Notes under the pieces: generated by a model
Told to the model about the DNA's origin: nothing
Database searches by the model: none
Seen by the model: only the letters and a program-made list of their open reading frames with translations
Assembly (NCBI RefSeq): GCF_002287075.1
Contig: NZ_NSKE01000001.1
Coordinates: 62,001 to 126,000 of the forward strand
DNA: 64,000 bases
Source of the DNA: Fodinibius salipaludis
GTDB taxonomy: Bacteria > Bacteroidota > Rhodothermia > Balneolales > Balneolaceae
Direction of reading: 5' to 3'
Shown: piece after piece, positions 1-64,000 of the stretch
Numbering within the stretch: the first letter of the stretch is position 1
Layout of the letters: each line of letters begins with the position of its first letter
Made by a program: the position numbers and the translations under genes

Positions 1-2034
1 AGGGTCGAAGTTTCTTTTTTGATTGAAGAAGGACCAGCTTTTACCATTAAAACATTAGGATATACCGGTCTTCCTGAATTCGATGAGCCTGAAAAGGTAA
101 ATCAGTTTTTGCATGACAGCCCACTTACCGATGAACAATTGAACGACTCTACATTTACCGTTAACGAACAGTATTCCCAAAATAAGCTTACTGTAGAGCG
201 TAATAGGCTTATCAACTTTCTCAAAAACAATGGTTATGCTGCCGTTCAACGCGATTCGGTAAATTTGCTCGTCAAAAGGGATACGACCAATCCCCATCAA
301 CTTGATGCTCTCTTTACGATAAATCCCGGAAAGGAATACCGGTTTGGTGATCTTCATATTAACCTCAGTGGCCCGGGTGATAGCTTGCGTTATAACCAGC
401 ACGATACCCTTCGACATTCTCCTTTTACGATCAATAATAAATCTATTTTTCTTAAAAAAGGAGAATCTGCCCAAACAAAATTTAAGCTGTTAACAAACCA
501 GGTATTATTTAAACCGGGTGATGTTTTTAATCATTCGCTTTATATACGAACGGTTAATGAGTTTCAAAACCTGGGGATGCTCGATATACGTCAGTTTGGA
601 TTGAGTGAAGACGGTTCTCTCCCCGATTATTCCAAGGATGAAATTCCTGTTATGTTTTCACTTCAAACCCGGCCCAAGCATTCGGTGAATGTAAACCTAT
701 TTGGGATGAAACGATATGGATTTGGGTCAGGAGCCGGTGTTACTTATACTAACAACAATCTTTTTGGGAAAGCTGAGAACTTTCAAATTGGTGTCAACGG
801 TAGTTTTGAATATGTACGATCTGAGACTATGCGCGACATTGCCTCTGATGTCGATACAAGCTCGCAAAAATTTGATGGGCGGTTTTTTCAAAGTTTTGAA
901 ACCCATGCGGAATATTCCCTGCCTCGATTGATCTTCCCTTTTTCTTCACTTGATGATAATGTATTCTTCTCAAATGGACGTACCAGGTATTCGCTTTCCT
1001 TTTCACGCTCCAATCAGCTGCTTTTCGATATTAACTCTGATATTAGGTTTAATCTTCGTTACGAAGTACAACACAACCAGCGCTATTCAAGCTTCTTAGA
1101 TCTCATCGAACTTGATCTGCTTGATACCGATCCTTCACCGGAATTCAGTGAAGCACTACGCAATCGTTTCGGGGAAAATTCTTTTCAACTTCAACAAATT
1201 GAAGAAGATTTCCGACCCCAGGTCTCATCTATTATTAGATATACATTTCGCAGTCAAAGAACTGATTTAATTAAAAGAGATCACGGCTATTTTAGTGAAT
1301 ATTCCATAGCTTCGGGGGGTAATATACCCTACCTGACAGATCGTTTGGTTGTGACTCCAGATTCCCTCGAAGGTAATTTACCTGCTATTTTTCCCGGCAG
1401 CCAAAACAGCTTGGCGTACAGCAGGTTCGTAAAAGGAACAGCCGACTACCGAAGGTATATTCCATTATCTAATAATACGGTTTTAGGATACCGTGGATTT
1501 TTTGGATTAGCCCTTCCCTATGGTCAAAGTAATACCATCCCATTGAATCAGCGCTTTTATGCCGGTGGTTCTAACGATATAAGAGGATGGGATATTTACA
1601 GCCTTGGCCCCGGTAGCATTCCCTTGGATGATGTAACCATCAACGGAGGGCAAATAAAGTTACTATCACAGATGGAAATACGGCAACAAATTGTAGGAAA
1701 CTTTTTATCTGCTAATTGGATCGCAGCTTGGTTCGCTGATGCCGGCAACGTATGGTATGGTCCGCGGACAAAGTTATTTTCCGGTGCTCGATCAAATGGA
1801 GGACAACAGGAACAAATATCTAAAAATGACCGAGAACAGCTATTGGAATTAGGTAAATTCCGTTTTGATAATTTTTATAACCAAATCGCAGTAGGGTCAG
1901 GATTAGGACTGCGAATGGACTGGGAATATGTGGTCATCCGATTTGATTTTGCATTTCGAATCCACGATTTACAACAAGGATGGTTAGAAGATAAAACGCC
2001 CTATTTTACCTTTGGGATCGGTCATTCTTTTTAG
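1..2034 (+). CDS. Omp85/BamA-TamA family outer membrane protein (5' partial)
   Basis: The reading frame is open to the first base of the window, so the gene begins upstream and only its C-terminal part of about 678 residues is visible. The visible N-terminal part has POTRA-like segments (about residues 1-240), with the phrase EEGPAFTI typical of these periplasmic repeats. A beta-rich barrel region follows, with alternating aromatic strands, and the chain ends in phenylalanine (GIGHSF) as outer-membrane barrels do. The barrel contains GGSNDIRGW, the conserved loop-6 motif of the Omp85 superfamily (consensus GG..s.RG[YW]). Family members insert proteins, or in some cases lipids, into the outer membrane. 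Essential BamA and an accessory TamA-like paralogue cannot be told apart from this fragment; the lack of skp or lpx neighbours downstream slightly favours an accessory paralogue. Confidence 0.88.
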   Translation, partial: RVEVSFLIEEGPAFTIKTLGYTGLPEFDEPEKVNQFLHDSPLTDEQLNDSTFTVNEQYSQNKLTVERNRLINFLKNNGYAAVQRDSVNLLVKRDTTNPHQLDALFTINPGKEYRFGDLHINLSGPGDSLRYNQHDTLRHSPFTINNKSIFLKKGESAQTKFKLLTNQVLFKPGDVFNHSLYIRTVNEFQNLGMLDIRQFGLSEDGSLPDYSKDEIPVMFSLQTRPKHSVNVNLFGMKRYGFGSGAGVTYTNNNLFGKAENFQIGVNGSFEYVRSETMRDIASDVDTSSQKFDGRFFQSFETHAEYSLPRLIFPFSSLDDNVFFSNGRTRYSLSFSRSNQLLFDINSDIRFNLRYEVQHNQRYSSFLDLIELDLLDTDPSPEFSEALRNRFGENSFQLQQIEEDFRPQVSSIIRYTFRSQRTDLIKRDHGYFSEYSIASGGNIPYLTDRLVVTPDSLEGNLPAIFPGSQNSLAYSRFVKGTADYRRYIPLSNNTVLGYRGFFGLALPYGQSNTIPLNQRFYAGGSNDIRGWDIYSLGPGSIPLDDVTINGGQIKLLSQMEIRQQIVGNFLSANWIAAWFADAGNVWYGPRTKLFSGARSNGGQQEQISKNDREQLLELGKFRFDNFYNQIAVGSGLGLRMDWEYVVIRFDFAFRIHDLQQGWLEDKTPYFTFGIGHSF

Positions 2035-2108
2035 CAATATCAATTGTTACCATCCTTACAGCTTAGTAGATTATGGATCGGGTAAAACAATAAACAAATT
2101 CTTAGCGT

Positions 2109-2651
2109 ATGTTTGGTTCCAATAAATTTAACAATATGAAAAACAAGAGTGATCTTATCTTCAAGTCTCGTTTTCTAAAAAACCTGACGATGCTTGAGCG
2201 ATCTGAGTTTTTCCAATATTGTCACCGGAGGCAATACAAAGAAAACGAATATATTTACTACCAGGGTGATCCTGGTACGGGCATGTACTTTGTTGAGGAT
2301 GGAAAAGTAGAGCTTATTGTTCAACCGGAACCAGAAGCTGAAGATGAAGAAACGCATAGCTATGTCATTGAGTCGCCGGAAAGTTTTGGAGCCCTCTCGA
2401 TCGGTTATGAGCTGCGTCGCATTTCAAATGCCAAATGTCTGACCGATTGTACACTGCTTGGATTCTTTAAGCCGGATTTCGAAACACTCAAAAAGCGACA
2501 TCCCACCATTGCCGTTAAGTTCATGGAAACACTTGCAATGATTGCAATGAAACAGCTTGAGATAACGACTAAGGAACTCAAAAAAGCAAGTTCAACGGAA
2601 CGTGCTTTTTCCCTGCAATTCAAGACTTATATGGAACCAGAACAAGAATAA
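2109..2651 (+). CDS. Cyclic nucleotide-binding domain protein
   Basis: A protein of 180 residues, or 171 if the second ATG at 2136 is used. Most of it is one cNMP-binding beta-roll: the stretch YYQGDPGTGMYFVEDGKVEL matches the CRP/PKA-type fold with its conserved Gly-Asp and Gly turns, followed by ESPESFGALS in the phosphate-binding-cassette position. The usual arginine of that cassette is not obvious, so cAMP binding is uncertain. There is no helix-turn-helix after the C-terminal helix (about 135-180), so this is not a CRP-type transcription factor; it may be a stand-alone sensor or a localisation module. It sits 33 bases upstream of rlmD on the same strand. No Shine-Dalgarno sequence marks either start. 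Confidence 0.75.
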   Translation: MFGSNKFNNMKNKSDLIFKSRFLKNLTMLERSEFFQYCHRRQYKENEYIYYQGDPGTGMYFVEDGKVELIVQPEPEAEDEETHSYVIESPESFGALSIGYELRRISNAKCLTDCTLLGFFKPDFETLKKRHPTIAVKFMETLAMIAMKQLEITTKELKKASSTERAFSLQFKTYMEPEQE

Positions 2652-2658
2652 AATTATT

Positions 2659-2680
2659 TTTAGTATTACTTTAGTATTAC
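2659..2680 (+). repeat. Perfect tandem 11-bp repeat before rlmD
   Basis: TTTAGTATTAC occurs twice back to back, ending 4 bases before the rlmD start codon. It lies where a leader or ribosome-binding region would be and contains no Shine-Dalgarno sequence. It is most simply a short slippage duplication. Confidence 0.85.
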
Positions 2681-2684
2681 AAAC

Positions 2685-4094
2685 ATGGCTATAAACAAAG
2701 GTGACGACGTAGAGCTAACCATTGACTCAGCGGCTTATAAAGGCAAAGGAATAGGTAAAATTGATGGATTAGCAATTTTTGTACCCAATACCGCTCCCGG
2801 TGATCGTGTTAAGGCTCGTATTATAAAAAAGAAAAAAAGTTACCGCGAGGCCAAACTCCTTGAGGTTATTGAACCGGGTCCCGATCGTATTGAGCCAAAA
2901 TGTCAACACGCTGAAAATTGCGGCGGATGCAACTGGCAGCATGTCTCCTACGAAAAACAGCTAAGATTTAAACGCGACCAGGTTGAAGACCATATGCACC
3001 GTATTGGTGGACTGACTGATATTGAGGTAAGTCCAACGATTGGTTGTGAGCAAGAGTTTTACTATCGCAACAAGATGGAATATTCCATGGGTCACAAACG
3101 CTGGTTAAGCCAAGAAGAAATTAATCGCGATGAGTTTGTAAGCGACCGCTGCTTTGCGGCCGGATTACATGCCCCCGGGCGTTTTGACAAGATTCTGAAC
3201 CTCAATGAGTGTCATCTACAAGATCCTATATCGTACAAAATTTTAGATTTCGTACGTTCTTGGTGCATTGAATATGATATAGAGCCGTATAATCGTAATG
3301 ACCATGAAGGATTTATGCGGAATTTAGTTGTTCGCAAAGCTCACTATACCGACGATCTTATGGTTAATGTAGTAACATACAAAGATGATGAAGATGTCGT
3401 TGAAGCTCTTACCCATGCACTCCTCGAGGAGTTCCCCGAAATTACTACAATTATCAATAATGTGAATGACACCCGTTCTCCTACAGCTGAGGGACGCTAT
3501 GAAAAAGTACTCCACGGCCCGGGATATATAACTGACCACATTGGCCCCTATCATTTCACTATTGATGCCAATGCTTTTTTTCAAACAAATACAGCCCAAG
3601 CCGAGCGACTTTATGAAGTTGCCAAATCGTTTACCGATCTCAAGGAGGATGACATTTTATATGACCTTTACTGCGGTGTTGGAACACTTAGCCTTTTTCT
3701 AAGTAGATACTGCAAACATGTTATTGGCATAGAGTTAGAAGAAGTTACTATAAATAATGCCAAGAAAAATGCAGAAGAGAACGAGGTTTCGAATGTCTCT
3801 TTTATTGAAGGTGATATGAAGGATGTGTTCACCGAGGATATTACGGACGAATACGGTGAACCGGATTGTCTGGTCACCGATCCCCCTCGGGCCGGCATGC
3901 ATCCTGATGTGGTTGAGCGACTCAAGAAGTTAAAAGTCCCCAAATTGGTATACGTAAGCTGTAACAGCTCAACAATGGCCCGGGACTTAAAAGAGCTCAA
4001 TGAGGTTTATGATATTCAAGAAGTTCAACCGGTCGACATGTTTCCCCAGACTTATCATATAGAAACGGTAGCTAAGCTTCGTTTAAAAAATTAA
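2685..4094 (+). CDS. rlmD: 23S rRNA (uracil-C5)-methyltransferase RlmD
   Basis: A 469-residue SAM-dependent RNA m5U methyltransferase of the RumA/TrmA family, expected to methylate the uracil equivalent to U1939 of 23S rRNA. An N-terminal TRAM domain (about 5-62) is followed by the [4Fe-4S] ligand pattern C73-X5-C79-X2-C82, with C176 as the probable fourth ligand. The catalytic domain has the SAM-binding run YDLYCGVGTLSLFL, DPPRAG, and the nucleophile C426 in the SCNSST motif. The Fe-S cysteines favour RlmD over TrmA; RlmCD-type enzymes that modify two sites in some bacteria cannot be excluded. It is followed by a convergent gene across a strong palindrome at 4114-4141. Confidence 0.93.
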   Translation: MAINKGDDVELTIDSAAYKGKGIGKIDGLAIFVPNTAPGDRVKARIIKKKKSYREAKLLEVIEPGPDRIEPKCQHAENCGGCNWQHVSYEKQLRFKRDQVEDHMHRIGGLTDIEVSPTIGCEQEFYYRNKMEYSMGHKRWLSQEEINRDEFVSDRCFAAGLHAPGRFDKILNLNECHLQDPISYKILDFVRSWCIEYDIEPYNRNDHEGFMRNLVVRKAHYTDDLMVNVVTYKDDEDVVEALTHALLEEFPEITTIINNVNDTRSPTAEGRYEKVLHGPGYITDHIGPYHFTIDANAFFQTNTAQAERLYEVAKSFTDLKEDDILYDLYCGVGTLSLFLSRYCKHVIGIELEEVTINNAKKNAEENEVSNVSFIEGDMKDVFTEDITDEYGEPDCLVTDPPRAGMHPDVVERLKKLKVPKLVYVSCNSSTMARDLKELNEVYDIQEVQPVDMFPQTYHIETVAKLRLKN

Positions 4095-4113
4095 TGATAT
4101 AGCCAAAAATTAG

Positions 4114-4141
4114 TTAGCCCACAGATTAATCTGTGGGCTAA
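4114..4141. terminator. 28-bp perfect palindrome between convergent genes
   Basis: The 14-base arm TTAGCCCACAGATT is followed directly by its exact reverse complement. It lies 19 bases past the rlmD stop and about 70 bases past the stop of the convergent peptidase gene. The GC core would form a stable hairpin in either transcript. T-rich DNA follows only loosely, so it is a probable bidirectional terminator rather than a textbook one. Confidence 0.7.
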
Positions 4142-4212
4142 TGTCTCTAATGCTTTGTTTTAACGACAACAAAAAATCGTTTGAAATAATAGGACTTTTG
4201 TTAAGTACTTAT

Positions 4213-5727
4213 CTAATACTTTGCAGGAGTTCCCTCCTCTGGGATAGATTCGCGAATAAACTTCCGGATATCCTCGTTAGAAGTACTTAAATCTTCTTTT
4301 CGTAGATACATCATGTGTCCGCTGCGGTATCCTTCAAACGAAATCCGGTCTTGCAGCTTACCACTGGGATCCATATTCCATATCGTATATTTTGCATCAA
4401 AATAAGGAGTACCGCCATCATAATAACCTGATTGTACCAATACATTAAGATAGGGGTTTTCGGCCATGGCTGAACGCAGGTTCTCTCCCGTATTATTTCT
4501 GTCACGATCCCAAGGATGTACCGGACCAAACATCCAGTATTGCAGGTCGGTATCATATCCTAAGTCAGCACGCAAATATTCATTAATTGCGGGTGTAAAA
4601 GCGTGATTCCATGCAGTAAGCGCCGGATCATGATCATAGCGTTCACCTGCATTACTGCGATCTTGCCCCCGGTATCGGGAATCTAAACGCCCCACAGTAA
4701 GTTCTTTTTCATCCCGCAATAACTCCTTCCAGAAAAAAGAAGTAGACATGCGCAAGTTGCGATCCAAAATCTTCTCCTCATCAATGCCGGAATAATAGGA
4801 TACTTTCTCAGCAACTTCTTTTTTAGTGGCATCATCCAACACGCCCCCACGGGTGAGTGCCGGGATATACGTTTCAACGGTATAGTTCTCGACCTCTGGC
4901 AATATTTCATCCAGGTCCTGTTGCTGCAGTTCATCCGGTAAGGCATTATGATACCATGCCGTAGCCGTAAAATATGGGAGTGTTAACGCATCCTCTACCG
5001 GGCCATCACGATCGATTCCAAGTCCGGTTGGAGATACCAGGATAACCCCATTTAAGAACATCCACTGGGAGGATTGCAGCTCATTAGCCAATCCTGAAAC
5101 ACGTGTAGTCCCATAACTTTCGCCAATTAAAAACTTGGGGGATTTCCATCGGTCATTTCGTGAAATAAAAGTGTCAATCCAGTCGGCCAAATATTCAACA
5201 TCCGTATTAACACCAAAAAACTTTTCCCGATCCACTTCTTCATCCAAAATACGTGAAAAACCCGTATTTACAGGGTTCACATATAAAATATCGGCTACAT
5301 CCAGTATAGAATGCGGATTATCCTCTACCCCATAAGGTTGTACAGGAAAACCCTCATCACTTATTTTCACCTTCTTGGGACCGGTATATCCAATATGCAT
5401 CCAAACTGATGCTGAACCCGGACCACCGTTAAAAGAAATAACAAGAGGCCGACGCTTTTCCTCATCGACATTCGTTCGTTTATAATAGGTATAAAAAAGC
5501 GTGGCAATCGGCTTTCCGTCATCGTCCCAAACCGGCTGATTTCCCACCGTAGCTGTGTAACGAACATCTTGCCCATTTATCGTTTGTTTATGCTGGGTGG
5601 TAATGGTTGTATCGACAGGCGCTTCCACAGACTGCCCGACTACAGAATTGGCCATCCCCATAAATAAAAAAACAAGTATTAGTATTGAACAATAGGTGTC
5701 TATATTGTTGATGCGTTGCATACCCAA
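4213..5727 (-). CDS. Secreted S10 family serine carboxypeptidase
   Basis: A 504-residue alpha/beta-hydrolase of peptidase family S10, which removes C-terminal amino acids from peptides. A signal peptide is present at residues 8-31, so the enzyme should be periplasmic or exported. The oxyanion-hole motif NGGPGSAS lies near residue 100. The catalytic triad is visible: S204 in GESYG, D437 in SGYYDGGTPY and H471 in SGHMMY. This matches the bacterial S10 enzymes common in Bacteroidota. It is transcribed divergently from the carotenoid desaturase; the 174-base gap holds both promoters. A role in scavenging extracellular peptides is inferred. Confidence 0.92.
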   Translation of the reverse strand: MGMQRINNIDTYCSILILVFLFMGMANSVVGQSVEAPVDTTITTQHKQTINGQDVRYTATVGNQPVWDDDGKPIATLFYTYYKRTNVDEEKRRPLVISFNGGPGSASVWMHIGYTGPKKVKISDEGFPVQPYGVEDNPHSILDVADILYVNPVNTGFSRILDEEVDREKFFGVNTDVEYLADWIDTFISRNDRWKSPKFLIGESYGTTRVSGLANELQSSQWMFLNGVILVSPTGLGIDRDGPVEDALTLPYFTATAWYHNALPDELQQQDLDEILPEVENYTVETYIPALTRGGVLDDATKKEVAEKVSYYSGIDEEKILDRNLRMSTSFFWKELLRDEKELTVGRLDSRYRGQDRSNAGERYDHDPALTAWNHAFTPAINEYLRADLGYDTDLQYWMFGPVHPWDRDRNNTGENLRSAMAENPYLNVLVQSGYYDGGTPYFDAKYTIWNMDPSGKLQDRISFEGYRSGHMMYLRKEDLSTSNEDIRKFIRESIPEEGTPAKY

Positions 5728-5901
5728 ATATTTTTAGTAGAGATTAAATATTCATCAGTCCATAAAATAGTTTTCAATAGTTCAGTTACAAACATCTATC
5801 GCCCTAAAAACGTGAAAATTTGTTAAAACGCCTGCCGGGCTGTAATGAATTAAAAGAATCTATAGTTACAATTGCACTTAGAATTCTTATAATCAAGCGA
5901 T

Positions 5902-7377
5902 ATGGATATTAAAATTATAGGTGCCGGTCTCGGTGGACTTGCGACCTCTTGCTTGTTGGCCCAAAAAGGTCATGATGTAACAATCTTAGAAAAGAACAGT
6001 ACCCCCGGCGGAAAAATAAACGAGATATCAGCTCAGGGCTTTCGCTTTGATACCGGCCCCTCCCTACTTACAATGCCATTTATCCTCGAAAAACTATTTG
6101 AGTTTTGTGATGCAAAAGTAAATAACTTTCTGGATATCAAGCCGGTGGATCCCATTTGCCGGTACTTTTATCCCAACGGTATACAGTTTGATTGCTATCA
6201 GGATTCAGGACTTAATACCGCCCAAATTCAAGAATTTGCACCGGATGATGTTCAAGCGTATAAACAATTCATCACGTACGCAGAACAGCTTTTCGAACGT
6301 ACCAAAGATGCTTTTCTCTATAATCCCCTGTATGGCCTATCAGATCTGAGCAACATCAATTTTACAGACTTTTTTAAAATCGATGCTTTTCGAACGGTAG
6401 CCGAACGTATTGACAAACAATTTGAATCGGAAGAATTACAGCAATTTTTTAAACGATTTGCAACTTACAACGGTTCTTCCCCTTATCAAGCCCCGGCTAC
6501 CCTTAATATTATCCCTTACGTTGAGCTTTCCCTTGGCGGATATTACCTCGATGGAGGCATGTACTCGCTTATTAAAGCCCTCACTTCACTTGCAGAAAGT
6601 AAAGGTGTAAACATTCAATATGATACAGAGATAACAAAAATCAATACTACAGATAATCGAATTACTGGAACCACTGATATTTCTGGCAACTTCTACACAG
6701 CTGATATCGTGGTATCTAATTCGGATGCCTCCGCGACCTATCTCGACCTGGTAGGCAGAAAAGATATTTCCATACTGAAACGAAAAAAAGTTACCAATGT
6801 AGAGCCTTCTTGCTCTGGCTTCGTGCTTATGCTGGGTATTGACAAAACCTATAATACGCTATCGCATCATAATATTTTCTTCTCTGAGGATTATGAACAT
6901 GAGTTTAGACAAATTTTTGAGGATAAAGTAATGCCCGAAGACCCCACTATCTATGTAGCGAATACCTCGCATACAAATCCCGAGCACGCTCCTGAAGGTG
7001 GTTCGAACCTCTTTATTTTGGTAAATGCACCTTATCTGAATGATAATGTTGATTGGGCAAACGAAAAAAACTGGTGCAAAGAACAGATCATTCGAAAGTT
7101 ACAGGAACACGGATTAACCGACCTGCGTAATCATATCCAATATTCGAATATGATTACGCCCAAAGACTTCTATCAAAAATATCGCAGCAACAAGGGCAGT
7201 ATTTACGGCACCTCGTCAAACAGCAAGCTGGCCGCTTTTATGCGTCCCAAGAATAAAAGTCGGTCGATAAAGGGCTTATACCTGGTGGGGGGAAGTACAC
7301 ATCCCGGCGGTGGGATACCACTGGTAACCCTTTCGGCTTTTCATGCCGTAGAATTGATCAGTCGTTTTGAAGAGTAG
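5902..7377 (+). CDS. Carotenoid desaturase (CrtI/CrtD family FAD oxidoreductase)
   Basis: A 491-residue flavoprotein of the phytoene-desaturase family. The N-terminal dinucleotide-binding motif GAGLGGLA lies at residues 7-14, followed by EKN..PGGK and then FDTGPSLLTMP. The C-terminal FAD motif is LYLVGGSTHPGGGIP. The GGKINE..GFRFDTGPSL signature resembles the CrtD branch (1-hydroxycarotenoid 3,4-desaturase) more than the CrtI branch that makes lycopene from phytoene, but I cannot decide this without a tree. No crtB, crtY or other carotenoid gene is adjacent, which also fits a tailoring enzyme placed away from a main crt cluster. Confidence 0.87.
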   Translation: MDIKIIGAGLGGLATSCLLAQKGHDVTILEKNSTPGGKINEISAQGFRFDTGPSLLTMPFILEKLFEFCDAKVNNFLDIKPVDPICRYFYPNGIQFDCYQDSGLNTAQIQEFAPDDVQAYKQFITYAEQLFERTKDAFLYNPLYGLSDLSNINFTDFFKIDAFRTVAERIDKQFESEELQQFFKRFATYNGSSPYQAPATLNIIPYVELSLGGYYLDGGMYSLIKALTSLAESKGVNIQYDTEITKINTTDNRITGTTDISGNFYTADIVVSNSDASATYLDLVGRKDISILKRKKVTNVEPSCSGFVLMLGIDKTYNTLSHHNIFFSEDYEHEFRQIFEDKVMPEDPTIYVANTSHTNPEHAPEGGSNLFILVNAPYLNDNVDWANEKNWCKEQIIRKLQEHGLTDLRNHIQYSNMITPKDFYQKYRSNKGSIYGTSSNSKLAAFMRPKNKSRSIKGLYLVGGSTHPGGGIPLVTLSAFHAVELISRFEE

Positions 7378-7379
7378 AG

Positions 7380-7886
7380 CTACCCTTCTCCCTTTTGACC
7401 CAGATTAATCACTTCCACATCCTGGATCTTCCCCTTATCAATAGCAAAACGAACGCAGGTTCGATACACCTGGAATCCATAACGTCCGGCAGCACCGGGG
7501 TTAATAAAAAGCATCTTATCCTTTTCCTGGTCGCGACCTATTTTAAGGATATGTGAGTGTCCGCAAATAAAAACATCCGGGGGATTTTTTTCCATCTCTT
7601 CTCGAATCGGAATACAGTACCGTCCCAATGTACCGCCGATATGGGTCATCCAAAAATCAATACCGTCGCGGGAAAATCGCTGATGTAGTGGGTACTCCTG
7701 ACGAATATTCTGCCCATCGATATTGCCGTAAACACCAATTAGCGGAGCAATATCACTCAGAGTATCAGCGATTTCAATAGTACCAAAATCACCCGCATGC
7801 CAAATTTCATCCCGATCCTCAAAATACTCCAACACCTGTGGATCGAGATACGAATGGGTGTCCGAAATTAATCCAACTTTGATCAT
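7380..7886 (-). CDS. Metallophosphoesterase (YfcE/MJ0936-type phosphodiesterase)
   Basis: A 168-residue single-domain calcineurin-like phosphoesterase. The metal ligands are present in order: SDTHS near residue 8, HAGDFG near 36, the GNIDG motif near 59, CGHSH near 113, and a final loop around NPGAAGRYG. The length and the NPG segment match the YfcE/MJ0936/YsnB group of manganese-dependent phosphodiesterases, whose physiological substrate is unclear. It converges on the desaturase gene, leaving only 2 bases between stop codons, and diverges from the glycosyltransferase at 7994. A cytosolic location is inferred from the absence of a signal peptide. Confidence 0.88.
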   Translation of the reverse strand: MIKVGLISDTHSYLDPQVLEYFEDRDEIWHAGDFGTIEIADTLSDIAPLIGVYGNIDGQNIRQEYPLHQRFSRDGIDFWMTHIGGTLGRYCIPIREEMEKNPPDVFICGHSHILKIGRDQEKDKMLFINPGAAGRYGFQVYRTCVRFAIDKGKIQDVEVINLGQKGEG

Positions 7887-7993
7887 AGTCGATTCTTTAT
7901 CATCTTCAGCTCCGTGATAACGTTTTTTCTTGCCTTTTTATGATTGCAGGAAAACATTAAGAAAAACAATTTCTTGGTCATTAAAAATCAAAT

Positions 7994-9019
7994 ATGCCCT
8001 ATTTTAGCATTATAATTGTCTCATGGAATGCACTACATCATCTTAAAACCTATTTCCCGAGTGTAACTGCTACCGACTATCCCCATTACGAAATTATTCT
8101 GGCCGATAACGCCTCTACCGATGGATCAAAGCAATGGATAAGAGAGAATTATCCCGACGTAAAAATTGCCGAATTCGACCGAAATTATGGATACTGCGGT
8201 GGGAATAACAGGGCTGTATCTCATGCCGAGGGAGACATCCTCATTTTCCTGAATAACGATGTGCGGGTAGAGCCGGATTGGCTTGATGGACTCGCTACAT
8301 CTTTCCAAGAAGATGATAGTATTGCCGCAGTACAGCCCAAAATGCTTTGGGACAAGGACCCCGAATATTTCGAGTACGCCGGGGCGGCGGGCGGATTTTC
8401 AGATCGGTTCGGATATCCATTTTGCCGGGGACGTATTTTCGATACGCTGGAAAAAGATCAGGGGCAATACAATTATGAATCTGATATCTTCTGGGCCAGC
8501 GGTGCTGCTTTGGCTATACGCAAGGAGCTATTTGAGGAGTTTGGTCCTTTCGATGAAGACTTTGTGTTTCACATGGAGGAAATCGATCTCTGCTGGCGCC
8601 TTTGGAATATGGGATATCGCGTTCGTTACTGTCCTGAAAGTACCGTTTATCACCTCGGCGGCGGATCACTACCCATGGACTCACCTCGAAAGCTCTACTA
8701 CAATTATCGCAATAATCTCAGGATGATCTGGAAAAACAGCAGCATCCATTCCATTGCCTGGCAATTTCTTGGGCGGTACCTCCTCGATATTGCGGCAGCT
8801 TTTAAAACACTTAAAGATGGAGACACCCAATCTTTCAAAGCTATTTTCAGGGCTCACCTCGACTTTTGGAAAGGATTTCACAACACCTACCAAAAGCGTT
8901 ATTATTTGCAACAGCAACGCAAGGTTCAAGACAATCCGCCCGTAATGCTTAACAAATCAATCGTTTGGGAATATTTTATAAGGGGTAAAAAGAAATTCAG
9001 CGAAATTTTTAGCCGGTAA
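7994..9019 (+). CDS. Family 2 glycosyltransferase
   Basis: A 341-residue inverting GT-A enzyme. The N-terminus FSIIIVSWN and the motif ADNASTDGS are the nucleotide-sugar binding start of GT2, and LIFLNNDVRVEPDW carries the DXD-like metal site. The acceptor-side motif FHMEEIDLCWRLWNMGYRV is typical of the rhamnosyl/GlcNAc-transferase group that extends surface polysaccharides. The C-terminal region is basic and aromatic without a clear membrane helix. Its stop codon overlaps the start of the next gene (TAATG), so the two are probably translated together. The donor sugar and the polymer cannot be told from sequence. Confidence 0.88.
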   Translation: MPYFSIIIVSWNALHHLKTYFPSVTATDYPHYEIILADNASTDGSKQWIRENYPDVKIAEFDRNYGYCGGNNRAVSHAEGDILIFLNNDVRVEPDWLDGLATSFQEDDSIAAVQPKMLWDKDPEYFEYAGAAGGFSDRFGYPFCRGRIFDTLEKDQGQYNYESDIFWASGAALAIRKELFEEFGPFDEDFVFHMEEIDLCWRLWNMGYRVRYCPESTVYHLGGGSLPMDSPRKLYYNYRNNLRMIWKNSSIHSIAWQFLGRYLLDIAAAFKTLKDGDTQSFKAIFRAHLDFWKGFHNTYQKRYYLQQQRKVQDNPPVMLNKSIVWEYFIRGKKKFSEIFSR

Positions 9020-9630
9020 TGAAGTCCAAACAGATCAAAGAACAAACGATTACTTTTTTGAAAAAGTGGTGGGCTTCCCTCTTAATGCTCCCACTCATAT
9101 TCTACTCTCTGCATCAGGTTTACTGGGCCATTAATTACAACATTTTCTTTGCAGTAAACTATAACTACCCTTTTCCCCTCGATATTGTTTACCTGTTTGT
9201 CGATACTTTTCTGCTAATCGTCCACGAGGCAGGACACACATTCTTTGGGCTGCTTGGCTTTCGCTTTCTCACCATTCTGGGAGGCTCTCTTTTTCAAATT
9301 CTGTTGCCACTGGTAATTCTCGGCTACTGCTGGATCAATAGAAAATACATTGGGCTGCAATTTTCTTATCTGCTGGTTGGTTTTAGCTGGTTAGATGTAG
9401 CCACTTACGTTGCCGATGGAAGTGCTCGGCAACTGCCCCTTATCGGCGGACTGGGAAAAGAATCGCACGACTGGTACAATTTGTTAGTCCGGATGAATGT
9501 ATTGGAATACGATTTTACTATCGGAATATCCTTTGTTGTGATTGGTATTTTGTGCTACCTGATGGCACTTGCCATACCCCTGATTTATCAAAGACATGAG
9601 CAGGTAGATCTCGACCTGTCATTGAATTAA
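9019..9630 (+). CDS. Multipass membrane protein with HEAGH motif
   Basis: A 203-residue protein with about five hydrophobic segments (roughly 15-35, 45-70, 80-105, 110-130 and 165-190). The second segment carries H69-E-A-G-H73, the HEXXH zinc signature in a transmembrane setting, as in M50-type site-2 proteases and the related DUF-type membrane proteins. The distal M50 motif (NxxPxxxLDG) is not evident, so protease activity is not established. The start overlaps the stop of the glycosyltransferase by one base, which implies translational coupling and perhaps a shared envelope role. I do not recognise a named family with certainty. Confidence 0.6.
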   Translation: MKSKQIKEQTITFLKKWWASLLMLPLIFYSLHQVYWAINYNIFFAVNYNYPFPLDIVYLFVDTFLLIVHEAGHTFFGLLGFRFLTILGGSLFQILLPLVILGYCWINRKYIGLQFSYLLVGFSWLDVATYVADGSARQLPLIGGLGKESHDWYNLLVRMNVLEYDFTIGISFVVIGILCYLMALAIPLIYQRHEQVDLDLSLN

Positions 9631-9719
9631 ATGCCTCAAATATTCCGTATCCATAAAACGCTAATGCTCCTTTTTCTGTTTTATATTTGAGTTCTATTTG
9701 CAAACTATATTTTAAAATT

Positions 9720-10649
9720 ATGATTAATTGGCATCATTTACTGGCAACTTTCATTGCTATTTTAGTTTTATCTATTGCAATCATCGGTTGTAACTCTGAC
9801 CAGGAACAAACCGAGGCCGAACATGCCAAAGAAGTAAATAAGTGGCATCAAGTCCGAATAGACAACCTGTTAGGTCCCGAGGACTGGCTAAAGCTGGCGG
9901 GGCTTTATGAACTGGAAAATGGTACTCACAGTTTTGGTTCCGATTCCACCAACGATTTTGTATTTCCTCCAAAAGCTACTCCTTCAATCGGAACCATTAT
10001 CAAAAAAGATACGACAATTACCGTGCAGGTAGATGATGATGTCGTAGTTACCCATGAACAGGATACTATCTCAGAAATCACCATGATACCCGGCAATGCC
10101 AGATCCGGCACCGTACTAAAACACGGTTCATTCGTTTGGTATCTCCTTGACCGCAGAGGGGATTACTACATCCGCCTGGTTGATGAGCAACACCCGAATC
10201 TTGCAGCCTTTGACGGTATTGATCGCTTCTCAATTGACAAGAAGTGGAAAGTCGAAGCCGAGTTTAAACCATTCAAAAAACCAAAGCCAATAACAGTGCC
10301 CGATATCTTAAACGAAGGCATGCAGGATACCCTTTACGGTATGCTGCAATTTTCTATTAACGGTGAAAAGTACAGTCTGGCCCCACTTAACCATCCCGAT
10401 AAAGACGATAAGTTTTTCATCATTTTTGGGGATAAAACCAACGGGGAGTCGACGTACGGAGGTGGGCGCTATATCTATATACCAACGCCCAATGAGGATA
10501 ACATTACCTATATCGACTTCAACAAATCATACAATCCACCCTGCGTGTTTACCGAATATGCAACATGCCCATTACCTCCAGCCCAAAACAAACTGGACAT
10601 AGCCATTCCGGCCGGAGAAAAAATGTTTAAAGACGCCCAAACATATTAA
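9720..10649 (+). CDS. DUF1684 domain lipoprotein
   Basis: The ATG at 9720 was preferred to an upstream TTG at 9687 because it begins a lipoprotein signal directly: MINWHHLL, a hydrophobic core, then IIGC as lipobox. The mature 309-residue protein contains the DUF1684 pattern: KWHQ.RI..L....DWLKLAGLYEL near the start, a central WYLLDRRGDYYIRL-like segment, and a C-terminal half with GGGRYIYI, the DFNKSYNPPCVFTEYATCPL stretch and LDIAIPAGEK. The domain is widespread in Bacteroidota and Actinobacteria and has no established activity. It ends two bases before the next gene, which suggests a short operon with the methyltransferase. Confidence 0.85.
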   Translation: MINWHHLLATFIAILVLSIAIIGCNSDQEQTEAEHAKEVNKWHQVRIDNLLGPEDWLKLAGLYELENGTHSFGSDSTNDFVFPPKATPSIGTIIKKDTTITVQVDDDVVVTHEQDTISEITMIPGNARSGTVLKHGSFVWYLLDRRGDYYIRLVDEQHPNLAAFDGIDRFSIDKKWKVEAEFKPFKKPKPITVPDILNEGMQDTLYGMLQFSINGEKYSLAPLNHPDKDDKFFIIFGDKTNGESTYGGGRYIYIPTPNEDNITYIDFNKSYNPPCVFTEYATCPLPPAQNKLDIAIPAGEKMFKDAQTY

Positions 10650-10650
10650 T

Positions 10651-11397
10651 ATGTCAAAATCAGAAAAACGATTTTCCAAACAAGCAGATCTATATGCGAA
10701 ATTTCGCCCTGATTATCCAGATAAGATGTATGAGTTTATTTTTAAGCATCTCAATCAACAAAGAATAGCTTGGGACTGCGCTACAGGATCGGGACAGGTA
10801 GCCGGTTATTTGTCTAATCATTTTGATCAGGTTTTTGCCAACGATATCAGCAAAGAGCAACTCAGCTATGCCCCGGAGAAAGCAAATATCACCTACCTGA
10901 ATACACCTGCTGAACATTCCGGTTTGCCCGATGATACCTTCGACCTCATCACCATAGCACAAGCCATTCACTGGCTCAACTTCGATCAGTTTTATAATGA
11001 AGTACGCAGAACTGCTGCCCAAAATGGTCTTCTTGCTGTTATCGGATACGGTATGGTTCGCATATCCGAAAGGGTTAATCCTATTATTGATGAAATGTAT
11101 GAAACAGCATTCAGCAAATATTTTAACGAAAATCGCAGGTATTTAGACAATCGCTATCAGAACATCCCTTTTCCCTTTGATGAGATTCCCACACCCTCTT
11201 TTGAAAAACATTACACTTGGTCATTAGATCAGCTGGAAGGGTACTTCAATTCGTGGTCGGCCATTCAGCGTATCAAAGCCGAAGAGGGGTACAATCCGGC
11301 TGATGAAACGATCAATGAACTCGAAAAAGCACTTTCGAACCCCAAAAAATTTGAAGCCACTTTCCCGATTTTTATGCGATTGGGAAAGATAGATTAA
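10651..11397 (+). CDS. Class I SAM-dependent methyltransferase
   Basis: A 248-residue Rossmann-fold methyltransferase of the Methyltransf_11 type. Motif I is the [14 protein letters not shown] run (about residues 43-56), the acidic second strand follows in FANDIS, and the [11 protein letters not shown] motif provides the post-motif region. The second half is helical and aromatic, like small-molecule methyltransferases close to the yeast crotonobetaine/trans-aconitate methyltransferase group. The substrate is unknown. Its last four bases overlap the 3' end of the convergent nfo gene, an arrangement without room for a conventional terminator between the two. Confidence 0.85.
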
Positions 11398-12236
11398 TCA
11401 ACCAAGCTATACAGCAGTTCAATCTCCTGTGGCCAGCGTTCGGTATTGGGCGTTTCAAGTATCATCGGGATATCATCAAAGCGTTCATCATTCATCAGCA
11501 GCTCAAAACCCTTAAGTCCAATTTTACCTTCTCCAATATTATCGTGGCGATCTACGCGGCTGCCGAGTTCTTTTTGGGAATCATTAAGGTGTATGCCTTT
11601 CAAATATTCGAATCCAACCGTTTTTTCAAACGCTTCACACATAGCCTTAAATCCGTCTTCTGTGGATAGATCATATCCGGCCGCAAATGCATGACAGGTA
11701 TCGATACAAACACCAATCCTGCTTTTGTCTTCAACCCCATCAATAATTCGAGCCAGGTACTCAAACTTATATCCCACGCTGGTGCCCTGTCCCGCCGTAT
11801 TTTCAATAACGGCCGTTACGCCTTCGGTTTTATTCAAAGCCCAATTCAATGATTCGGCATTCCGATCCAGGCATTCTTCTACATTAATTTTGTTAAGGTG
11901 ATTCCCAGGATGAAAATTGAGAAGCTTGATTCCTAATTGCTCGCAGCGCTGCATTTCATCCAGAAATGCTTTGCGCGATTTCTCAAGCTTCTTTTGTTCC
12001 GGGTGACCGAGGTTAATCAAATAACTGTCATGGGGTATCACTTGGTCCATGGAATACCCATACTTTTCACATTCGGCTTTAAAACCCTCAATATTTTCTC
12101 CTGTAAGCGGCGTCCCCTCCCATCGACGTTGATTCTTGGTAAATAAGGCAAAGGCCTTAGCACCTATTTCATGAGCTCGTTTTGGGGTATTTTCAACGCC
12201 TCCCGCAGCACTTACATGGGCTCCTACAAATTTCAT
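11394..12236 (-). CDS. nfo: Endonuclease IV (AP endonuclease)
   Basis: A 280-residue apurinic/apyrimidinic endonuclease of the Nfo TIM-barrel family, acting in base-excision repair. The start was set at the ATG at 12236 ([13 protein letters not shown]), the usual start of this family, rather than at a TTG two codons upstream. Metal-binding motifs are present: the LLNFHPGNH stretch, [42 protein letters not shown] and LETPN. All signature residues for the trinuclear zinc site appear intact and the length is normal. The gene is monocistronic and convergent with the methyltransferase, overlapping it by 4 bases. Confidence 0.95.
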
Positions 12237-12449
12237 AACCAATTGAATTGTTGCTTGAGTTTGTTATTACAGAATAGGCGAAGGAAAAGAAAGATTCCTT
12301 AAAGAGCAACCCTCAGACTTTAAAAGTACTGTGAATTTGATAATAAACTACTGCTTTATTGCTAATATCAATCCCATAACCATAAAAGATTTCGTTCAAT
12401 AGCCGCCGTTGATAAAAATGTAGTTCCAGAAATTTTGCTCATACATGCA

Positions 12450-13895
12450 TTAACTATCTTCTATCCCTTTCGGAAAAGCTAATATAAAAGTAGCACCTTC
12501 TCCCTTACCCTCACTTACTACGCTTATGTTACCTCCCATTTCAGTCATATAGTTAGCGCATGTATGCAATCCGTATCCATGCCCCTTTTCTTTGGTCGTA
12601 AATCCGTGGTTAAATACTTTATTTATCTCATTATCAGGTATACCTTCTCCCGTATCCGACACAGAAAGAAAAACTTTTTCTGTATCCTGCCACGTGCTAA
12701 TAGTAATTTTTTTCTTTTCGGATGGGAATTCCTCCATGGATTCTTTAGCATTCTTGAACAGATTTATCAAAATATGGATGACTTTACTCTTCTGAACGCT
12801 TACACTTTCCGTATCATTAAAATCTTTTTCTATATGGAGACCGTGACGTTCTATACTTCCTGACTGCATCTTTAAGGTATCATTGACAATGTCTTCAAGA
12901 CGCATCTCTTCATTAATCAATCCCACTTTGGCATAGCTTTGCTGTGAATCAATCACTTCTTTAATCAGCTGCACTTTATCTACCAATCGTGATGTCTGTT
13001 CTTTCAACGTGTTATACTCCTTGTCCAAAGATTCTTCCAGCTTTAAATAATATTTGAGCAGACTTTTACCCTTTGGATTATTTAAGATGAATTCCTCAAG
13101 GTTGTCTTCATGTTCTTTTAGCAGTTTATTTGCACTTTTAAACTTTTCCAGCTTGGAATTCAAAACGGTCTCCCTAAGAATATCCGTGGATATATTTACG
13201 CTATTCAAGACATTACCTACATTATGCAATATTCCTGTTGCCAACTCTGCCATTCCTGCCTTATGGGCCTTCTCAACTAACTCATCTTGGGTGTGATGAA
13301 GTTTTTGGATCGTATCGTTTAGCTCTTGGTTTTTATCTTCCAATTCCACCCTTATTTCTGCCAATCGACGAGCCTGCTTGTAGAAAATTCCTGCAGCACC
13401 GACAATATATATTACCAGAGCTGCCATTGCCATGAACTCTATATAATGGGGAGCTTCCAACTCTAACCTGAAATTTGTCATAAAACCACCAATTACCGCA
13501 CCAGCAATAAATAACGGCAAGGCTTTTAACAGTTGTCGATACCCTCCCACCATAGTGTGATTCAGAACTGTAGAAGCCAAAAAGGCGAATGCCATCCACA
13601 TAAAAAAATGAATATTAGCCATCCAGACCCCAAGGATAAATACATCAAACATCATTGCCCCAATTTCGATGCTTTTTTTATCTGGGGCTAATTTTGATGC
13701 CAGTAAAACGAAATGGGGATAAACCAAAAAATACGGAATCATGAAAGCGAAGTACCAATACGACCATCCTCGTTCAAAAACGAGCAATAAAATAACCAGG
13801 AAAGAAAATATAAAACCGATTATGCGGGGCACATAGTTGGAACGGGCCAATCGATGAGCTTTGCCTAATTTTATTTCTTTGAAACTAAATAGCAT
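12450..13895 (-). CDS. MASE2-domain sensor histidine kinase
   Basis: A 481-residue membrane kinase. Residues about 20-175 hold five or six transmembrane helices. The segment with YPHFVLLASKLAPDK and a following MVGGYRQLLKALP resembles MASE2, an integral-membrane sensor usually joined to adenylate or diguanylate cyclases. A coiled coil (about 180-215) leads to a non-classical phosphoacceptor box, GILHNVGNVLNSV, with H224. The HATPase has an N-box (HILINLFKNAKE) and a G-box (DTGEGIPDNE, then KGHGYGLHTCANYM). No receiver or DNA-binding domain is fused. The kinase core is closely similar to the C-terminus of the next protein, so the two are probably paralogues sharing a partner. Confidence 0.85.
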   Translation of the reverse strand: MLFSFKEIKLGKAHRLARSNYVPRIIGFIFSFLVILLLVFERGWSYWYFAFMIPYFLVYPHFVLLASKLAPDKKSIEIGAMMFDVFILGVWMANIHFFMWMAFAFLASTVLNHTMVGGYRQLLKALPLFIAGAVIGGFMTNFRLELEAPHYIEFMAMAALVIYIVGAAGIFYKQARRLAEIRVELEDKNQELNDTIQKLHHTQDELVEKAHKAGMAELATGILHNVGNVLNSVNISTDILRETVLNSKLEKFKSANKLLKEHEDNLEEFILNNPKGKSLLKYYLKLEESLDKEYNTLKEQTSRLVDKVQLIKEVIDSQQSYAKVGLINEEMRLEDIVNDTLKMQSGSIERHGLHIEKDFNDTESVSVQKSKVIHILINLFKNAKESMEEFPSEKKKITISTWQDTEKVFLSVSDTGEGIPDNEINKVFNHGFTTKEKGHGYGLHTCANYMTEMGGNISVVSEGKGEGATFILAFPKGIEDS

Positions 13896-14069
13896 ACCAT
13901 AAAATAAAAGATTAAAGGAGAGTGCTATGGTCCGTTGGGTATCTACTCAAAAGATCTAACTCCTACACAGGCAAAAAAAATAATCCTCTATGCCAAGCAT
14001 ATAGATTAGTGACAGTGTTTCAAAGATTTCTACCTAACTGTAATTGTTTTGTACTTACTTAAATGCCCT

Positions 14070-17000
14070 TCAGGATTTTTCATTATAGGAATTATTACCA
14101 TTTGTACTACTTGGGAAAACTAATATAAATGTAGCCCCCCTCCCTTTCCCATTGCTCTCTACTTTTATTTTTCCACCCATACTTTGCATATAATTGGCAC
14201 AACTGTGAAGACCGAAGCCATGTCCCTCATTCTTAGTCGTAAAGCCCTGGGTAAAAATTTTATCAATATTTTCCTTTTTTATCCCATGACCATTATCGGA
14301 AATAGACAAATGCACTTTATTATCTTCCTGCCATGTTTTAATACGGATGACTTTCTCCTCCGGTTCATTTTCTACCATAGCTTCTTTTGCATTTTTAAAA
14401 ATATTAACCAGAATATGAATCAGCTGTGTCCGATGAGCGGTTATGGCTTCAATTGGTTGCAAATCTTTCTTAATTGTTAATCCATGGCGCTCGATAGAAC
14501 CGGACTGTAAAGTCAATGCATCATTGACCATTTCATCAAGAGATGCCTGATCCGCTTCAATACTGGCCCCGGCATAACTCTGTTGAGCTGCTATAACCTC
14601 ACTAATCAAATCAACCTTTTCTGAAAGACGTTGTGATTGTTTAAGCATTTTTTGCTGTTCCTTCTGAATCGGCTCTTCCAGCTTCAAATAATAATTAAGC
14701 AACTGCTTGCCTTTTGGGTTCTCCGCAATAAACTCTTCAACCCGATCAATATGCTCCCTTAATAACTCATTAGCCTGTGAGAGCCTTTCCACTTTGGATT
14801 GCCTCACGGTATCCTTAATCACTGTAGCAGATGTATTAACACTATTTAATATATTCCCGACATTATGCAACACTCCAGAGGCTATATCGGCCATACCAGC
14901 TTTATGCGCCTTTTCAACAAGCTCGTCTTTAGTCTCTTCGAGCTCCTTCAAGGTGCTTTTTAGATCCCTATTTTTCTTGTTTAGCTCATCAGTGCGATCG
15001 GCCACCTCTTTTTCAAGTCTTCTGCTATATTCTTTAATACTTCGTACCCGCAAGCGGTAGCCTGTAAATACTAATCCCACGATAAATAATGCTGAGATCA
15101 GATAAAACCATGTTGTTTGCCAAAAAGGCGGAGTAATCACAAGGGCCAACGAAGTTCCCTCTTCATTCCAAACCCCATCGTTGTTTGAGGCTTTGACACG
15201 AAAGGTGTAAGCCCCAGGAGGCAACTCGGTATACGTAACAAAATTCCGATTCCCGATATAGTTCCACTTTTCATCAAACCCCTCCAGTTTATATGCATAT
15301 TGATTTTTTTCGGGGATGGTAAAGTTCAGTGCTGCAAATTCAAAAGAAATCACATTATCAGCATAAGAAAGTGTAAGGGTATCGGTATAAGTAATGGATT
15401 TATCCAAAAGTTTCCGACGCTCTCCATCTTCTTCAATACTATCCTTGATAGGAACTGATTCATTATATAACTGAAAATCAGTTATTACCACCGGTGGTGG
15501 GTTGGGATTACCCGTGAGATCTGAAGGCGAAAATTTATTAAATCCGTTTGTACCGCCCATATAAATTTCTCCTGATGAAGAAGTAAAAGCAGCCCCCGCG
15601 TTAAACTCATTGCCCTGCAATCCATCTCTTTTATCAAAATTATTAAAGGTCTTCGTTTCCGAATCCCAAACTGCGAGACCCAGGGTAGTACCCATATAGA
15701 TATTCCCCCTTTCATCTTCGGTAATCCCCCAAATGATATCATCTGGAAGGCCATCTTTTAAGGATATATGTTTCAATACTTCATGACTTTCTATATCCAA
15801 TACATTTGCACCCATAATGGTACCAACCCAAAGCCTTCCATTCGCATCCTCTTGAATATCTATAACAATACCTGTGTCAAGACTGTGAGGATTTTCAGAA
15901 GTATGAGGAAATTTTTTGAAGGTTTTTGTCTCCGGTTCATATAAGTTTAGTCCATTCTGTGTCCCCACCCATATCTGTCCCCTGCTGTCGATGAAAACAT
16001 CAGAAACGTATGATGCTCCTAAACTTTCCGTATCATTAGGATCGTGGTTATAATGCACAAAGGTTTCGGTTTCCGGATTAAGCACATTAAGACCACGTCC
16101 TCTGGTCCCTATCCAGATATTGCCTGAGGAGTCAATATCAACTCCCCATAATATATTATAACTGATAGAATTTTTATCATCAGGATCATACAAATAACGC
16201 TCTGTGCGCTCTGTTTGCGGATCAAACTTGTTAAGTCCGTCTGCGGTGCTTATCCATAAATTTCTGTGACGATCAATTTCGATATTGTAAATACGATTGT
16301 TGCTAAGCGAATTGGGGTTATCGGGATCATGATAAAAATGATCAAACTGTTCATTATCCGGATCAAATCTATTTAAGCCCTCATCCGTACCTATCCAGAT
16401 ATTATCATTCTCATCCTCAACGAAATCCCAAATATTGTTGTCACTAATACTGTTTTCATCATCAGGATATGCAGAATAGTGCTTAATACCTTTCTGATGA
16501 TAGCTAAATTTGCTTATTCCATTAGACTGGGTACCTATCCATAAGGTATTATGCCTGTCTTCGTAAATACTATTAATGCGATTGGACTTTAAGCTTTGAT
16601 CGTCTTTGGGATCCGCCTTCAGCCGGATAAACTCATCCCGGTCGGGTTGGTATAAATTCAGGCCATTTTGGGTGCCTATCCATAAATTGGATTGACTATC
16701 CTGATAAATATCATTTACGTAATCATTACTAAGAGAAGCATGATCATCAACCGTATTTTGATAGATTATAACCTTGGTGCGGTTTTCATTTATACGAAAC
16801 AAACCGGCTTCGGTACCAACCCATAGGTATCCGTGACCTTCATGAATTGAGGTAACTATTTTCTCATCCAACATTGGTAGTTCGCTACTGACAAATTGTT
16901 CTTCTTCCGGATCTAAATAATACAGACCAGCCCCAAAGGATCCGACCCACAAAATGCCTTTTTTGTCCCTGTAAAGTTCCCGAAAATTTTGTTGCTCACC

Positions 17001-17525
17001 TCTAATTTCCAAACTTTTAAATGTTCCTTTTTGCTTGTTTGTCAACTTATTTAGGCCCTGATCAGTTGCAAGCCATACCGTGCCATCCGAATCACAATGA
17101 ACGCCATTTACAGAATTATCACTAATACTTTGCGGTCCATCTTTTTCATAAAAAAGCCTGAACTGCTCGGTTCTTATATTGAAAAAGGAAAGCCCATTTA
17201 CCGTGCTAATCCAAAGATCACTATTTGTATCTATACAAATGTCGGTAACCTGTTTATCACTAAGGCTATTATTATCAATCAAATCACTTCGGTAGACAAT
17301 CATCTGCCGGCCGTCATAGCGATTCAATCCACCGACGGTGCCAAACCACAAAAAACCTTTATCATCCTGGACAATCGAATTAACAGTTGCTTGGGATAAT
17401 CCGTCCTCGAGTCCCAGATGGGCAAACTGATAAGAATCAACTTGAGAAAAAGCAGGCAGTGCTGCTATAAAAAAAAGAACTCCCTTTAAGAATAGTACCA
17501 AAACATATTTCTTCAATCGCTTCAT
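14070..17525 (-). CDS. Reg_prop / Y_Y_Y ligand-sensing histidine kinase
   Basis: An 1151-residue inner-membrane sensor. It has a signal peptide (about 1-27), then two seven-bladed-propeller equivalents of Reg_prop repeats (about 30-690) marked by recurring LWIGT and NGLN motifs, a Y_Y_Y domain (about 725-795, including PPGAYTFRVKASNNDG), one transmembrane helix near 800-822, a coiled coil, and a kinase core with H887 in GVLHNVGNILNSV. The HATPase motifs include HILVNIFKNAKEAM and GHGFGLHSCANYM. Unlike the hybrid two-component systems of Bacteroides polysaccharide loci, it lacks a receiver and an AraC-type output domain. The phosphate must therefore pass to a separate regulator, for which the hybrid protein at 17724-19484 is a candidate. 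No sugar-uptake genes are adjacent, so the ligand is open. Confidence 0.9.
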   Translation of the reverse strand: MKRLKKYVLVLFLKGVLFFIAALPAFSQVDSYQFAHLGLEDGLSQATVNSIVQDDKGFLWFGTVGGLNRYDGRQMIVYRSDLIDNNSLSDKQVTDICIDTNSDLWISTVNGLSFFNIRTEQFRLFYEKDGPQSISDNSVNGVHCDSDGTVWLATDQGLNKLTNKQKGTFKSLEIRGEQQNFRELYRDKKGILWVGSFGAGLYYLDPEEEQFVSSELPMLDEKIVTSIHEGHGYLWVGTEAGLFRINENRTKVIIYQNTVDDHASLSNDYVNDIYQDSQSNLWIGTQNGLNLYQPDRDEFIRLKADPKDDQSLKSNRINSIYEDRHNTLWIGTQSNGISKFSYHQKGIKHYSAYPDDENSISDNNIWDFVEDENDNIWIGTDEGLNRFDPDNEQFDHFYHDPDNPNSLSNNRIYNIEIDRHRNLWISTADGLNKFDPQTERTERYLYDPDDKNSISYNILWGVDIDSSGNIWIGTRGRGLNVLNPETETFVHYNHDPNDTESLGASYVSDVFIDSRGQIWVGTQNGLNLYEPETKTFKKFPHTSENPHSLDTGIVIDIQEDANGRLWVGTIMGANVLDIESHEVLKHISLKDGLPDDIIWGITEDERGNIYMGTTLGLAVWDSETKTFNNFDKRDGLQGNEFNAGAAFTSSSGEIYMGGTNGFNKFSPSDLTGNPNPPPVVITDFQLYNESVPIKDSIEEDGERRKLLDKSITYTDTLTLSYADNVISFEFAALNFTIPEKNQYAYKLEGFDEKWNYIGNRNFVTYTELPPGAYTFRVKASNNDGVWNEEGTSLALVITPPFWQTTWFYLISALFIVGLVFTGYRLRVRSIKEYSRRLEKEVADRTDELNKKNRDLKSTLKELEETKDELVEKAHKAGMADIASGVLHNVGNILNSVNTSATVIKDTVRQSKVERLSQANELLREHIDRVEEFIAENPKGKQLLNYYLKLEEPIQKEQQKMLKQSQRLSEKVDLISEVIAAQQSYAGASIEADQASLDEMVNDALTLQSGSIERHGLTIKKDLQPIEAITAHRTQLIHILVNIFKNAKEAMVENEPEEKVIRIKTWQEDNKVHLSISDNGHGIKKENIDKIFTQGFTTKNEGHGFGLHSCANYMQSMGGKIKVESNGKGRGATFILVFPSSTNGNNSYNEKS

Positions 17526-17723
17526 ATATATGCTATAAATTTAGTAGTAGAACATAATTTCATTGATAAAAACCATTGTTTCCAGTGGTTACTGTACCTG
17601 TTTGTATATGCAATGAAATCGCAAGAAATCTGTATAGTGAATCTGTCATAAATAAATCAAATGTTACTTTTACGGATGACTCCACACTTAAAAAGTGACA
17701 AATGTATCTGTGATATTAACGTT

Positions 17724-19484
17724 TTATTTACTTAATAAACTAAAATCCATTTCTATTACTTTTTTTATTGTTTTTATCAAATCCTGTTTATCTACTGGCT
17801 TTGCAATATAGTCATCCATCCCCGCCTGTAAACATAGTTCCCGATCTTTTTCCATCGCCGAGGCCGTCAGTGCTATAACTGGAATATGCTTGTTCGTCCT
17901 CTTTTCCATTGTTCTAATTTTTTTAGTCGCCTCATACCCATCCATTTCGGGCATCTGAACATCCATTAGGATAAGATCGTACTCATTCTGCTCCAGGTAT
18001 TCTATGGCTTCAGTTCCTGTCTCAACGATATCTATAACAAAGCCTTCCTTTTCCAACATCTTGGTAGTGACCATTTGATTTACTTTATTATCCTCGGCTA
18101 CAAGAATCCTTAGCGATTTCCCAATAGACTCTACCTGGTTCTCCTCACTTTGGCTATCAGAATCAGTTCTTTTATCAGCGGCGACTTTCTCTAAGGGTAC
18201 CGTAAAATAAAAACTTGATCCCTTTCCTTCCTCACTCTCTAAACCGACCTCCGCATCCATCAAGTCTGCCAGCTGCCGGCAAATAGCCAATCCTAATCCA
18301 GTTCCTCCAAATTTTCTGGTTGTTGAGGAATCCCCTTGAGAAAAAGAGCTGAATATTTGAGATTGTTTTTCTTCAGGAATCCCGATTCCCGTATCGCTTA
18401 CAGTAAATTTGATAAGTTGTTTGTCTCCATCTGACTCTAAAAGATCCACCTCAAATGAAACATATCCCTCCTCAGTAAATTTCACGGCATTACTACCATA
18501 ATTTAGGAGTACTTGTCGCAACCGTGTTGGATCTCCTGACATCCTATTGGGAATATTATCATCAATGGAATATTTTATTGACAAGCCTTTCTCATCAGAG
18601 GATAATGAGATCATTTCTACAACTTCTTTGACAAGATTCCGAATATTAAAAGGAATATATTCGATTTCCATCTTTCCGGCTTCTACCTTTGAGAAGTTCA
18701 GGATATCGTTAATAACTCTTAATAAGGACTCTCCACTCCTTTTTGCCATTCGGGACAGCTCTTTCTGCTCTTCACTTAAATCAGTTTCCAGCAAAAGATC
18801 AGTCATCCCTATTACGCCGTTCATCGGGGTGCGTATTTCATGACTCATATTAGCAAGAAAAACACTTTTAGCAGCTGAAGCTTTCTCAGCCTTATCTTTC
18901 ATTTCCTTATACTTTTCTACTAACTCATTCAACTCACTTGTACGCTCATCCACCTCTTCCTCAAGCTTTTCGGTATAAGAAATAGCTTCCTGCTGTAACT
19001 TCCATTTTGTAGTAAGCGTTAATGCTATCTGTTTCAAAGCCGTAGCATCAAAAGGCTTCTTCATAAACAATAGCTTATCGGTATTGCCTAAATTGGAAAC
19101 GATTTTATCCCACGAGTAATCAGAATAAGCAGTACATATAACTATCTCTGTATAAGGATAATCTTCCCATATCTGTTTTATCGTTTGAATACCGTCTATA
19201 CCCGGAGGCATCCTAACATCCATAAATATAAGAGCGTAGGGATCTCCTAACTCATAAGCTTCAGACACCATTTCAACAGCTTCCTTCCCCTGATAGGCAT
19301 GATCAATTTCGTAATCAACCAAATTGTCAGTTTTTTCCTGCTCATTTGGAGAACTACCGAAAAGCTCGTCTTCTATCCCTTTTAGTTCTTCATCTTCTTT
19401 ACTGACAGAGTTAGATAAAATTGATTCTATATCCTCATGGATAGATTCATTGTCATCTACAAGTAAAATATGATTGTATCCCAT
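17724..19484 (-). CDS. REC-HisKA-HATPase-REC hybrid signalling protein
   Basis: A soluble 586-residue protein. The N-terminal receiver (about 1-150) has an acidic DDN near residue 10 and the phosphoacceptor in FMDVRMP; it is lengthened by an acidic insertion of about 30 residues (roughly 28-60). A coiled coil (165-210) precedes a classic HisKA domain (NMSHEIRTPMNGVIGMTDLL) and a HATPase with DTGIGIPEE and GGTGLGLAICRQL. A second receiver (about 450-575) has AEDNKVNQ, the acceptor in LILMDVQMPEMDGYEA, and AKPVD. There is no membrane segment, so the input should be phosphorylation of the first receiver, plausibly by one of the two kinases downstream. No DNA-binding output is present. Confidence 0.9.
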   Translation of the reverse strand: MGYNHILLVDDNESIHEDIESILSNSVSKEDEELKGIEDELFGSSPNEQEKTDNLVDYEIDHAYQGKEAVEMVSEAYELGDPYALIFMDVRMPPGIDGIQTIKQIWEDYPYTEIVICTAYSDYSWDKIVSNLGNTDKLLFMKKPFDATALKQIALTLTTKWKLQQEAISYTEKLEEEVDERTSELNELVEKYKEMKDKAEKASAAKSVFLANMSHEIRTPMNGVIGMTDLLLETDLSEEQKELSRMAKRSGESLLRVINDILNFSKVEAGKMEIEYIPFNIRNLVKEVVEMISLSSDEKGLSIKYSIDDNIPNRMSGDPTRLRQVLLNYGSNAVKFTEEGYVSFEVDLLESDGDKQLIKFTVSDTGIGIPEEKQSQIFSSFSQGDSSTTRKFGGTGLGLAICRQLADLMDAEVGLESEEGKGSSFYFTVPLEKVAADKRTDSDSQSEENQVESIGKSLRILVAEDNKVNQMVTTKMLEKEGFVIDIVETGTEAIEYLEQNEYDLILMDVQMPEMDGYEATKKIRTMEKRTNKHIPVIALTASAMEKDRELCLQAGMDDYIAKPVDKQDLIKTIKKVIEMDFSLLSK

Positions 19485-20170
19485 GAAACCTCATCCCGTT
19501 GTTACTGTAATATTAACCTAAATTTAGCCGCTCTGCTTTGGATTATTCCGTACTGATATAATATATGCCTATTAATATTTATTAAAAATTTTTAATAAAT
19601 ATGTTTAGATAGAGAAACCCAATGTTATTATCAGTGTTTATTTGATCATGATATGATTAAACCCTCCTCAGATCTGCCTGATAACATCCAATCATAATAC
19701 ATTAGTTATGTTATCAGATGAAAATTAACAGCTAATACGAACCGTCATAAAAACCTACCAAGTACTTTTTAATACATTTCTCTCTTTTGATGCTACGCTT
19801 CTGAGAATAGTTTCATCCTGTACTACAAAATGCTACATGCTATTCCTCTTTTCTCCTACAGACAAAAATTCCATAAACTATTATGTTATTCATAGATGAA
19901 AAACTGTGAGAGAGTTTGACATTCTGAAACTGCACAACCTTATGAATGCTTCGGCATAATATTAGGGTAAGTCTAAAATAATGACCGTGGACTTCTTCTT
20001 GAAAATTGGCCTTAATTGGTATTTCAAAGTTGTGTGCGGCGGTCTAATATTCATCGGTATATCAATACCGGTGGTGAAGCCAGCAGTTGAGGGTGCTTTG
20101 AGAAATCGAGGCTGAGATTACACCCCAATACTTACTTCGGTAATACGAAATAAGGAAACTGTTGGCTTTT
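19485..20170. other. 686-bp intergenic region
   Basis: No convincing gene lies here. The half next to the hybrid kinase is AT-rich and must hold its promoter. It also contains the inverted repeat at 19678-19717. The half nearer the ATPase is richer in G+C and includes a small open frame of 44 codons at 19981-20115 on the plus strand (start MTVDFFLKIG, end GALRNRG). Its middle is hydrophobic, but with no homologue visible to me it is left uncalled. Confidence 0.5.
19678..19717. repeat. 10-bp inverted repeat, possible operator or hairpin
   Basis: CTGATAACAT is followed after 20 bases by its exact reverse complement ATGTTATCAG. A related sequence, ATGTTATTATCAG, lies about 50 bases away near 19622. 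It lies about 190 bases upstream of the hybrid kinase start. The spacing is compatible with a protein-binding site; no T-tract supports a terminator. Confidence 0.4.
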
Positions 20171-22849
20171 TTATTTTTGCAGAACTTCCAGATCCGGTCC
20201 ATACCCCTTCCACAGTTGTCCCACCAGAAGTGGAATTACACTCATGATAAAAACCACCCCCCAACCGGTTACCGTAGGTGGCGTAACTTTTAACACATCA
20301 CTTATCACCGGCACATAAACAGCTACAAACAGTAAGCCGGTACATAGCAGCAGCGCGGCCCAGATATAGTTATTTGTTGTTATGGTGTTATTCCAAAACC
20401 CAGAATCACTGCTTCGCATATTAAATACATGCCACAACTGGGCAAAAGCAAGTGTTAAAAATGACAACGTAACGGCCTTATCAGCCGATAGAAGCAGGTA
20501 CTCCATCCCAATAAAAAGTGAGCCGAGAACCGATAGCGTAATAATAAACGCATAACCAGCTATTCCTATCCATTCGCTACGGCCCAAGATAGGCTGTTCG
20601 GGACTGCGTGGCGACTTTTGCATAATTCCCGCTTCCCCTTCACCAACGCCCAGTGCCAAGGCCGGAAAAACATCGGTAACTAAATTCAAAAAGAGAATCT
20701 GCAGCGGTAAGATGGGTAACGCAGTGCCAATAATAGTCGCCATAGCCACCACCATAACCTCGCTTACATTGCACGACATCAGGTAGTAAATGAACCGCCG
20801 GATATTATTGAAAATTACGCGTCCCTGCTCTATTGCACTCACAATGGTAGAAAAAGCATCATCCAATAGCACCATATCCGAGGCCTCTTGTGCTACTTGA
20901 GTTCCCCGCTGCCCCATAGCAATACCAATATCAGCCTTTTTAAGAGCCGGAGCATCATTCACCCCATCGCCCGTCATCGCTACAATCTGACCTTTCTTTT
21001 GAAAGAGCTCGATAAGATCCAGTTTTTGACTGGGACTTACACGTGAAAAGACCGAGGTGTGATAGATCTCATTTGTCTCCGGGCTGTCCATTTCCAATCC
21101 TGCAATATCCGGTAAATCCCGACCATGTATGGCTTCCCGATTGTTCAGATCAATACCCACGGATTCAGCAATTGATTCAGCAGTTGCCTTTTGGTCGCCT
21201 GTTATCATAACCACTCGAATACCTGCTTGCTGACATCGAAAAATTGCAGGTTTCACGTCACTACGGGGTGGATCGCTCAGTGCCACAAGCCCTATCAGTG
21301 TTAACTCTTCGTAGGGATTCCCTTCGATCGTATCCACTGTTTTAACAGCAAACGCCAGCATGCGTAACCCCTCTCGTCCCAGCTCCAGGTTCAGTTCCTC
21401 CCATTGTTCGCGGTCCTTTTTTTGCAACGGTTGAACTTCTCCATCTACCATTACTGAACTGCAGACATCCAATACTGCCCCCGGTGCCCCTTTAACGCTA
21501 ACCCGATACTCACCGTCCTTCTTTTTATTCCAGGTAGCCATCATCTTTACATCTGCGTCAAAGGCTTCCTCTCGAATTTCCGGATATTTAGATGGGAGCT
21601 CGTCAATAACTAATCCAGCCTTTTTAGCCGCTTCTAATAAGGCAATTTCCAATGGATCGCCTGTTCCGCCTTTTTCTTGATGATACAGCGATGCGTTATT
21701 ACAGAGAACGCCGACTTCCAGAGCCAATCTAAGATCACTGTTATCTGACATCTTATGCTCAGACAAAGAAATGTCTCGATCCCCTGACAAATAAAAGCCG
21801 GTGACTGTCATTTTGTTTTCTGTCAACGTTCCGGTTTTATCCGTGCAAATAATACCGGTAGCCCCTAATGTTTCAACGGATGAGAGTCGGTTGACCAGTG
21901 CATTTTTTCTGGCCATTAACCGAATCCCTTTCGCCAGGGCAATAGTGGCTACAATAGGCAACCCTTCCGGTATTGCCGCTACCGCCAGCGCAATGCCTGT
22001 TTCGACCATCAGAAATAACTCTTTCCCTGCCCAGATCCCTGATCCTACCACAAATAGAGCTATTATTAGCGTTATTGTAATTAAGCGATAGCCAAGTTTA
22101 TCGAGTCGTTCTTCGAGCGGTGTCTGCTCTTGGTCCGCTTCTTCTACCAGCGATGAAATCGCTCCCAGTTCGGTATCTAATCCCGTTGAAACAACCACGG
22201 CCTCTCCCGATCCGCGCGTCACGGCAGTTCCTTTATAAAGCATATTATCCCGTCCAGCCAATACCGTATCTTCTGCAACCGCATCTCCCTGTTTGGAGAC
22301 CGGTAAACTTTCTCCCGTCAACGCTGACTCATCAGATTGCAGCTTGGATTGTTTAATGATGCGTAAATCAGCAGTAATAATATCACCGCCTTCGATTATA
22401 ACCACGTCTCCGGGCACCAATTCTTCGGCATCAATTTCAATGATTTTGCCTGCACGACGGACTCTTGTGCTCACTTTTCCCAGTTTAAAAAGAGCTTCCA
22501 TTGAACGAACGGCGCGCAGTTCGGTAAAAAATCCGATGACGGTATTAATTACAATTACGGCCACAATAGCCCAGCCGTCCACATATTCTCCCAACCAAAA
22601 TGCAAAGAGTGCTGCAGTAGCCAAAAGTACAATGATGATACTTTTAAGCTGATTGATGAGGATCTCTACGATACCCCGCTTCTTATGCTTGCGAAGCTGG
22701 TTTGGGCCAAATTTTTGTTGGCGCTGCCTAACTTGTTTTGATGACAGTCCGTGTTTCGAATCAACCTCTAAGACGCCAAGAACATCTGCAATATCAAGCG
22801 CCCAAGGTTGTTTATCAAAGAAAGGATTGGTTTCTACCGGCCTGTCCAT
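20171..22849 (-). CDS. SERCA-like Ca2+-transporting P-type ATPase
   Basis: An 892-residue P2-type ATPase. The actuator motif LTGES, the phosphorylation site D337 in CTDKTGTLTEN and the hinge TGDGVNDAPA are all intact. Residues that bind calcium in SERCA are matched: AAIPEGLP in helix M4, NVSE in M5 and NLVTD in M6. This favours calcium over sodium or proton export. The N-terminal cation-transporter domain (about 10-70) and the C-terminal four-helix block are normal in length. It lies 43 bases downstream of the CheB-like gene on the same strand, at the 3' end of the stress island, and may be cotranscribed with it. Related pumps sit in stress regulons of other bacteria; that role here is inferred. 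Confidence 0.9.
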   Translation of the reverse strand: MDRPVETNPFFDKQPWALDIADVLGVLEVDSKHGLSSKQVRQRQQKFGPNQLRKHKKRGIVEILINQLKSIIIVLLATAALFAFWLGEYVDGWAIVAVIVINTVIGFFTELRAVRSMEALFKLGKVSTRVRRAGKIIEIDAEELVPGDVVIIEGGDIITADLRIIKQSKLQSDESALTGESLPVSKQGDAVAEDTVLAGRDNMLYKGTAVTRGSGEAVVVSTGLDTELGAISSLVEEADQEQTPLEERLDKLGYRLITITLIIALFVVGSGIWAGKELFLMVETGIALAVAAIPEGLPIVATIALAKGIRLMARKNALVNRLSSVETLGATGIICTDKTGTLTENKMTVTGFYLSGDRDISLSEHKMSDNSDLRLALEVGVLCNNASLYHQEKGGTGDPLEIALLEAAKKAGLVIDELPSKYPEIREEAFDADVKMMATWNKKKDGEYRVSVKGAPGAVLDVCSSVMVDGEVQPLQKKDREQWEELNLELGREGLRMLAFAVKTVDTIEGNPYEELTLIGLVALSDPPRSDVKPAIFRCQQAGIRVVMITGDQKATAESIAESVGIDLNNREAIHGRDLPDIAGLEMDSPETNEIYHTSVFSRVSPSQKLDLIELFQKKGQIVAMTGDGVNDAPALKKADIGIAMGQRGTQVAQEASDMVLLDDAFSTIVSAIEQGRVIFNNIRRFIYYLMSCNVSEVMVVAMATIIGTALPILPLQILFLNLVTDVFPALALGVGEGEAGIMQKSPRSPEQPILGRSEWIGIAGYAFIITLSVLGSLFIGMEYLLLSADKAVTLSFLTLAFAQLWHVFNMRSSDSGFWNNTITTNNYIWAALLLCTGLLFVAVYVPVISDVLKVTPPTVTGWGVVFIMSVIPLLVGQLWKGYGPDLEVLQK

Positions 22850-22892
22850 AGATGAATAAAATCATATTTTGCATGAAGCATCTATGGACAAT

Positions 22893-24029
22893 CTAAAATA
22901 AATATTTGGTATTTATTGCATCTTTTTCGCGGCTAATATATTCGATATCACTACCAAGCTTGGAATATTTAATTAATTGATTCGTAATATCTTGCGGAGT
23001 GCAATATGTTTTTGTTATTCCTTTTGAAATAGTTGACAAAGGAAGATCAGGAATAATAGAAGACCGGGGATCCTGAACGATAACTTGTCCGGAGTGATTT
23101 TTAATTTCTTCAGCCCCACTTAATCCATCACTCCCACAACCGCTTAGCAATACTCCAAGAACCTTATTGCCACTTACTTTAGCTGCAGAACGAAATAATA
23201 CATCAATAGATGGACGCATATTATTTTCTCGGGGACCGCGACATATCGAAGCCTCAATAGTTGAAGCAGACTTGGAAATTTCACACTGATATCCACCGGT
23301 TGCAATATATGCAGTACCGGCCTCCAAGGGTTCGCCGTTCTCTACTTCTTTGACAGATATTTTGCAAACTGAATCTAAAGAAGTAGCCAAATACTCAGTA
23401 TACGTCCGTGGAAGATGTTGAACAATAACCAAAGGTATTGCCAAATCTTTGGGCAATTTACTCAATATTGAAAATAGTGTCAGCACTCCTCCGGTACATC
23501 CACCTATTACGGCAACTTCAATTGGCTGTGGCTCTTTAACTTCGGCACTAAAATCCCCAAAACTTTTCTGCGGCTGGGTTAACGACTCGAGCATCATATC
23601 ATCTATATTCTGATGCTTTTTCATTTTGTAAACGGCCTTAAGTAAAGGCTCCAATCGTTTTTTAAGATGCCGTTCTGCAAATAGAATCAGATTATTTGAT
23701 TCCGGTTTGGTTACAAAGTCAATGGCCCCCAGTCGTAGCGCTGTTATTGCCGCTTTTGCTCCACCTTCGTTGCGGGGACTTATGACAATTACCGGCAAGT
23801 TGCTGAATGAAGTCTGTACTTTCTGCAATATATCTAACCCTTCGCCCTCAATATCATCGATGCTCAACAGAACAATATCGGGTGCTACGTTACGAATAAC
23901 TGTTTCTACCGTATCAAACGCGTCATTCAACCAAAACATACGGTACTCTTCACGCTGTTCAAGAATGGTTGTTATTGCTCTTCTGACAAGAATATTTTTA
24001 TCGATGATTAATACATTTACGATATCCAT
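22893..24029 (-). CDS. Atypical CheB-like protein (pseudo-receiver plus methylesterase-like domain)
   Basis: A 378-residue protein with the CheB layout: receiver-like domain (about 4-115), linker, and CheB methylesterase-like domain (about 170-360). In the receiver the phosphoacceptor aligns with S56 (PDIVLLSIDD where CheB has PDVITLDVEM), and the second acidic residue of the usual DD pair is K11. The distal TKP lysine is kept. In the esterase domain the nucleophile motif reads IGGC178TGG where CheB has IGASTGG, so Ser is replaced by Cys. The other triad positions, H205 (VQHLP) and D301 (GCGSDG), are kept. No methyl-accepting protein, CheR, CheA or CheW is encoded nearby. It may be a thiol hydrolase or a non-catalytic regulator; that it demethylates chemoreceptors is doubtful. 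Confidence 0.85.
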   Translation of the reverse strand: MDIVNVLIIDKNILVRRAITTILEQREEYRMFWLNDAFDTVETVIRNVAPDIVLLSIDDIEGEGLDILQKVQTSFSNLPVIVISPRNEGGAKAAITALRLGAIDFVTKPESNNLILFAERHLKKRLEPLLKAVYKMKKHQNIDDMMLESLTQPQKSFGDFSAEVKEPQPIEVAVIGGCTGGVLTLFSILSKLPKDLAIPLVIVQHLPRTYTEYLATSLDSVCKISVKEVENGEPLEAGTAYIATGGYQCEISKSASTIEASICRGPRENNMRPSIDVLFRSAAKVSGNKVLGVLLSGCGSDGLSGAEEIKNHSGQVIVQDPRSSIIPDLPLSTISKGITKTYCTPQDITNQLIKYSKLGSDIEYISREKDAINTKYLF

Positions 24030-24163
24030 AATAATTTTATTTCTGGGGTAATCATTTTAAAATACCTTGAAATAAATGTATGAAATTGTTTAGCGGATAG
24101 ATGTACGTACTACTATATAATAGTTGTAAGAATTTCCACCATATAAACAATCCAAAAAAATAT

Positions 24164-27100
24164 CTATTCCTCTATAATGATGCTTAAATGATAATCTCCT
24201 GAAGTATTCGGAATTGAACATGTCACGACGTCATTTTTTGAAGAAACCGGCGACCCATTCAACAAGGCAGTAATTGTTCCCTTGGATAATTTATTGGGAT
24301 TCAATATTTCGATATGCAACTCAACATCATGTCCTTTATTACTAATCCAACACTCGTACTTTTTCCACGAGGAAATAACAGTGGGCTTAATCTCAATGTT
24401 AATTCCATCAACAAAAGTTATACCTAAAATGGATTCCAGTATCACGCGATACATCCATCCCGCCGAGCCGGTATACCAGGTCCAACCTCCCATTCCCACT
24501 AACGGATGTTCTCCATAGATATCAGCCGCAACAGCATAAGGCTCAACTTGATAACACTCTACATCTATATTATTTAAAGCATGATTGACAGGCAAAAGCA
24601 TCTTCATATATGAGATAGCCTTTTCGACTTGTCCTGCTTCTGCAAATGCTTTGACCAACCACAACGCGGCATGAGTATATTGACCTCCATTTTCGCGAAT
24701 GCCCGGGATATACCCTTTGATGTAACCGGGATTTTTCTCGGTTTGGTCAAAAGCCGGTGTCAGTAATTTTATTATACCATCCTGCTTCGATACCAAATGC
24801 TGTTCGGCAGCAAATAGTGCTTTTTCTGTTTTAGCAGGTGTTCCGGCTCCGGAAATAACCGACCATGCCTGGGCAATTGCATCTATGCGACACTCATCAT
24901 TTTGGGATGACCCCAGTGGGGTGCCGTCATCATAATAAGCCCGCCGGTACCATTCTCCGTCCCATCCCTCCTCATTGAGATGTTTTTCCAGATCTTCTTT
25001 ATAGGTGCTGTATCTATCCAGTCTCTCCTTGTCATTGTAAGTCTTAACAATCGGAATAAAATCGTTCAAGATAGTGTAAAGGAAAAATCCCAGCCAGATG
25101 CTTTCGCCCTTACCATCAACACCTACTTTATTCATGCCGTCATTCCAGTCCCCGCCACCAATTAAAGGCAACCCATGTGCTCCCTTTGTTAACGAGCGGT
25201 CAATAGCCCGACAGCAGTGCTCGTATAAGGATCCCTGTTGATCTGATACCTCCGGCTGCAAGTAAACCTCATGCTCTCCTTCATACAATTGACGCGCCTT
25301 TAAAAAAGCAACCTGTTCATCCAAAATAGCATTGTCGCCTGAATTTTTAATATAAAAAGCCGTTGTATAGGGCAGCCAAAGCAGATCATCGGTAATGATT
25401 GATCGAATACCCCGATCGGTCGGTGGATGCCACCAATGCAGTACATCTCCCTCCTCAAACTGATGAGCAGCATGCAATAGAATTTGTTTGCGGGTTAGCT
25501 TGGGATCCAAATAGCAAGCGGCCGTAGCATCCTGCAGCTGATCCCGAAATCCAAATGCCCCACCTGCTTGATAAAAACCGGTACGTCCCCACATTCGGCA
25601 GGCTATATTCTGATATTGCAGCCAGCCATTCATTAACACGTTTAATTCCGGTTCCGGAGTCTTAACTTGGATGCCACCGAGTTTCTCGCGCCAAAAAGTC
25701 TTGACCTCCCTAAGTGATTGTTCTATAGTTTCAATATCCTGATATTTGCTGATCAGCGTTACCCCCTCCTCATGATGCTGTACTTCTCCCAAATAAAAAT
25801 AAATATCGGCAGTTTCGCCCGATTTTAGTTCCAGAGAAAACTGATGGGCCGCACATGATTCAAACCTCATCCCAAAACGTCCATTTAAGGCCATATCCCT
25901 TCTAACCGCTTTTGGATTTTGTAAATTTCGATTACGTCCAATAAATGCTTGTCGATCGGAGGAATAAGAAACCGAGTAGATATCATGCTCCGTTGTAAAG
26001 CCGGAGAATGCTACTCGTCCCGCAAATTCATTGTTGTAATGGTTGCGCGCAAAGATGGTTTGCATCTTTTCATCAATGGAGGTTATAATCTCACGGGTCG
26101 CATGCTCTCTGAATACCCCCAGAACCAAATCTTTATACTCTAACAACGTCAACTTTTTATCCATCAACCCTTCATTTGATAGCCTAAGTTTTACAAACTT
26201 AATTGGGTCGTCTTTGTCCACCCACGTACTTACCTCCTGCTCTATATTCATGGTTGTACTTCGATAGGTTGAATATCCGTGCCCATGCCTGACTTCATAA
26301 TTAGTACTACCCGGTACCGGCTGTGGCATAGGCGACCAAAATAGTTTTTCGTCTTCATCCCGTATATAAATAGCCTCCCCGGATGGATCCAACACCGCAT
26401 CATTAGACCAAGGAGTAAGCTTATTCTCTCGACTATTTTTACTCCAGGTGTATGCAGATCCCTTTTCGGTTGTCAAAAAACCAAAATGCGGATTGGCTAT
26501 AACATTGATCCACGGCGCCGGTGGAAAGAGCAACTCTTTGGTATCCGGATCGGTCCGGAGGGTGATAATATACTCACGGCCGTTGGTAGAAAAACCACCG
26601 TAACTGTTATAAAACAATAAACCATCACCAATATCACTGGACTCATTCCCAGCCCCAACATGTTCAACCGGTTTGTATATTGATTTAAATTTTTCAGTTA
26701 TTTCTATCTGATTCTGCTCTTTCAACTGCGTAAGATCGGGCAGTTTTCCTGTAAGGACTACATGAGCTACGGTATTAATAAGGATGTTATCTTCTCGGCT
26801 CAACTCATCACTTCGGAGGATAAAAACTCCACCTTTTTCTTGCTGCGTATGACGTTCAGTGGTTTGCTGTAACTGCTGTTGGATTAATTCCTGGAGTTCA
26901 TTGACATACGATGGCGGATGATCGTTCATAAAAAATAAATCAACTTTCAAGCCACGTTGACGCCAAAAATGATGAGCTTTTAGTAGTAGTGTTACCTCCC
27001 GCATAAACTTTTTATCATCAATATGATATACTAAAATGGGTGCATCACCGGAAATTCCATGAGCCCAAAGACCCGACTGTGTTTTTCTGTTTTGCGTTAA

Positions 27101-30100
27101 TGTATTTTCCTTAGCTCGCAAGGCTTCGCAATTATACACAAGATACCCCGTGAGATGCTGAATATACTGGGCTTGTTCACCGCTTAGTCCTACATGTTCC
27201 AACTCTACATTGCCATAGATAGAAGCAAGTTCAAAAACACGATCCGTAGCGTAGATATTATCATATTGATCCCCCATAGCCACCGCTTCATCACGGTTGG
27301 CAACCCTTCCTAATCCAAAGGTAATATTCTTTTTCTCCCCTGGATCAAGTGTTATTACCCTTCGAATACTCACAATAGGATCTTTCACATTACCAACCGA
27401 GCCGCTGAGTCTTTCTCCTTTATCCAAAACCCGAGGATTCTGCATGGAGCGGTTTCGCCCAATAAATTGACCACGATCTGTTTCAATCTGAAGCTCCTCG
27501 GAAAAACTGTCCGCATCTTCACTGGCGATAGTATGTACCAGCCAAATGGGATCCTCATCTTCTGCTCGCGGACGTCGTTTTGCCAATATTGAATGATGTT
27601 CTTGCAGGTATTCTGTTTGAACAAATAAATTTGAAAATGCTGGATGGGCCCGGTCGGCCTGTTGGGTATTTAAAACGACTTCAGCGTAACTGGTAATTTC
27701 AATCTGGCGTTTACGTTCCGAATAGTTTGTCAACGTTATTTTTCGCAGCTCTATGTTGTCTTCGGGCGAAACACAGACCTCCAAAAATGTTTCAATCCAG
27801 TCATCTACACGAGCAATCTGCACTTTCCCTGCATGAAACCATGTATCATATCGGTCAGCCTGGCGTTTAACCGGTTGATGCCCGGCCGACCAGTAATTAC
27901 CACTTTCCAAATCTCGAATATAGAAAAACATGCCATAGTGATCGGTTACTACATCCGGTTGCCATCGGGTAAGCATGACATCATTGGTATAAGAGTAGCC
28001 CGTTCCCGAATGGGTTATCAACGTCGAATAACCTCCATTGGAAAGAACATGTGTTCGGGGCGGAGTATTATCCAGATCCTCTATACTGGCATGATCCACT
28101 ACATTTTTAGCGCGCTCCTCTTCGGCCGGTTCAAGCTCCACATCAATAGGACGTGGCTCCTTAATGGGAATTCCTCGTGGAATTCGTTCTTGTAAAAGCA
28201 GCTCACAGGAACGAACCAAGGGGTGATCATGGAATAATTGTTGCACGCGGTTATTATCCAATACATTTAAGAGAGCCAATAGACTCATACCCTGGTGATG
28301 AGCCATATACATTTTCACTACGGCATTGTTATCATCCCCAGAAAGGTGACGAGGCGTATAGTCCAAAGCTTCATAAAAACCATTTGCCCCATAAACGCCC
28401 TCATCTCGCAATTTTCGAAGGTTTTTAAGCGCTTGTTTAGGATCCACCATCAGCGCGAGCATGCCAGCGTAAGGTGCCACCACATAATCCTCAGCCAATC
28501 CCCGGCGTAACCCAAGCCCCGGCACACCAAATGCGCGGTATTGGTAATGCAATTCCAAGTTACGCACGTTATATCCGCTTTCCGAAAATCCCCAGGGCTT
28601 ATTCCGCAAAGAACCATAATTCCGCTGCCAAAGAACCACATTTTCGTAGGTGTTACTGAGCAGCGTATTTTCAAATTGGGACATAAACAGCAGCGGCATC
28701 AAATATTCAAACATGGTACCGCCCCAGGAAAGCAGAATTTCGTTGCGTTCAATACTTGTCAGTCTTCGACTTAGCCGAAACCAGTGTTTGGGTGGTACTT
28801 CGCCCTTTGCTATCGCAATAAACGATGCCAGACGGGCCTCACTGGCCAACAGATCATAATAACTATTATCCTGATGGGCCCGATCTACATTATAACCAAT
28901 ACTAAATAACTCACGGTCGGAATCATACACCAGCGAAAAGTCCATCTCTTCCACCATCTCCCGACAAGTACGGCTCAATTTGGAAGCCCTTAAAAGGAGA
29001 TTAGCATACACACTGGTATTAAGCGTGTCTTTGTTAATTGATGCTTTGCTATTTACGGCCCCGAACTTCTCGATTTCATCCAGTTGGCCCTCGATCTGAA
29101 TCAACGGACGTTGAAGCCAATCGCTCCATTCATGATTAAGCAGATCTTCCAATGAATATTCTAAGATGCCGGCTGAAAGTTGATCAAGCTTTTTAGCATC
29201 CTCACGTAACGCTATCAAGCTCTCCTTCCAAGTTTCGATGGATTCGGGAGCACTATCGGGAATTTCGTCGTTCATTCTCTTTGTAATAGCAATCACTTCA
29301 TCTGCAACTCCTTTGTAATTGCCACTTTGCTTAAGCTCAGAAAACAGATCCTGCAAAACCTGTATAGTATCGTGTAAACCGACCCAAAACGCTGGATTTG
29401 GCCAAGTCCGTTTATCAAGTTGATGCAATGCCTGTTCAACGACCAACAGTGCTGCCGCCAAATTTCCCGAATCAACGGTGGATACATATTTGGGATTCAA
29501 TACGTCTCCTAATCTCGTACTGTACCAGTTATAGAAATGTCCGCGATACCGATCGAGCTCCCCCATTGAGGTAAGCATTTTATCAAGAAGGTTAACCATT
29601 TCGGTTAGTGTTAGATAACCCATCTCAAAAGCCGAATAGACCGCTGTAAGTGCAAGCCCCATATTTGTCGGGGATGTACGTCCAACCGCCCCGATGTAGG
29701 GTTCTTCCTGCACGTTATCGGGAGGCAGCCAAGAGTGTTCTTCATTAACATATTGCTCAAAGAAATGCCATGTTCTGCGAGCATATTGCCGTAACTCTTG
29801 GTACTGTTTGGATGATAATACTCGCTTTTCAGTTTTAAGGGGACGACTCAAAAAGTACGTCACATAGGGCGCCAAAAACCAACCCAAACATATAGGAACG
29901 GCAATAAATAAAACGGAGGTGCTGAATATACTTACCAATGCTAAACAAAGCCCTCCCCATATAATATTCGGGGTCATCTTTAGCCAATAATCCCATTGTG
30001 ATCCATCAGCATGTTCTTTCTCAACCTGTGTGGCGGTAGTCCATTCCAATAAATGGTTTTGAGTTTTAAACAGACGATAAAGTGTTCTTAAAATGGCATC

Positions 30101-32776
30101 CAGCGAAATAAAAGCCTGATGTGGGAGGTTTAAAAAGCTTGTTACCGCCTGAATGGTATTTACCTTAATATCAACACGAACGGTATCCAGATACAGGCGC
30201 CATCCTACCCGTTGTGGACGGCGAAAAATATCGGTTGAGAAACTGGAGTAAATAGGAAAGGCCACAATGCCAAAAACGGCGGCGGTCCATATCAACGCAG
30301 AACCGGGCAGAAAAATCCATCCGGCTAATAAAAAAAGTAACAATGCCACAGGATTTAGGGATCGGCGCAGATTATCAAATATTTTCCATCTTGATATACT
30401 GTTTATCGGGTTGTGTTCCTTTTTATTATCCCCTTTGGGCACCCTTCCAAACAACCAAAATAAAATTTGCCAATCGCCCCGGATCCACCGGTGTAGCCGC
30501 TTTGAAAAACTTAAATAGGTTGTGGGATAGTCATCAAAAAGTTCAATATCAGTCAATAAAGCCGCTCGCAGATATGTACTCTCCAACAAGTCATGCGATA
30601 AGATGCGATTCTCCGGAAAACGATCGCCAAGTACCTCTTCAAAAACATCCAGATCGTAAAGCCCCTTGCCGGTAAAAACCCCTTCACCAAAAACATCTTG
30701 ATAGATATCAGAGACAGCAGTGGTATAGGGATCAAGGCCAACATTGCCAGAGTATATTTTAGTAAACATGGTTTTGTTGGCCGATTTGGGCGGGATGGAA
30801 ATACGAGGCTGAAATATTCCGTATCCCTTAGTTACAATCTTTTTATCGGGATCTATTTCTGCTCGATTAAGTGGGTGGGCAGCAGTACCAATCAGCATTT
30901 GAGCACTACCCGGAGGCAGCTTCGTATCGGCATCGAGCGTAATTACATATTTAACCGGGAATTTTTGTGTTGATATTAAAAAGTCTTTCGGTTTTTCGAT
31001 GAAGCTCGTTTGGGCATCCTTATTTTTTATAAGTCGATTAAATTCTTCGATTTTACCGCGCTTACGTTCCCAGCCCATCCACTTCTGCTCTGAATCATTC
31101 CATAAACGCTTTCGGTGGAAAAACAGGAACTTATGACCATATTTACTATGATACTGCAGGTTCAATCGATTAATCTGCTGACGTGCGGTTTTTAAAATGG
31201 CTTCATCCTTCTCTCTTGTCTCAGATTTGGCATCAAGAAAATCCGAAATAATAGCAAACTGGAGTGATTCGTTGGCATTAGCCAAGGCACGAATTTCGAG
31301 TAGCTCAAACTGCGCTTCCACATCAGCAGGTGATGAAAACATGGTTGGCACAATTACTACAGTTCGATACTGATCGGGAATATCTTCTTTGAATTCAAGT
31401 TTTGGCAAAATGCGGGGCGGAATTAGAAAAGACAACAATCGATTGGCAGAAACAATGGATAAATCGAAAGCTGGCAGCCAGGATATAACCAACGTGAGAA
31501 TAATCATCCAGATTTCGCGAGCCAACAAATTGGTGACAAGTCCAATAGTGCCAAGTAAAACAATAAAATGGATCCCGATGAAGGAGTAATAAATTGCGGG
31601 ATACTCTTCTGCCAGCTGGCGCAAGCGTTCATCAATAGGTTTTTGATAGGAGAGTTTTTGACACAAATCGGCATAACCATCATCAATAAGATAGTAGCCG
31701 ATATGCATTTTTTTACTTCGCTGTTTCGTACCGTTCTGGGCAGCACTTTCAGCCATCATCAGCGCTCGTTCAGCCACCTTCTGTTCGCTGAAAGTTGAGT
31801 GGGAGCTGATCTTTTCTACTATTTTACGGTACCGATCGCGCGTGCTAAAATCCATGCGAGGATATATGTCGGCGGGATCAAGTCGTAGGATACGTTCGAC
31901 AATAGAACAGCTCTCTACAAAAACGGACCAGTCGGTTTCTGAAACTTCGCGTAAAGATGATATGGCATTTTGAATACTTAAGTGCAGCCGAGAGGTCTGC
32001 TGGATTCGGCCCCGGAGCTGCTCCTCAAGATTAGTTTCCCAGCGTGAAAGTTTATAATCGAACCAGCGGCGTTCATTTTCGGTAAACATACCGCGCGACT
32101 GCAGACGCTGGGCTAAAATCACTAAATAGCGTATGGAGTCAGGCTGCTCATCAACAATTTCGGATAATTTACGTAACAAAAATCCAGGTTCCTCGATATT
32201 ATCCGATATTTGATCGCTTAACACTGCATCAATGTCATCCTGAATTTTGCGATCTCGGAGAAGCTTTTTACTTCGCTCGGCCAACCGCACTATCAAAGTT
32301 AACCTATTCATAAGCGGTACCGACCACATCTCGGCCAGATTTAGAATATCTACTTCCTGGTAAGCCCGAATAGCAATGGTGGTATTCTTCTGATCAATGA
32401 TATTATCACTAATTGATGCCAGCAGCTGTATAATCTCATATGTTCTTGGATACCCTTTAAATTCGCCTTGAGTCAATCGAGGCAATTTTTCGTAATACGA
32501 CTTAGGTAAATCCGCCTGCAGCTGTACAATCTGCTCCTGGATAATATAAAAGTTGTCAATCAACCATTCCCCTGCCGAACTCAATTCCTGATTGAGCTTT
32601 GCCGCCCGCGCCAATACTTTATAGGTTTTAGTGAGGGTCTTTTTGGCCGTCAGTAATGTTTCACCAATAGATTGTATGGGGCCAGTATCACGCGTAATCT
32701 GTTGCAATTCAGCGAGTTGACGTATCTCTTCTTTCAGATATTGCTTATTAAAATGGACCTGTGTTTCTGTAGCCAT
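24164..32776 (-). CDS. ndvB: Cyclic beta-1,2-glucan synthase
   Basis: A 2870-residue membrane enzyme, close in size to Rhizobium NdvB and Brucella Cgs. It should polymerise glucose from UDP-glucose, then cyclise and release beta-1,2-glucan into the periplasm. After a helical N-terminal region, hydrophobic segments occur near 400-455, 800-850 and 950-1010. They flank a GT84 glycosyltransferase domain with D615-A-D617 (LDADTKLPPG) and RLHRWIRGDWQ. A glycoamylase-like segment follows (about 1250-1500). The C-terminal half holds GH94-type phosphorylase modules with GGGDWNDGMN, where D2546 is the expected general acid and sets chain length. All these blocks look intact. Upstream by 90 bases is a DUF5335 gene; the CheB-like gene lies 134 bases downstream. 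Osmoprotection or envelope roles are known for the product in Proteobacteria and are inferred here. Confidence 0.93.
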   Translation of the reverse strand: MATETQVHFNKQYLKEEIRQLAELQQITRDTGPIQSIGETLLTAKKTLTKTYKVLARAAKLNQELSSAGEWLIDNFYIIQEQIVQLQADLPKSYYEKLPRLTQGEFKGYPRTYEIIQLLASISDNIIDQKNTTIAIRAYQEVDILNLAEMWSVPLMNRLTLIVRLAERSKKLLRDRKIQDDIDAVLSDQISDNIEEPGFLLRKLSEIVDEQPDSIRYLVILAQRLQSRGMFTENERRWFDYKLSRWETNLEEQLRGRIQQTSRLHLSIQNAISSLREVSETDWSVFVESCSIVERILRLDPADIYPRMDFSTRDRYRKIVEKISSHSTFSEQKVAERALMMAESAAQNGTKQRSKKMHIGYYLIDDGYADLCQKLSYQKPIDERLRQLAEEYPAIYYSFIGIHFIVLLGTIGLVTNLLAREIWMIILTLVISWLPAFDLSIVSANRLLSFLIPPRILPKLEFKEDIPDQYRTVVIVPTMFSSPADVEAQFELLEIRALANANESLQFAIISDFLDAKSETREKDEAILKTARQQINRLNLQYHSKYGHKFLFFHRKRLWNDSEQKWMGWERKRGKIEEFNRLIKNKDAQTSFIEKPKDFLISTQKFPVKYVITLDADTKLPPGSAQMLIGTAAHPLNRAEIDPDKKIVTKGYGIFQPRISIPPKSANKTMFTKIYSGNVGLDPYTTAVSDIYQDVFGEGVFTGKGLYDLDVFEEVLGDRFPENRILSHDLLESTYLRAALLTDIELFDDYPTTYLSFSKRLHRWIRGDWQILFWLFGRVPKGDNKKEHNPINSISRWKIFDNLRRSLNPVALLLFLLAGWIFLPGSALIWTAAVFGIVAFPIYSSFSTDIFRRPQRVGWRLYLDTVRVDIKVNTIQAVTSFLNLPHQAFISLDAILRTLYRLFKTQNHLLEWTTATQVEKEHADGSQWDYWLKMTPNIIWGGLCLALVSIFSTSVLFIAVPICLGWFLAPYVTYFLSRPLKTEKRVLSSKQYQELRQYARRTWHFFEQYVNEEHSWLPPDNVQEEPYIGAVGRTSPTNMGLALTAVYSAFEMGYLTLTEMVNLLDKMLTSMGELDRYRGHFYNWYSTRLGDVLNPKYVSTVDSGNLAAALLVVEQALHQLDKRTWPNPAFWVGLHDTIQVLQDLFSELKQSGNYKGVADEVIAITKRMNDEIPDSAPESIETWKESLIALREDAKKLDQLSAGILEYSLEDLLNHEWSDWLQRPLIQIEGQLDEIEKFGAVNSKASINKDTLNTSVYANLLLRASKLSRTCREMVEEMDFSLVYDSDRELFSIGYNVDRAHQDNSYYDLLASEARLASFIAIAKGEVPPKHWFRLSRRLTSIERNEILLSWGGTMFEYLMPLLFMSQFENTLLSNTYENVVLWQRNYGSLRNKPWGFSESGYNVRNLELHYQYRAFGVPGLGLRRGLAEDYVVAPYAGMLALMVDPKQALKNLRKLRDEGVYGANGFYEALDYTPRHLSGDDNNAVVKMYMAHHQGMSLLALLNVLDNNRVQQLFHDHPLVRSCELLLQERIPRGIPIKEPRPIDVELEPAEEERAKNVVDHASIEDLDNTPPRTHVLSNGGYSTLITHSGTGYSYTNDVMLTRWQPDVVTDHYGMFFYIRDLESGNYWSAGHQPVKRQADRYDTWFHAGKVQIARVDDWIETFLEVCVSPEDNIELRKITLTNYSERKRQIEITSYAEVVLNTQQADRAHPAFSNLFVQTEYLQEHHSILAKRRPRAEDEDPIWLVHTIASEDADSFSEELQIETDRGQFIGRNRSMQNPRVLDKGERLSGSVGNVKDPIVSIRRVITLDPGEKKNITFGLGRVANRDEAVAMGDQYDNIYATDRVFELASIYGNVELEHVGLSGEQAQYIQHLTGYLVYNCEALRAKENTLTQNRKTQSGLWAHGISGDAPILVYHIDDKKFMREVTLLLKAHHFWRQRGLKVDLFFMNDHPPSYVNELQELIQQQLQQTTERHTQQEKGGVFILRSDELSREDNILINTVAHVVLTGKLPDLTQLKEQNQIEITEKFKSIYKPVEHVGAGNESSDIGDGLLFYNSYGGFSTNGREYIITLRTDPDTKELLFPPAPWINVIANPHFGFLTTEKGSAYTWSKNSRENKLTPWSNDAVLDPSGEAIYIRDEDEKLFWSPMPQPVPGSTNYEVRHGHGYSTYRSTTMNIEQEVSTWVDKDDPIKFVKLRLSNEGLMDKKLTLLEYKDLVLGVFREHATREIITSIDEKMQTIFARNHYNNEFAGRVAFSGFTTEHDIYSVSYSSDRQAFIGRNRNLQNPKAVRRDMALNGRFGMRFESCAAHQFSLELKSGETADIYFYLGEVQHHEEGVTLISKYQDIETIEQSLREVKTFWREKLGGIQVKTPEPELNVLMNGWLQYQNIACRMWGRTGFYQAGGAFGFRDQLQDATAACYLDPKLTRKQILLHAAHQFEEGDVLHWWHPPTDRGIRSIITDDLLWLPYTTAFYIKNSGDNAILDEQVAFLKARQLYEGEHEVYLQPEVSDQQGSLYEHCCRAIDRSLTKGAHGLPLIGGGDWNDGMNKVGVDGKGESIWLGFFLYTILNDFIPIVKTYNDKERLDRYSTYKEDLEKHLNEEGWDGEWYRRAYYDDGTPLGSSQNDECRIDAIAQAWSVISGAGTPAKTEKALFAAEQHLVSKQDGIIKLLTPAFDQTEKNPGYIKGYIPGIRENGGQYTHAALWLVKAFAEAGQVEKAISYMKMLLPVNHALNNIDVECYQVEPYAVAADIYGEHPLVGMGGWTWYTGSAGWMYRVILESILGITFVDGINIEIKPTVISSWKKYECWISNKGHDVELHIEILNPNKLSKGTITALLNGSPVSSKNDVVTCSIPNTSGDYHLSIIIEE

Positions 32777-32866
32777 AGGCGGGGGTAATTAATACAGACA
32801 GTCTATACTAAAATACATGTGGTCTTGTTCACACTTTTAATAACTGTTCCCGGTTGCAATTCTCCG

Positions 32867-33193
32867 TTAACGAATATCGATGATACTTTTCTCCCCGTCA
32901 CGGCGAATCACCATCATTCCGGTAAGCCAGCCGTTATCCTCTTCATTTACGTATATCTCTTGGGGATGCGAGATAAGGTGATCCAATTTATCAATCTGTA
33001 TTTCAAGAATATCACTTTTGGGGTCATAAGCGATGCCCTTTAAAGGCGTCCATGTAATTTCATTTTGTACTCCTATATCCTCTGAAAGCACTTGAATCTC
33101 AATATACTCCGGCTGTTCATCTTTCAGATATCTAATAGAAAAAGAGTCGAAATACTTTTGCCACTCTTGCTTGCTTATTTTCTTGGATTCCAT
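32867..33193 (-). CDS. DUF5335 family protein
   Basis: A 108-residue protein, started at the ATG at 33193 (MESKKISKQEWQKYF); the longer frame would begin at a TTG. The pattern KQEWQ.YFD.FS at the start, the central acidic PLKGIAYDPKSDILEI and the C-terminal IRRDGEKSIIDI match the DUF5335 family, which has no known activity. Homologues I recall occur beside stress-response genes such as Hsp20 and universal-stress proteins, and that is the setting here. The gene precedes the cyclic glucan synthase by 90 bases on the same strand and may be the first gene of that operon. Its upstream DNA carries motifs shared with neighbouring promoters. Confidence 0.7.
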   Translation of the reverse strand: MESKKISKQEWQKYFDSFSIRYLKDEQPEYIEIQVLSEDIGVQNEITWTPLKGIAYDPKSDILEIQIDKLDHLISHPQEIYVNEEDNGWLTGMMVIRRDGEKSIIDIR

Positions 33194-33475
33194 AACGCCC
33201 CTCTGTACTAATGTGTTCAAAGAATTGAATTATAGATAGGTATAAAAAAACGACGATTATTACCTACAGGTAATACCCCACTTCACTGTCAGTTTTTTCA
33301 CTACAAAGGACTGGTCGCTTGCTTATAATTTAATCTCTGTTACGGTTGGATTAGCAAAAGGGTTGAACTTGTGTTTTAAGAAATGCATAAGCCAAATTCG
33401 AAAAGCCAGATAAAATGCTTGTCAATAATAAAATCGAAGTTCTTCCAAAGTAAATATCAACCTCTCTTCTTGATA

Positions 33476-34231
33476 TTATTGATCTTCAAGAGATTCCAAA
33501 GGGAGGGTACAAGTTACGCAAGTGCTGTAACCATCTTCTTTAGCATCTTTGATCCGCAGGGAACCACCTATTACTTCTGCCCGATGCTTCATAATCGTTA
33601 TTCCCATACCACCACTGCCATTCTTCGAATCTAATCCACTGCCGTCATCTTTTACGTGTAAATATAACTGTTGCTCATGTTCAATAAGAACAATTTTAAT
33701 ATTATTAGCCTTTCCATGATTAATGGCATTTTTAATTGCTTCTTGGGTAATATGGTAAAGATTGGTTGCTACTTTTCTGCTATTTATCTTGTGAAGGATT
33801 TCATCAGTCTGTAATCTACACTTGATATTATGCTGATTTTCAACCTGTCTTTTTAAATGGTTTAAAGCCTTTTCGACGCCTTCCTTTTCTACATCCAAGG
33901 GAATGATATCATGCGATAAATCCCGAACCTCTCGGAGACTCTCATCAATTATATTGATTATTTCATTGCAGATTTCTGATAAGTTTTCTTTTGAGAGCTC
34001 ATCCCTGAGAATACAAACAGAAATTTTTGCAGAGGCCAACTGCTGAGCCAGATCATCATGAAGATAGGTCCCGATCTTCCAGCGTTCTATAAGACTCTTA
34101 TTTGCCAGTGCTTTTTTATATTTTCTATTTTTCTCTTCTTGTATTTTTAGCTTTTCCTTTAGCTTTTTATTCTTCTCTTTTAGCTTATCAAGATCATTAT
34201 ATTCATTATTGCTCTCTTTTGATATAACCAT
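33476..34231 (-). CDS. Cytosolic HisKA_3 sensor histidine kinase
   Basis: A 251-residue kinase without membrane segments or PAS domain. A highly charged coiled coil occupies residues about 8-45. It is followed by the HisKA_3 box YLHDDLAQQL with H58, then a NarX-type HATPase: N-box HITQEAIKNAINHG and G-boxes KDDGSGLD and GGMGITIMKHRAE. It lacks an input domain, so it may sense through protein contact or act as a second phosphate donor for the NarL-type regulator at 35213. It has the same orientation as the surrounding genes but is separated from hsp20 by a terminator. Confidence 0.85.
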   Translation of the reverse strand: MVISKESNNEYNDLDKLKEKNKKLKEKLKIQEEKNRKYKKALANKSLIERWKIGTYLHDDLAQQLASAKISVCILRDELSKENLSEICNEIINIIDESLREVRDLSHDIIPLDVEKEGVEKALNHLKRQVENQHNIKCRLQTDEILHKINSRKVATNLYHITQEAIKNAINHGKANNIKIVLIEHEQQLYLHVKDDGSGLDSKNGSGGMGITIMKHRAEVIGGSLRIKDAKEDGYSTCVTCTLPLESLEDQ

Positions 34232-34552
34232 AACTACTCCCTTTTTGATGCAATCATATTTAATACAACCATAATAGTACCCTTCTATTAGGTTAGAATA
34301 GCTAAGTAATGTAATAATTTATCTTACAATACCAATAAGGGGATTGAAATGTTTGATAAGCTTTAAGTTAAACCTGGCCATAGAACTTCAAAAAAAACAT
34401 GTGATGATATTTTTAAGATAATAGAGAAATTATAGTCACTGTTCATTATATAAATCACCTCTAAACAGAATATGTTCCGGCAACTATATAAATATAAAAC
34501 AGGGGCTACGCTTTAACGCAGCCCCTGAAATAAATCCATTTACAGTATATGA
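34232..34552. other. 321-bp intergenic region between hsp20 and a kinase gene
   Basis: The hsp20-side end contains the hsp20 terminator (34500-34527). The rest is AT-rich and should contain the promoter of the kinase gene that starts at 34231. It includes TACCCTTCTATTAGGT near 34279, loosely similar to the motif at 35137. No open frame of note is present. Confidence 0.5.
34500..34527 (-). terminator. Rho-independent terminator of hsp20
   Basis: On the minus strand an 11-bp stem (CAGGGGCTGCG with CGTAGCCCCTG, one G-U pair) and a 6-base loop are followed by TTTTAT. It begins 26 bases beyond the hsp20 stop codon. Confidence 0.9.
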
Positions 34553-35005
34553 TTATTCAATGGGTACTGATTTTCGCTTGCTTTTTTCAGCTTTTGGAAC
34601 GGTCACTCTCAAAATCCCCTCTTTAAACACCGCTTTAACTTTATCTTCTAAAATTGAGGTTGGCAAAATTATTGATCGCTTAAAAGCCCCAAATGAACGC
34701 TCACTCCGTAAATAGCCGGGGCGTTCTTCTTTATGCTCTTGCTTTCGCTCTCCTTCAATAGATAACACATTATCCTGACAGCTGATATTTAGGTTCTTTT
34801 TGCTAAGTCCCGGCAATTCAACTTCAACGATATATTCTCCATCCGTTTCAAACATATCGGTAGTGGGAGTCCATGCTGTCATTCCTGTTTCAGTTTCATC
34901 AAGCCGCCAGCTATAGGGAATAAGCTCATTAAAAATACGATCCATTTCTCTACGCAGATTGCTTACCGGAACAGTCGTTGGCTGATATCTGGTTAATTGT
35001 TTCAT
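34553..35005 (-). CDS. Hsp20/alpha-crystallin small heat-shock protein
   Basis: A 150-residue small chaperone that holds unfolding proteins in a refoldable state. The ATG at 35005 (MKQLTRYQP) was chosen because the 54 upstream codons of the open frame show no family resemblance. The N-terminal arm reads NLRREMDRIFNELIPY. The alpha-crystallin domain (about 45-140) has EVELPGLSKKNLNIS, the SFGAFKRSIILP stretch and the LRVTVPKAE pattern with a C-terminal anchoring segment. It is bounded downstream by a strong terminator and upstream by a TAGG-N7-CCTA element 132 bases before the start. Its place next to a two-component system suggests that system controls it. Confidence 0.92.
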   Translation of the reverse strand: MKQLTRYQPTTVPVSNLRREMDRIFNELIPYSWRLDETETGMTAWTPTTDMFETDGEYIVEVELPGLSKKNLNISCQDNVLSIEGERKQEHKEERPGYLRSERSFGAFKRSIILPTSILEDKVKAVFKEGILRVTVPKAEKSKRKSVPIE

Positions 35006-35136
35006 AATAACTCTTTTCTTTAATATTGTTTTATTTGGGAATAAAAAGCCCAGTGAAATTGAATATAAAACATGCAAGATAATAGATGTGCAATAGGTTC
35101 TATAGTAGAGTTGTAAGCATAAAAGAAATCTTGTGA

Positions 35137-35151
35137 TAGGTATAATCCCTA
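35137..35151. promoter_or_regulatory. TAGG-N7-CCTA element upstream of hsp20
   Basis: TAGGTATAATCCCTA, an imperfect dyad, lies between the regulator gene and hsp20. The same layout, with the same 7-base spacing and the shared start TAGGTA, recurs at 37479-37493. A weaker relative, CAGGTAATACCCCAC, lies at 33267-33281 upstream of the DUF5335 gene. It is proposed, not shown, to be a binding site for the NarL-type regulator. Confidence 0.4.
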
Positions 35152-35212
35152 CGCAACAACTGATCAAATTTAGCTATTTGGTGAACAATTAATTACCCCC
35201 TCCAACCACATT

Positions 35213-35884
35213 CTAACGAGTGCCAGAATGCTCATTTTCTACCCATTTAACAGCATGAACCATCAATTCAGTGGCATTCTCCAGGTTCAGTTTGGTCTTA
35301 ATACGGGCACGATATGATTCTACCGTCTTAACGGAGAGATGAAGTTTTTCGGCGATATCTCGGGTGCTATTTCCTTTACCGGTTAATTCAAAAACCTCGA
35401 GTTCACGATCACTCAGTTTTTCAATGGGTGATTCCATCACTTCTTTTTGACCCCGCGCCATTCCCAATAATAACCGTTCACTCACTTCTTCGCTCACGTA
35501 GATACCTCCCTTTAACACTTTTCTAACAGCTTTAAGCAAAACTTCACTCGCTTCCAGCTTCATTACATATCCATTTGCACCAGCCCGGATAACCCGTTCG
35601 GCATAGAGCGATTCATCATGTCGGGAGACGACCAATATCTTCTGGTTATCTTTCTGTGATTTAATATGCTTTACTAATTCAAGTCCCCCCATACCCGGCA
35701 GCGAAACATCTACAATTATCAGATCGGGACTGAGTTCATCAAGCCGTTGTATAAGTTCTTCGCCACGGTCAAGCTGCGCGATTACCTCATAAGCCGGATC
35801 AGAATCAATGGTTAGTGCAAGTCCCTTGCGCATCAAAGGATGATCATCAACCAAAACAATACTTTTCTTAAATTTGCTTGACAT
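35213..35884 (-). CDS. NarL/FixJ family response regulator
   Basis: A 223-residue transcription factor. The receiver (about 8-125) has the acidic pair in VDDHPLM, phosphoacceptor D59 in LIIVDVSLPGMGG, and a lysine in GYVMK. The C-terminal LuxR-type helix-turn-helix (about 155-215) is typical: LSDRELEVFELTGKGNSTR, then IAEKLHLSVKTVESYR. It begins 17 bases after the PAS kinase stop, so the two form a cognate pair in one operon. Probable targets are nearby genes such as hsp20, the HEAT protein and the DUF5335-glucan synthase group, judged only from shared upstream motifs. Confidence 0.92.
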   Translation of the reverse strand: MSSKFKKSIVLVDDHPLMRKGLALTIDSDPAYEVIAQLDRGEELIQRLDELSPDLIIVDVSLPGMGGLELVKHIKSQKDNQKILVVSRHDESLYAERVIRAGANGYVMKLEASEVLLKAVRKVLKGGIYVSEEVSERLLLGMARGQKEVMESPIEKLSDRELEVFELTGKGNSTRDIAEKLHLSVKTVESYRARIKTKLNLENATELMVHAVKWVENEHSGTR

Positions 35885-35901
35885 AAGAGTTTACCTTTTT
35901 G

Positions 35902-37290
35902 TCACTTATTAAAAGGAATGGTGCAAAGGACTTTTGTTTCTTCTTCAGTTTCAAAAATTTCTATACGGCCCGATAAGATATTGGCTCGATATCCCATAAT
36001 ATTTATGCCCATTCCGGCTTTCTTTGTTTGTTTTTGAGACTCAGAAAACCCGATACCATCATCTCTTATCAAAAGTTTTAAAAAACCATTCTCAGTTTTT
36101 ATCTCAATGTTGATGTTATTGGCTTTGCCATGCTTAACTGCGTTACTAATAGATTCTTGAGCTATTCTGTATAAATGCATGCCCTGCATATTATTATGTA
36201 ATTTTATATCGTCCTTAAAATCTACTGAGCAGTTTATATTAAAAAGCTTTTCCACCTGACGGGCCAACTGATTTAATACGGTATCAAGCCCCTCTTCTAC
36301 AAAGTTAACTTGCACTAATCCATGGGCCAACGCTTTTGCATACTCATCGGCTTCCTTTATCAGGTCGGATATTTCCTTCACTTCATCGGAACAGGGAAAT
36401 CCATTGGACTTTAACTTCTGAGCTAAATTTTTACTGATCAGGTGAATACCTGTCAACATTTGTCCGAGCCCATCATGTAGATCATGGCCCAAGTTTCTAC
36501 GTTCCTCCTCCGAAATACGTAATATTTCCCGCTCAAGACGGCGCCGATCACTAATATTATTTACTACCCCTGTAAATATCCGGTTTCCCTGCCACTCAAT
36601 TTCACTTACCGACAGTTCCAGAGGAAATGTTGAACCATTTTTGTGCCGACCTATCAACTCTCTGCGGTATCCGATAACACGTTTCTCACTTGTTTCGGAA
36701 TACCAATTCACGAAATCATCATTATCGTGGAACCTGGGAATGAGAATATTTACACTTTTGCCAGTTATTTCATCTTCGCTGTATCCAAACATTCGAGAAG
36801 CAGAATGATTAAAATTCAATATCTGACCTTCGATATCAGTAGTAAAAATTCCATCTACTGTTGTTTCCAAGATGGCCTGTGCCCGAGCTTTATTTTCTTC
36901 CAACTCCCTTTCCACTCGCTTCAATTCTCCAATATCATGTGCTGATGCAATTATTGCCTGCGGGTCCCCCCCTTCATCCATCAGTGGTTTAGCATGTACA
37001 TCAATCCAGATAATATCTCCTCCCTTGGTAATGCTTTTCCACTGTCCCTTCACCTCTTGCCCCGTTCTCAATTGTCGGATATGTTGATCATAACGTTCAG
37101 TTGCTACAGAGGGATATATCTTCTGCAGCGACTTATTAATCATTTCTGCATTTGAATAGCCAAATATTTGCTCACACGCACTATTCCAATAGTCTACGAT
37201 TCCATTCAGATCGGTACTAATCACACACTGATTTATCTCTTCGAGTATTTCCCCGGAATTGGGAACCTCTGTTTTTTGATCATGCTTCAC
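35902..37290 (-). CDS. PAS-PAS HisKA_3 sensor histidine kinase
   Basis: A 462-residue soluble kinase. Two PAS domains (about 12-125 and 135-252), each followed by a PAC-like segment, precede a HisKA_3 domain with H272 in GHDLHDGLGQ and a HATPase with N-box RIAQESISNAVKHG and G-boxes RDDGIGF and GMGINIMGYRA. This is the FixL/NarX-like design without membrane helices, so a cytosolic cue such as redox state, oxygen or a small ligand is likely. Neither PAS shows an obvious heme-ligand histidine motif that I can assign. The response regulator follows at once. The 572-base upstream region is unusually rich in short palindromes. Confidence 0.9.
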   Translation of the reverse strand: MKHDQKTEVPNSGEILEEINQCVISTDLNGIVDYWNSACEQIFGYSNAEMINKSLQKIYPSVATERYDQHIRQLRTGQEVKGQWKSITKGGDIIWIDVHAKPLMDEGGDPQAIIASAHDIGELKRVERELEENKARAQAILETTVDGIFTTDIEGQILNFNHSASRMFGYSEDEITGKSVNILIPRFHDNDDFVNWYSETSEKRVIGYRRELIGRHKNGSTFPLELSVSEIEWQGNRIFTGVVNNISDRRRLEREILRISEEERRNLGHDLHDGLGQMLTGIHLISKNLAQKLKSNGFPCSDEVKEISDLIKEADEYAKALAHGLVQVNFVEEGLDTVLNQLARQVEKLFNINCSVDFKDDIKLHNNMQGMHLYRIAQESISNAVKHGKANNINIEIKTENGFLKLLIRDDGIGFSESQKQTKKAGMGINIMGYRANILSGRIEIFETEEETKVLCTIPFNK

Positions 37291-37467
37291 TTTTTTCCTT
37301 TTTTTACTCTCTTTCTACTGATACTCTTAATCTAAGTAAGTCAAAAGTCACTATTCGGTCAAGAACAGGAAATAGATAAATTCTAACCTAAAATGGCCCC
37401 AGACTAAACCGAAAGTTAGTCAATTAAGTTATAAATCATTCACAAAAAGAAATAACATTCAACTTCC

Positions 37468-37580
37468 CCTACATGGTGTAGGTAAATGCCCTACATAATA
37501 ATTGGATACTTCGGTTTATAATCCCCTACAGGACATTTCGCGCATTTTTTTCCGGTATACCACTACAAGGTGTTTTGTAG
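37468..37580. promoter_or_regulatory. Array of CTACA/TGTAG palindromes
   Basis: Six CTACA or TGTAG pentamers lie in 113 bases. Two pairs form exact dyads: CCTACA-TGG-TGTAGG at 37468-37482 and CTACAA-GGTGTT-TTGTAG at 37563-37580. A TAGG-N7-CCTA element (37479-37493) overlaps the first. Single copies are CTACA at 37491 and 37526. Related CACTACAA sequences occur at 33299 and 38689, upstream of other genes of the island. This fits multiple sites for a dimeric regulator. Confidence 0.45.
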
Positions 37581-37721
37581 AAATATATGAGAATGTTCAC
37601 GAGTTAGCCTATCTCAACTATATACCAATAATATTATGACAAGTGTTGGTTCTCTTTTAATAGATCAAAAAAATATACCGTGCATAGCCCTGACAGCTAT
37701 AAAAAAGCAATACTACAAAAA

Positions 37722-37749
37722 AGGGAGATGAGTATTATCCCATCTCCCT
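37722..37749 (-). terminator. Rho-independent terminator of the HEAT-repeat gene
   Basis: On the minus strand the 9-bp stem AGGGAGATG/CATCTCCCT with a 10-base loop is followed by six T residues. It lies about 113 bases past the stop codon of the gene at 37863-38618. Confidence 0.85.
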
Positions 37750-37862
37750 CTCGGCGTATACTTCAAAGCATCTCTCTTACATTTTAAACAAATAATTCTT
37801 CCTAAGCCTCTAACATTATGGTTATCAACCTTTTATATGCTGTTATCAGCATATATATCACC

Positions 37863-38618
37863 CTATTGAGTCGTTAGATTCTGAAGCCATTTATTTACCC
37901 ATTCCCCCTCCAAAACCTGCATGGAATTATTCAAGAGACTTTTTTTCATCATAACATCAACTAATAGATGATCTTCTTTCATCCAGCGCTCCATCACCTG
38001 TTTCCCCTTCTCAGGGTTTGCAACAACTACAATGGCCCAGCATTGAGCGACCTCTTCCTGCAAAACCTCATAATCCTTATTCCAATCCACATCTCCCACA
38101 AATGTAACCGTAACCCATTCCAACAGTTCTAATGCTTCCAGAATAGACTTCCGATCTTTAAGCAGTTCCGGAGAACAAACTGCAGCTATACACGCACGTT
38201 GTTCCAAAGGAGTCCCGTTCTTCCAATCGGCTATATAATCAACCAGTCGGTGAGACTTCTGACGTCCGATATATTGCAGTGCTTTGACTACTGCCTGCCG
38301 AATAGGTAGCCTTGGGTCATTTGCCCGTTCTCGCAGCTGAATAAGTAAACCTTTATCGTAGTATTTTGATAGATACTTTCCTAAACCCAAAATGCCACAA
38401 TAGGTCAAAAAAGACTTTTCTGATCCCTCTGGTGCATCAGTGTAGTCTATACGAATAAAGCGCTTAAAATCCATCACCGTACCAACCCGAGCAAATTCTT
38501 CTGCAAGTTCAATATTAATTTCATTGCCTGATACAAAAGCATTCTTCATTAGAAATGAAGGCCATTTTCTGGGCGAAATATTGATTAACACTTTCTCATA
38601 GCTCTCTATCTTATCCAC
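37863..38618 (-). CDS. HEAT-repeat protein of unknown function
   Basis: A 251-residue soluble protein made of paired amphipathic helices. The segment RANDPRLPIRQAVVKALQYI is a recognisable HEAT-type repeat, and the flanking helices (about 85-250) suit the same alpha-solenoid. No catalytic motif is visible. The N-terminal 80 residues contain a possible non-repeat domain. It shares some appearance with DNA-alkylation-repair (AlkD-type) solenoids, but I see no conserved AlkD residues that would justify that name. It is a single gene ending in its own terminator, upstream of the two-component operon, in a group of stress genes. A protein-binding role is the most that can be inferred. Confidence 0.6.
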   Translation of the reverse strand: MDKIESYEKVLINISPRKWPSFLMKNAFVSGNEINIELAEEFARVGTVMDFKRFIRIDYTDAPEGSEKSFLTYCGILGLGKYLSKYYDKGLLIQLRERANDPRLPIRQAVVKALQYIGRQKSHRLVDYIADWKNGTPLEQRACIAAVCSPELLKDRKSILEALELLEWVTVTFVGDVDWNKDYEVLQEEVAQCWAIVVVANPEKGKQVMERWMKEDHLLVDVMMKKSLLNNSMQVLEGEWVNKWLQNLTTQ

Positions 38619-38845
38619 GGAACCCTCTTCTTATAGGTTTAAGACATATAAAATACAAAATACTGACCCCTCATGGTATAAGGGAAAACACTACAATCTG
38701 CGTACCCGCAGCCAATCATTTTATCGAGTAATTGGTTCTTATATTTTGGGGGAATTGCAATCTATTCTTACCTTCAAAAGGATATGAAAGTACTTTTACA
38801 TCCTACGTTTGACGCTCTAAAGTATTAACAAAGAACAATTTTATT

Positions 38846-39745
38846 TTGAAGATTTCTGAAATCACAAAAACGGTGCCTATCGATGAAGTAGGTGTTGAAG
38901 AACGAGTAGCACGACTCAACTCCAGAAGTATCAAAAAGGAATCAAAGGTACAAGCCCTTAAGTTGGCGCTCAGCATGATCGATCTCACCACGCTCGAGGG
39001 TATGGATACGCCCGGAAAGGTTATACAGCTCTGTCAAAAGGCTAAAGAACCTCATGTGGCACTTCCAAACCTGCCAACTGTGGCTGCCATTTGCGTCTAT
39101 CCCAATATGGTACCTGTAGCAAAAAAAGCACTGCGTGGCACTGATATCAATGTTGCAAGTGTAGCCACGGCTTTCCCCAGCGGAATGAGTACCCTCGACG
39201 CTAAACTCAAAGAAACGAAACAAGTTGTCGAAGACGGCGCCGATGAGGTGGATATGGTAATATCGCGCGGCGAATTTTTAAAAGGGAATTACAGCTATGT
39301 ATATGATGAAATTGTAGCTGTTAAAGAAGCCTGCGGCGATGCCCACCTCAAGGTGATATTAGAGACCGGTGAACTGCAAACCTATGAAAACGTCCGCAAG
39401 GCCAGTGACTTAGCTATGCACGCGGGTGCAGACTTTATTAAAACATCAACCGGAAAGGTAAAACCTGCCGCTACCCAGCCGGTTACATTAGTGATGCTGG
39501 AGGCTATACGCGATTACTTTTATGAAACCGGACGAATGGTGGGCATGAAGCCGGCAGGCGGCATACGCAAAGCTAAACAAGCCATTCAGTATTTGGTACT
39601 TGTTAAAGAAACGTTGGGCACCGACTGGCTGTCCCCCGAATATTTTCGCTTTGGTGCCAGCTCGCTGACCAATGATCTGCTAATGCAAATTGTAAAACAG
39701 CAAACAGGTGTTTACCAAGGCGCTGATTACTTTTCAAATGATTAA
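38846..39745 (+). CDS. deoC: Deoxyribose-phosphate aldolase
   Basis: A 299-residue class I aldolase that splits 2-deoxyribose 5-phosphate into acetaldehyde and glyceraldehyde 3-phosphate. The start is TTG at 38846: the frame opens only at 38813 and holds no ATG before residue 43. Family motifs include IDLTTLEGMDTPGKV, the DEVDMVISRGEF stretch, and the Schiff-base lysine K199 in DFIKTSTGK; GMKPAGGIR supplies the phosphate-binding loop. An N-terminal extension of about 40 residues matches the long DeoC form. It is followed by two aldehyde dehydrogenase genes, which could oxidise the acetaldehyde product. Confidence 0.92.
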   Translation: MKISEITKTVPIDEVGVEERVARLNSRSIKKESKVQALKLALSMIDLTTLEGMDTPGKVIQLCQKAKEPHVALPNLPTVAAICVYPNMVPVAKKALRGTDINVASVATAFPSGMSTLDAKLKETKQVVEDGADEVDMVISRGEFLKGNYSYVYDEIVAVKEACGDAHLKVILETGELQTYENVRKASDLAMHAGADFIKTSTGKVKPAATQPVTLVMLEAIRDYFYETGRMVGMKPAGGIRKAKQAIQYLVLVKETLGTDWLSPEYFRFGASSLTNDLLMQIVKQQTGVYQGADYFSND

Positions 39746-39750
39746 TTAAG

Positions 39751-39799
39751 ATTGTCATCTCGAGGCTTTATTGTATTGCTGAAAGTCGAAATGACCAAT
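39751..39799. repeat. Dispersed palindromic element with GTCATYTCGA ends
   Basis: ATTGTCATCTCGA at 39751-39763 is matched by TCGAAATGACCAAT at 39786-39799 in inverted orientation, with one base more in the right arm. It fills most of the gap between deoC and the first ALDH gene. A similar fragment occurs in the next gap (41352-41380). Short repeats with GTCATTTCGA ends are common between genes in Bacteroidota and relatives. Confidence 0.65.
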
Positions 39800-39823
39800 T
39801 AACCTTTTATAGATTTTATCGCC

Positions 39824-41344
39824 ATGTCTGAAGATTCAAAAAAAGCTGAAACCGTTGAAGAAAAACCGTATAAACCCTCATCACCAAGTTCAAAGCTGGA
39901 TTTTGACGGTTTTTGGGAATATGATGATGCTCCTCAAAATGCCGATCATGTGGAATATGAGGATCAGTACGATCTATTTATTGGTGGGGAGTTTATTGCT
40001 CCTGAAAAGGGTCGTTATTTTGATTCCCTAAATCCCGCAACGGAAAAAAAACTCACTTCTTTTGCAGAGGCCACTCAGCAGGATATCGACAAAGCAGTTA
40101 AAGCAGCGCGAAAAGCTTTCGATAAAAGCTGGTCAACCCTGGAGGCTAAAGAACGCGGTAAATACATATTTCGAATAGCACGCCTTATACAGGAACGAGC
40201 TCGTGAATTTTCCGTGCTCGAAAGTATGGACGGTGGTAAGCCGATTCGGGAGTCCCGTGATGTGGATGTACCTCTGGCGGCAGCGCATTTCTTTTATTAC
40301 GCAGGATGGGCCGACAAACTTGATTATGCTTTTCCCGGCAAGAAAGCCGAACCACTCGGCGTAGCGGGACAGATTATCCCCTGGAATTTCCCTTTGCTGA
40401 TGCTGGCCTGGAAAGTTGCTCCTGCCCTGGCGACCGGAAATACGGTTGTCCTTAAGCCGGCAGAAACAACATCGCTGACTGCCCTGAAATTCGCCGAGCT
40501 ATGTAAGGATGCCGGCCTGCCCGATGGTGTAGTTAATATTGTAACAGGTGCGGGACAAACAGGTTCTGCAATTGTCAATCACGACGATATCGACAAAATT
40601 GCTTTTACCGGATCTACCGAGGTTGGAAAAATTATTAAAAAATCGCTGGCCGGAACAGACAAACGCTATACGCTTGAGCTTGGCGGCAAGGGGCCGAACA
40701 TCATTTTTGAGGATGCTCCCCTGGATCAAGCCGTTGAAGGCGTCATAAACGCCATTTTCTTTAATCAGGGTCATGTGTGCTGTGCCGGTTCGCGCCTTTT
40801 TGTGCAAGAAGGTGTTGCTGATACGGTTATCCAAAAACTGCGAGATCGCATGGAAACGCTAATCGTTGGTGATCCGCTGGATAAAAATACGGATATAGGG
40901 GCTATTAATTCGGAGCAGCAGTACAACAAAATTAATGAATATCTTGAAGTTGGCGTTAATGAAGGAGCCAATATGTATCAAAGCTCCTGCCAAATTCCTG
41001 AAACAGGCTATTTCTGCCGCCCTACGATCTTTACCAATGTTGGACAGTCCAATCGCATTGTGCAGGAAGAAATTTTTGGTCCGGTGTTAACAGTTCAAAC
41101 ATTCCGAACGGCTGAGGAAGGAATCGAAAAGGCCAATAACACCCCTTACGGCCTGGCCGGTGGTGTATGGACCGATAAAGGATCCAAGATATTTAAAACA
41201 GGCAGTAAGATTCGTAATGGTGTGGTTTGGTCGAATACCTATAACAAATTTGATCCCACCTCACCGTTCGGCGGTTACAAAGAAAGCGGTGAAGGTCGTG
41301 AAGGTGGACTACATGGGTTGTATCCATATGTGAAACTACAATAA
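39824..41344 (+). CDS. Aldehyde dehydrogenase (catalytic subunit)
   Basis: A 506-residue NAD(P)-dependent aldehyde dehydrogenase. The cofactor region has IIPWNFPLLMLAWK and FTGSTEVGK. The general base E285 (LELGGKGPN) and nucleophile C319 (GHVCCAGSR) are present, and the end reads SPFGGYKESGEGREGG. An N-terminal extension of about 45 residues, rich in Lys, Glu and Pro, precedes the usual GGEFIAPEKG start. It follows deoC by 78 bases and precedes a half-length paralogue by 57 bases, so acetaldehyde from deoxyribose breakdown is a likely substrate. Together with its neighbour it resembles the two halves of ALDH16 enzymes. Confidence 0.93.
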   Translation: MSEDSKKAETVEEKPYKPSSPSSKLDFDGFWEYDDAPQNADHVEYEDQYDLFIGGEFIAPEKGRYFDSLNPATEKKLTSFAEATQQDIDKAVKAARKAFDKSWSTLEAKERGKYIFRIARLIQERAREFSVLESMDGGKPIRESRDVDVPLAAAHFFYYAGWADKLDYAFPGKKAEPLGVAGQIIPWNFPLLMLAWKVAPALATGNTVVLKPAETTSLTALKFAELCKDAGLPDGVVNIVTGAGQTGSAIVNHDDIDKIAFTGSTEVGKIIKKSLAGTDKRYTLELGGKGPNIIFEDAPLDQAVEGVINAIFFNQGHVCCAGSRLFVQEGVADTVIQKLRDRMETLIVGDPLDKNTDIGAINSEQQYNKINEYLEVGVNEGANMYQSSCQIPETGYFCRPTIFTNVGQSNRIVQEEIFGPVLTVQTFRTAEEGIEKANNTPYGLAGGVWTDKGSKIFKTGSKIRNGVVWSNTYNKFDPTSPFGGYKESGEGREGGLHGLYPYVKLQ

Positions 41345-41351
41345 ACAAACA

Positions 41352-41380
41352 GATTTTCTCGCATTACGCTCGAAATGACA
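41352..41380. repeat. Fragment of the GTCATTTCGA-type element
   Basis: A sequence containing TCTCGCATTACGC and then TCGAAATGACA lies between the two ALDH genes. Its right end matches the right end of the element at 39751-39799, and the left end looks degraded. Confidence 0.55.
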
Positions 41381-41401
41381 ACGATTTTAAAATAGAATAC
41401 T

Positions 41402-42271
41402 ATGTCAGATAGAATTGAAGTTTTGAAAACCTATAAAACATATGTCGGTGGCAATTTTCCACGGACAGAATCCGGACGCTATTACAAGGTGTACGACGCC
41501 AATGAAAATATTTTAGCCAATGCCTGTCAATGTTCTCGTAAAGATGTAAGAGATGCTGTTGTTGAAGCTCGGGAGGCCCAGCCAGACTGGAACAACCGGA
41601 GTGCATATAACCGCGGACAAATTTTATATCGCATTGCCGAAATGCTTGAAACACGCAAAGCCCAATTTATCGAAGAGCTCGAAACGATCGGTTATAAAAC
41701 AAAAAAAGCAAAGGCTGAAGTTGAAGCCTCTATCGATCGTCTTATCTACTATGCCGGCTGGTCGGATAAATACCAGCAGGTTTTTGGAACGATAAACCCT
41801 GTTGCAAGCTCTCATTTTAACTTTTCTATGCCCGAACCGATGGGCGTAGTTAATATATGGGCGCCTGAAGACCGACCCCTGCTGGGGCTTGTATCTGTGA
41901 TGGCCCCTGTTATCGTAGGCGGCAATACCTGCATCATTCTGGCATCCGAAAAATATCCGTTAAGTGCTATCAGTTTTGCGGAAGTACTCAACTCTTCTGA
42001 TGTTCCTGATGGAGTGGTCAATATTTTGACTGGGTTCAGAGATGAACTTTTAGAACACATGACTACACACAAAGATGTAAATGCTTTCTTTTATACCGAT
42101 CCGGACATTGATCAGGAGCAGAGGAAACAAATTGATGAGAATGCTACTTTAAACCTTAAGCGGGTACGACGTAAACCTGTTGAGGATTGGTTGTCAGAAA
42201 AAGCGCAATCCCCCTATTACATCACTGACTTTCAAGAAACAAAAACAACCTGGCATCCGGTTGGACTTTAA
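41402..42271 (+). CDS. Half-length ALDH-family protein lacking the catalytic half
   Basis: A 289-residue protein aligning only with the N-terminal, cofactor-binding half of aldehyde dehydrogenases: YVGGNFPRTESGR at the start, then AREAQPDWNNRS and the PMGVVNIWAPEDRPLLGLVS stretch. The run EDRPLL replaces the usual PWNFPL, and no GQ.C nucleophile or ELGGK base exists. The reading frame is clean with its own start and stop, so this is not a fresh frameshift of a full ALDH. Its KTYKTYVGGNFPRTESGR start resembles the second, non-catalytic domain of fused ALDH16 proteins as I recall them. It may be a structural partner of the upstream enzyme. Confidence 0.8.
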   Translation: MSDRIEVLKTYKTYVGGNFPRTESGRYYKVYDANENILANACQCSRKDVRDAVVEAREAQPDWNNRSAYNRGQILYRIAEMLETRKAQFIEELETIGYKTKKAKAEVEASIDRLIYYAGWSDKYQQVFGTINPVASSHFNFSMPEPMGVVNIWAPEDRPLLGLVSVMAPVIVGGNTCIILASEKYPLSAISFAEVLNSSDVPDGVVNILTGFRDELLEHMTTHKDVNAFFYTDPDIDQEQRKQIDENATLNLKRVRRKPVEDWLSEKAQSPYYITDFQETKTTWHPVGL

Positions 42272-42275
42272 TCTT

Positions 42276-42881
42276 ATGAACAATTCTTTTCGCTACATTT
42301 TACTCACTATTATTGGGTTGCTGGTGGTAGGAATCATCGGTTGTAAAACAACCAAGCAAACATCTTCGGAACAAGAAGATCCTACAACTACTGACCGTAA
42401 TGAGCCGTTATCTGAATTTATAAGGCTACTTGATCAAACCCGGAGTAGCTTGAGCGATGTATATCTTACCCAAAAACAGGATATCCCCGATATTTATCTG
42501 AAAGCTGATTCAGCGGGAGAGCAGATCAATAGAAATCCGTATGATGGGTTCCGCGTGCAGATTCTCTCCACCCGTAATGTTGAACGGGCTGATTCAGTTG
42601 CCAATTCATTCCGAATGTGGGCCGATTCCACCATAAAGGGTTATAAAGCAGATGCATATGTGTCATTCCGACAACCCCAATTCAAAGTACATGTAGGCGA
42701 CTTCCAAATCAGAGAACAAGCCAATAAGTTTTCCCGCCTAATTAAAAAGCGCTATCCGGATGCATGGGTTGTTCATGATCGAATAGAACCTTCGGATGTT
42801 CCTGCCGATACCGCAAGTTTTGAGATCAAAAAGCCTGAACCTTTGAAGAAAGATACGCTTAGCAACGGAACAGACCAATGA
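42276..42881 (+). CDS. SPOR-domain lipoprotein
   Basis: The ATG at 42276 starts a 201-residue protein with a lipoprotein signal (hydrophobic core, lipobox IIGC at about residue 23); an earlier frame start lies inside the ALDH gene and is rejected. The C-terminal part (about 88-165) is a SPOR domain, FRVQILSTRNVERADSVANS followed by FKVHVGDFQIREQANKFS and YPDAWVV. SPOR domains bind peptidoglycan stripped of stem peptides at division sites. The middle linker is polar. It begins 4 bases after the half-ALDH stop and so is probably transcribed with the deoC cluster, although the functions look unrelated. Confidence 0.85.
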   Translation: MNNSFRYILLTIIGLLVVGIIGCKTTKQTSSEQEDPTTTDRNEPLSEFIRLLDQTRSSLSDVYLTQKQDIPDIYLKADSAGEQINRNPYDGFRVQILSTRNVERADSVANSFRMWADSTIKGYKADAYVSFRQPQFKVHVGDFQIREQANKFSRLIKKRYPDAWVVHDRIEPSDVPADTASFEIKKPEPLKKDTLSNGTDQ

Positions 42882-42886
42882 TCCTT

Positions 42887-45796
42887 TTAGATTTCTCGAT
42901 TAAAATCAGGGCCCAGTGGAACAACAAGTTGCTCAGCATCCTCAACCCATTCTGATTTCTCTGCCTCTTTCCCCTGTTCATTTAATATAGAAAGCAATTC
43001 AATTCTTGCCTTCAGATGATAAGGATCTTTTGACAACGCAGTTTTAAATCTTTCTTCGGCCTCGTCAACATTACCCATTCCTTTCGCCAATATTGCCTTT
43101 GTAAAGTGCAATGAGGCCTGTTCTGCAGGTAACGTTGTTTCAATGGAATTGAGAATCTCCTTCGCATCCTCCATCCTATCTAATTCAACCAAAAGCTGTG
43201 CTTTCAGCAACTGATCTTCAACTTCAACACTATTTATTTCTACTTCATCCAATATTCCTTCGGCCTGATTTTCAGCTCCATTAAGAATAGAAATTTGAGC
43301 CCTTCTCAGTTTATAATCATCCCTTTCATTATCTGCTGAAGCCAAAATACGCTGCCCTTCTGCAATCACAGACACCGCTTTATCCAGCTGTTTAGCAATA
43401 ATTAAGGCATCACTATATCTCAGGCGATACTCAAAATTTTGCGGGTTCTGATCCACCAGCGACTCATAGAAATCAACAGCCTCAGCAGAATAGCCAATAT
43501 TGCTTCGCATTGCATAGTAATCAGCTTCGGCTTCTTCTACACGATCACGCAGATAGGTTGAAATCGTTGGCCCATCCTCAGCATATTGCTTTGCAACCCC
43601 CAGCGCCTTACCAATGTGTCCATACTGACGAAAGCGATTCCGCTGAATACGATTTAATTGAGCTTGTTCTGCCAAATCACCTTCCAACCTTTCCGCTTTA
43701 TCAAATAATATAGCCTGCCGATCAATTGACTTATTATAAGATAATTCTCCGTTTAAGCTTTTGTGATGTAAAACTTCGGCTTCCGTTACATAAACGGGTG
43801 CATAGTTGGGATTGAGTTTTTTGGCTTTAGAAACTCGTTGATCAGCTTCTTCATAGTTCTTTTCATTAGCCTCAACTTCAGCATATTCCAAAATTACAGG
43901 TATATAATCAGAACTGTACGAAAGCGCAGTATCGAGATGAGCCTTGGCGGTAGCAACATCTGACGAATTTTTTGCCAGAGCCAAATGGGTTTGCGCCCAG
44001 TTATCATCGAAGACCTTCTCATCACCCGACAGATACGCTTTCTGTTTACTCAACAGAGAATCTAAAAACGCATACAAATGAGGATCTTTAGATCGGATAT
44101 ATTCACGGGTATTCATCGATTTGTGATTTAAGGGATGTACCTTCTCCTCGGATAGAAATCCCGCATATCCCTGCGCAAAATATTCGCTCTCATTGTTTGC
44201 CGCATAATAGTCGAGCGTATGATTATTTTTCATCGCATCGTGATACAAGGAACGAATGCGTCGGTCTTCGTGATCCGTTAGAATTCGTCCGTGATACAAA
44301 TGGGCATACTCATGCGCCAGCACATTGCGCTCCAGATGGGCACCCCGCTCGAGATACTCAATACCTGTAGCTCCACTTCCAACACCGCGAATATCCATCC
44401 ACTGGCGATTATCAAAGGTTGTACCATATCGGAAGTAGTTATTATCCATAGCCTCGGCCAAATCTATATGTAATGGTGGAATCGCAAAATCGGACCCAAA
44501 CTTATTAATCATGGGCAGATAAGCTTTACTCGGTCCAATTTGCTGGGCAATCATTTTTGTTACCCGATCACCGGGGTAGTATTGCGCATCCGGAAACACA
44601 TCATAAAAAACAGATCCTGAGGTCGGGACCGGCGTTTGAGCTATGGAATCCTCTAACGATTCAAATTCGTCCAGTTGTTCAAATTGTCGCTGTTTAATTA
44701 CAGCCGCCAAACCATTATGAGCCGGACCATAATTTTGTTTTTCTTCTAAAACCGTTTCAAATATAGCTTGAGCGGAATCCAAGCGAGCATCACGGTCCAT
44801 ATCATAAGCCATATAATAAATTGATCCGCGTGCCATAGCCGGCAAAATGGATGCAGGATATTCGTTTCCAACAGAACGAGTTTCTTCTATTGCTTCTTCT
44901 ATCTGATCTTCGGCGATAAGATCTTCACTTTTCTCCAATAAACTTTGAACGGTACTGTCGGTAGGATGGGCATAATCGGCATAGGTGAGATTCGTATGTC
45001 CATTGCCAAAATGCCAGTGCGTAAGGTAATGCAGCGGATTGACTTCCAAAGCCAAATTACATTGTGCAGCCATATCATCGAGTTGGGTCGCATCAACCCT
45101 GCGCCAAATCGCGTATCCATAGCTAAAGCGAGCATCGGCATCAAAAGGAGCAATAGATAATGCCTTCTGCAGGGGTGCTTCTGCCTGCTCAGGATTTTGA
45201 GACCAGAAATGTGCCTCTGATTCAAGCCAATATCCACCGGCAAAATTGGAATCCCATCGCTGTATCTTTTGCGCCCGTTCCAACACTTGGTCATAATTGC
45301 GATTCAGCAGTGCAATCCTTCCAAGGATTAATTCGGCTTTGGGATCCTCAGTATCAGAATCCAACAAATCTTCAGCTTTTTGTTCTGCTTGATCCAGCCG
45401 CCATGCCTGAATATCAAGTCTGGCCTGCAATAACATTGCCTCCCTATTGTCCGGTTGGTCTTGTAGAACGGATGATACAAGCTGCTCGGCCTTAGCATAC
45501 TGGTGCTTCTTGATCAGCAGTCGAGCTTCCGCAAGCTGTAACGGAACTTTGGGCTGATCTATTTCAGAGAGGTATGTATCAGCTTCATCCCATAGGCCAA
45601 GCGATATTAGCTTTTCAATGTTTTGAGAAGTAACCTCTTGCTTTACCTGCTCCAACGCCTTATCTCGCTGCTGACCCAATAACTCACGGGCGGCATCTAC
45701 ATTATCGGCATATGGTTTGGGCTTGTCAGCACATCCAATAACAAATGTGATTATTATCACATAAAGTAACAGCTTCTGAAAATATTGCAGTACCAT
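42887..45796 (-). CDS. TPR lipoprotein with HEXXH metallopeptidase-like domain
   Basis: A 969-residue lipoprotein (lipobox VIGC near residue 22). TPR-like helix pairs occupy about 30-330 and 600-960, including VEDQLLKAQLLVELDRMEDA. Between them (about 385-590) lies a domain with H495-EYA-H499, in VLAHEYAHLYHGR, a zinc-metallopeptidase signature of the gluzincin type. A third ligand, perhaps the glutamate of NNESEYFAQGYAGF, follows about 50 residues later and fits that class. This suggests a periplasmic peptidase scaffolded by TPRs, though activity is untested. It is convergent with the SPOR gene with only 5 bases between stops. Confidence 0.8.
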   Translation of the reverse strand: MVLQYFQKLLLYVIIITFVIGCADKPKPYADNVDAARELLGQQRDKALEQVKQEVTSQNIEKLISLGLWDEADTYLSEIDQPKVPLQLAEARLLIKKHQYAKAEQLVSSVLQDQPDNREAMLLQARLDIQAWRLDQAEQKAEDLLDSDTEDPKAELILGRIALLNRNYDQVLERAQKIQRWDSNFAGGYWLESEAHFWSQNPEQAEAPLQKALSIAPFDADARFSYGYAIWRRVDATQLDDMAAQCNLALEVNPLHYLTHWHFGNGHTNLTYADYAHPTDSTVQSLLEKSEDLIAEDQIEEAIEETRSVGNEYPASILPAMARGSIYYMAYDMDRDARLDSAQAIFETVLEEKQNYGPAHNGLAAVIKQRQFEQLDEFESLEDSIAQTPVPTSGSVFYDVFPDAQYYPGDRVTKMIAQQIGPSKAYLPMINKFGSDFAIPPLHIDLAEAMDNNYFRYGTTFDNRQWMDIRGVGSGATGIEYLERGAHLERNVLAHEYAHLYHGRILTDHEDRRIRSLYHDAMKNNHTLDYYAANNESEYFAQGYAGFLSEEKVHPLNHKSMNTREYIRSKDPHLYAFLDSLLSKQKAYLSGDEKVFDDNWAQTHLALAKNSSDVATAKAHLDTALSYSSDYIPVILEYAEVEANEKNYEEADQRVSKAKKLNPNYAPVYVTEAEVLHHKSLNGELSYNKSIDRQAILFDKAERLEGDLAEQAQLNRIQRNRFRQYGHIGKALGVAKQYAEDGPTISTYLRDRVEEAEADYYAMRSNIGYSAEAVDFYESLVDQNPQNFEYRLRYSDALIIAKQLDKAVSVIAEGQRILASADNERDDYKLRRAQISILNGAENQAEGILDEVEINSVEVEDQLLKAQLLVELDRMEDAKEILNSIETTLPAEQASLHFTKAILAKGMGNVDEAEERFKTALSKDPYHLKARIELLSILNEQGKEAEKSEWVEDAEQLVVPLGPDFNREI

Positions 45797-45901
45797 TTTT
45801 GATGTCTTTCATTCAAATATTAATAGAACAATATTAAAATAAAGACACCATCAGAAAGCAAATAATGTGCTGTAAAAGGGCGTAAATGATTAGGATATTA
45901 T

Positions 45902-46996
45902 TTAAACATTAAAACGGAAAAGCATTACATCTCCATCCTGGACGATATAGTCTTTTCCCTCCTGACGCATTTCTCCGGCATTTTTAACAGCCTTTTCAGA
46001 TCCCAGCTCTTTATATTTATCATAGCTTACCGTTTCGGCACGAATAAATCCGCGCTCAAAATCACTGTGGATTACGCCCGCTGCTTCCGGAGCTTTAGCT
46101 CCTTTGCGAACGGTCCAGGCTCGCGTCTCTTTCGGTCCTGTCGTGAAGTATGTAATCAGCCCCAACTCTTTGTAAGCGGCTCGAATTAAACGCTCCAGCC
46201 CAGCACTTTCTACCCCAAGTTCCTCAAGAAACATTGCGCGTTCCTCTTCATCGAGCTCGGCAATTTCTTCCTCAATTTTTGCACAAAAAGTAACAACCTC
46301 ATCATCAAAACGGGAAGCAATTTCTTTAACCTCTTCCACCCATTCGTTGCCATCATCAAGGTCTTCTTCAGAAACGTTACAAGCGTAAAGTACCGGCTTG
46401 TCAGAAAGCAAAAATAACTCTTGGTAAGCTTTGCGCTCTTCTTCATCAGCGTCGAATGCACGAGCGGCATTCCCCAGTTCAAGATGCTCCTTTAACCGTT
46501 CGACAATTTCCAGCTTTTGAAGAGTTTCTTTTTCACCGCTCTTTGCCTCTTTCTTCAGTTTCTCATATCGCTTTTCAACCGTTTCAAGATCCTTCAGGAT
46601 GAGTTCATCCTCGATAATGTGAATATCGCGTTTAGGGTTTACATCCCCCTCTACATGGACAACATTCTCATCATCAAAACAGCGAACCACATGCACAATA
46701 AGATCAACTTCTCGAATGTGCGATAGAAAAGCATTTCCCTTACCCTTGCCTTCCGATGCCCCTTTTACCAATCCGGCGATATCTACAAATTCAACGCTGG
46801 TTGGTATTTTTTCTTCTGATCCCACTATATCATACAGCGTATCCAGTCGTTCATCCGGTACGGGAACGACTCCAATATTGGGATCAATAGTACAAAACGG
46901 AAAATTTGCAGCATCGGCACCGGCATCACTTAACGCATTAAACAAAGTGGACTTTCCTACATTTGGAAGTCCTACAATTCCACATCGTAAACTCAT
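45902..46996 (-). CDS. ychF: Ribosome-binding ATPase YchF
   Basis: A 364-residue Obg-family P-loop protein that prefers ATP to GTP and binds ribosomes. The G1 motif is [14 protein letters not shown] near residue 8, the G3 motif is [20 protein letters not shown], and the ATP-specific motif occurs in [10 protein letters not shown] coiled-coil insertion spans about 130-200. The C-terminal TGS domain has [13 protein letters not shown] near 280 and ends VMLFRFNV. Length and motifs are wholly typical. It precedes the TPR lipoprotein gene by 105 bases and follows a phosphatase gene by 45 bases on the same strand. Confidence 0.96.
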
Positions 46997-47041
46997 GTAT
47001 TACAATAAATTAAAAATGTTAATCAATTAGTTAGTAATTGC

Positions 47042-47707
47042 TTAGTCGATAGCAGTTTGTTGTATGAATTCTTCTTCGGGCAGCTTTACCGCGGTAAGTT
47101 GTCCATATCCCATTCTATCAAAAACACAGCCGGTATCTATTCCAATCATATTCTCTTTCTGGATTGGTTTGGAGCTGGGGGTATGTCCAAATACCACCGT
47201 TTTTTCCCATGGAGTTTCAAAAGCATTTAGATGGGAGCGCTCCCACAAAAATTCCTGAACTTCATTTTCATCTTCTATACTCGCTGCAATTGTCTTTGCA
47301 GGCGACAATCCGGCATGGACAAAAAAGTAGTCTTCCGTATCGTAGTACAGACGCGTATTTTCGTAGAATTCTTTGTGGCTGTCAGGTAATTTAACCTCTT
47401 CCCCTTCAGACCCATACGATGCTATGGTTGTCCTGCCTCCATTCATTAACCACATTTCTTTTTTATGGTTGTGAAAAGCATCCAATAACATCTGCTCATG
47501 ATTGCCCCGCAAGAAAACACAATCAACCTTTTCTTTAAAATCCAATAGGTAATCTACGACTTGTTTAGATCCGGGTCCCCGATCGATATAATCCCCAACA
47601 AAAATAAATTTTCGATCGTAATAGGGCTTTATTTTTTCCAGGAGTGCTTTCATAGACTGGAAACAGCCGTGGATATCACCAATCGCTATATATTTCTGCT
47701 CACTCAA
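47042..47707 (-). CDS. PPP-type serine/threonine or bis-nucleoside phosphatase
   Basis: A 221-residue metallophosphoesterase of the PPP superfamily. The three signature motifs are intact: GDIHGC near residue 8, GDYIDRGPGSKQ near 39 and LRGNHEQML near 65. HAGLSP and FGHTPS supply the later metal ligands. The size fits bacterial PrpA/PrpB-like protein phosphatases and ApaH-like enzymes, which cannot be separated by eye. It starts 11 bases after the nusB stop in the same direction and so is likely cotranscribed with it. A soluble cytosolic location is expected. Confidence 0.9.
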   Translation of the reverse strand: MSEQKYIAIGDIHGCFQSMKALLEKIKPYYDRKFIFVGDYIDRGPGSKQVVDYLLDFKEKVDCVFLRGNHEQMLLDAFHNHKKEMWLMNGGRTTIASYGSEGEEVKLPDSHKEFYENTRLYYDTEDYFFVHAGLSPAKTIAASIEDENEVQEFLWERSHLNAFETPWEKTVVFGHTPSSKPIQKENMIGIDTGCVFDRMGYGQLTAVKLPEEEFIQQTAID

Positions 47708-47718
47708 GATAATAGATC

Positions 47719-48183
47719 CTATGATTTAAAAGAGGATTCAATAAGTCCACGTCCCTTTTTATTTATCCGGTCATCATTATTGAGTTGTTCACGAGCAGAA
47801 TCTAAAATGCCGTTGATAAAGTTTCCTGACTTCTTCGTTGAGTACTTTTTAGCGATCTCAATAGCCTCGTTAATAGATACCTTAGTGGGAATCTGCTCGT
47901 AATATAGAAATTCAGCAATAGCTATACGCAGCAACAATCGATCGATTGCATTGAGCCGGCCCAATCGCCAATTATTCAAATGCGCTTGGATAATATCATC
48001 TATCTCATCTTGGTTATTAACAATTTTTAGAAACAGTCGCTCGGCAAATTTAAAAATATCGGAATCATTCGATAGCTTCGGCTTTATCACCGAGTTAATG
48101 ATATCCTCCCACTTTCCTTTGCCAATTTCATTGGCGTAAAGGGCCTGTAAAACTACTTCTCGTCCTTCTCTGCGTTGTGCCAT
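47719..48183 (-). CDS. nusB: Transcription antitermination factor NusB
   Basis: A 154-residue all-helical RNA-binding protein that helps antiterminate rRNA transcription with NusE (S10). The family opening RREGREVVLQALYANEIG and the C-terminal motif LRIAIAEFLYYEQIPTKVSI, then NEAIEIAKKYSTKKSGNFIN, are conserved. Length is normal. It lies directly downstream of tRNA-Val on the same strand and is separated from it by a terminator hairpin. The following phosphatase gene is 11 bases away. Confidence 0.94.
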   Translation of the reverse strand: MAQRREGREVVLQALYANEIGKGKWEDIINSVIKPKLSNDSDIFKFAERLFLKIVNNQDEIDDIIQAHLNNWRLGRLNAIDRLLLRIAIAEFLYYEQIPTKVSINEAIEIAKKYSTKKSGNFINGILDSAREQLNNDDRINKKGRGLIESSFKS

Positions 48184-48217
48184 TTCTTGCTGTCACCGTT
48201 TTATCCGTCAAAATGAA

Positions 48218-48251
48218 AAAGCCTGTCATACCCTATTGGGCAACAGGCTTT
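48218..48251 (-). terminator. Rho-independent terminator after tRNA-Val
   Basis: On the minus strand a 9-bp stem (AAAGCCTGT/ACAGGCTTT, with an inner CCC/GGG pairing) is followed by TTTTTCATTTT. It starts 10 bases past the tRNA 3' end and ends about 35 bases before the nusB start. Confidence 0.85.
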
Positions 48252-48260
48252 AGCTGTATG

Positions 48261-48335
48261 TGGGTGCTACTGGATTCGAACCAGTGACCTCTACCGTGTC
48301 GGGGTAGCGCTCTAAACCAACTGAGCTAAGCACCC
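48261..48335 (-). tRNA. tRNA-Val (GAC)
   Basis: A 75-base cloverleaf: acceptor GGGTGCT pairs with AGCACCC, D-stem GCTC/GAGC, anticodon stem CTACC/GGTAG, T-stem ACTGG/CCAGT with TTCGAAT loop, and discriminator A. The variable loop is 5 bases. The anticodon loop reads CCGACAC, giving anticodon GAC (valine). Position 33 is C rather than the near-universal U. The 3' CCA is not encoded and must be added after transcription. Confidence 0.92.
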
Positions 48336-48622
48336 AAAATTAATGGGCATTACATCAATTCAAGAGCGCTAAATATACGCATCTTTTACCTTTCATGACA
48401 ACCCTTATTTATTGATAAAATGCACTGCTTTCTTTGCATCAGAATACATTCGAATTAAAACTAATTCAAAATATCACTATCAAGTATACAAGCCTGAAAA
48501 AGAAGTTGGTCATAATTAATCTCACTGAATTCGAGGCAATGGTAAATGATTCAAACTCTTAGATAAAAAAATGTATGTTACATAGTTACAATCAATCTTC
48601 TGCTTAACATAGATACATTTAT

Positions 48623-49540
48623 ATGACTGTAAAGAATGAATTAGGCCTTTTAACAACTGTAATTGTGTTGATCTTTTTTACTTCTGCTTGCCACATGGGC
48701 GATTCTTCACATATGAGTCAATCCCACCAGCAACAAATGCAATCTACCTTTGACTCATTACAGGAATCCCATAAAACAATGCTAAAAACATATAAACAGG
48801 ATTCCGCCTCCCTGCCGAATGAGATGGATACGCTCTATTCTCAAATGAGAAGAATGCACCGGGAGATGGAGAAAAATCATCGTCACATGATGAACATTCA
48901 AAAACAGCAGTCTATGCATCAAGATGATGAAAGAGGAATGATGGGGAGCAAAATGCGGATGCAGATACAAAATAAAATGAGCGGTGAATGGTACAATCAG
49001 ATGATGGGAATGCATCAGCAGATTGGTCTTATGCATCAAGATATGGGACACAGCGACCTGGCCGAAAAACACAAACAGTTAGCAGAACGGTTCAAAGAAA
49101 TTTCCGGAATGGTTCCTGAATCTGATGGAGAAAATAATCAACCAAAAAACGAAGAAGCCGATCCCAACTTATTAAATGGAGCTAATTTATATACCACAAA
49201 TTGTGCCTCATGTCACGGCCAAGATGCTCAAGGCATAGGCAATACCTTTCCTCCCCTTGTGAATACAAAATGGGTGACCGGTAAAAAATCGATCCCTGTG
49301 CGAATTATCAGAGATGGCTTGCAAGGTTCCATTGAAGTTAATAGAAAAAGATATGAGGGACATATGCCTGCTTTTAAAGCACGTTTGAGTATTGCCGAAA
49401 TAGCAGCTATTGTAAATTATCTGAGAGAAAAAAGTGAAGGCGACAACGCTAAAATTACACAGGATGATGTTATTGAAATTGCTAATACCTACAGCAATCG
49501 CAATACACCATGGCAGCCCAAAGAACTATTAGGTGAATAG
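48623..49540 (+). CDS. Met/His-rich c-type cytochrome lipoprotein
   Basis: A 305-residue lipoprotein (lipobox TSAC, Cys23). Residues about 25-170 form a helical region very rich in Met, His and Gln, with repeats such as MMGMHQQIGLMHQDMGH, which could bind copper or another soft metal. A mono-heme cytochrome c domain follows (about 180-275): heme site C194-ASC-H198, with the distal methionine probably in GHMPAFK. This resembles the cytochrome modules joined to copper or terminal-oxidase proteins, and a periplasmic electron-transfer role is likely. It is preceded by a 287-base AT-rich gap that should contain its promoter. Confidence 0.85.
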   Translation: MTVKNELGLLTTVIVLIFFTSACHMGDSSHMSQSHQQQMQSTFDSLQESHKTMLKTYKQDSASLPNEMDTLYSQMRRMHREMEKNHRHMMNIQKQQSMHQDDERGMMGSKMRMQIQNKMSGEWYNQMMGMHQQIGLMHQDMGHSDLAEKHKQLAERFKEISGMVPESDGENNQPKNEEADPNLLNGANLYTTNCASCHGQDAQGIGNTFPPLVNTKWVTGKKSIPVRIIRDGLQGSIEVNRKRYEGHMPAFKARLSIAEIAAIVNYLREKSEGDNAKITQDDVIEIANTYSNRNTPWQPKELLGE

Positions 49541-49614
49541 CTGAAAATTTATTTCATTTAAATGGTTCAAAAAGGAAAGCCGCACCTTTCACAGTGCGAC
49601 TCTCGTTAGGGATT

Positions 49615-49639
49615 CACAATAGTTGGTTAGACTATTGTG
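49615..49639. terminator. Hairpin between convergent cytochrome and efflux genes
   Basis: CACAATAGT and ACTATTGTG form a perfect 9-bp stem around a 7-base loop. It is 75 bases past the cytochrome stop and 35 bases past the outer-membrane-factor stop. T-tracts are weak on both sides. Confidence 0.55.
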
Positions 49640-49673
49640 CTTTAGGTTATAAGATAAAAAAAACACTTTGGGT

Positions 49674-51152
49674 TTAATTTTCTTCACTTTGTTGGATGGT
49701 GGATTTATTCCATCCACCGCCCAGAGCACGATAGAGATCTACCCCGGCTGTTAATTGCTGAAGCTTGTTGTTGATGTCGGATAACTGAGCCGACAGATAG
49801 TTCTGTTGGGCCGTCAACACTTCGGTGTAATTTGCTTCTCCGTATTGCAATAGCTCCCGAGAATATTCTACAGCATTTTGTAGTGCTTCAAGTTGTTTAC
49901 GACTCAACTCTCTCTTCTCTTCCGCGTTATTAAACGAGCTTAACGCATTTGATACTTCGCTGCTGGCATTTATGATTGTGCTGCGAAGTTCCAGTTTTGC
50001 CTGTTCTTGTCGTGCCTTACTTCGTTTTAGTTGGGCTTTATTCTGTCCCCTGTTAAAAATTGGCTGCGTAACACCCGCAATCAAATTGTAAAACACCGAA
50101 CCCGGTTGAAAAAGGTCATCCGTTTGCAGACTCTGGTATCCACCTTCGGCCGTGAGTCGAAACGAAGGATAAAATTGTGCACGTGCATTATTTGTCAGTT
50201 CAAAAGCAGAACGAAACGAATGCTCGGCAGCAATAATATCGGGACGGTTTCTCAGTAATTGCGCCGGTACTCCAGTTGCAAGTGAATCTATTGGTGACTG
50301 CTCTTCCAAGCTGCTTCGATCAATACTCCCGGGTGACCGACCAAGCAAAATACTAAGGCCGTGTTCTTGTTCAGTAATCTGTTGACGCAATTCCGGGATG
50401 GTCACTTCGGCCGCATACCGATTGGCAATACTCTGCTGTAGTGATACTCCTGTTACCAATCCACTTTCTTTCAAACTTCTAATAGCTTCCACATCCTGCC
50501 GGCGATTTTGGACCGTTTCTTTGGTAATTTCAAGTTGTTTATCAAGAGCCAGCAATCGGTAATAGGAATTTGCCACTTGGGCAATCAATCTCGTTTGTAC
50601 GGCCCTACGAGTCGCTTCTGCCTGCAATAAGGCTGCAAAACTTGCCTGTTTGGCACTTGTCAATTTTCCCCAAACGTCAAGCTCCCAGCTTGAACTCATC
50701 GATACCGAATAGCGCTCACTGGCTGGAATAGATCCGCCACCAATACCACCCAAGCTGCTGGCATTATCGGATTGCTCATTATAAGAGGCATCTGCTCCCA
50801 GTGACAACGAAGGCAACATGCTCATCCGGCCTTGAAAAAAGTCGGCCTCTGCAACACGAATTTGCTGAATTGCACTCTGAAGTTGCAGGTTATTTTCCAG
50901 TGCTTCTTCTATGAGGTTATGCAGTTCAGGGTCTTTAAAAACTTCCTTCCACGGCATATCAGCCAGCGTAGTACTATCCATTTCTACCTGTTCAAAGGGA
51001 TACAGTTCTTCGGTTTGCATTTCGGGCTGCTCATACGATTTTGTGGCTATACACGACGACAGCGAAACCGTAATTGCCAGCGCAGCTATCACTATTGAAT
51101 AATGACGAAAAAACATAGATTCAGTTAAATAATTTTTTATTGCTTTGATCAC
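49674..51152 (-). CDS. RND efflux outer membrane factor (OprM/NodT type)
   Basis: A 492-residue TolC-family lipoprotein. It starts with GTG at 51152, overlapping the permease stop by 4 bases (GTGA), which implies translational coupling. The signal ends in the lipobox LSSC. Two OEP repeats (about 70-260 and 285-480) contain the family motifs WELDVWGKLTSAKQA, the AEHSFRSAFELTNNARAQFY stretch and LDPGSVFYNL-type barrel strands. It should form the trimeric outer-membrane channel for the permease and adaptor encoded upstream. Its probable exports include hydrophobic antibiotics, dyes, or bile-like detergents. Confidence 0.92.
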   Translation of the reverse strand: MIKAIKNYLTESMFFRHYSIVIAALAITVSLSSCIATKSYEQPEMQTEELYPFEQVEMDSTTLADMPWKEVFKDPELHNLIEEALENNLQLQSAIQQIRVAEADFFQGRMSMLPSLSLGADASYNEQSDNASSLGGIGGGSIPASERYSVSMSSSWELDVWGKLTSAKQASFAALLQAEATRRAVQTRLIAQVANSYYRLLALDKQLEITKETVQNRRQDVEAIRSLKESGLVTGVSLQQSIANRYAAEVTIPELRQQITEQEHGLSILLGRSPGSIDRSSLEEQSPIDSLATGVPAQLLRNRPDIIAAEHSFRSAFELTNNARAQFYPSFRLTAEGGYQSLQTDDLFQPGSVFYNLIAGVTQPIFNRGQNKAQLKRSKARQEQAKLELRSTIINASSEVSNALSSFNNAEEKRELSRKQLEALQNAVEYSRELLQYGEANYTEVLTAQQNYLSAQLSDINNKLQQLTAGVDLYRALGGGWNKSTIQQSEEN

Positions 51153-54100
51153 GGCTTTAGAATTTTTTCTCTGCGCTCTTTAACAACTTCCGGTGGACCT
51201 GAAATTTTCTCCTGAAGTTTCTGAAAGATGATGAACAGTACTGGAATCACCAGCAAGCCAATGAAGGTTCCGATAAACATTCCACCCGCTGTACCAATAC
51301 CAATGGATTGATTAGCGTTGGCATTAATTCCTGTTGCTAATGCCAGTGGAAGCAGTCCGGCGATAAAGGCAAAAGAAGTCATCAAAATGGGACGAAGTCG
51401 TGCCTCAGCCCCGTCAATGGCAGCTTTTACAATACTCAACCCTTCTTCGCGACGACGTTGCAAACCAAACTCTACCACCAGAATAGCGTTCTTGGCCAAC
51501 AATCCCATTAACATAATGGCCGATATCTGTAAATAAATATTATTGGCCACGCCAAAAATATTGGCAAAGATAAATGATCCCATTAAACCAATCGGCAGCG
51601 GTAAAATGACCGCCCAGGGAATCAGGTAACTTTCGTATTGGGCACTCAACAAGAAGTAGACAAACAGCAGGCAGAGTCCAAAAACGACGATTTCTTGTCC
51701 ACTCGACTGACTTTCTTCTCGCGTCAAGCCGGAATAGGCGTAGCTGTAATCATCAGATATATCTTCCTCAAAAATTTCTTCGATTGCCTGGATAGCATCC
51801 CCCGAACTATAACCCGGATTGGTAGCTCCGGTTACTTCTACGGAATTAAAGAGATTAAATCGAGATACATTTTGCGGACCGTATACGCGCTCAAGATCCA
51901 CAAATGAGTTTAACGGCGCCATCTTTCCATTTTTATTGCGGACCGAAATCTGCTGTAAACTTTCTTCCGAGCCCCGAGCTTCGGCATCCGCCTGCACATA
52001 AACGCGATACAACTTACCAAAACGAGTAAAGTTTGATACATATAATCCACCGTAGTAAGCCTGCATCACACTCATAATCGATTGCACTGAAAAACCAGCT
52101 CGCTGCGCCTTTGCAACATCCACATTTACCATATACTGCGGATAATCAGTTTGGAAATATGAATTGGCATATTGTATTTCCGGACGCTGAAATAGTTTCT
52201 GTTGGACATTTTGGCTTACCTGATCCAACTGCTCCAGCGAACCACTTGCCCGATCCTGAATATTAACGGTAAATCCACTGGTGTTCCCAAAGCCTGAAAT
52301 CACCGGCGGAGCAAAAAAGGCAATATCAGCCTCATTTATGCCTGAAGTTTTTTCCCGGAGTAATGCAATGGCATCGTTAACATCCTTTTCGCGATCATCC
52401 CAATGCTTAAGCTTGCCAACAATAAAACCGTACTGACTCCCGGAACCACTGATAATTCCAAATCCGGAAATTGCCAACCTCGAGTCGATGACCTCAGTAT
52501 CCGCCATAATCTGATCGACCTCGGCCATAACCTCTTTGGTTCGTTCCAGTGATGCCGATGGTGGCAGACTTACATTCGCAAAAAATGTTCCCTGGTCTTC
52601 ATCCGGAACAAAACCAGTTGGCGTTGTTTGAAACAGGACTCCAAAGATCCCAATTGCTGCTACTACCACAGCTACAGCCGCCCAGGCATTGCGGGTAAAA
52701 AAGCCAAGTACCTGCCGATATCGATATTTCCCTACATCAAAGACGCTATTGAAAGCGATGGCAAAACGATCAATATATGACTTGTCTTCTCCGATCTGTT
52801 TTTGTTCGGGCTTAAGAACCAAGGCGCATAAAGCCGGACTCAGGGTCAGTGCATTAACAGCGGATATGATAATGGCCGTGGCCAGGGTAATTCCAAATTG
52901 TTGAAAGAAAACACCCGTAGAACCCGTAATAAAGGTTACGGGAACAAAAATAGCTGCCATCACCAAGGTAATTGAAACAATGGCGCCGGCAATCTCATCC
53001 ATTCCCTCAATGGCGGCCTGCATTCCCGATTCGGCACCCTCCTCGAGTTTGGCGTGAATAATTTCTACCACAATGATGGCATCGTCCACCACAATCCCAA
53101 TGGCCAACACCAGCGCAAAAAGTGTTAATAGGTTTACGCTATATCCAAATAGATTGAGGAAAAAGAACGTACCAATAATTGATACAGGAACTGCTATGGC
53201 CGGTATCAAGGTTGAGCGCCAATCCTGTAAAAACACAAACACGACAATAAATACCAGGATAAAGGCCTCTAAAAAGGTTATAAACAGCTTGTCGATTGAA
53301 GCCGTAAGAAAACTATTGGCATCAAAAACAGTGGTGTATTCAATATCGTCGGGAAAGCTTTGGGATGCCGCTTCAATTTCCGCCTTCACATCTTCGACCA
53401 CTTCCTGAGCATTGGCTCCCGCCGTTTTGGAGACAAACATCCCCACACTGGGTCCGCCGTTGGCCGTACTGTGCACGCTATAGGTTTGGGAACCCAGCTC
53501 TACATCGGCCACATCTTTAAGACGAAGGATCTCCCCGTTTTCCGATCCCTCACGAATGATAATATTCTCGTACTCCGGTGCCGTTGAAAGGCGTCCCTTG
53601 TACTTCATCGTATATTGAAAAGCCTGTCCGCTATTTTCACCAATGGTCCCGGGTGCTGCTACAAAACTCTGATCATTTAACGCTCCAATGACATCTGAGG
53701 GCACCAAGTTATATGACGCCATTTTATCCGGCTTCATCCATATACGCATCGAATAGGTATTGGCCCCAAATGCATCGGCCGTACCCACGCCATTCACTCG
53801 CTGCAGGCGTGGAATCAGGTTGATGCGGGCATAATTCTCTAAAAATGTGCCGTCATGAGTCCCATCGGGACTATACATCGTAAAAATTAACAGCCGGCTC
53901 GTCTGCTCTTTCTGCGTGGTAACTCCCGTCTGCGTCACTTCTTGAGGGAGCAAATTTGAAGCCTGTGAAACCCGGTTTTGTACATTCACAGCAGCAATAT
54001 CAGGATCGGTACCCAGCTCAAAATAAACCTGAATTTGAGCACGTCCGTTGTTACTGGCCGTAGAACTCATGTATGTCATACCTTCAACCCCGTTTATCTG

Positions 54101-54301
54101 CTCCTCGAGTGGAGCAACAACACTATTCAATACCGTTTCAGCATTGGCCCCGGGATAGGTGGCCGATACTTGAATAGTTGGCGGAGCAATTTCGGGATAT
54201 AGAGAAACAGGCAGCGCGTTGTAGCCAAGATATCCCAGAATCACAAGAATGATAGAAATAACCGTAGATAAAACCGGTCGCTGTATAAATCGTTTAATCA
54301 T
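51149..54301 (-). CDS. RND multidrug efflux permease (HAE1/AcrB family)
   Basis: A 1050-residue inner-membrane proton antiporter. Twelve transmembrane helices flank two large periplasmic loops, as in AcrB. N-terminal RPVLSTVISIILVILG, then YPGANAET and the IGIVVDDAIIVVE motif with the paired Asp of helix 4 used for proton translocation, are present. The N-terminal repeat shows FVPVTFITG-type residues, and the C-terminal half has LMGLLAKNAILVVEFG. Length is normal. It lies 44 bases downstream of the adaptor and overlaps the outer membrane factor gene. The drug profile cannot be read from sequence. Confidence 0.95.
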   Translation of the reverse strand: MIKRFIQRPVLSTVISIILVILGYLGYNALPVSLYPEIAPPTIQVSATYPGANAETVLNSVVAPLEEQINGVEGMTYMSSTASNNGRAQIQVYFELGTDPDIAAVNVQNRVSQASNLLPQEVTQTGVTTQKEQTSRLLIFTMYSPDGTHDGTFLENYARINLIPRLQRVNGVGTADAFGANTYSMRIWMKPDKMASYNLVPSDVIGALNDQSFVAAPGTIGENSGQAFQYTMKYKGRLSTAPEYENIIIREGSENGEILRLKDVADVELGSQTYSVHSTANGGPSVGMFVSKTAGANAQEVVEDVKAEIEAASQSFPDDIEYTTVFDANSFLTASIDKLFITFLEAFILVFIVVFVFLQDWRSTLIPAIAVPVSIIGTFFFLNLFGYSVNLLTLFALVLAIGIVVDDAIIVVEIIHAKLEEGAESGMQAAIEGMDEIAGAIVSITLVMAAIFVPVTFITGSTGVFFQQFGITLATAIIISAVNALTLSPALCALVLKPEQKQIGEDKSYIDRFAIAFNSVFDVGKYRYRQVLGFFTRNAWAAVAVVVAAIGIFGVLFQTTPTGFVPDEDQGTFFANVSLPPSASLERTKEVMAEVDQIMADTEVIDSRLAISGFGIISGSGSQYGFIVGKLKHWDDREKDVNDAIALLREKTSGINEADIAFFAPPVISGFGNTSGFTVNIQDRASGSLEQLDQVSQNVQQKLFQRPEIQYANSYFQTDYPQYMVNVDVAKAQRAGFSVQSIMSVMQAYYGGLYVSNFTRFGKLYRVYVQADAEARGSEESLQQISVRNKNGKMAPLNSFVDLERVYGPQNVSRFNLFNSVEVTGATNPGYSSGDAIQAIEEIFEEDISDDYSYAYSGLTREESQSSGQEIVVFGLCLLFVYFLLSAQYESYLIPWAVILPLPIGLMGSFIFANIFGVANNIYLQISAIMLMGLLAKNAILVVEFGLQRRREEGLSIVKAAIDGAEARLRPILMTSFAFIAGLLPLALATGINANANQSIGIGTAGGMFIGTFIGLLVIPVLFIIFQKLQEKISGPPEVVKERREKILKP

Positions 54302-54345
54302 TATATCTCAATTCTAAACTAACAATACTTTAATTTCGTAAGCGA

Positions 54346-55533
54346 TTACTCAGACTCCGTAAGGGATTGATACAAGCTGTCTGCATCGACGGTATTTGGC
54401 TTAATCTTAGTACCATCATCTAATTGACCGATTCCAGAACTAACAATACGTGCACCTTCTGCTATCCCCTCATTAACGACAAACAGCTGCTTGGTATCAA
54501 CGGGTAAAAATGAGACTTCTCTACTTTCCACCGTATTGCTATCCGTCACAACGTACGCAAATCGCTTATTTTGAATTTCGTAGGTGGCTTTCTTTGGGAT
54601 GACAAGAGCCGCATCTTGGTTAAAAGGGATTTCCACATTTCCCGATCCGCCGCTTCGCAGAATTTCCTGAGGATTTGGGAAAGTAGCCCGAAAAGAAGCT
54701 GATCCCGTTTCTTTGTCTATTAATCCGCTGGCCAGTTTAAGCGTACCTTGGTGCTCATATCTACTATTATCGGCAAGCAGCAGATTAACCTGCGGCATTT
54801 CTGCTACTCGCTGCTGAATGGTTTGATCTTCTCCATCACTGGATACCGTTCGTGCCATCTCTAACAGCTCGCGTTCGCTCATAGAAAAATAGGCATACAC
54901 TTCAGAGATATCAGAAACAACAGTCATCGGCTGTGATATAGAGCTATTTACCAAACTCCCGATCCGGTATGGGATAGTTCCAATAATTCCGGTAACAGGG
55001 CTTTTAACCTCGGTATAGCCCAAGTTAACCTGCGCATTTTTCAGCCGGGATTCGGCTTGAGCCAACGCCGCCTGATTCGACTCCAATTCATTCTTGGCCG
55101 ATTGAAGCTGATATTGACTCACAATCTCTTTATCAACAAGGCTTTGCTGACGCTCAACCTCATCTTCAGCGGTACTTACGCGGGCTTTTGCCGCTTGAAT
55201 ATCAGCTTTTGCCGACCGTACCTCCTGCTGATACTCCACATTATTAAGCGTAAACAGCACCTGATCTTTGGATACCCAATCGCCTTCATCTACATGCATC
55301 TCGATAATATATCCAGGTACCCGGGGACGAATTTCTACGGTTTGTTTCCCTTCCAGCGTAGCAGGATAACTACTTGTCAACTCAATACTTCGCGGTTGTA
55401 GCTCAAGAACAGGATACTCTTCAACCTGCTGTTGTCCCTGCTGCTGATTCGCATCCCCGCATGATAAGATAAAAAATGGCAGTACTGCTATGATAAATAA
55501 ATAGGTAATCCCCGAACTGTACGACTTGTTCAT
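54346..55533 (-). CDS. RND efflux periplasmic adaptor (MFP)
   Basis: A 395-residue lipoprotein adaptor that bridges the permease and outer membrane factor. The ATG at 55533 (MNKSYSSG) was chosen because it leads directly into a lipoprotein signal with lipobox ILSC; the frame could begin at ATG 55584, which would overlap the 19-bp palindrome. Biotinyl-lipoyl-like motifs (PGYIIEMHVDEGDWVSKDQV) flank an alpha-helical hairpin of about 80 residues (about 95-175), followed by the beta-barrel part (SPVTGIIGTIPYRIGSLV). It is preceded by an inverted repeat likely to be a MarR operator. Confidence 0.92.
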   Translation of the reverse strand: MNKSYSSGITYLFIIAVLPFFILSCGDANQQQGQQQVEEYPVLELQPRSIELTSSYPATLEGKQTVEIRPRVPGYIIEMHVDEGDWVSKDQVLFTLNNVEYQQEVRSAKADIQAAKARVSTAEDEVERQQSLVDKEIVSQYQLQSAKNELESNQAALAQAESRLKNAQVNLGYTEVKSPVTGIIGTIPYRIGSLVNSSISQPMTVVSDISEVYAYFSMSERELLEMARTVSSDGEDQTIQQRVAEMPQVNLLLADNSRYEHQGTLKLASGLIDKETGSASFRATFPNPQEILRSGGSGNVEIPFNQDAALVIPKKATYEIQNKRFAYVVTDSNTVESREVSFLPVDTKQLFVVNEGIAEGARIVSSGIGQLDDGTKIKPNTVDADSLYQSLTESE

Positions 55534-55571
55534 TCTACTGTTACTAATTACAATTGATAATTCACACCCTT

Positions 55572-55590
55572 TAGTTGATAACATCAACTA
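55572..55590. promoter_or_regulatory. MarR-type operator, copy 2
   Basis: TAGTTGATAACATCAACTA is an exact 8-bp dyad with a 3-base centre. It overlaps the regulator's stop codon and lies 39 bases upstream of the adaptor ATG. It has the same length and outer half-sites as the copy at 56081-56099. Confidence 0.7.
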
Positions 55591-56034
55591 TTGATTACTT
55601 AAAAATTGATACATCTTTGCCAACGCATCTTCAAACTCTTTCGTTTCGATATTTTCAACTTCGGCGTTGATTTCCTTATCAAGCTGTTGATCTACAGCCC
55701 TTGCCTTTTCCAAGGTTTTCATACCGGGCTTGGTTATAAGCAATATTTTTTGGCGCTTATCAGACTCATCTTGTACCCGAGTCACGAAATGATTCTCTTC
55801 CAGACCATCAATATGCCGAAGTACTGCTGATTTATCTCTATCAACTATTTCTGCCAATTCTTGTAAAATAAGACCATCCTCATTATCCAAAATATTGAGA
55901 ATAAAAAACTGCTCGACAGTCAAATCAATATCTTCTTCCACAAATCGTTTTTTTAAGCTCCGGATAATTTCTTTGACTACGTATGCCATCCGGCATCCCG
56001 TAGTTTCACAGTACAATTTCTGATGTAAATTCAT
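55588..56034 (-). CDS. MarR family transcriptional regulator
   Basis: A 148-residue winged-helix repressor, started at ATG 56034 (MNLHQKLY), which has AAGGAAA about 9 bases upstream; a longer frame begins at a TTG. The DNA-binding region is LQELAEIVDRDKSAVLRHID, then the wing GLEENHFVTRVQDESDKRQK. N- and C-terminal helices form the dimer. It lies at the head of the efflux operon and has 19-bp palindromes both upstream of itself and before the adaptor gene, so autoregulation and control of the pump are likely. The ligand is unknown. Confidence 0.92.
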   Translation of the reverse strand: MNLHQKLYCETTGCRMAYVVKEIIRSLKKRFVEEDIDLTVEQFFILNILDNEDGLILQELAEIVDRDKSAVLRHIDGLEENHFVTRVQDESDKRQKILLITKPGMKTLEKARAVDQQLDKEINAEVENIETKEFEDALAKMYQFLSNQ

Positions 56035-56080
56035 AGAAATATTTCCTTTTGAATATAAGATTGGCAAAGATAATAAAAAT

Positions 56081-56099
56081 TAGTTGTTGAGGTCAACTA
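56081..56099. promoter_or_regulatory. MarR-type operator, copy 1
   Basis: TAGTTGTTGAGGTCAACTA has exact 6-bp outer dyads (TAGTTG/CAACTA) and lies 47 bases upstream of the MarR start. It agrees with the copy at 55572-55590 in 15 of 19 positions. Confidence 0.7.
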
Positions 56100-56115
56100 T
56101 TTATTATTAAAACAA

Positions 56116-56139
56116 AAGGCCCAGTTAGTTCTGGGCCTT
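56116..56139 (-). terminator. Rho-independent terminator of the gal operon
   Basis: On the minus strand the 9-bp stem AAGGCCCAG/CTGGGCCTT with a 6-base loop is followed by TTTTGTTTT. It begins 28 bases past the galT stop and separates the sugar operon from the marR promoter. Confidence 0.92.
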
Positions 56140-56166
56140 CGAAAATATATTATGTATTAATAAGTG

Positions 56167-57210
56167 CTATTCTTTTTTGTAATGCACCTCAGACAACTCT
56201 TTTATAAGTCCCGCGCTGGCTTCGGGAGTAATATCCCGCTGGGGCGTTCCGAGCATTTCGTAGCCTACCCTAAACTTTTTAACCGTGGCCGAACGCAACA
56301 ACGGCGGATAGAAGTGCATATGAAAATGCCATTCCGGATGCTCTTTCCCATCGGTCGGGGCCGGATGGAATCCAGCTGAATAAGGAAAAGAGATGTTGAA
56401 GATATTATCATACTTCACCGTAATCTGTTTTACGATATCAGCCAACCCGTCTTTTTCAGCTTCGGTCATATCGGTAAAGCGTCCAAATGGACGACGGCTT
56501 ATGAGTAACGTCTCAAACGGCCAAAATGCCCAATAAGGGACCACAACTGCAAAATGTTCGTTGGAGACAACCACCCGTTCATCACGCTCCAATTCCAGAT
56601 CCAAGTAATCCGAAAGCAATGTATTGCCATGTTTTTTATAATATTCGGATTGCCGGGTAAGTTCCTTGGCAGGCTCATCGGGGATGGTGTCCTGTGCCCA
56701 AATTTGTCCGTGCGGATGAGGATTACTGCATCCCATGATTTCCCCCTTGTTCTCAAAAATCTGCACGTAGTTTATATAGTCCCTTTCCCCCAGCTGAATA
56801 TATTCTCTCGTCCATAAATCCACCACATCACGGATTTGCGAAACCTCCATCTCGGGCAGCGTTAAATCGTGTCGGGGCGAAAAGCAGATCACCCGACATA
56901 TACCCTTCTCCCCTTTGGCTACAAGCAAATTATCCGTATTCATTTCCTCCGAAGGTACATCAGGCTTCAACGCACTAAAATCATTAGTAAAGACAAATGT
57001 CGACTCGTATTCCGGATTACTGGCATCGCCCGCACGATCGTTTCCGGGACACAAATAACATTGGGGATCATATTCAGGTTTCTCATCGCCCGGCGTTTCT
57101 TCCTCCTGTCCCTGCCACGGACGTTTGGCACGGTGCGGAGATACCTGCACCCACTCTCCGGTTAACGGATTCCAGCGACGATGTGAATGATTATCAAGAT
57201 CAAGTGACAT
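56167..57210 (-). CDS. galT: Galactose-1-phosphate uridylyltransferase
   Basis: A 347-residue HIT-superfamily enzyme of the Leloir pathway; it exchanges UMP between UDP-glucose and galactose 1-phosphate. The catalytic HPHGQ lies in [11 protein letters not shown], and CYLCPGNDR near residue 50 supplies zinc-binding cysteines. The opening [20 protein letters not shown] and the C-terminal HFHMHFYPP are typical of the family. Its length is normal. It is the last gene of the gal operon, 24 bases after galK, with a terminator downstream. Confidence 0.95.
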
Positions 57211-57234
57211 AGATTTACTTTTATCTATTGAAAG

Positions 57235-58416
57235 TTAGGACGAAGTTATCTTCTGACTGGATATCAAATGTGTGCCGGAAGATACTTTAGTTTGATAGAT
57301 TTTTATTTCCTTATTCATCTGCTGCTGATATTTATCTTTAATCTGATTTGTAAATGAATCAACATGATCTTCCTGAACTATATTGATAGTACAACCGCCA
57401 AATCCACCGCCCATCATGCGGGCGCCAAATACGCCTTTCAGGTTACGGGCAATATCAACTAACACATCCAGCTCCTCACAGCTTACTTCATATTCGTAAC
57501 GAAGTCCGGCATGGGACTGATACATACGCTGACCAAAGGAATCCATCGCCCCCTGGTGTAGATCACTGCAAGCCTGAATCACTCTTTTATTCTCTTCAAC
57601 CACATATTTGCACCGCTTAAAAATAGTCGGATCCATATCATCCTCATGCCGTAACAGTAAAGAAAGCTCCAGATCACGCAAACTTTCAATTTCGGAATCC
57701 CACTGCTGCAAGATCTCCACACCCTGCTCACACTGTTCCCGGCGCACATTATATTCTGATGAAGCCAGCTCTCGGCGCACTTGCGTATCACACAATACTA
57801 TCTGGATGTCATCCCGGTTAAACGGAAAATATTCATAGTCGAGATTGCGGCAATCCAATTTCAAAGCATTGCCTTCCTTACCGTTTAAACTTGCAAACTG
57901 ATCCATGATTCCACACTGAACACCTACAAAATCGTTTTCTGCTTTCTGGGCGATCTGCGCCATTTCAACGGGCGGAATATCCCAGTTATTGAGCTCAGCC
58001 AGTCCAAAAAGCACTCCACCTTCAAGCGCTGCTGATGAAGACATTCCGGCTCCAATAGGCACATTCCCGCCAAATACGCAATCAAATCCTCCTACTTCGT
58101 AGCCGTGTTTTTGGAGCTGATCGACCACCCCCAACAGATAGTTCGGCCACCCTTGATCACTTTTCTGGAATTCTCCTATAATTTCAGTTTCAAACGATTC
58201 CTCTTTATCTATTGCATAAAACCGGCAGCTATTGGTACCGTTAACATTCATAGCTAAATAAATTCCTTTGTCCACCGCGGCTGGCAGAACAAATCCATCG
58301 TTATAATCGGTATGTTCGCCAATAAGATTTACCCGCCCCGGCGACTTTATAAGCTTATAATTGTCGCCAAAGCGGTTTTGAAATTCCTCTTCGACCTGTT
58401 GAATCAATTGCTCCAT
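57235..58416 (-). CDS. galK: Galactokinase
   Basis: A 393-residue GHMP kinase that phosphorylates galactose at C1. The substrate motif GRVNLIGEHTDYNDGFVLP lies near residue 26, the phosphate loop is VPIGAGMSSSAALEGG (about 121-137), and ARMMGGGFGGCTI near 338 is the third GHMP motif. The likely catalytic base Asp lies in QCGIMDQFASLNG. All motifs are intact. It lies 27 bases downstream of the symporter gene and 24 bases upstream of galT. Confidence 0.96.
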   Translation of the reverse strand: MEQLIQQVEEEFQNRFGDNYKLIKSPGRVNLIGEHTDYNDGFVLPAAVDKGIYLAMNVNGTNSCRFYAIDKEESFETEIIGEFQKSDQGWPNYLLGVVDQLQKHGYEVGGFDCVFGGNVPIGAGMSSSAALEGGVLFGLAELNNWDIPPVEMAQIAQKAENDFVGVQCGIMDQFASLNGKEGNALKLDCRNLDYEYFPFNRDDIQIVLCDTQVRRELASSEYNVRREQCEQGVEILQQWDSEIESLRDLELSLLLRHEDDMDPTIFKRCKYVVEENKRVIQACSDLHQGAMDSFGQRMYQSHAGLRYEYEVSCEELDVLVDIARNLKGVFGARMMGGGFGGCTINIVQEDHVDSFTNQIKDKYQQQMNKEIKIYQTKVSSGTHLISSQKITSS

Positions 58417-58443
58417 CTTTCAAAATTAAAAACATTAAACTTA

Positions 58444-60081
58444 TTACCAGAAAACAGCGTATAGCACAGCGACAATCACCAGAATAATATATGCCCCAAT
58501 ATTAAATGCCGGACTGGTTTTAAACATCTCAGACGTGGTATGAATCGCTTTGGGATCTTCATCATGCGGATTCGTCGTCAAGCTTACGCCCATAATTATT
58601 ACAATCGTCAGGATGAGCGTATATAACATCTGATCCAGAAATGGGAGCTGTACGGCCGGTGTTTTCAAAAATACCGCAATCACAATTGAAGAAAGTACTC
58701 CATAAATAGCACCTTTAGACGTTGTTTTCTTCCAGAATAATCCCATTAAAAAGACCGCTAATATACCCGGACTTACCATACCGGTGTATTCCTGGATGTA
58801 CTGAAAAACCTGGGGTACATTATCGAGCTGCGGGGCTACAATAATGGCTGTTAAAAGCGCTACAGAAGCTGAAATTCGACCCATATTTACGGTTTGTTTA
58901 TCCGTGGCATCTTTATTGAAATACGGGATATAAATATCCATCGTAAATATCGTGGCCACCGAGTTGAGCATTGACGCCATGGACGAAACAATAGCTGCAG
59001 CAAGAGCTGCAACTACTAATCCCAGAAAGCCGGGCGACAGAAATACCTTCATCAGCCATGGATAGGCATTATCATATTGAATACTTCCATCTGATTTCGT
59101 AAAGACATCCACGACCCCGGAAATTTGGGTGGTTCCCTCGGGCTGAGTAAACAAGGCGTACACAATAATTCCCGGGATAACCACAATAAGGGGAATAATC
59201 AGTTTCAAAAAACCGGCAAAAATAATTCCCTTTTGTGATTCCTTTAGTGACTTGGCGGCCAATGTCCGCTGAATAATATACTGATTGAATCCCCAGTAGT
59301 ATAAATTGGCTACCCACATTCCTCCTATTAATACCGCGATACCCGGCAAGTTGCTAAACTCAGGGTTCGATTGATCAAGAATCATATCAAATTTGTCTCC
59401 CGCCACATCATACAGATGTGTTATTCCATTCAGAAGACCTCCTTCCGGAGTTAAATTGTAGAGTCCAGCAAAGGTAACGACAAAGCCTCCTAAAACAAGG
59501 AGTCCAACCTGTATAACATCCGTCCAGGCAACGGCCGAAAGCCCACCATACAGTGAATATGCAGCGGCAATGGCCGAGAGACCAATGAGAGCATACATCA
59601 TCATGCTGCCATCCCCGGTACCCATAATGGTATCAAGTGCTAAGGCTCCTAAATAGAGCACAGTAGTAAGATTCACAAAGACAAATAAGGCAATCCAGAA
59701 AACGGCTAAAATCGTCTTTAGCGTAGTATTAAAACGTTTTTCTACAAATTCCGGAATCGTAAAAATTTCCTTCTCGATAAAGATCGGCAGCAGGTATTTA
59801 CCCACAATAATAAGTGTAACTGCGGCCATCCATTCATAAGAAGCGATAGCCAATCCCACGGCAAAGCCCGAACCGGACATTCCGATAATCTGCTCAGCTG
59901 AGATGTTGGCGGCTATGAGTGATGCCCCAATTGCCCACCACGGCAATGATTTACCGGCCAGAAAATAATCCTCAGCAGTTTTTTGATGACCTTTCTCATC
60001 GCGCGACACCCAAAGGCCCAGCCCAACAATCATTAAGGCATAGGCACAAAAAACAATTGTATCAATTAAAGTAAATTCCAT
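58444..60081 (-). CDS. Sodium/sugar symporter (SGLT-type, SSS family)
   Basis: A 545-residue membrane protein with about 14 transmembrane helices of the solute:sodium symporter family, closest in pattern to bacterial vSGLT. The opening includes EDYFLAGKSLPWWAIGASL and ANISAEQIIGMSGSGF, the sodium-site region. Later motifs are EWMAAVTLIIVGKYLLP, then GGLSAVAWTDVIQ and the NQYIIQRTLAAKS stretch around the sugar-binding Gln/Asn. Placed between galM and galK, it should import galactose or glucose using the sodium gradient, which fits a marine or saline habitat. The exact sugar is inferred from context. Confidence 0.93.
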   Translation of the reverse strand: MEFTLIDTIVFCAYALMIVGLGLWVSRDEKGHQKTAEDYFLAGKSLPWWAIGASLIAANISAEQIIGMSGSGFAVGLAIASYEWMAAVTLIIVGKYLLPIFIEKEIFTIPEFVEKRFNTTLKTILAVFWIALFVFVNLTTVLYLGALALDTIMGTGDGSMMMYALIGLSAIAAAYSLYGGLSAVAWTDVIQVGLLVLGGFVVTFAGLYNLTPEGGLLNGITHLYDVAGDKFDMILDQSNPEFSNLPGIAVLIGGMWVANLYYWGFNQYIIQRTLAAKSLKESQKGIIFAGFLKLIIPLIVVIPGIIVYALFTQPEGTTQISGVVDVFTKSDGSIQYDNAYPWLMKVFLSPGFLGLVVAALAAAIVSSMASMLNSVATIFTMDIYIPYFNKDATDKQTVNMGRISASVALLTAIIVAPQLDNVPQVFQYIQEYTGMVSPGILAVFLMGLFWKKTTSKGAIYGVLSSIVIAVFLKTPAVQLPFLDQMLYTLILTIVIIMGVSLTTNPHDEDPKAIHTTSEMFKTSPAFNIGAYIILVIVAVLYAVFW

Positions 60082-60113
60082 GTAAATAAACTTATTTATT
60101 TAATTATAATAGC

Positions 60114-61283
60114 TTACTTGCTGGTTGAAAGCCTATATAATGAAAATGAATGATAAACGCTATCCGGCTCCAATATTGTAGATGGAAAATTTTCTTGATT
60201 TGGTGAATCAGGGAAATGTTGTGGTTCTAAGCAAAAAGCCGTCCGATGTTCATAAGGTTCTCCCTCTTTTCCCACATCTGAACCGTCCATAAAATTGCCG
60301 CCATAAAATTGTATGCCCGGTTCTGTAGTATAAATCTCCATTACTCTCCCAGATTCAGGATCATGAACTTGAGCAGCCCGAGTCAGCTTATTATCATGCT
60401 CTTTGTTAAGTACAAAATTATGATCATATCCTTTTCCGTACTCAAGCTGTTTGCTCTCTTTATCAAGATCTTCACCTATCGACTTAAGATTTGCAAAGTC
60501 AAATGCCGTACCTTTAACTGATGCTATCTTCCCGGTGGGAATTAGTGTAGAATCAACAGGAGTATAATTATCAGCTTCAATCAATAGCTCGTGATTATTG
60601 ATCGTACCGCTGGCCGCTCCTGCCAAATTAAAGAACGCATGATTGGTAAGATTTACAGGCGTTTCTTTATCTGATGATGCGGTGTAATCTATTTTAAGTT
60701 CATTATCATCAGTAAGAATATAGTGGACTTTTACTTTGAGATTTCCAGGGTACCCCTCTTCACCATCTTCGGAGAAATAAGTCAGAACCAAATGTTGGTC
60801 ATCCAATTGCTTTGCATCCCAGACCACATTATGGAAACCGCCGGGTCCACCATGCAGGTGATTAGGTCCGTTATTGGTAGCCAGCTCATAATTCTGACCA
60901 TTAAGACTAAATTCTCCATCGGCAATTCGGTTACCAAAACGGCCAATCAAAGCACCAAAGTAAATTTCATTGGCGTTTAGATATCCTTGAATACTGTCAA
61001 AGCCAAGCACGATATCGTCAAACTCTCCATTTTTATCGGGTGCCAGCCAGCTTACAATGCGTCCGCCGTAATTGGTAATGGCAACTTTCATCCCCTTTTC
61101 GTTTTGGAGGGTGAATAAATCAGTCTTTTTCCCATTAATAGTTTCTTGAAATTTTGTCGAATTTAAATCCACAGAAGATTGGTTTTGCAAATTAGTAGTT
61201 TCAGATTCTTTCATTTCGCAAGCTGATAAAGCAACAAGCAAACAAAGACATGTGCTTATTGTATAAATTGATTTGTTAATCAT
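60114..61283 (-). CDS. galM: Aldose 1-epimerase (mutarotase), lipoprotein
   Basis: A 389-residue GalM-family protein that interconverts alpha and beta anomers of galactose, needed before GalK. It has a lipoprotein signal (LSAC, Cys 22), so it works in the periplasm or on the membrane. The substrate-binding His-containing motifs NGPNHLHGGPGGFHNVVW (about 136-154) and LTNHAFFNLAG are intact, and the acidic ending CLEPQHFPDSPN carries the catalytic Glu. Periplasmic mutarotases are known in Bacteroidota. It lies 32 bases before the symporter gene, consistent with preparing the transported anomer. Confidence 0.93.
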   Translation of the reverse strand: MINKSIYTISTCLCLLVALSACEMKESETTNLQNQSSVDLNSTKFQETINGKKTDLFTLQNEKGMKVAITNYGGRIVSWLAPDKNGEFDDIVLGFDSIQGYLNANEIYFGALIGRFGNRIADGEFSLNGQNYELATNNGPNHLHGGPGGFHNVVWDAKQLDDQHLVLTYFSEDGEEGYPGNLKVKVHYILTDDNELKIDYTASSDKETPVNLTNHAFFNLAGAASGTINNHELLIEADNYTPVDSTLIPTGKIASVKGTAFDFANLKSIGEDLDKESKQLEYGKGYDHNFVLNKEHDNKLTRAAQVHDPESGRVMEIYTTEPGIQFYGGNFMDGSDVGKEGEPYEHRTAFCLEPQHFPDSPNQENFPSTILEPDSVYHSFSLYRLSTSK

Positions 61284-61319
61284 TTTGACAATTATTTTAA
61301 ATGCAATTTCTTGGCTAAG

Positions 61320-63419
61320 CTATTTTTGTTTTTCAAAGTCTATGTAATCCCATCCAAAAAATGCTTGATCAGCATTGGGACTTATTCCTTCAAATGCTAT
61401 TTCAAATTGATTTTTGCCTTCGTTTAAATCCAACGATCCTAATTCTAATTGACGGGTTGAAATCTCCTCACTTGAAGCGTCAAAACTTTCAACAATTTCT
61501 TTACCGTTAAATAAAATTTTCACTCTCCCATAATTTGGAGCTGTAACAAACTGAGCTTGAGCATTATACCTTTCTTTTTCATCTGCAATAAAAGAAATAA
61601 CCAATTTATCTCCCACCTGCGCCTCATGCCACCACAATTGCTTATCGTTACTGATATTAGGTTCATATAAATACTGAAACCTCATTTTTCCGCCATCCAT
61701 ATCCTCAATCACCATATGTTCTGCTTCCAATCTTCCATTTTTGATTCGTGGTGGAATAATATCACTTCTTTTTAAGGATACTTTTTCTTTTGCATTCTCA
61801 ACATCAGGCTGAACTAAAGTTTTGGAATCCGGTTTGAGATAGAAGAATGTAGTTGGAGCATAGTCTATCTTTGTTTTTGTCCAATGCCACATCTCCATAT
61901 CAACAATGAGCTCTTGCTTAAAGGGGATGGCATCCAAAGACCTATAACGCTTATTAATTGTAAATCCGGGGGTTATATTACCACTTCCATCCGGCTGTGA
62001 TATAAAAGGGTGATCTGCAAATTTCTCAGGCCTTACCCAGGCATATCCATAATAATCCTCTGTACCGGTACCGAAATGAGAAGGAAAATCTTCACCATCT
62101 ATATAAATCTTTTCATCTCCTTCTCCCCACCAGTCGTAGGCAGTATTAAAAAGAGTTAGTGCATCTCCTACATATACCCCTTCTCCATCTAAACGAGTAT
62201 AATTTATATCGAATGGATCTCCACCGCCCTCCATATTCTTTTGTTCTCCGGTATATAAATCTGTGTATTGATGCCATGAAGCCCCAAAGTGCATACTCTG
62301 ATCATTCCAATTCCAGTCAGATAATGATACGACTCCTTTTAGAGTAACATCCTGATTTCCAAAATTTTTAAATGTTACCGTTGCCTTATCTTTAAAAGGC
62401 ATTACCCAATAGACCGAAAGTTTATTGTCTTTCGTTATACTGCTGTACCAAGTTTCTGATTTTCTAAACTGATAACCGGTTCCAAAAAAATCGCCAATAG
62501 GCACCCAAATCGTACGTTTTCCGTCAAAAGATACGTCTAAAACCGTAGAACGAAGTGCTTGTGTTGCGTTCTTAGCCTTTAAGTTAGCTGTAAATTTCCT
62601 GATTGCTGAAGAGCCTTCTAAGGATAATGTATGTGAATCACCTGGAGAAAGAGTAGTGCTGTAATCCTTAGTGCTTAATACTAATTTTTTAAGCTTGTTT
62701 TCCCCGCTCTTATTTAATTGGTGCTGTACTTCATCAACAAGGTTTTCGAGTTCCCGAAGTTTATCTTTAGAAAACGTTTCAACTTTTGTTCCTTTTTCAT
62801 ACTCACGGTAATTGATGTTGTAGTAGACACTTTCTCCCTCATCATCCTTAGCCCCAACAGCTTTAACATTTTCACTTTCATAAGTAATTTTACAATGATT
62901 GGCATACGGTAAGGGCAAGTATAAATTATGACCTCTTATTTCATAATCCGATTTTTTTGAAACAGAAGTTGAAAGAGGTGCCCCCACCAACTGCCCACCA
63001 CTCAAAACCTCAAATGCAGTCCCCTCAATAGTAACTTCCTTTTCGTTATCAAAGTAAAACCGGAGCGTTCCCTCTCCACTTCCTTCTCCTGCAAAGGTCA
63101 TCCAGAAACGGACAATTGCACCCGGTTTATCCGTTTCCAACATGACATATTCTTTTCTTCCATTATTTACTTCGGAGCGAATAAACTGTGTTCGATCCCA
63201 ATTGGCAAACCACGTTGAATCTCCCGGCTGGGTGGAATTCCGGTCATAACTACTAAACTGACGTGTGGTATAATAAGGTTCGGGATAAACAGCTAAACTT
63301 TTCCTGTCAACCATCTCCTCTAACAAGCTTTCCAATGTAATAACATTGGATTGTGAATAGCTCACATTCCAAGCGGAACACAGTAAAACACACAGGAGAA
63401 TAAATTTAAAAGCTTTCAT
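61320..63419 (-). CDS. GH172 (DUF2961) secreted protein
   Basis: A 699-residue protein with a signal peptide (residues 1-22, ending SYSQ). It carries the DUF2961 domain, now family GH172, in about residues 30-420: the DRTQFIRSEVNNGRKEY stretch, WMTFAGEGSGEGTLRFYFDN and GEGDEKIYIDGEDFPSHFGT followed by TEDYYGYAW. Characterised GH172 enzymes act on D-fructofuranose, arabinofuranose or related linkages. The C-terminal 150 residues form a separate beta-rich domain. It lies 36 bases before galM in a galactose operon, so the substrate probably yields galactose together with a furanosidic side sugar; this is inference. Confidence 0.85.
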   Translation of the reverse strand: MKAFKFILLCVLLCSAWNVSYSQSNVITLESLLEEMVDRKSLAVYPEPYYTTRQFSSYDRNSTQPGDSTWFANWDRTQFIRSEVNNGRKEYVMLETDKPGAIVRFWMTFAGEGSGEGTLRFYFDNEKEVTIEGTAFEVLSGGQLVGAPLSTSVSKKSDYEIRGHNLYLPLPYANHCKITYESENVKAVGAKDDEGESVYYNINYREYEKGTKVETFSKDKLRELENLVDEVQHQLNKSGENKLKKLVLSTKDYSTTLSPGDSHTLSLEGSSAIRKFTANLKAKNATQALRSTVLDVSFDGKRTIWVPIGDFFGTGYQFRKSETWYSSITKDNKLSVYWVMPFKDKATVTFKNFGNQDVTLKGVVSLSDWNWNDQSMHFGASWHQYTDLYTGEQKNMEGGGDPFDINYTRLDGEGVYVGDALTLFNTAYDWWGEGDEKIYIDGEDFPSHFGTGTEDYYGYAWVRPEKFADHPFISQPDGSGNITPGFTINKRYRSLDAIPFKQELIVDMEMWHWTKTKIDYAPTTFFYLKPDSKTLVQPDVENAKEKVSLKRSDIIPPRIKNGRLEAEHMVIEDMDGGKMRFQYLYEPNISNDKQLWWHEAQVGDKLVISFIADEKERYNAQAQFVTAPNYGRVKILFNGKEIVESFDASSEEISTRQLELGSLDLNEGKNQFEIAFEGISPNADQAFFGWDYIDFEKQK

Positions 63420-63440
63420 CAGTGGTATTATCTCAACCTT

Positions 63441-64000
63441 TTATAATTCGCTCGTATATTTTTTAATAAGTTCTACTTCGCTACTCTTATAAGGAGTTCC
63501 ATCAGCCCTTAATACATCGTGGAACCAAGGGTCAGGCTCGGAGGTGTATTCTTTGTCCCAAGAATCCCAGGGATAGATCGTTTGCGTTTTGCCATTGACA
63601 AAACCCCAGTTGTATGCACCCACATTATGCTCCATTAATATTGGCAACTCGTTTTCAAAGGTACTTCCTCTTGGACGTGCCATATATTCAGTGACAAACA
63701 TTGGCCGATCGTAACGTTTAAGCGCTTGAATGCGCTCCTTCATAATTTCCGGTCCCTCATAACAGTGGAATGTTATCACATCAGAATTTTCGACCATAAA
63801 GATATCCATTTCAGACATGGAATCAGTATCGGACCAATCACCGTGCCATAATCCAGATGTAATCGGCTGACTTGGATTGACTTCTCTGGCCCAGGCAAAA
63901 CTTTTTTTCAATAGTCCCAGGGAGTGTTCAAATTTGTTATCAAGGTTTATATCTCCATAAGCTCTTTCATTGTCATTATCCGGTTCGTTGTAGATATCCC
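63441..64000 (-). CDS. Clan GH-A glycoside hydrolase, 5' partial at window edge
   Basis: The frame is open to the right end of the window, so only about 185 C-terminal residues are visible. It contains DIYNEPD, the Asn-Glu-Pro acid/base motif of clan GH-A TIM barrels, with the Glu codon near 63985, and FVTEYMARP, in which the glutamate at the strand end is the likely nucleophile. Such proteins are often labelled 1,4-beta-xylanase, but family GH5, GH2 or GH39 cannot be chosen from this part. It precedes the GH172 gene by 21 bases and opens the visible galactose operon. The true start lies beyond the window. Confidence 0.8.
   Translation of the reverse strand, partial: DIYNEPDNDNERAYGDINLDNKFEHSLGLLKKSFAWAREVNPSQPITSGLWHGDWSDTDSMSEMDIFMVENSDVITFHCYEGPEIMKERIQALKRYDRPMFVTEYMARPRGSTFENELPILMEHNVGAYNWGFVNGKTQTIYPWDSWDKEYTSEPDPWFHDVLRADGTPYKSSEVELIKKYTSEL

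Follow-up and report, generated by a model that had tools for sequence, protein, structure and literature searches.

A conserved CheB-derived paralogue clade with cysteine in the nucleophile position, linked to cyclic glucan synthase genes in Balneolaceae

Our study concerns a CheB-like gene in a 64,000-nucleotide stretch of the Fodinibius salipaludis genome (the window), whose product carries a serine where the receiver domain of CheB is phosphorylated and a cysteine where the methylesterase domain has its nucleophilic serine. The locus raises the question of whether this protein is a CheB altered by error or drift, an ordinary chemotaxis enzyme that tolerates the changes, or a member of a distinct family, and whether the two replacements belong together. 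The gene stands apart from chemotaxis genes, as the initial annotation had pointed out: no MCP, CheR or other CheB match adjoins the gene, and Pfam places a glucan synthase upstream and a P-type cation ATPase downstream (Table 1). The synthase-like neighbour combines GH94 supersandwich, GH94 catalytic and Glycoamylase domains (Pfam); we take it to be a cyclic beta-glucan synthase and give it the name NdvB. The best NCBIfam match of the ATPase is to the PMR1-type Ca ATPase, at 645 of 798 bits and so below the cut-off.

Table 1. Features of the CheB-like locus in the window and of the related gene in genome G411 (positions of the latter refer to its own locus).
Feature	Position	Strand	Details
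CheB-like gene	22893..24029	(-)	ATG start, 378 aa; receiver and CheB_methylest domains; Cys in nucleophile slot
Receiver domain, residues 6-114	23688..24014	(-)	Pfam Response_reg; degenerate acidic pocket D10, K11, S56
Codon 56, phospho-acceptor slot	23862..23864	(-)	AGC, Ser
CheB methylesterase domain, residues 174-352	22974..23510	(-)	Pfam CheB_methylest
Codon 178, nucleophile slot	23496..23498	(-)	TGT, Cys
Codon 205, catalytic His	23415..23417	(-)	40/40 in clade
Codon 301, catalytic Asp	23127..23129	(-)	40/40 in clade
Cyclic glucan synthase-like (NdvB-like) gene	24164..32776	(-)	2870 aa; upstream neighbour, 134-bp gap
P-type cation ATPase gene	20171..22849	(-)	892 aa; downstream neighbour, 43-bp gap; Pfam E1-E2_ATPase, Cation_ATPase
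DUF5335 gene	32867..33220	(-)	117 aa; upstream of glucan synthase; Pfam DUF5335, 92.5 bits
Cys CheB-like gene in G411 (locus L213)	2-940		Directly downstream of its own glucan synthase; 3' end cut by contig end

Residues and fold of the CheB-like protein

Read by position, the protein has D10, K11, S56, S84 and K108 in its receiver and C178 (in the motif IGGCTGG), H205 and D301 in its enzyme domain, and the codons AGC and TGT confirm Ser56 and Cys178 as they were first called. With the lysine in place and neither a DD pair nor a phospho-acceptor aspartate, the receiver falls short of the phosphorylatable set. In CheB, phosphorylation of the receiver aspartate is described as opening the enzyme, and an S164A change as inactivating it (PMC8609364); as the window protein has neither the acidic pair nor the aspartate, such a switch cannot operate there as it normally does, in agreement with the early claim that the usual phosphorylation site is lost. 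The catalytic residues that M-CSA assigns to CheB 1A2O are D, H, M, S and T (PMC11796326). Besides the histidine and the aspartate, the window protein keeps the threonine (Thr179), and the methionine position is taken by C298.

Both domains are recognized by their Pfam models, Response_reg at 51.9 bits (cut-off 30.2) and CheB_methylest at 173.1 bits (cut-off 24). The curated NCBIfam model for CheB, NF001965, gives the window protein 254.2 bits, below its cut-off of 293, and the canonical CheB of the same host 439.9 bits; four other members of the clade described below score 267, 205, 194 and 177 bits, the last being a protein cut by a contig end. An AlphaFold2 model built from 19 clade sequences (pLDDT 85.3, pTM 0.85) was compared with known structures by alignment to Foldseek's best 1000 chains. 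The model superposes over its whole length on CheB 6ymz (Z 41.8, 2.2 A, 327 residues), as expected for the CheB-like protein first described, and on CheB 1a2o (Z 40.1, 2.8 A, 329 residues); its enzyme domain fits 3sft at 1.3 A over 188 residues. By descent and by its modelled fold, the window protein is a CheB. Because it misses the curated CheB model, and because the serine, the phosphorylation site, the active-site methionine and the chemotaxis setting all fail, it is filed as a variant paralogue family and not as CheB.

Extent of the clade and history of the two changed sites

A protein search across 92 genomes of Balneolaceae and a profile search across 128 genomes of the order, which take in the same 92, place the window protein in a paralogue clade set off by a clean gap in score: 41 matches reach at least 325 bits in 35 of the Balneolaceae genomes, and the next, at 268 bits or less, are canonical CheB. 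The clade thus occurs in 35 of the 92 Balneolaceae genomes, and in addition in one genome of another family (G411). Its members, some of which come from Fodinibius strains, share 28-74% identity with the window protein; the three nearest orthologues (74, 67 and 56%) carry S56 with C178, and the fourth (51%) has N56 with C178. Whole-gene dN/dS lies between 0.12 and 0.17 in five clade pairs and that of single domains between 0.08 and 0.17, single values being rough because synonymous distances are near 1 in four of the five pairs; the two pairs that include the window gene, whose frame is open, give 0.13 and 0.17. On these ratios the clade is under purifying selection.

The cysteine form was also sought more widely. 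A scan of 84,980 species genomes with a single peptide pattern gave 414 stretches encoding relatives, and of these the best 80 were taken, 15 from Balneolaceae and 65 from elsewhere. Within these best 80 of 414, the CheB loci outside Balneolaceae have a serine nucleophile in all 65 cases (54 by alignment, 11 by motif), and the 54 aligned loci also have the aspartate in 54, the threonine in 54 and the methionine in 53, with one gap. A limitation of the cysteine form to one family is overturned by G411, a class-level relative with the cysteine form beside NdvB, whose gene is either the oldest branch of the clade or part of a transferred pair. Searches of the order and the phylum used thresholds of 1e-60 and 1e-84, at which genes cut by contig ends could be missed, and a class search with the G411 protein gave matches outside Balneolaceae, among those listed, down to 9e-26. 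Two candidates for further members outside Balneolaceae, in G343 and G491, were rejected as canonical CheB by motif; the neighbours of the former resemble CheA and CheW by eye. Among the matches listed from the open-access literature there was no paper on a cysteine CheB or on a gene cluster of CheB-like protein and NdvB.

Residues were tabulated for 40 full-length members from 34 genomes, with two partial proteins, one of them a cysteine form, excluded. The nucleophile slot holds Cys in 35 members, Ser in 4 and Gly in 1, all but one thus having Cys or Ser; the phospho-slot holds Gly in 24, Asp in 8, Ser in 5, Glu in 2 and Asn in 1. The histidine and aspartate of the triad, noted at the outset as retained in the window protein, are present in every member (H205 and D301, 40/40 each) and are two of only 15 invariant positions in the clade; R272-P273-S274 is likewise kept in 40/40. 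The first position of the DD pair is Asp in 30 members (Glu in 9, Ala in 1) and the second in a single one, and K108 is kept in 37. By comparison, the 13 aligned canonical CheB proteins of Balneolaceae have all three receiver aspartates and the serine nucleophile without exception. The CheB active-site methionine is found in 0/40 clade members and the threonine in 12/40, and the serine is replaced in 36/40; the pocket is therefore altered, and catalysis may have been lost or may differ. A second cysteine, at position 298 near the catalytic aspartate, is confined to the window protein and four relatives (5/40). The single glycine (GGT) belongs to an NdvB-linked member on a long branch (L050 in G014, 9377-10462), and the same genome also holds a cysteine member of a second branch (L048).

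Trees were built without columns 56 and 178. Support for the clade is 100/100 with 40 rows and 100/99 with G411 added as a 41st; the placement of G411 outside the other 40 receives only 85/59, its branch being long and its composition odd. G411 and the whole of a 27-row group have cysteine in the nucleophile slot, and serine is met only within a 13-row Fodinibius-like group, where it forms two pairs; a cysteine member nests with one of these (99/96 and 99/97). The tree needs at least four changes of the nucleophile and at least six in the receiver slot. Constraining the four serine rows together is not rejected (p-AU 0.078), which leaves one or two returns to serine. The codons point the same way: the nucleophile is TCN in 13/13 canonical CheB genes, and in the clade cysteine is TGY, and serine AGT in 4/4. 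Exchange between TCN and AGY is reported to need two changes (PMC6872785), and a single step leads from the cysteine codon to either AGY or TCY. As AGY makes up 31-36% of serine codons in the background, the codons back the tree without proving it. Together, AGT in the clade against TCN in canonical CheB suggests that the clade's serine was probably regained from cysteine and is not ancestral. On this path, TCN serine would have given way to TGY cysteine at the root of the clade, and the Fodinibius group would later have gone back to serine, as AGT, once or twice. Brenner reportedly proposed in 1988 that active-site serines encoded by AGY and by TCN may have had a common cysteine ancestor.

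The receiver slot followed another course. In the window's own group, G009 has Asn there (AAC) and the following four members have Ser (AGC/AGT), a pattern that fits a path from Asp through Asn to Ser; Gly predominates elsewhere. On the trees and the residue table, the cysteine is old in the clade and the phospho-aspartate was lost by several routes. The initial annotation had described the two residues as replaced together. This describes the window protein and its nearest relatives well and fails for the clade, where the nucleophile and receiver sites changed independently, making S56 and C178 separate events. The combinations in the 40 members are Cys/Gly 24, Cys/Ser 5, Ser/Asp 4, Cys/Asp 3, Cys/Glu 2, Cys/Asn 1 and Gly/Asp 1; cysteine is shared across the clade, the phospho-aspartate persists in 8/40, and a coupled double replacement is rejected by both table and trees. 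Close homologues retaining Asp56 and Ser178 had been named as the sign that would mark the changes as recent drift or read errors. Four such proteins do exist, in the Fodinibius group at 34-40% identity, and by tree and AGT codon their serine is likelier to derive from cysteine.

Linkage to NdvB and separation from chemotaxis

Members assigned to an ndvB-linked type, by tree branch or adjacency, occur in 29 genomes, and NdvB is present in 29/29. Conversely, 3 of the 32 genomes with NdvB have no CheB-like match (G082, G085, G105), an association with a Fisher value of 7e-21 when genomes are counted as independent; in G085 and G105 the contigs continue for 1.8 and 0.8 kb beyond the synthase, with no CheB-like frame there, and in G082 the synthase fills its contig. 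Of the 12 same-genus genomes, G006 alone has no CheB-like gene, and it also lacks NdvB and gives no MCPsignal match. NdvB lies within three genes and on the same strand in 26 of the 29 ndvB-linked loci, among which a universal stress protein is found at 13, a cation ATPase at 13 and DUF5335 at 10, several flanks being cut by contig ends. Neighbours around NdvB were listed over all frames, with L034 and L035 as positive controls. Of nine other NdvB stretches of the class (L211, L212, L214-L220), one stops at the end of the synthase, and the other eight run at least 4 kb past it with no CheB-like frame.

A second branch of the clade comprises 12 loci (L048, L147, L148, L150-L154, L156, L177-L179), all with cysteine and a receiver glycine and none at NdvB. 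In 9/12 the second gene upstream, on the opposite strand, is of NuoB type and stands at the start of a complex I operon; complex I subunits at these loci are confirmed by Pfam in L048 only.

Several further observations concern the surroundings. At locus L174 (G101, C4:298525-307141) the CheB-like gene is open, and the match to the glucan synthase next to it is broken across two reading frames. Downstream of the ATPase, window positions 12450-19484 hold consecutive genes for a MASE2 kinase, a propeller/Y_Y_Y kinase and a hybrid kinase with receivers, the last two having counterparts in G004 (L035) and none in the G008 stretch examined (L034). The sole tandem repeat reported in the window (34122-34186, period 21, 3.1 copies) lies within a small histidine-kinase gene (33476-34231), and positions 56167-58416 and 51149-54301 carry genes for galactose-1-phosphate uridylyltransferase and galactokinase and for an AcrB-type efflux pump. 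A promoter and terminator scan gave sites no more numerous than in shuffles, and PADLOC gave no match among the three proteins tried.

The host genome has MCPsignal proteins and CheR, and its other CheB domains belong to a canonical CheB with a CheR gene close upstream (L051) and to a CheB-CheR protein of 1083 aa (L052). Across the family, MCPsignal is found in 25 of 92 genomes. Among the 35 clade-bearing genomes chemoreceptors are present in 13, and the remaining 22 gave no MCPsignal match, 15 of these being at least 90% complete. Four genomes (G001, G008, G014, G102) have the ndvB-linked type with neither MCPsignal nor CheR above cut-off; in G008, which holds the closest relative (74%) and is 100% complete, the clade protein is the sole CheB domain, and both MCPsignal and CheR are absent. 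The ndvB-linked type is commoner with MCPsignal (13/25 genomes) than without it (16/67; p 0.013), or, counted the other way, MCPsignal occurs in 13/29 ndvB-linked genomes and 12/63 others, an enrichment that may be explained by shared ancestry. We are highly confident that the clade is real, conserved and not chemotactic.

Proposed activity, rival readings and known systems

With His and Asp invariant and Cys or Ser in nearly every nucleophile slot, the simplest reading is a working thiol enzyme with its control elsewhere. We regard it as rather likely that the window protein is a CheB-derived paralogue acting as a thiol hydrolase or transferase, free of phosphorylation and chemotaxis and working with the glucan-synthase, stress and cation-ATPase cluster. 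Judged point by point, catalytic activity of the clade protein as a thiol enzyme seems somewhat more probable than its absence, and action on the glucan-synthase cluster is a tentative suggestion, not quite probable. In our model, H205, held by D301, would deprotonate C178, and the resulting thiolate would attack an ester or amide carbonyl; the acyl-enzyme could then be resolved by water, giving an esterase or deamidase, or by another acceptor, giving a transferase. The substrate would probably be a protein or product of the neighbouring envelope and osmotic-stress cluster. The receiver may persist as a fixed lid or docking surface; if it is no longer a phospho-switch, regulation would fall to a partner protein, to the redox state of C178 or to the level of gene expression. 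The part of the initial annotation that foresaw a thiol nucleophile plausibly still catalytic is thus supported by the residue table, and its coupling to the receiver change is not.

Among other readings, a sequencing error or recent drift in one genome is ruled out: nothing was found in its favour, Cys178 is present in 35/40 and a residue other than Asp56 in 32/40 proteins from 34 genomes, and the open frame and dN/dS values of the window gene's pairs speak of a maintained gene. It is very improbable that we are dealing with an ordinary chemoreceptor methylesterase that tolerates a Ser-to-Cys change. Such a reading draws on the fold and family match, on the MCPsignal proteins and CheR of the host and on the mild enrichment of the ndvB-linked type with MCPsignal; it has to contend with the host's separate canonical CheB with a CheR gene close by, with the 22 of 35 genomes without an MCPsignal match, four of them (G001, G008, G014, G102) also without CheR, and with a score of 254 bits against a cut-off of 293, where the canonical protein reaches 440.

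Two readings that leave chemotaxis aside deserve more weight. The clade could consist of pseudoenzymes, non-catalytic CheB-fold scaffolds or regulators in which Cys, His and Asp are structural leftovers, as the glycine in one nucleophile slot, the loss of the active-site Met in 40/40 and of Thr in 28/40, and the degenerate receiver might suggest. Free drift, however, should yield other residues in the slot and cost some members the His or Asp, and across 28-74% identity the slot is Cys or Ser in 39/40 with both partners invariant; we consider this reading somewhat unlikely. Alternatively, C178 could be an oxidisable or metal-binding thiol of a redox or ligand sensor that controls the synthase or the ATPase and is not a nucleophile at all. 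The stress-type neighbours (universal stress protein and cation ATPase, each at 13/29 loci) and Cys298 near the catalytic aspartate in the window protein and four relatives would suit a sensor, but Cys298 occurs in just 5/40, and a redox thiol should not tolerate the serine that four members have in its place, which makes a sensor distinctly unlikely. The thiol enzyme is the preferred reading.

The geometry of the triad gives this thiol enzyme a wider interest. According to a survey of triads beyond peptidases, the rule for Ser triads is an N-epsilon configuration, to which CheB is one of three N-delta-configured exceptions, and N-delta looks a handicap for Ser and not for Cys (PMC9825947). 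The same survey describes engineered Cys-to-Ser changes in N-delta triads that abolished activity and a few natural switches of this kind in the C1 family, and its account of N-delta Cys triads in non-peptidases names transferases only (PMC9825947). If the N-delta geometry published for CheB is kept, as we assume for the cysteine clade, the rule favours the change from Ser to Cys and the later return to Ser runs against it, so that the clade tests the rule and a transferase reaction is worth testing. A more specific scenario, which we hold to be unlikely in full, would have the N-delta CheB triad changed to Cys and reset to Ser (TCN-TGY-AGT), with the cysteine form acting as an acyl- or similar transferase on the glucan synthase, its product or a stress-cluster partner in the absence of a phospho-switch.

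Several known systems share single traits with the clade. CheB itself (1a2o, 6ymz, 3sft) has the same order of receiver and methylesterase, the same full-length fold as the model and the same His and Asp; in contrast, the window protein has a cysteine nucleophile, no DD pair or phospho-Asp, a replaced Met and a score below the NCBIfam cut-off, and the clade lies away from chemotaxis genes and is kept in genomes without a chemoreceptor match. The label 'chemotaxis protein CheB' on clade genes would therefore mislead. Response regulators with pseudo-receivers have a receiver fold without the phospho-acceptor, as does the window protein; they differ from the clade in that its output domain has an enzyme fold, with the nucleophile exchanged, and 8/40 of its members keep the aspartate. 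The deamidase 2F9Z, presumably a CheD-type, receptor-modifying enzyme, resembles the clade in its Cys nucleophile and differs in fold, the window protein being CheB by descent. A published table enters 2F9Z under protein-glutamate methylesterase as well, with residues C, H and T and no relation to CheB (PMC11796326).

The clade would thus represent a two-component output enzyme that has kept its fold, shed its phospho-switch and its tie to chemotaxis, and become linked to cyclic glucan synthesis. The closest parallel to its nucleophile exchange is in the Ser/Cys switches of the C1 family (SERA5, congopain, EnCL and the silicateins), which likewise take place in an N-delta triad (PMC9825947). 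Those switches run from Cys to Ser in another fold, whereas the clade appears to have gone from Ser to Cys and then back in the fold of CheB. Since the CheB triad is a published exception to the Ser-triad rule, the clade makes that rule testable: the Cys, regained-Ser and outgroup canonical-Ser forms of one active site offer a natural measure of the rule and of the cost of exchanging Ser and Cys, and, set beside the C1-family switches, a natural experiment, in salt-loving bacteria, on how enzymes swap their reactive atom.
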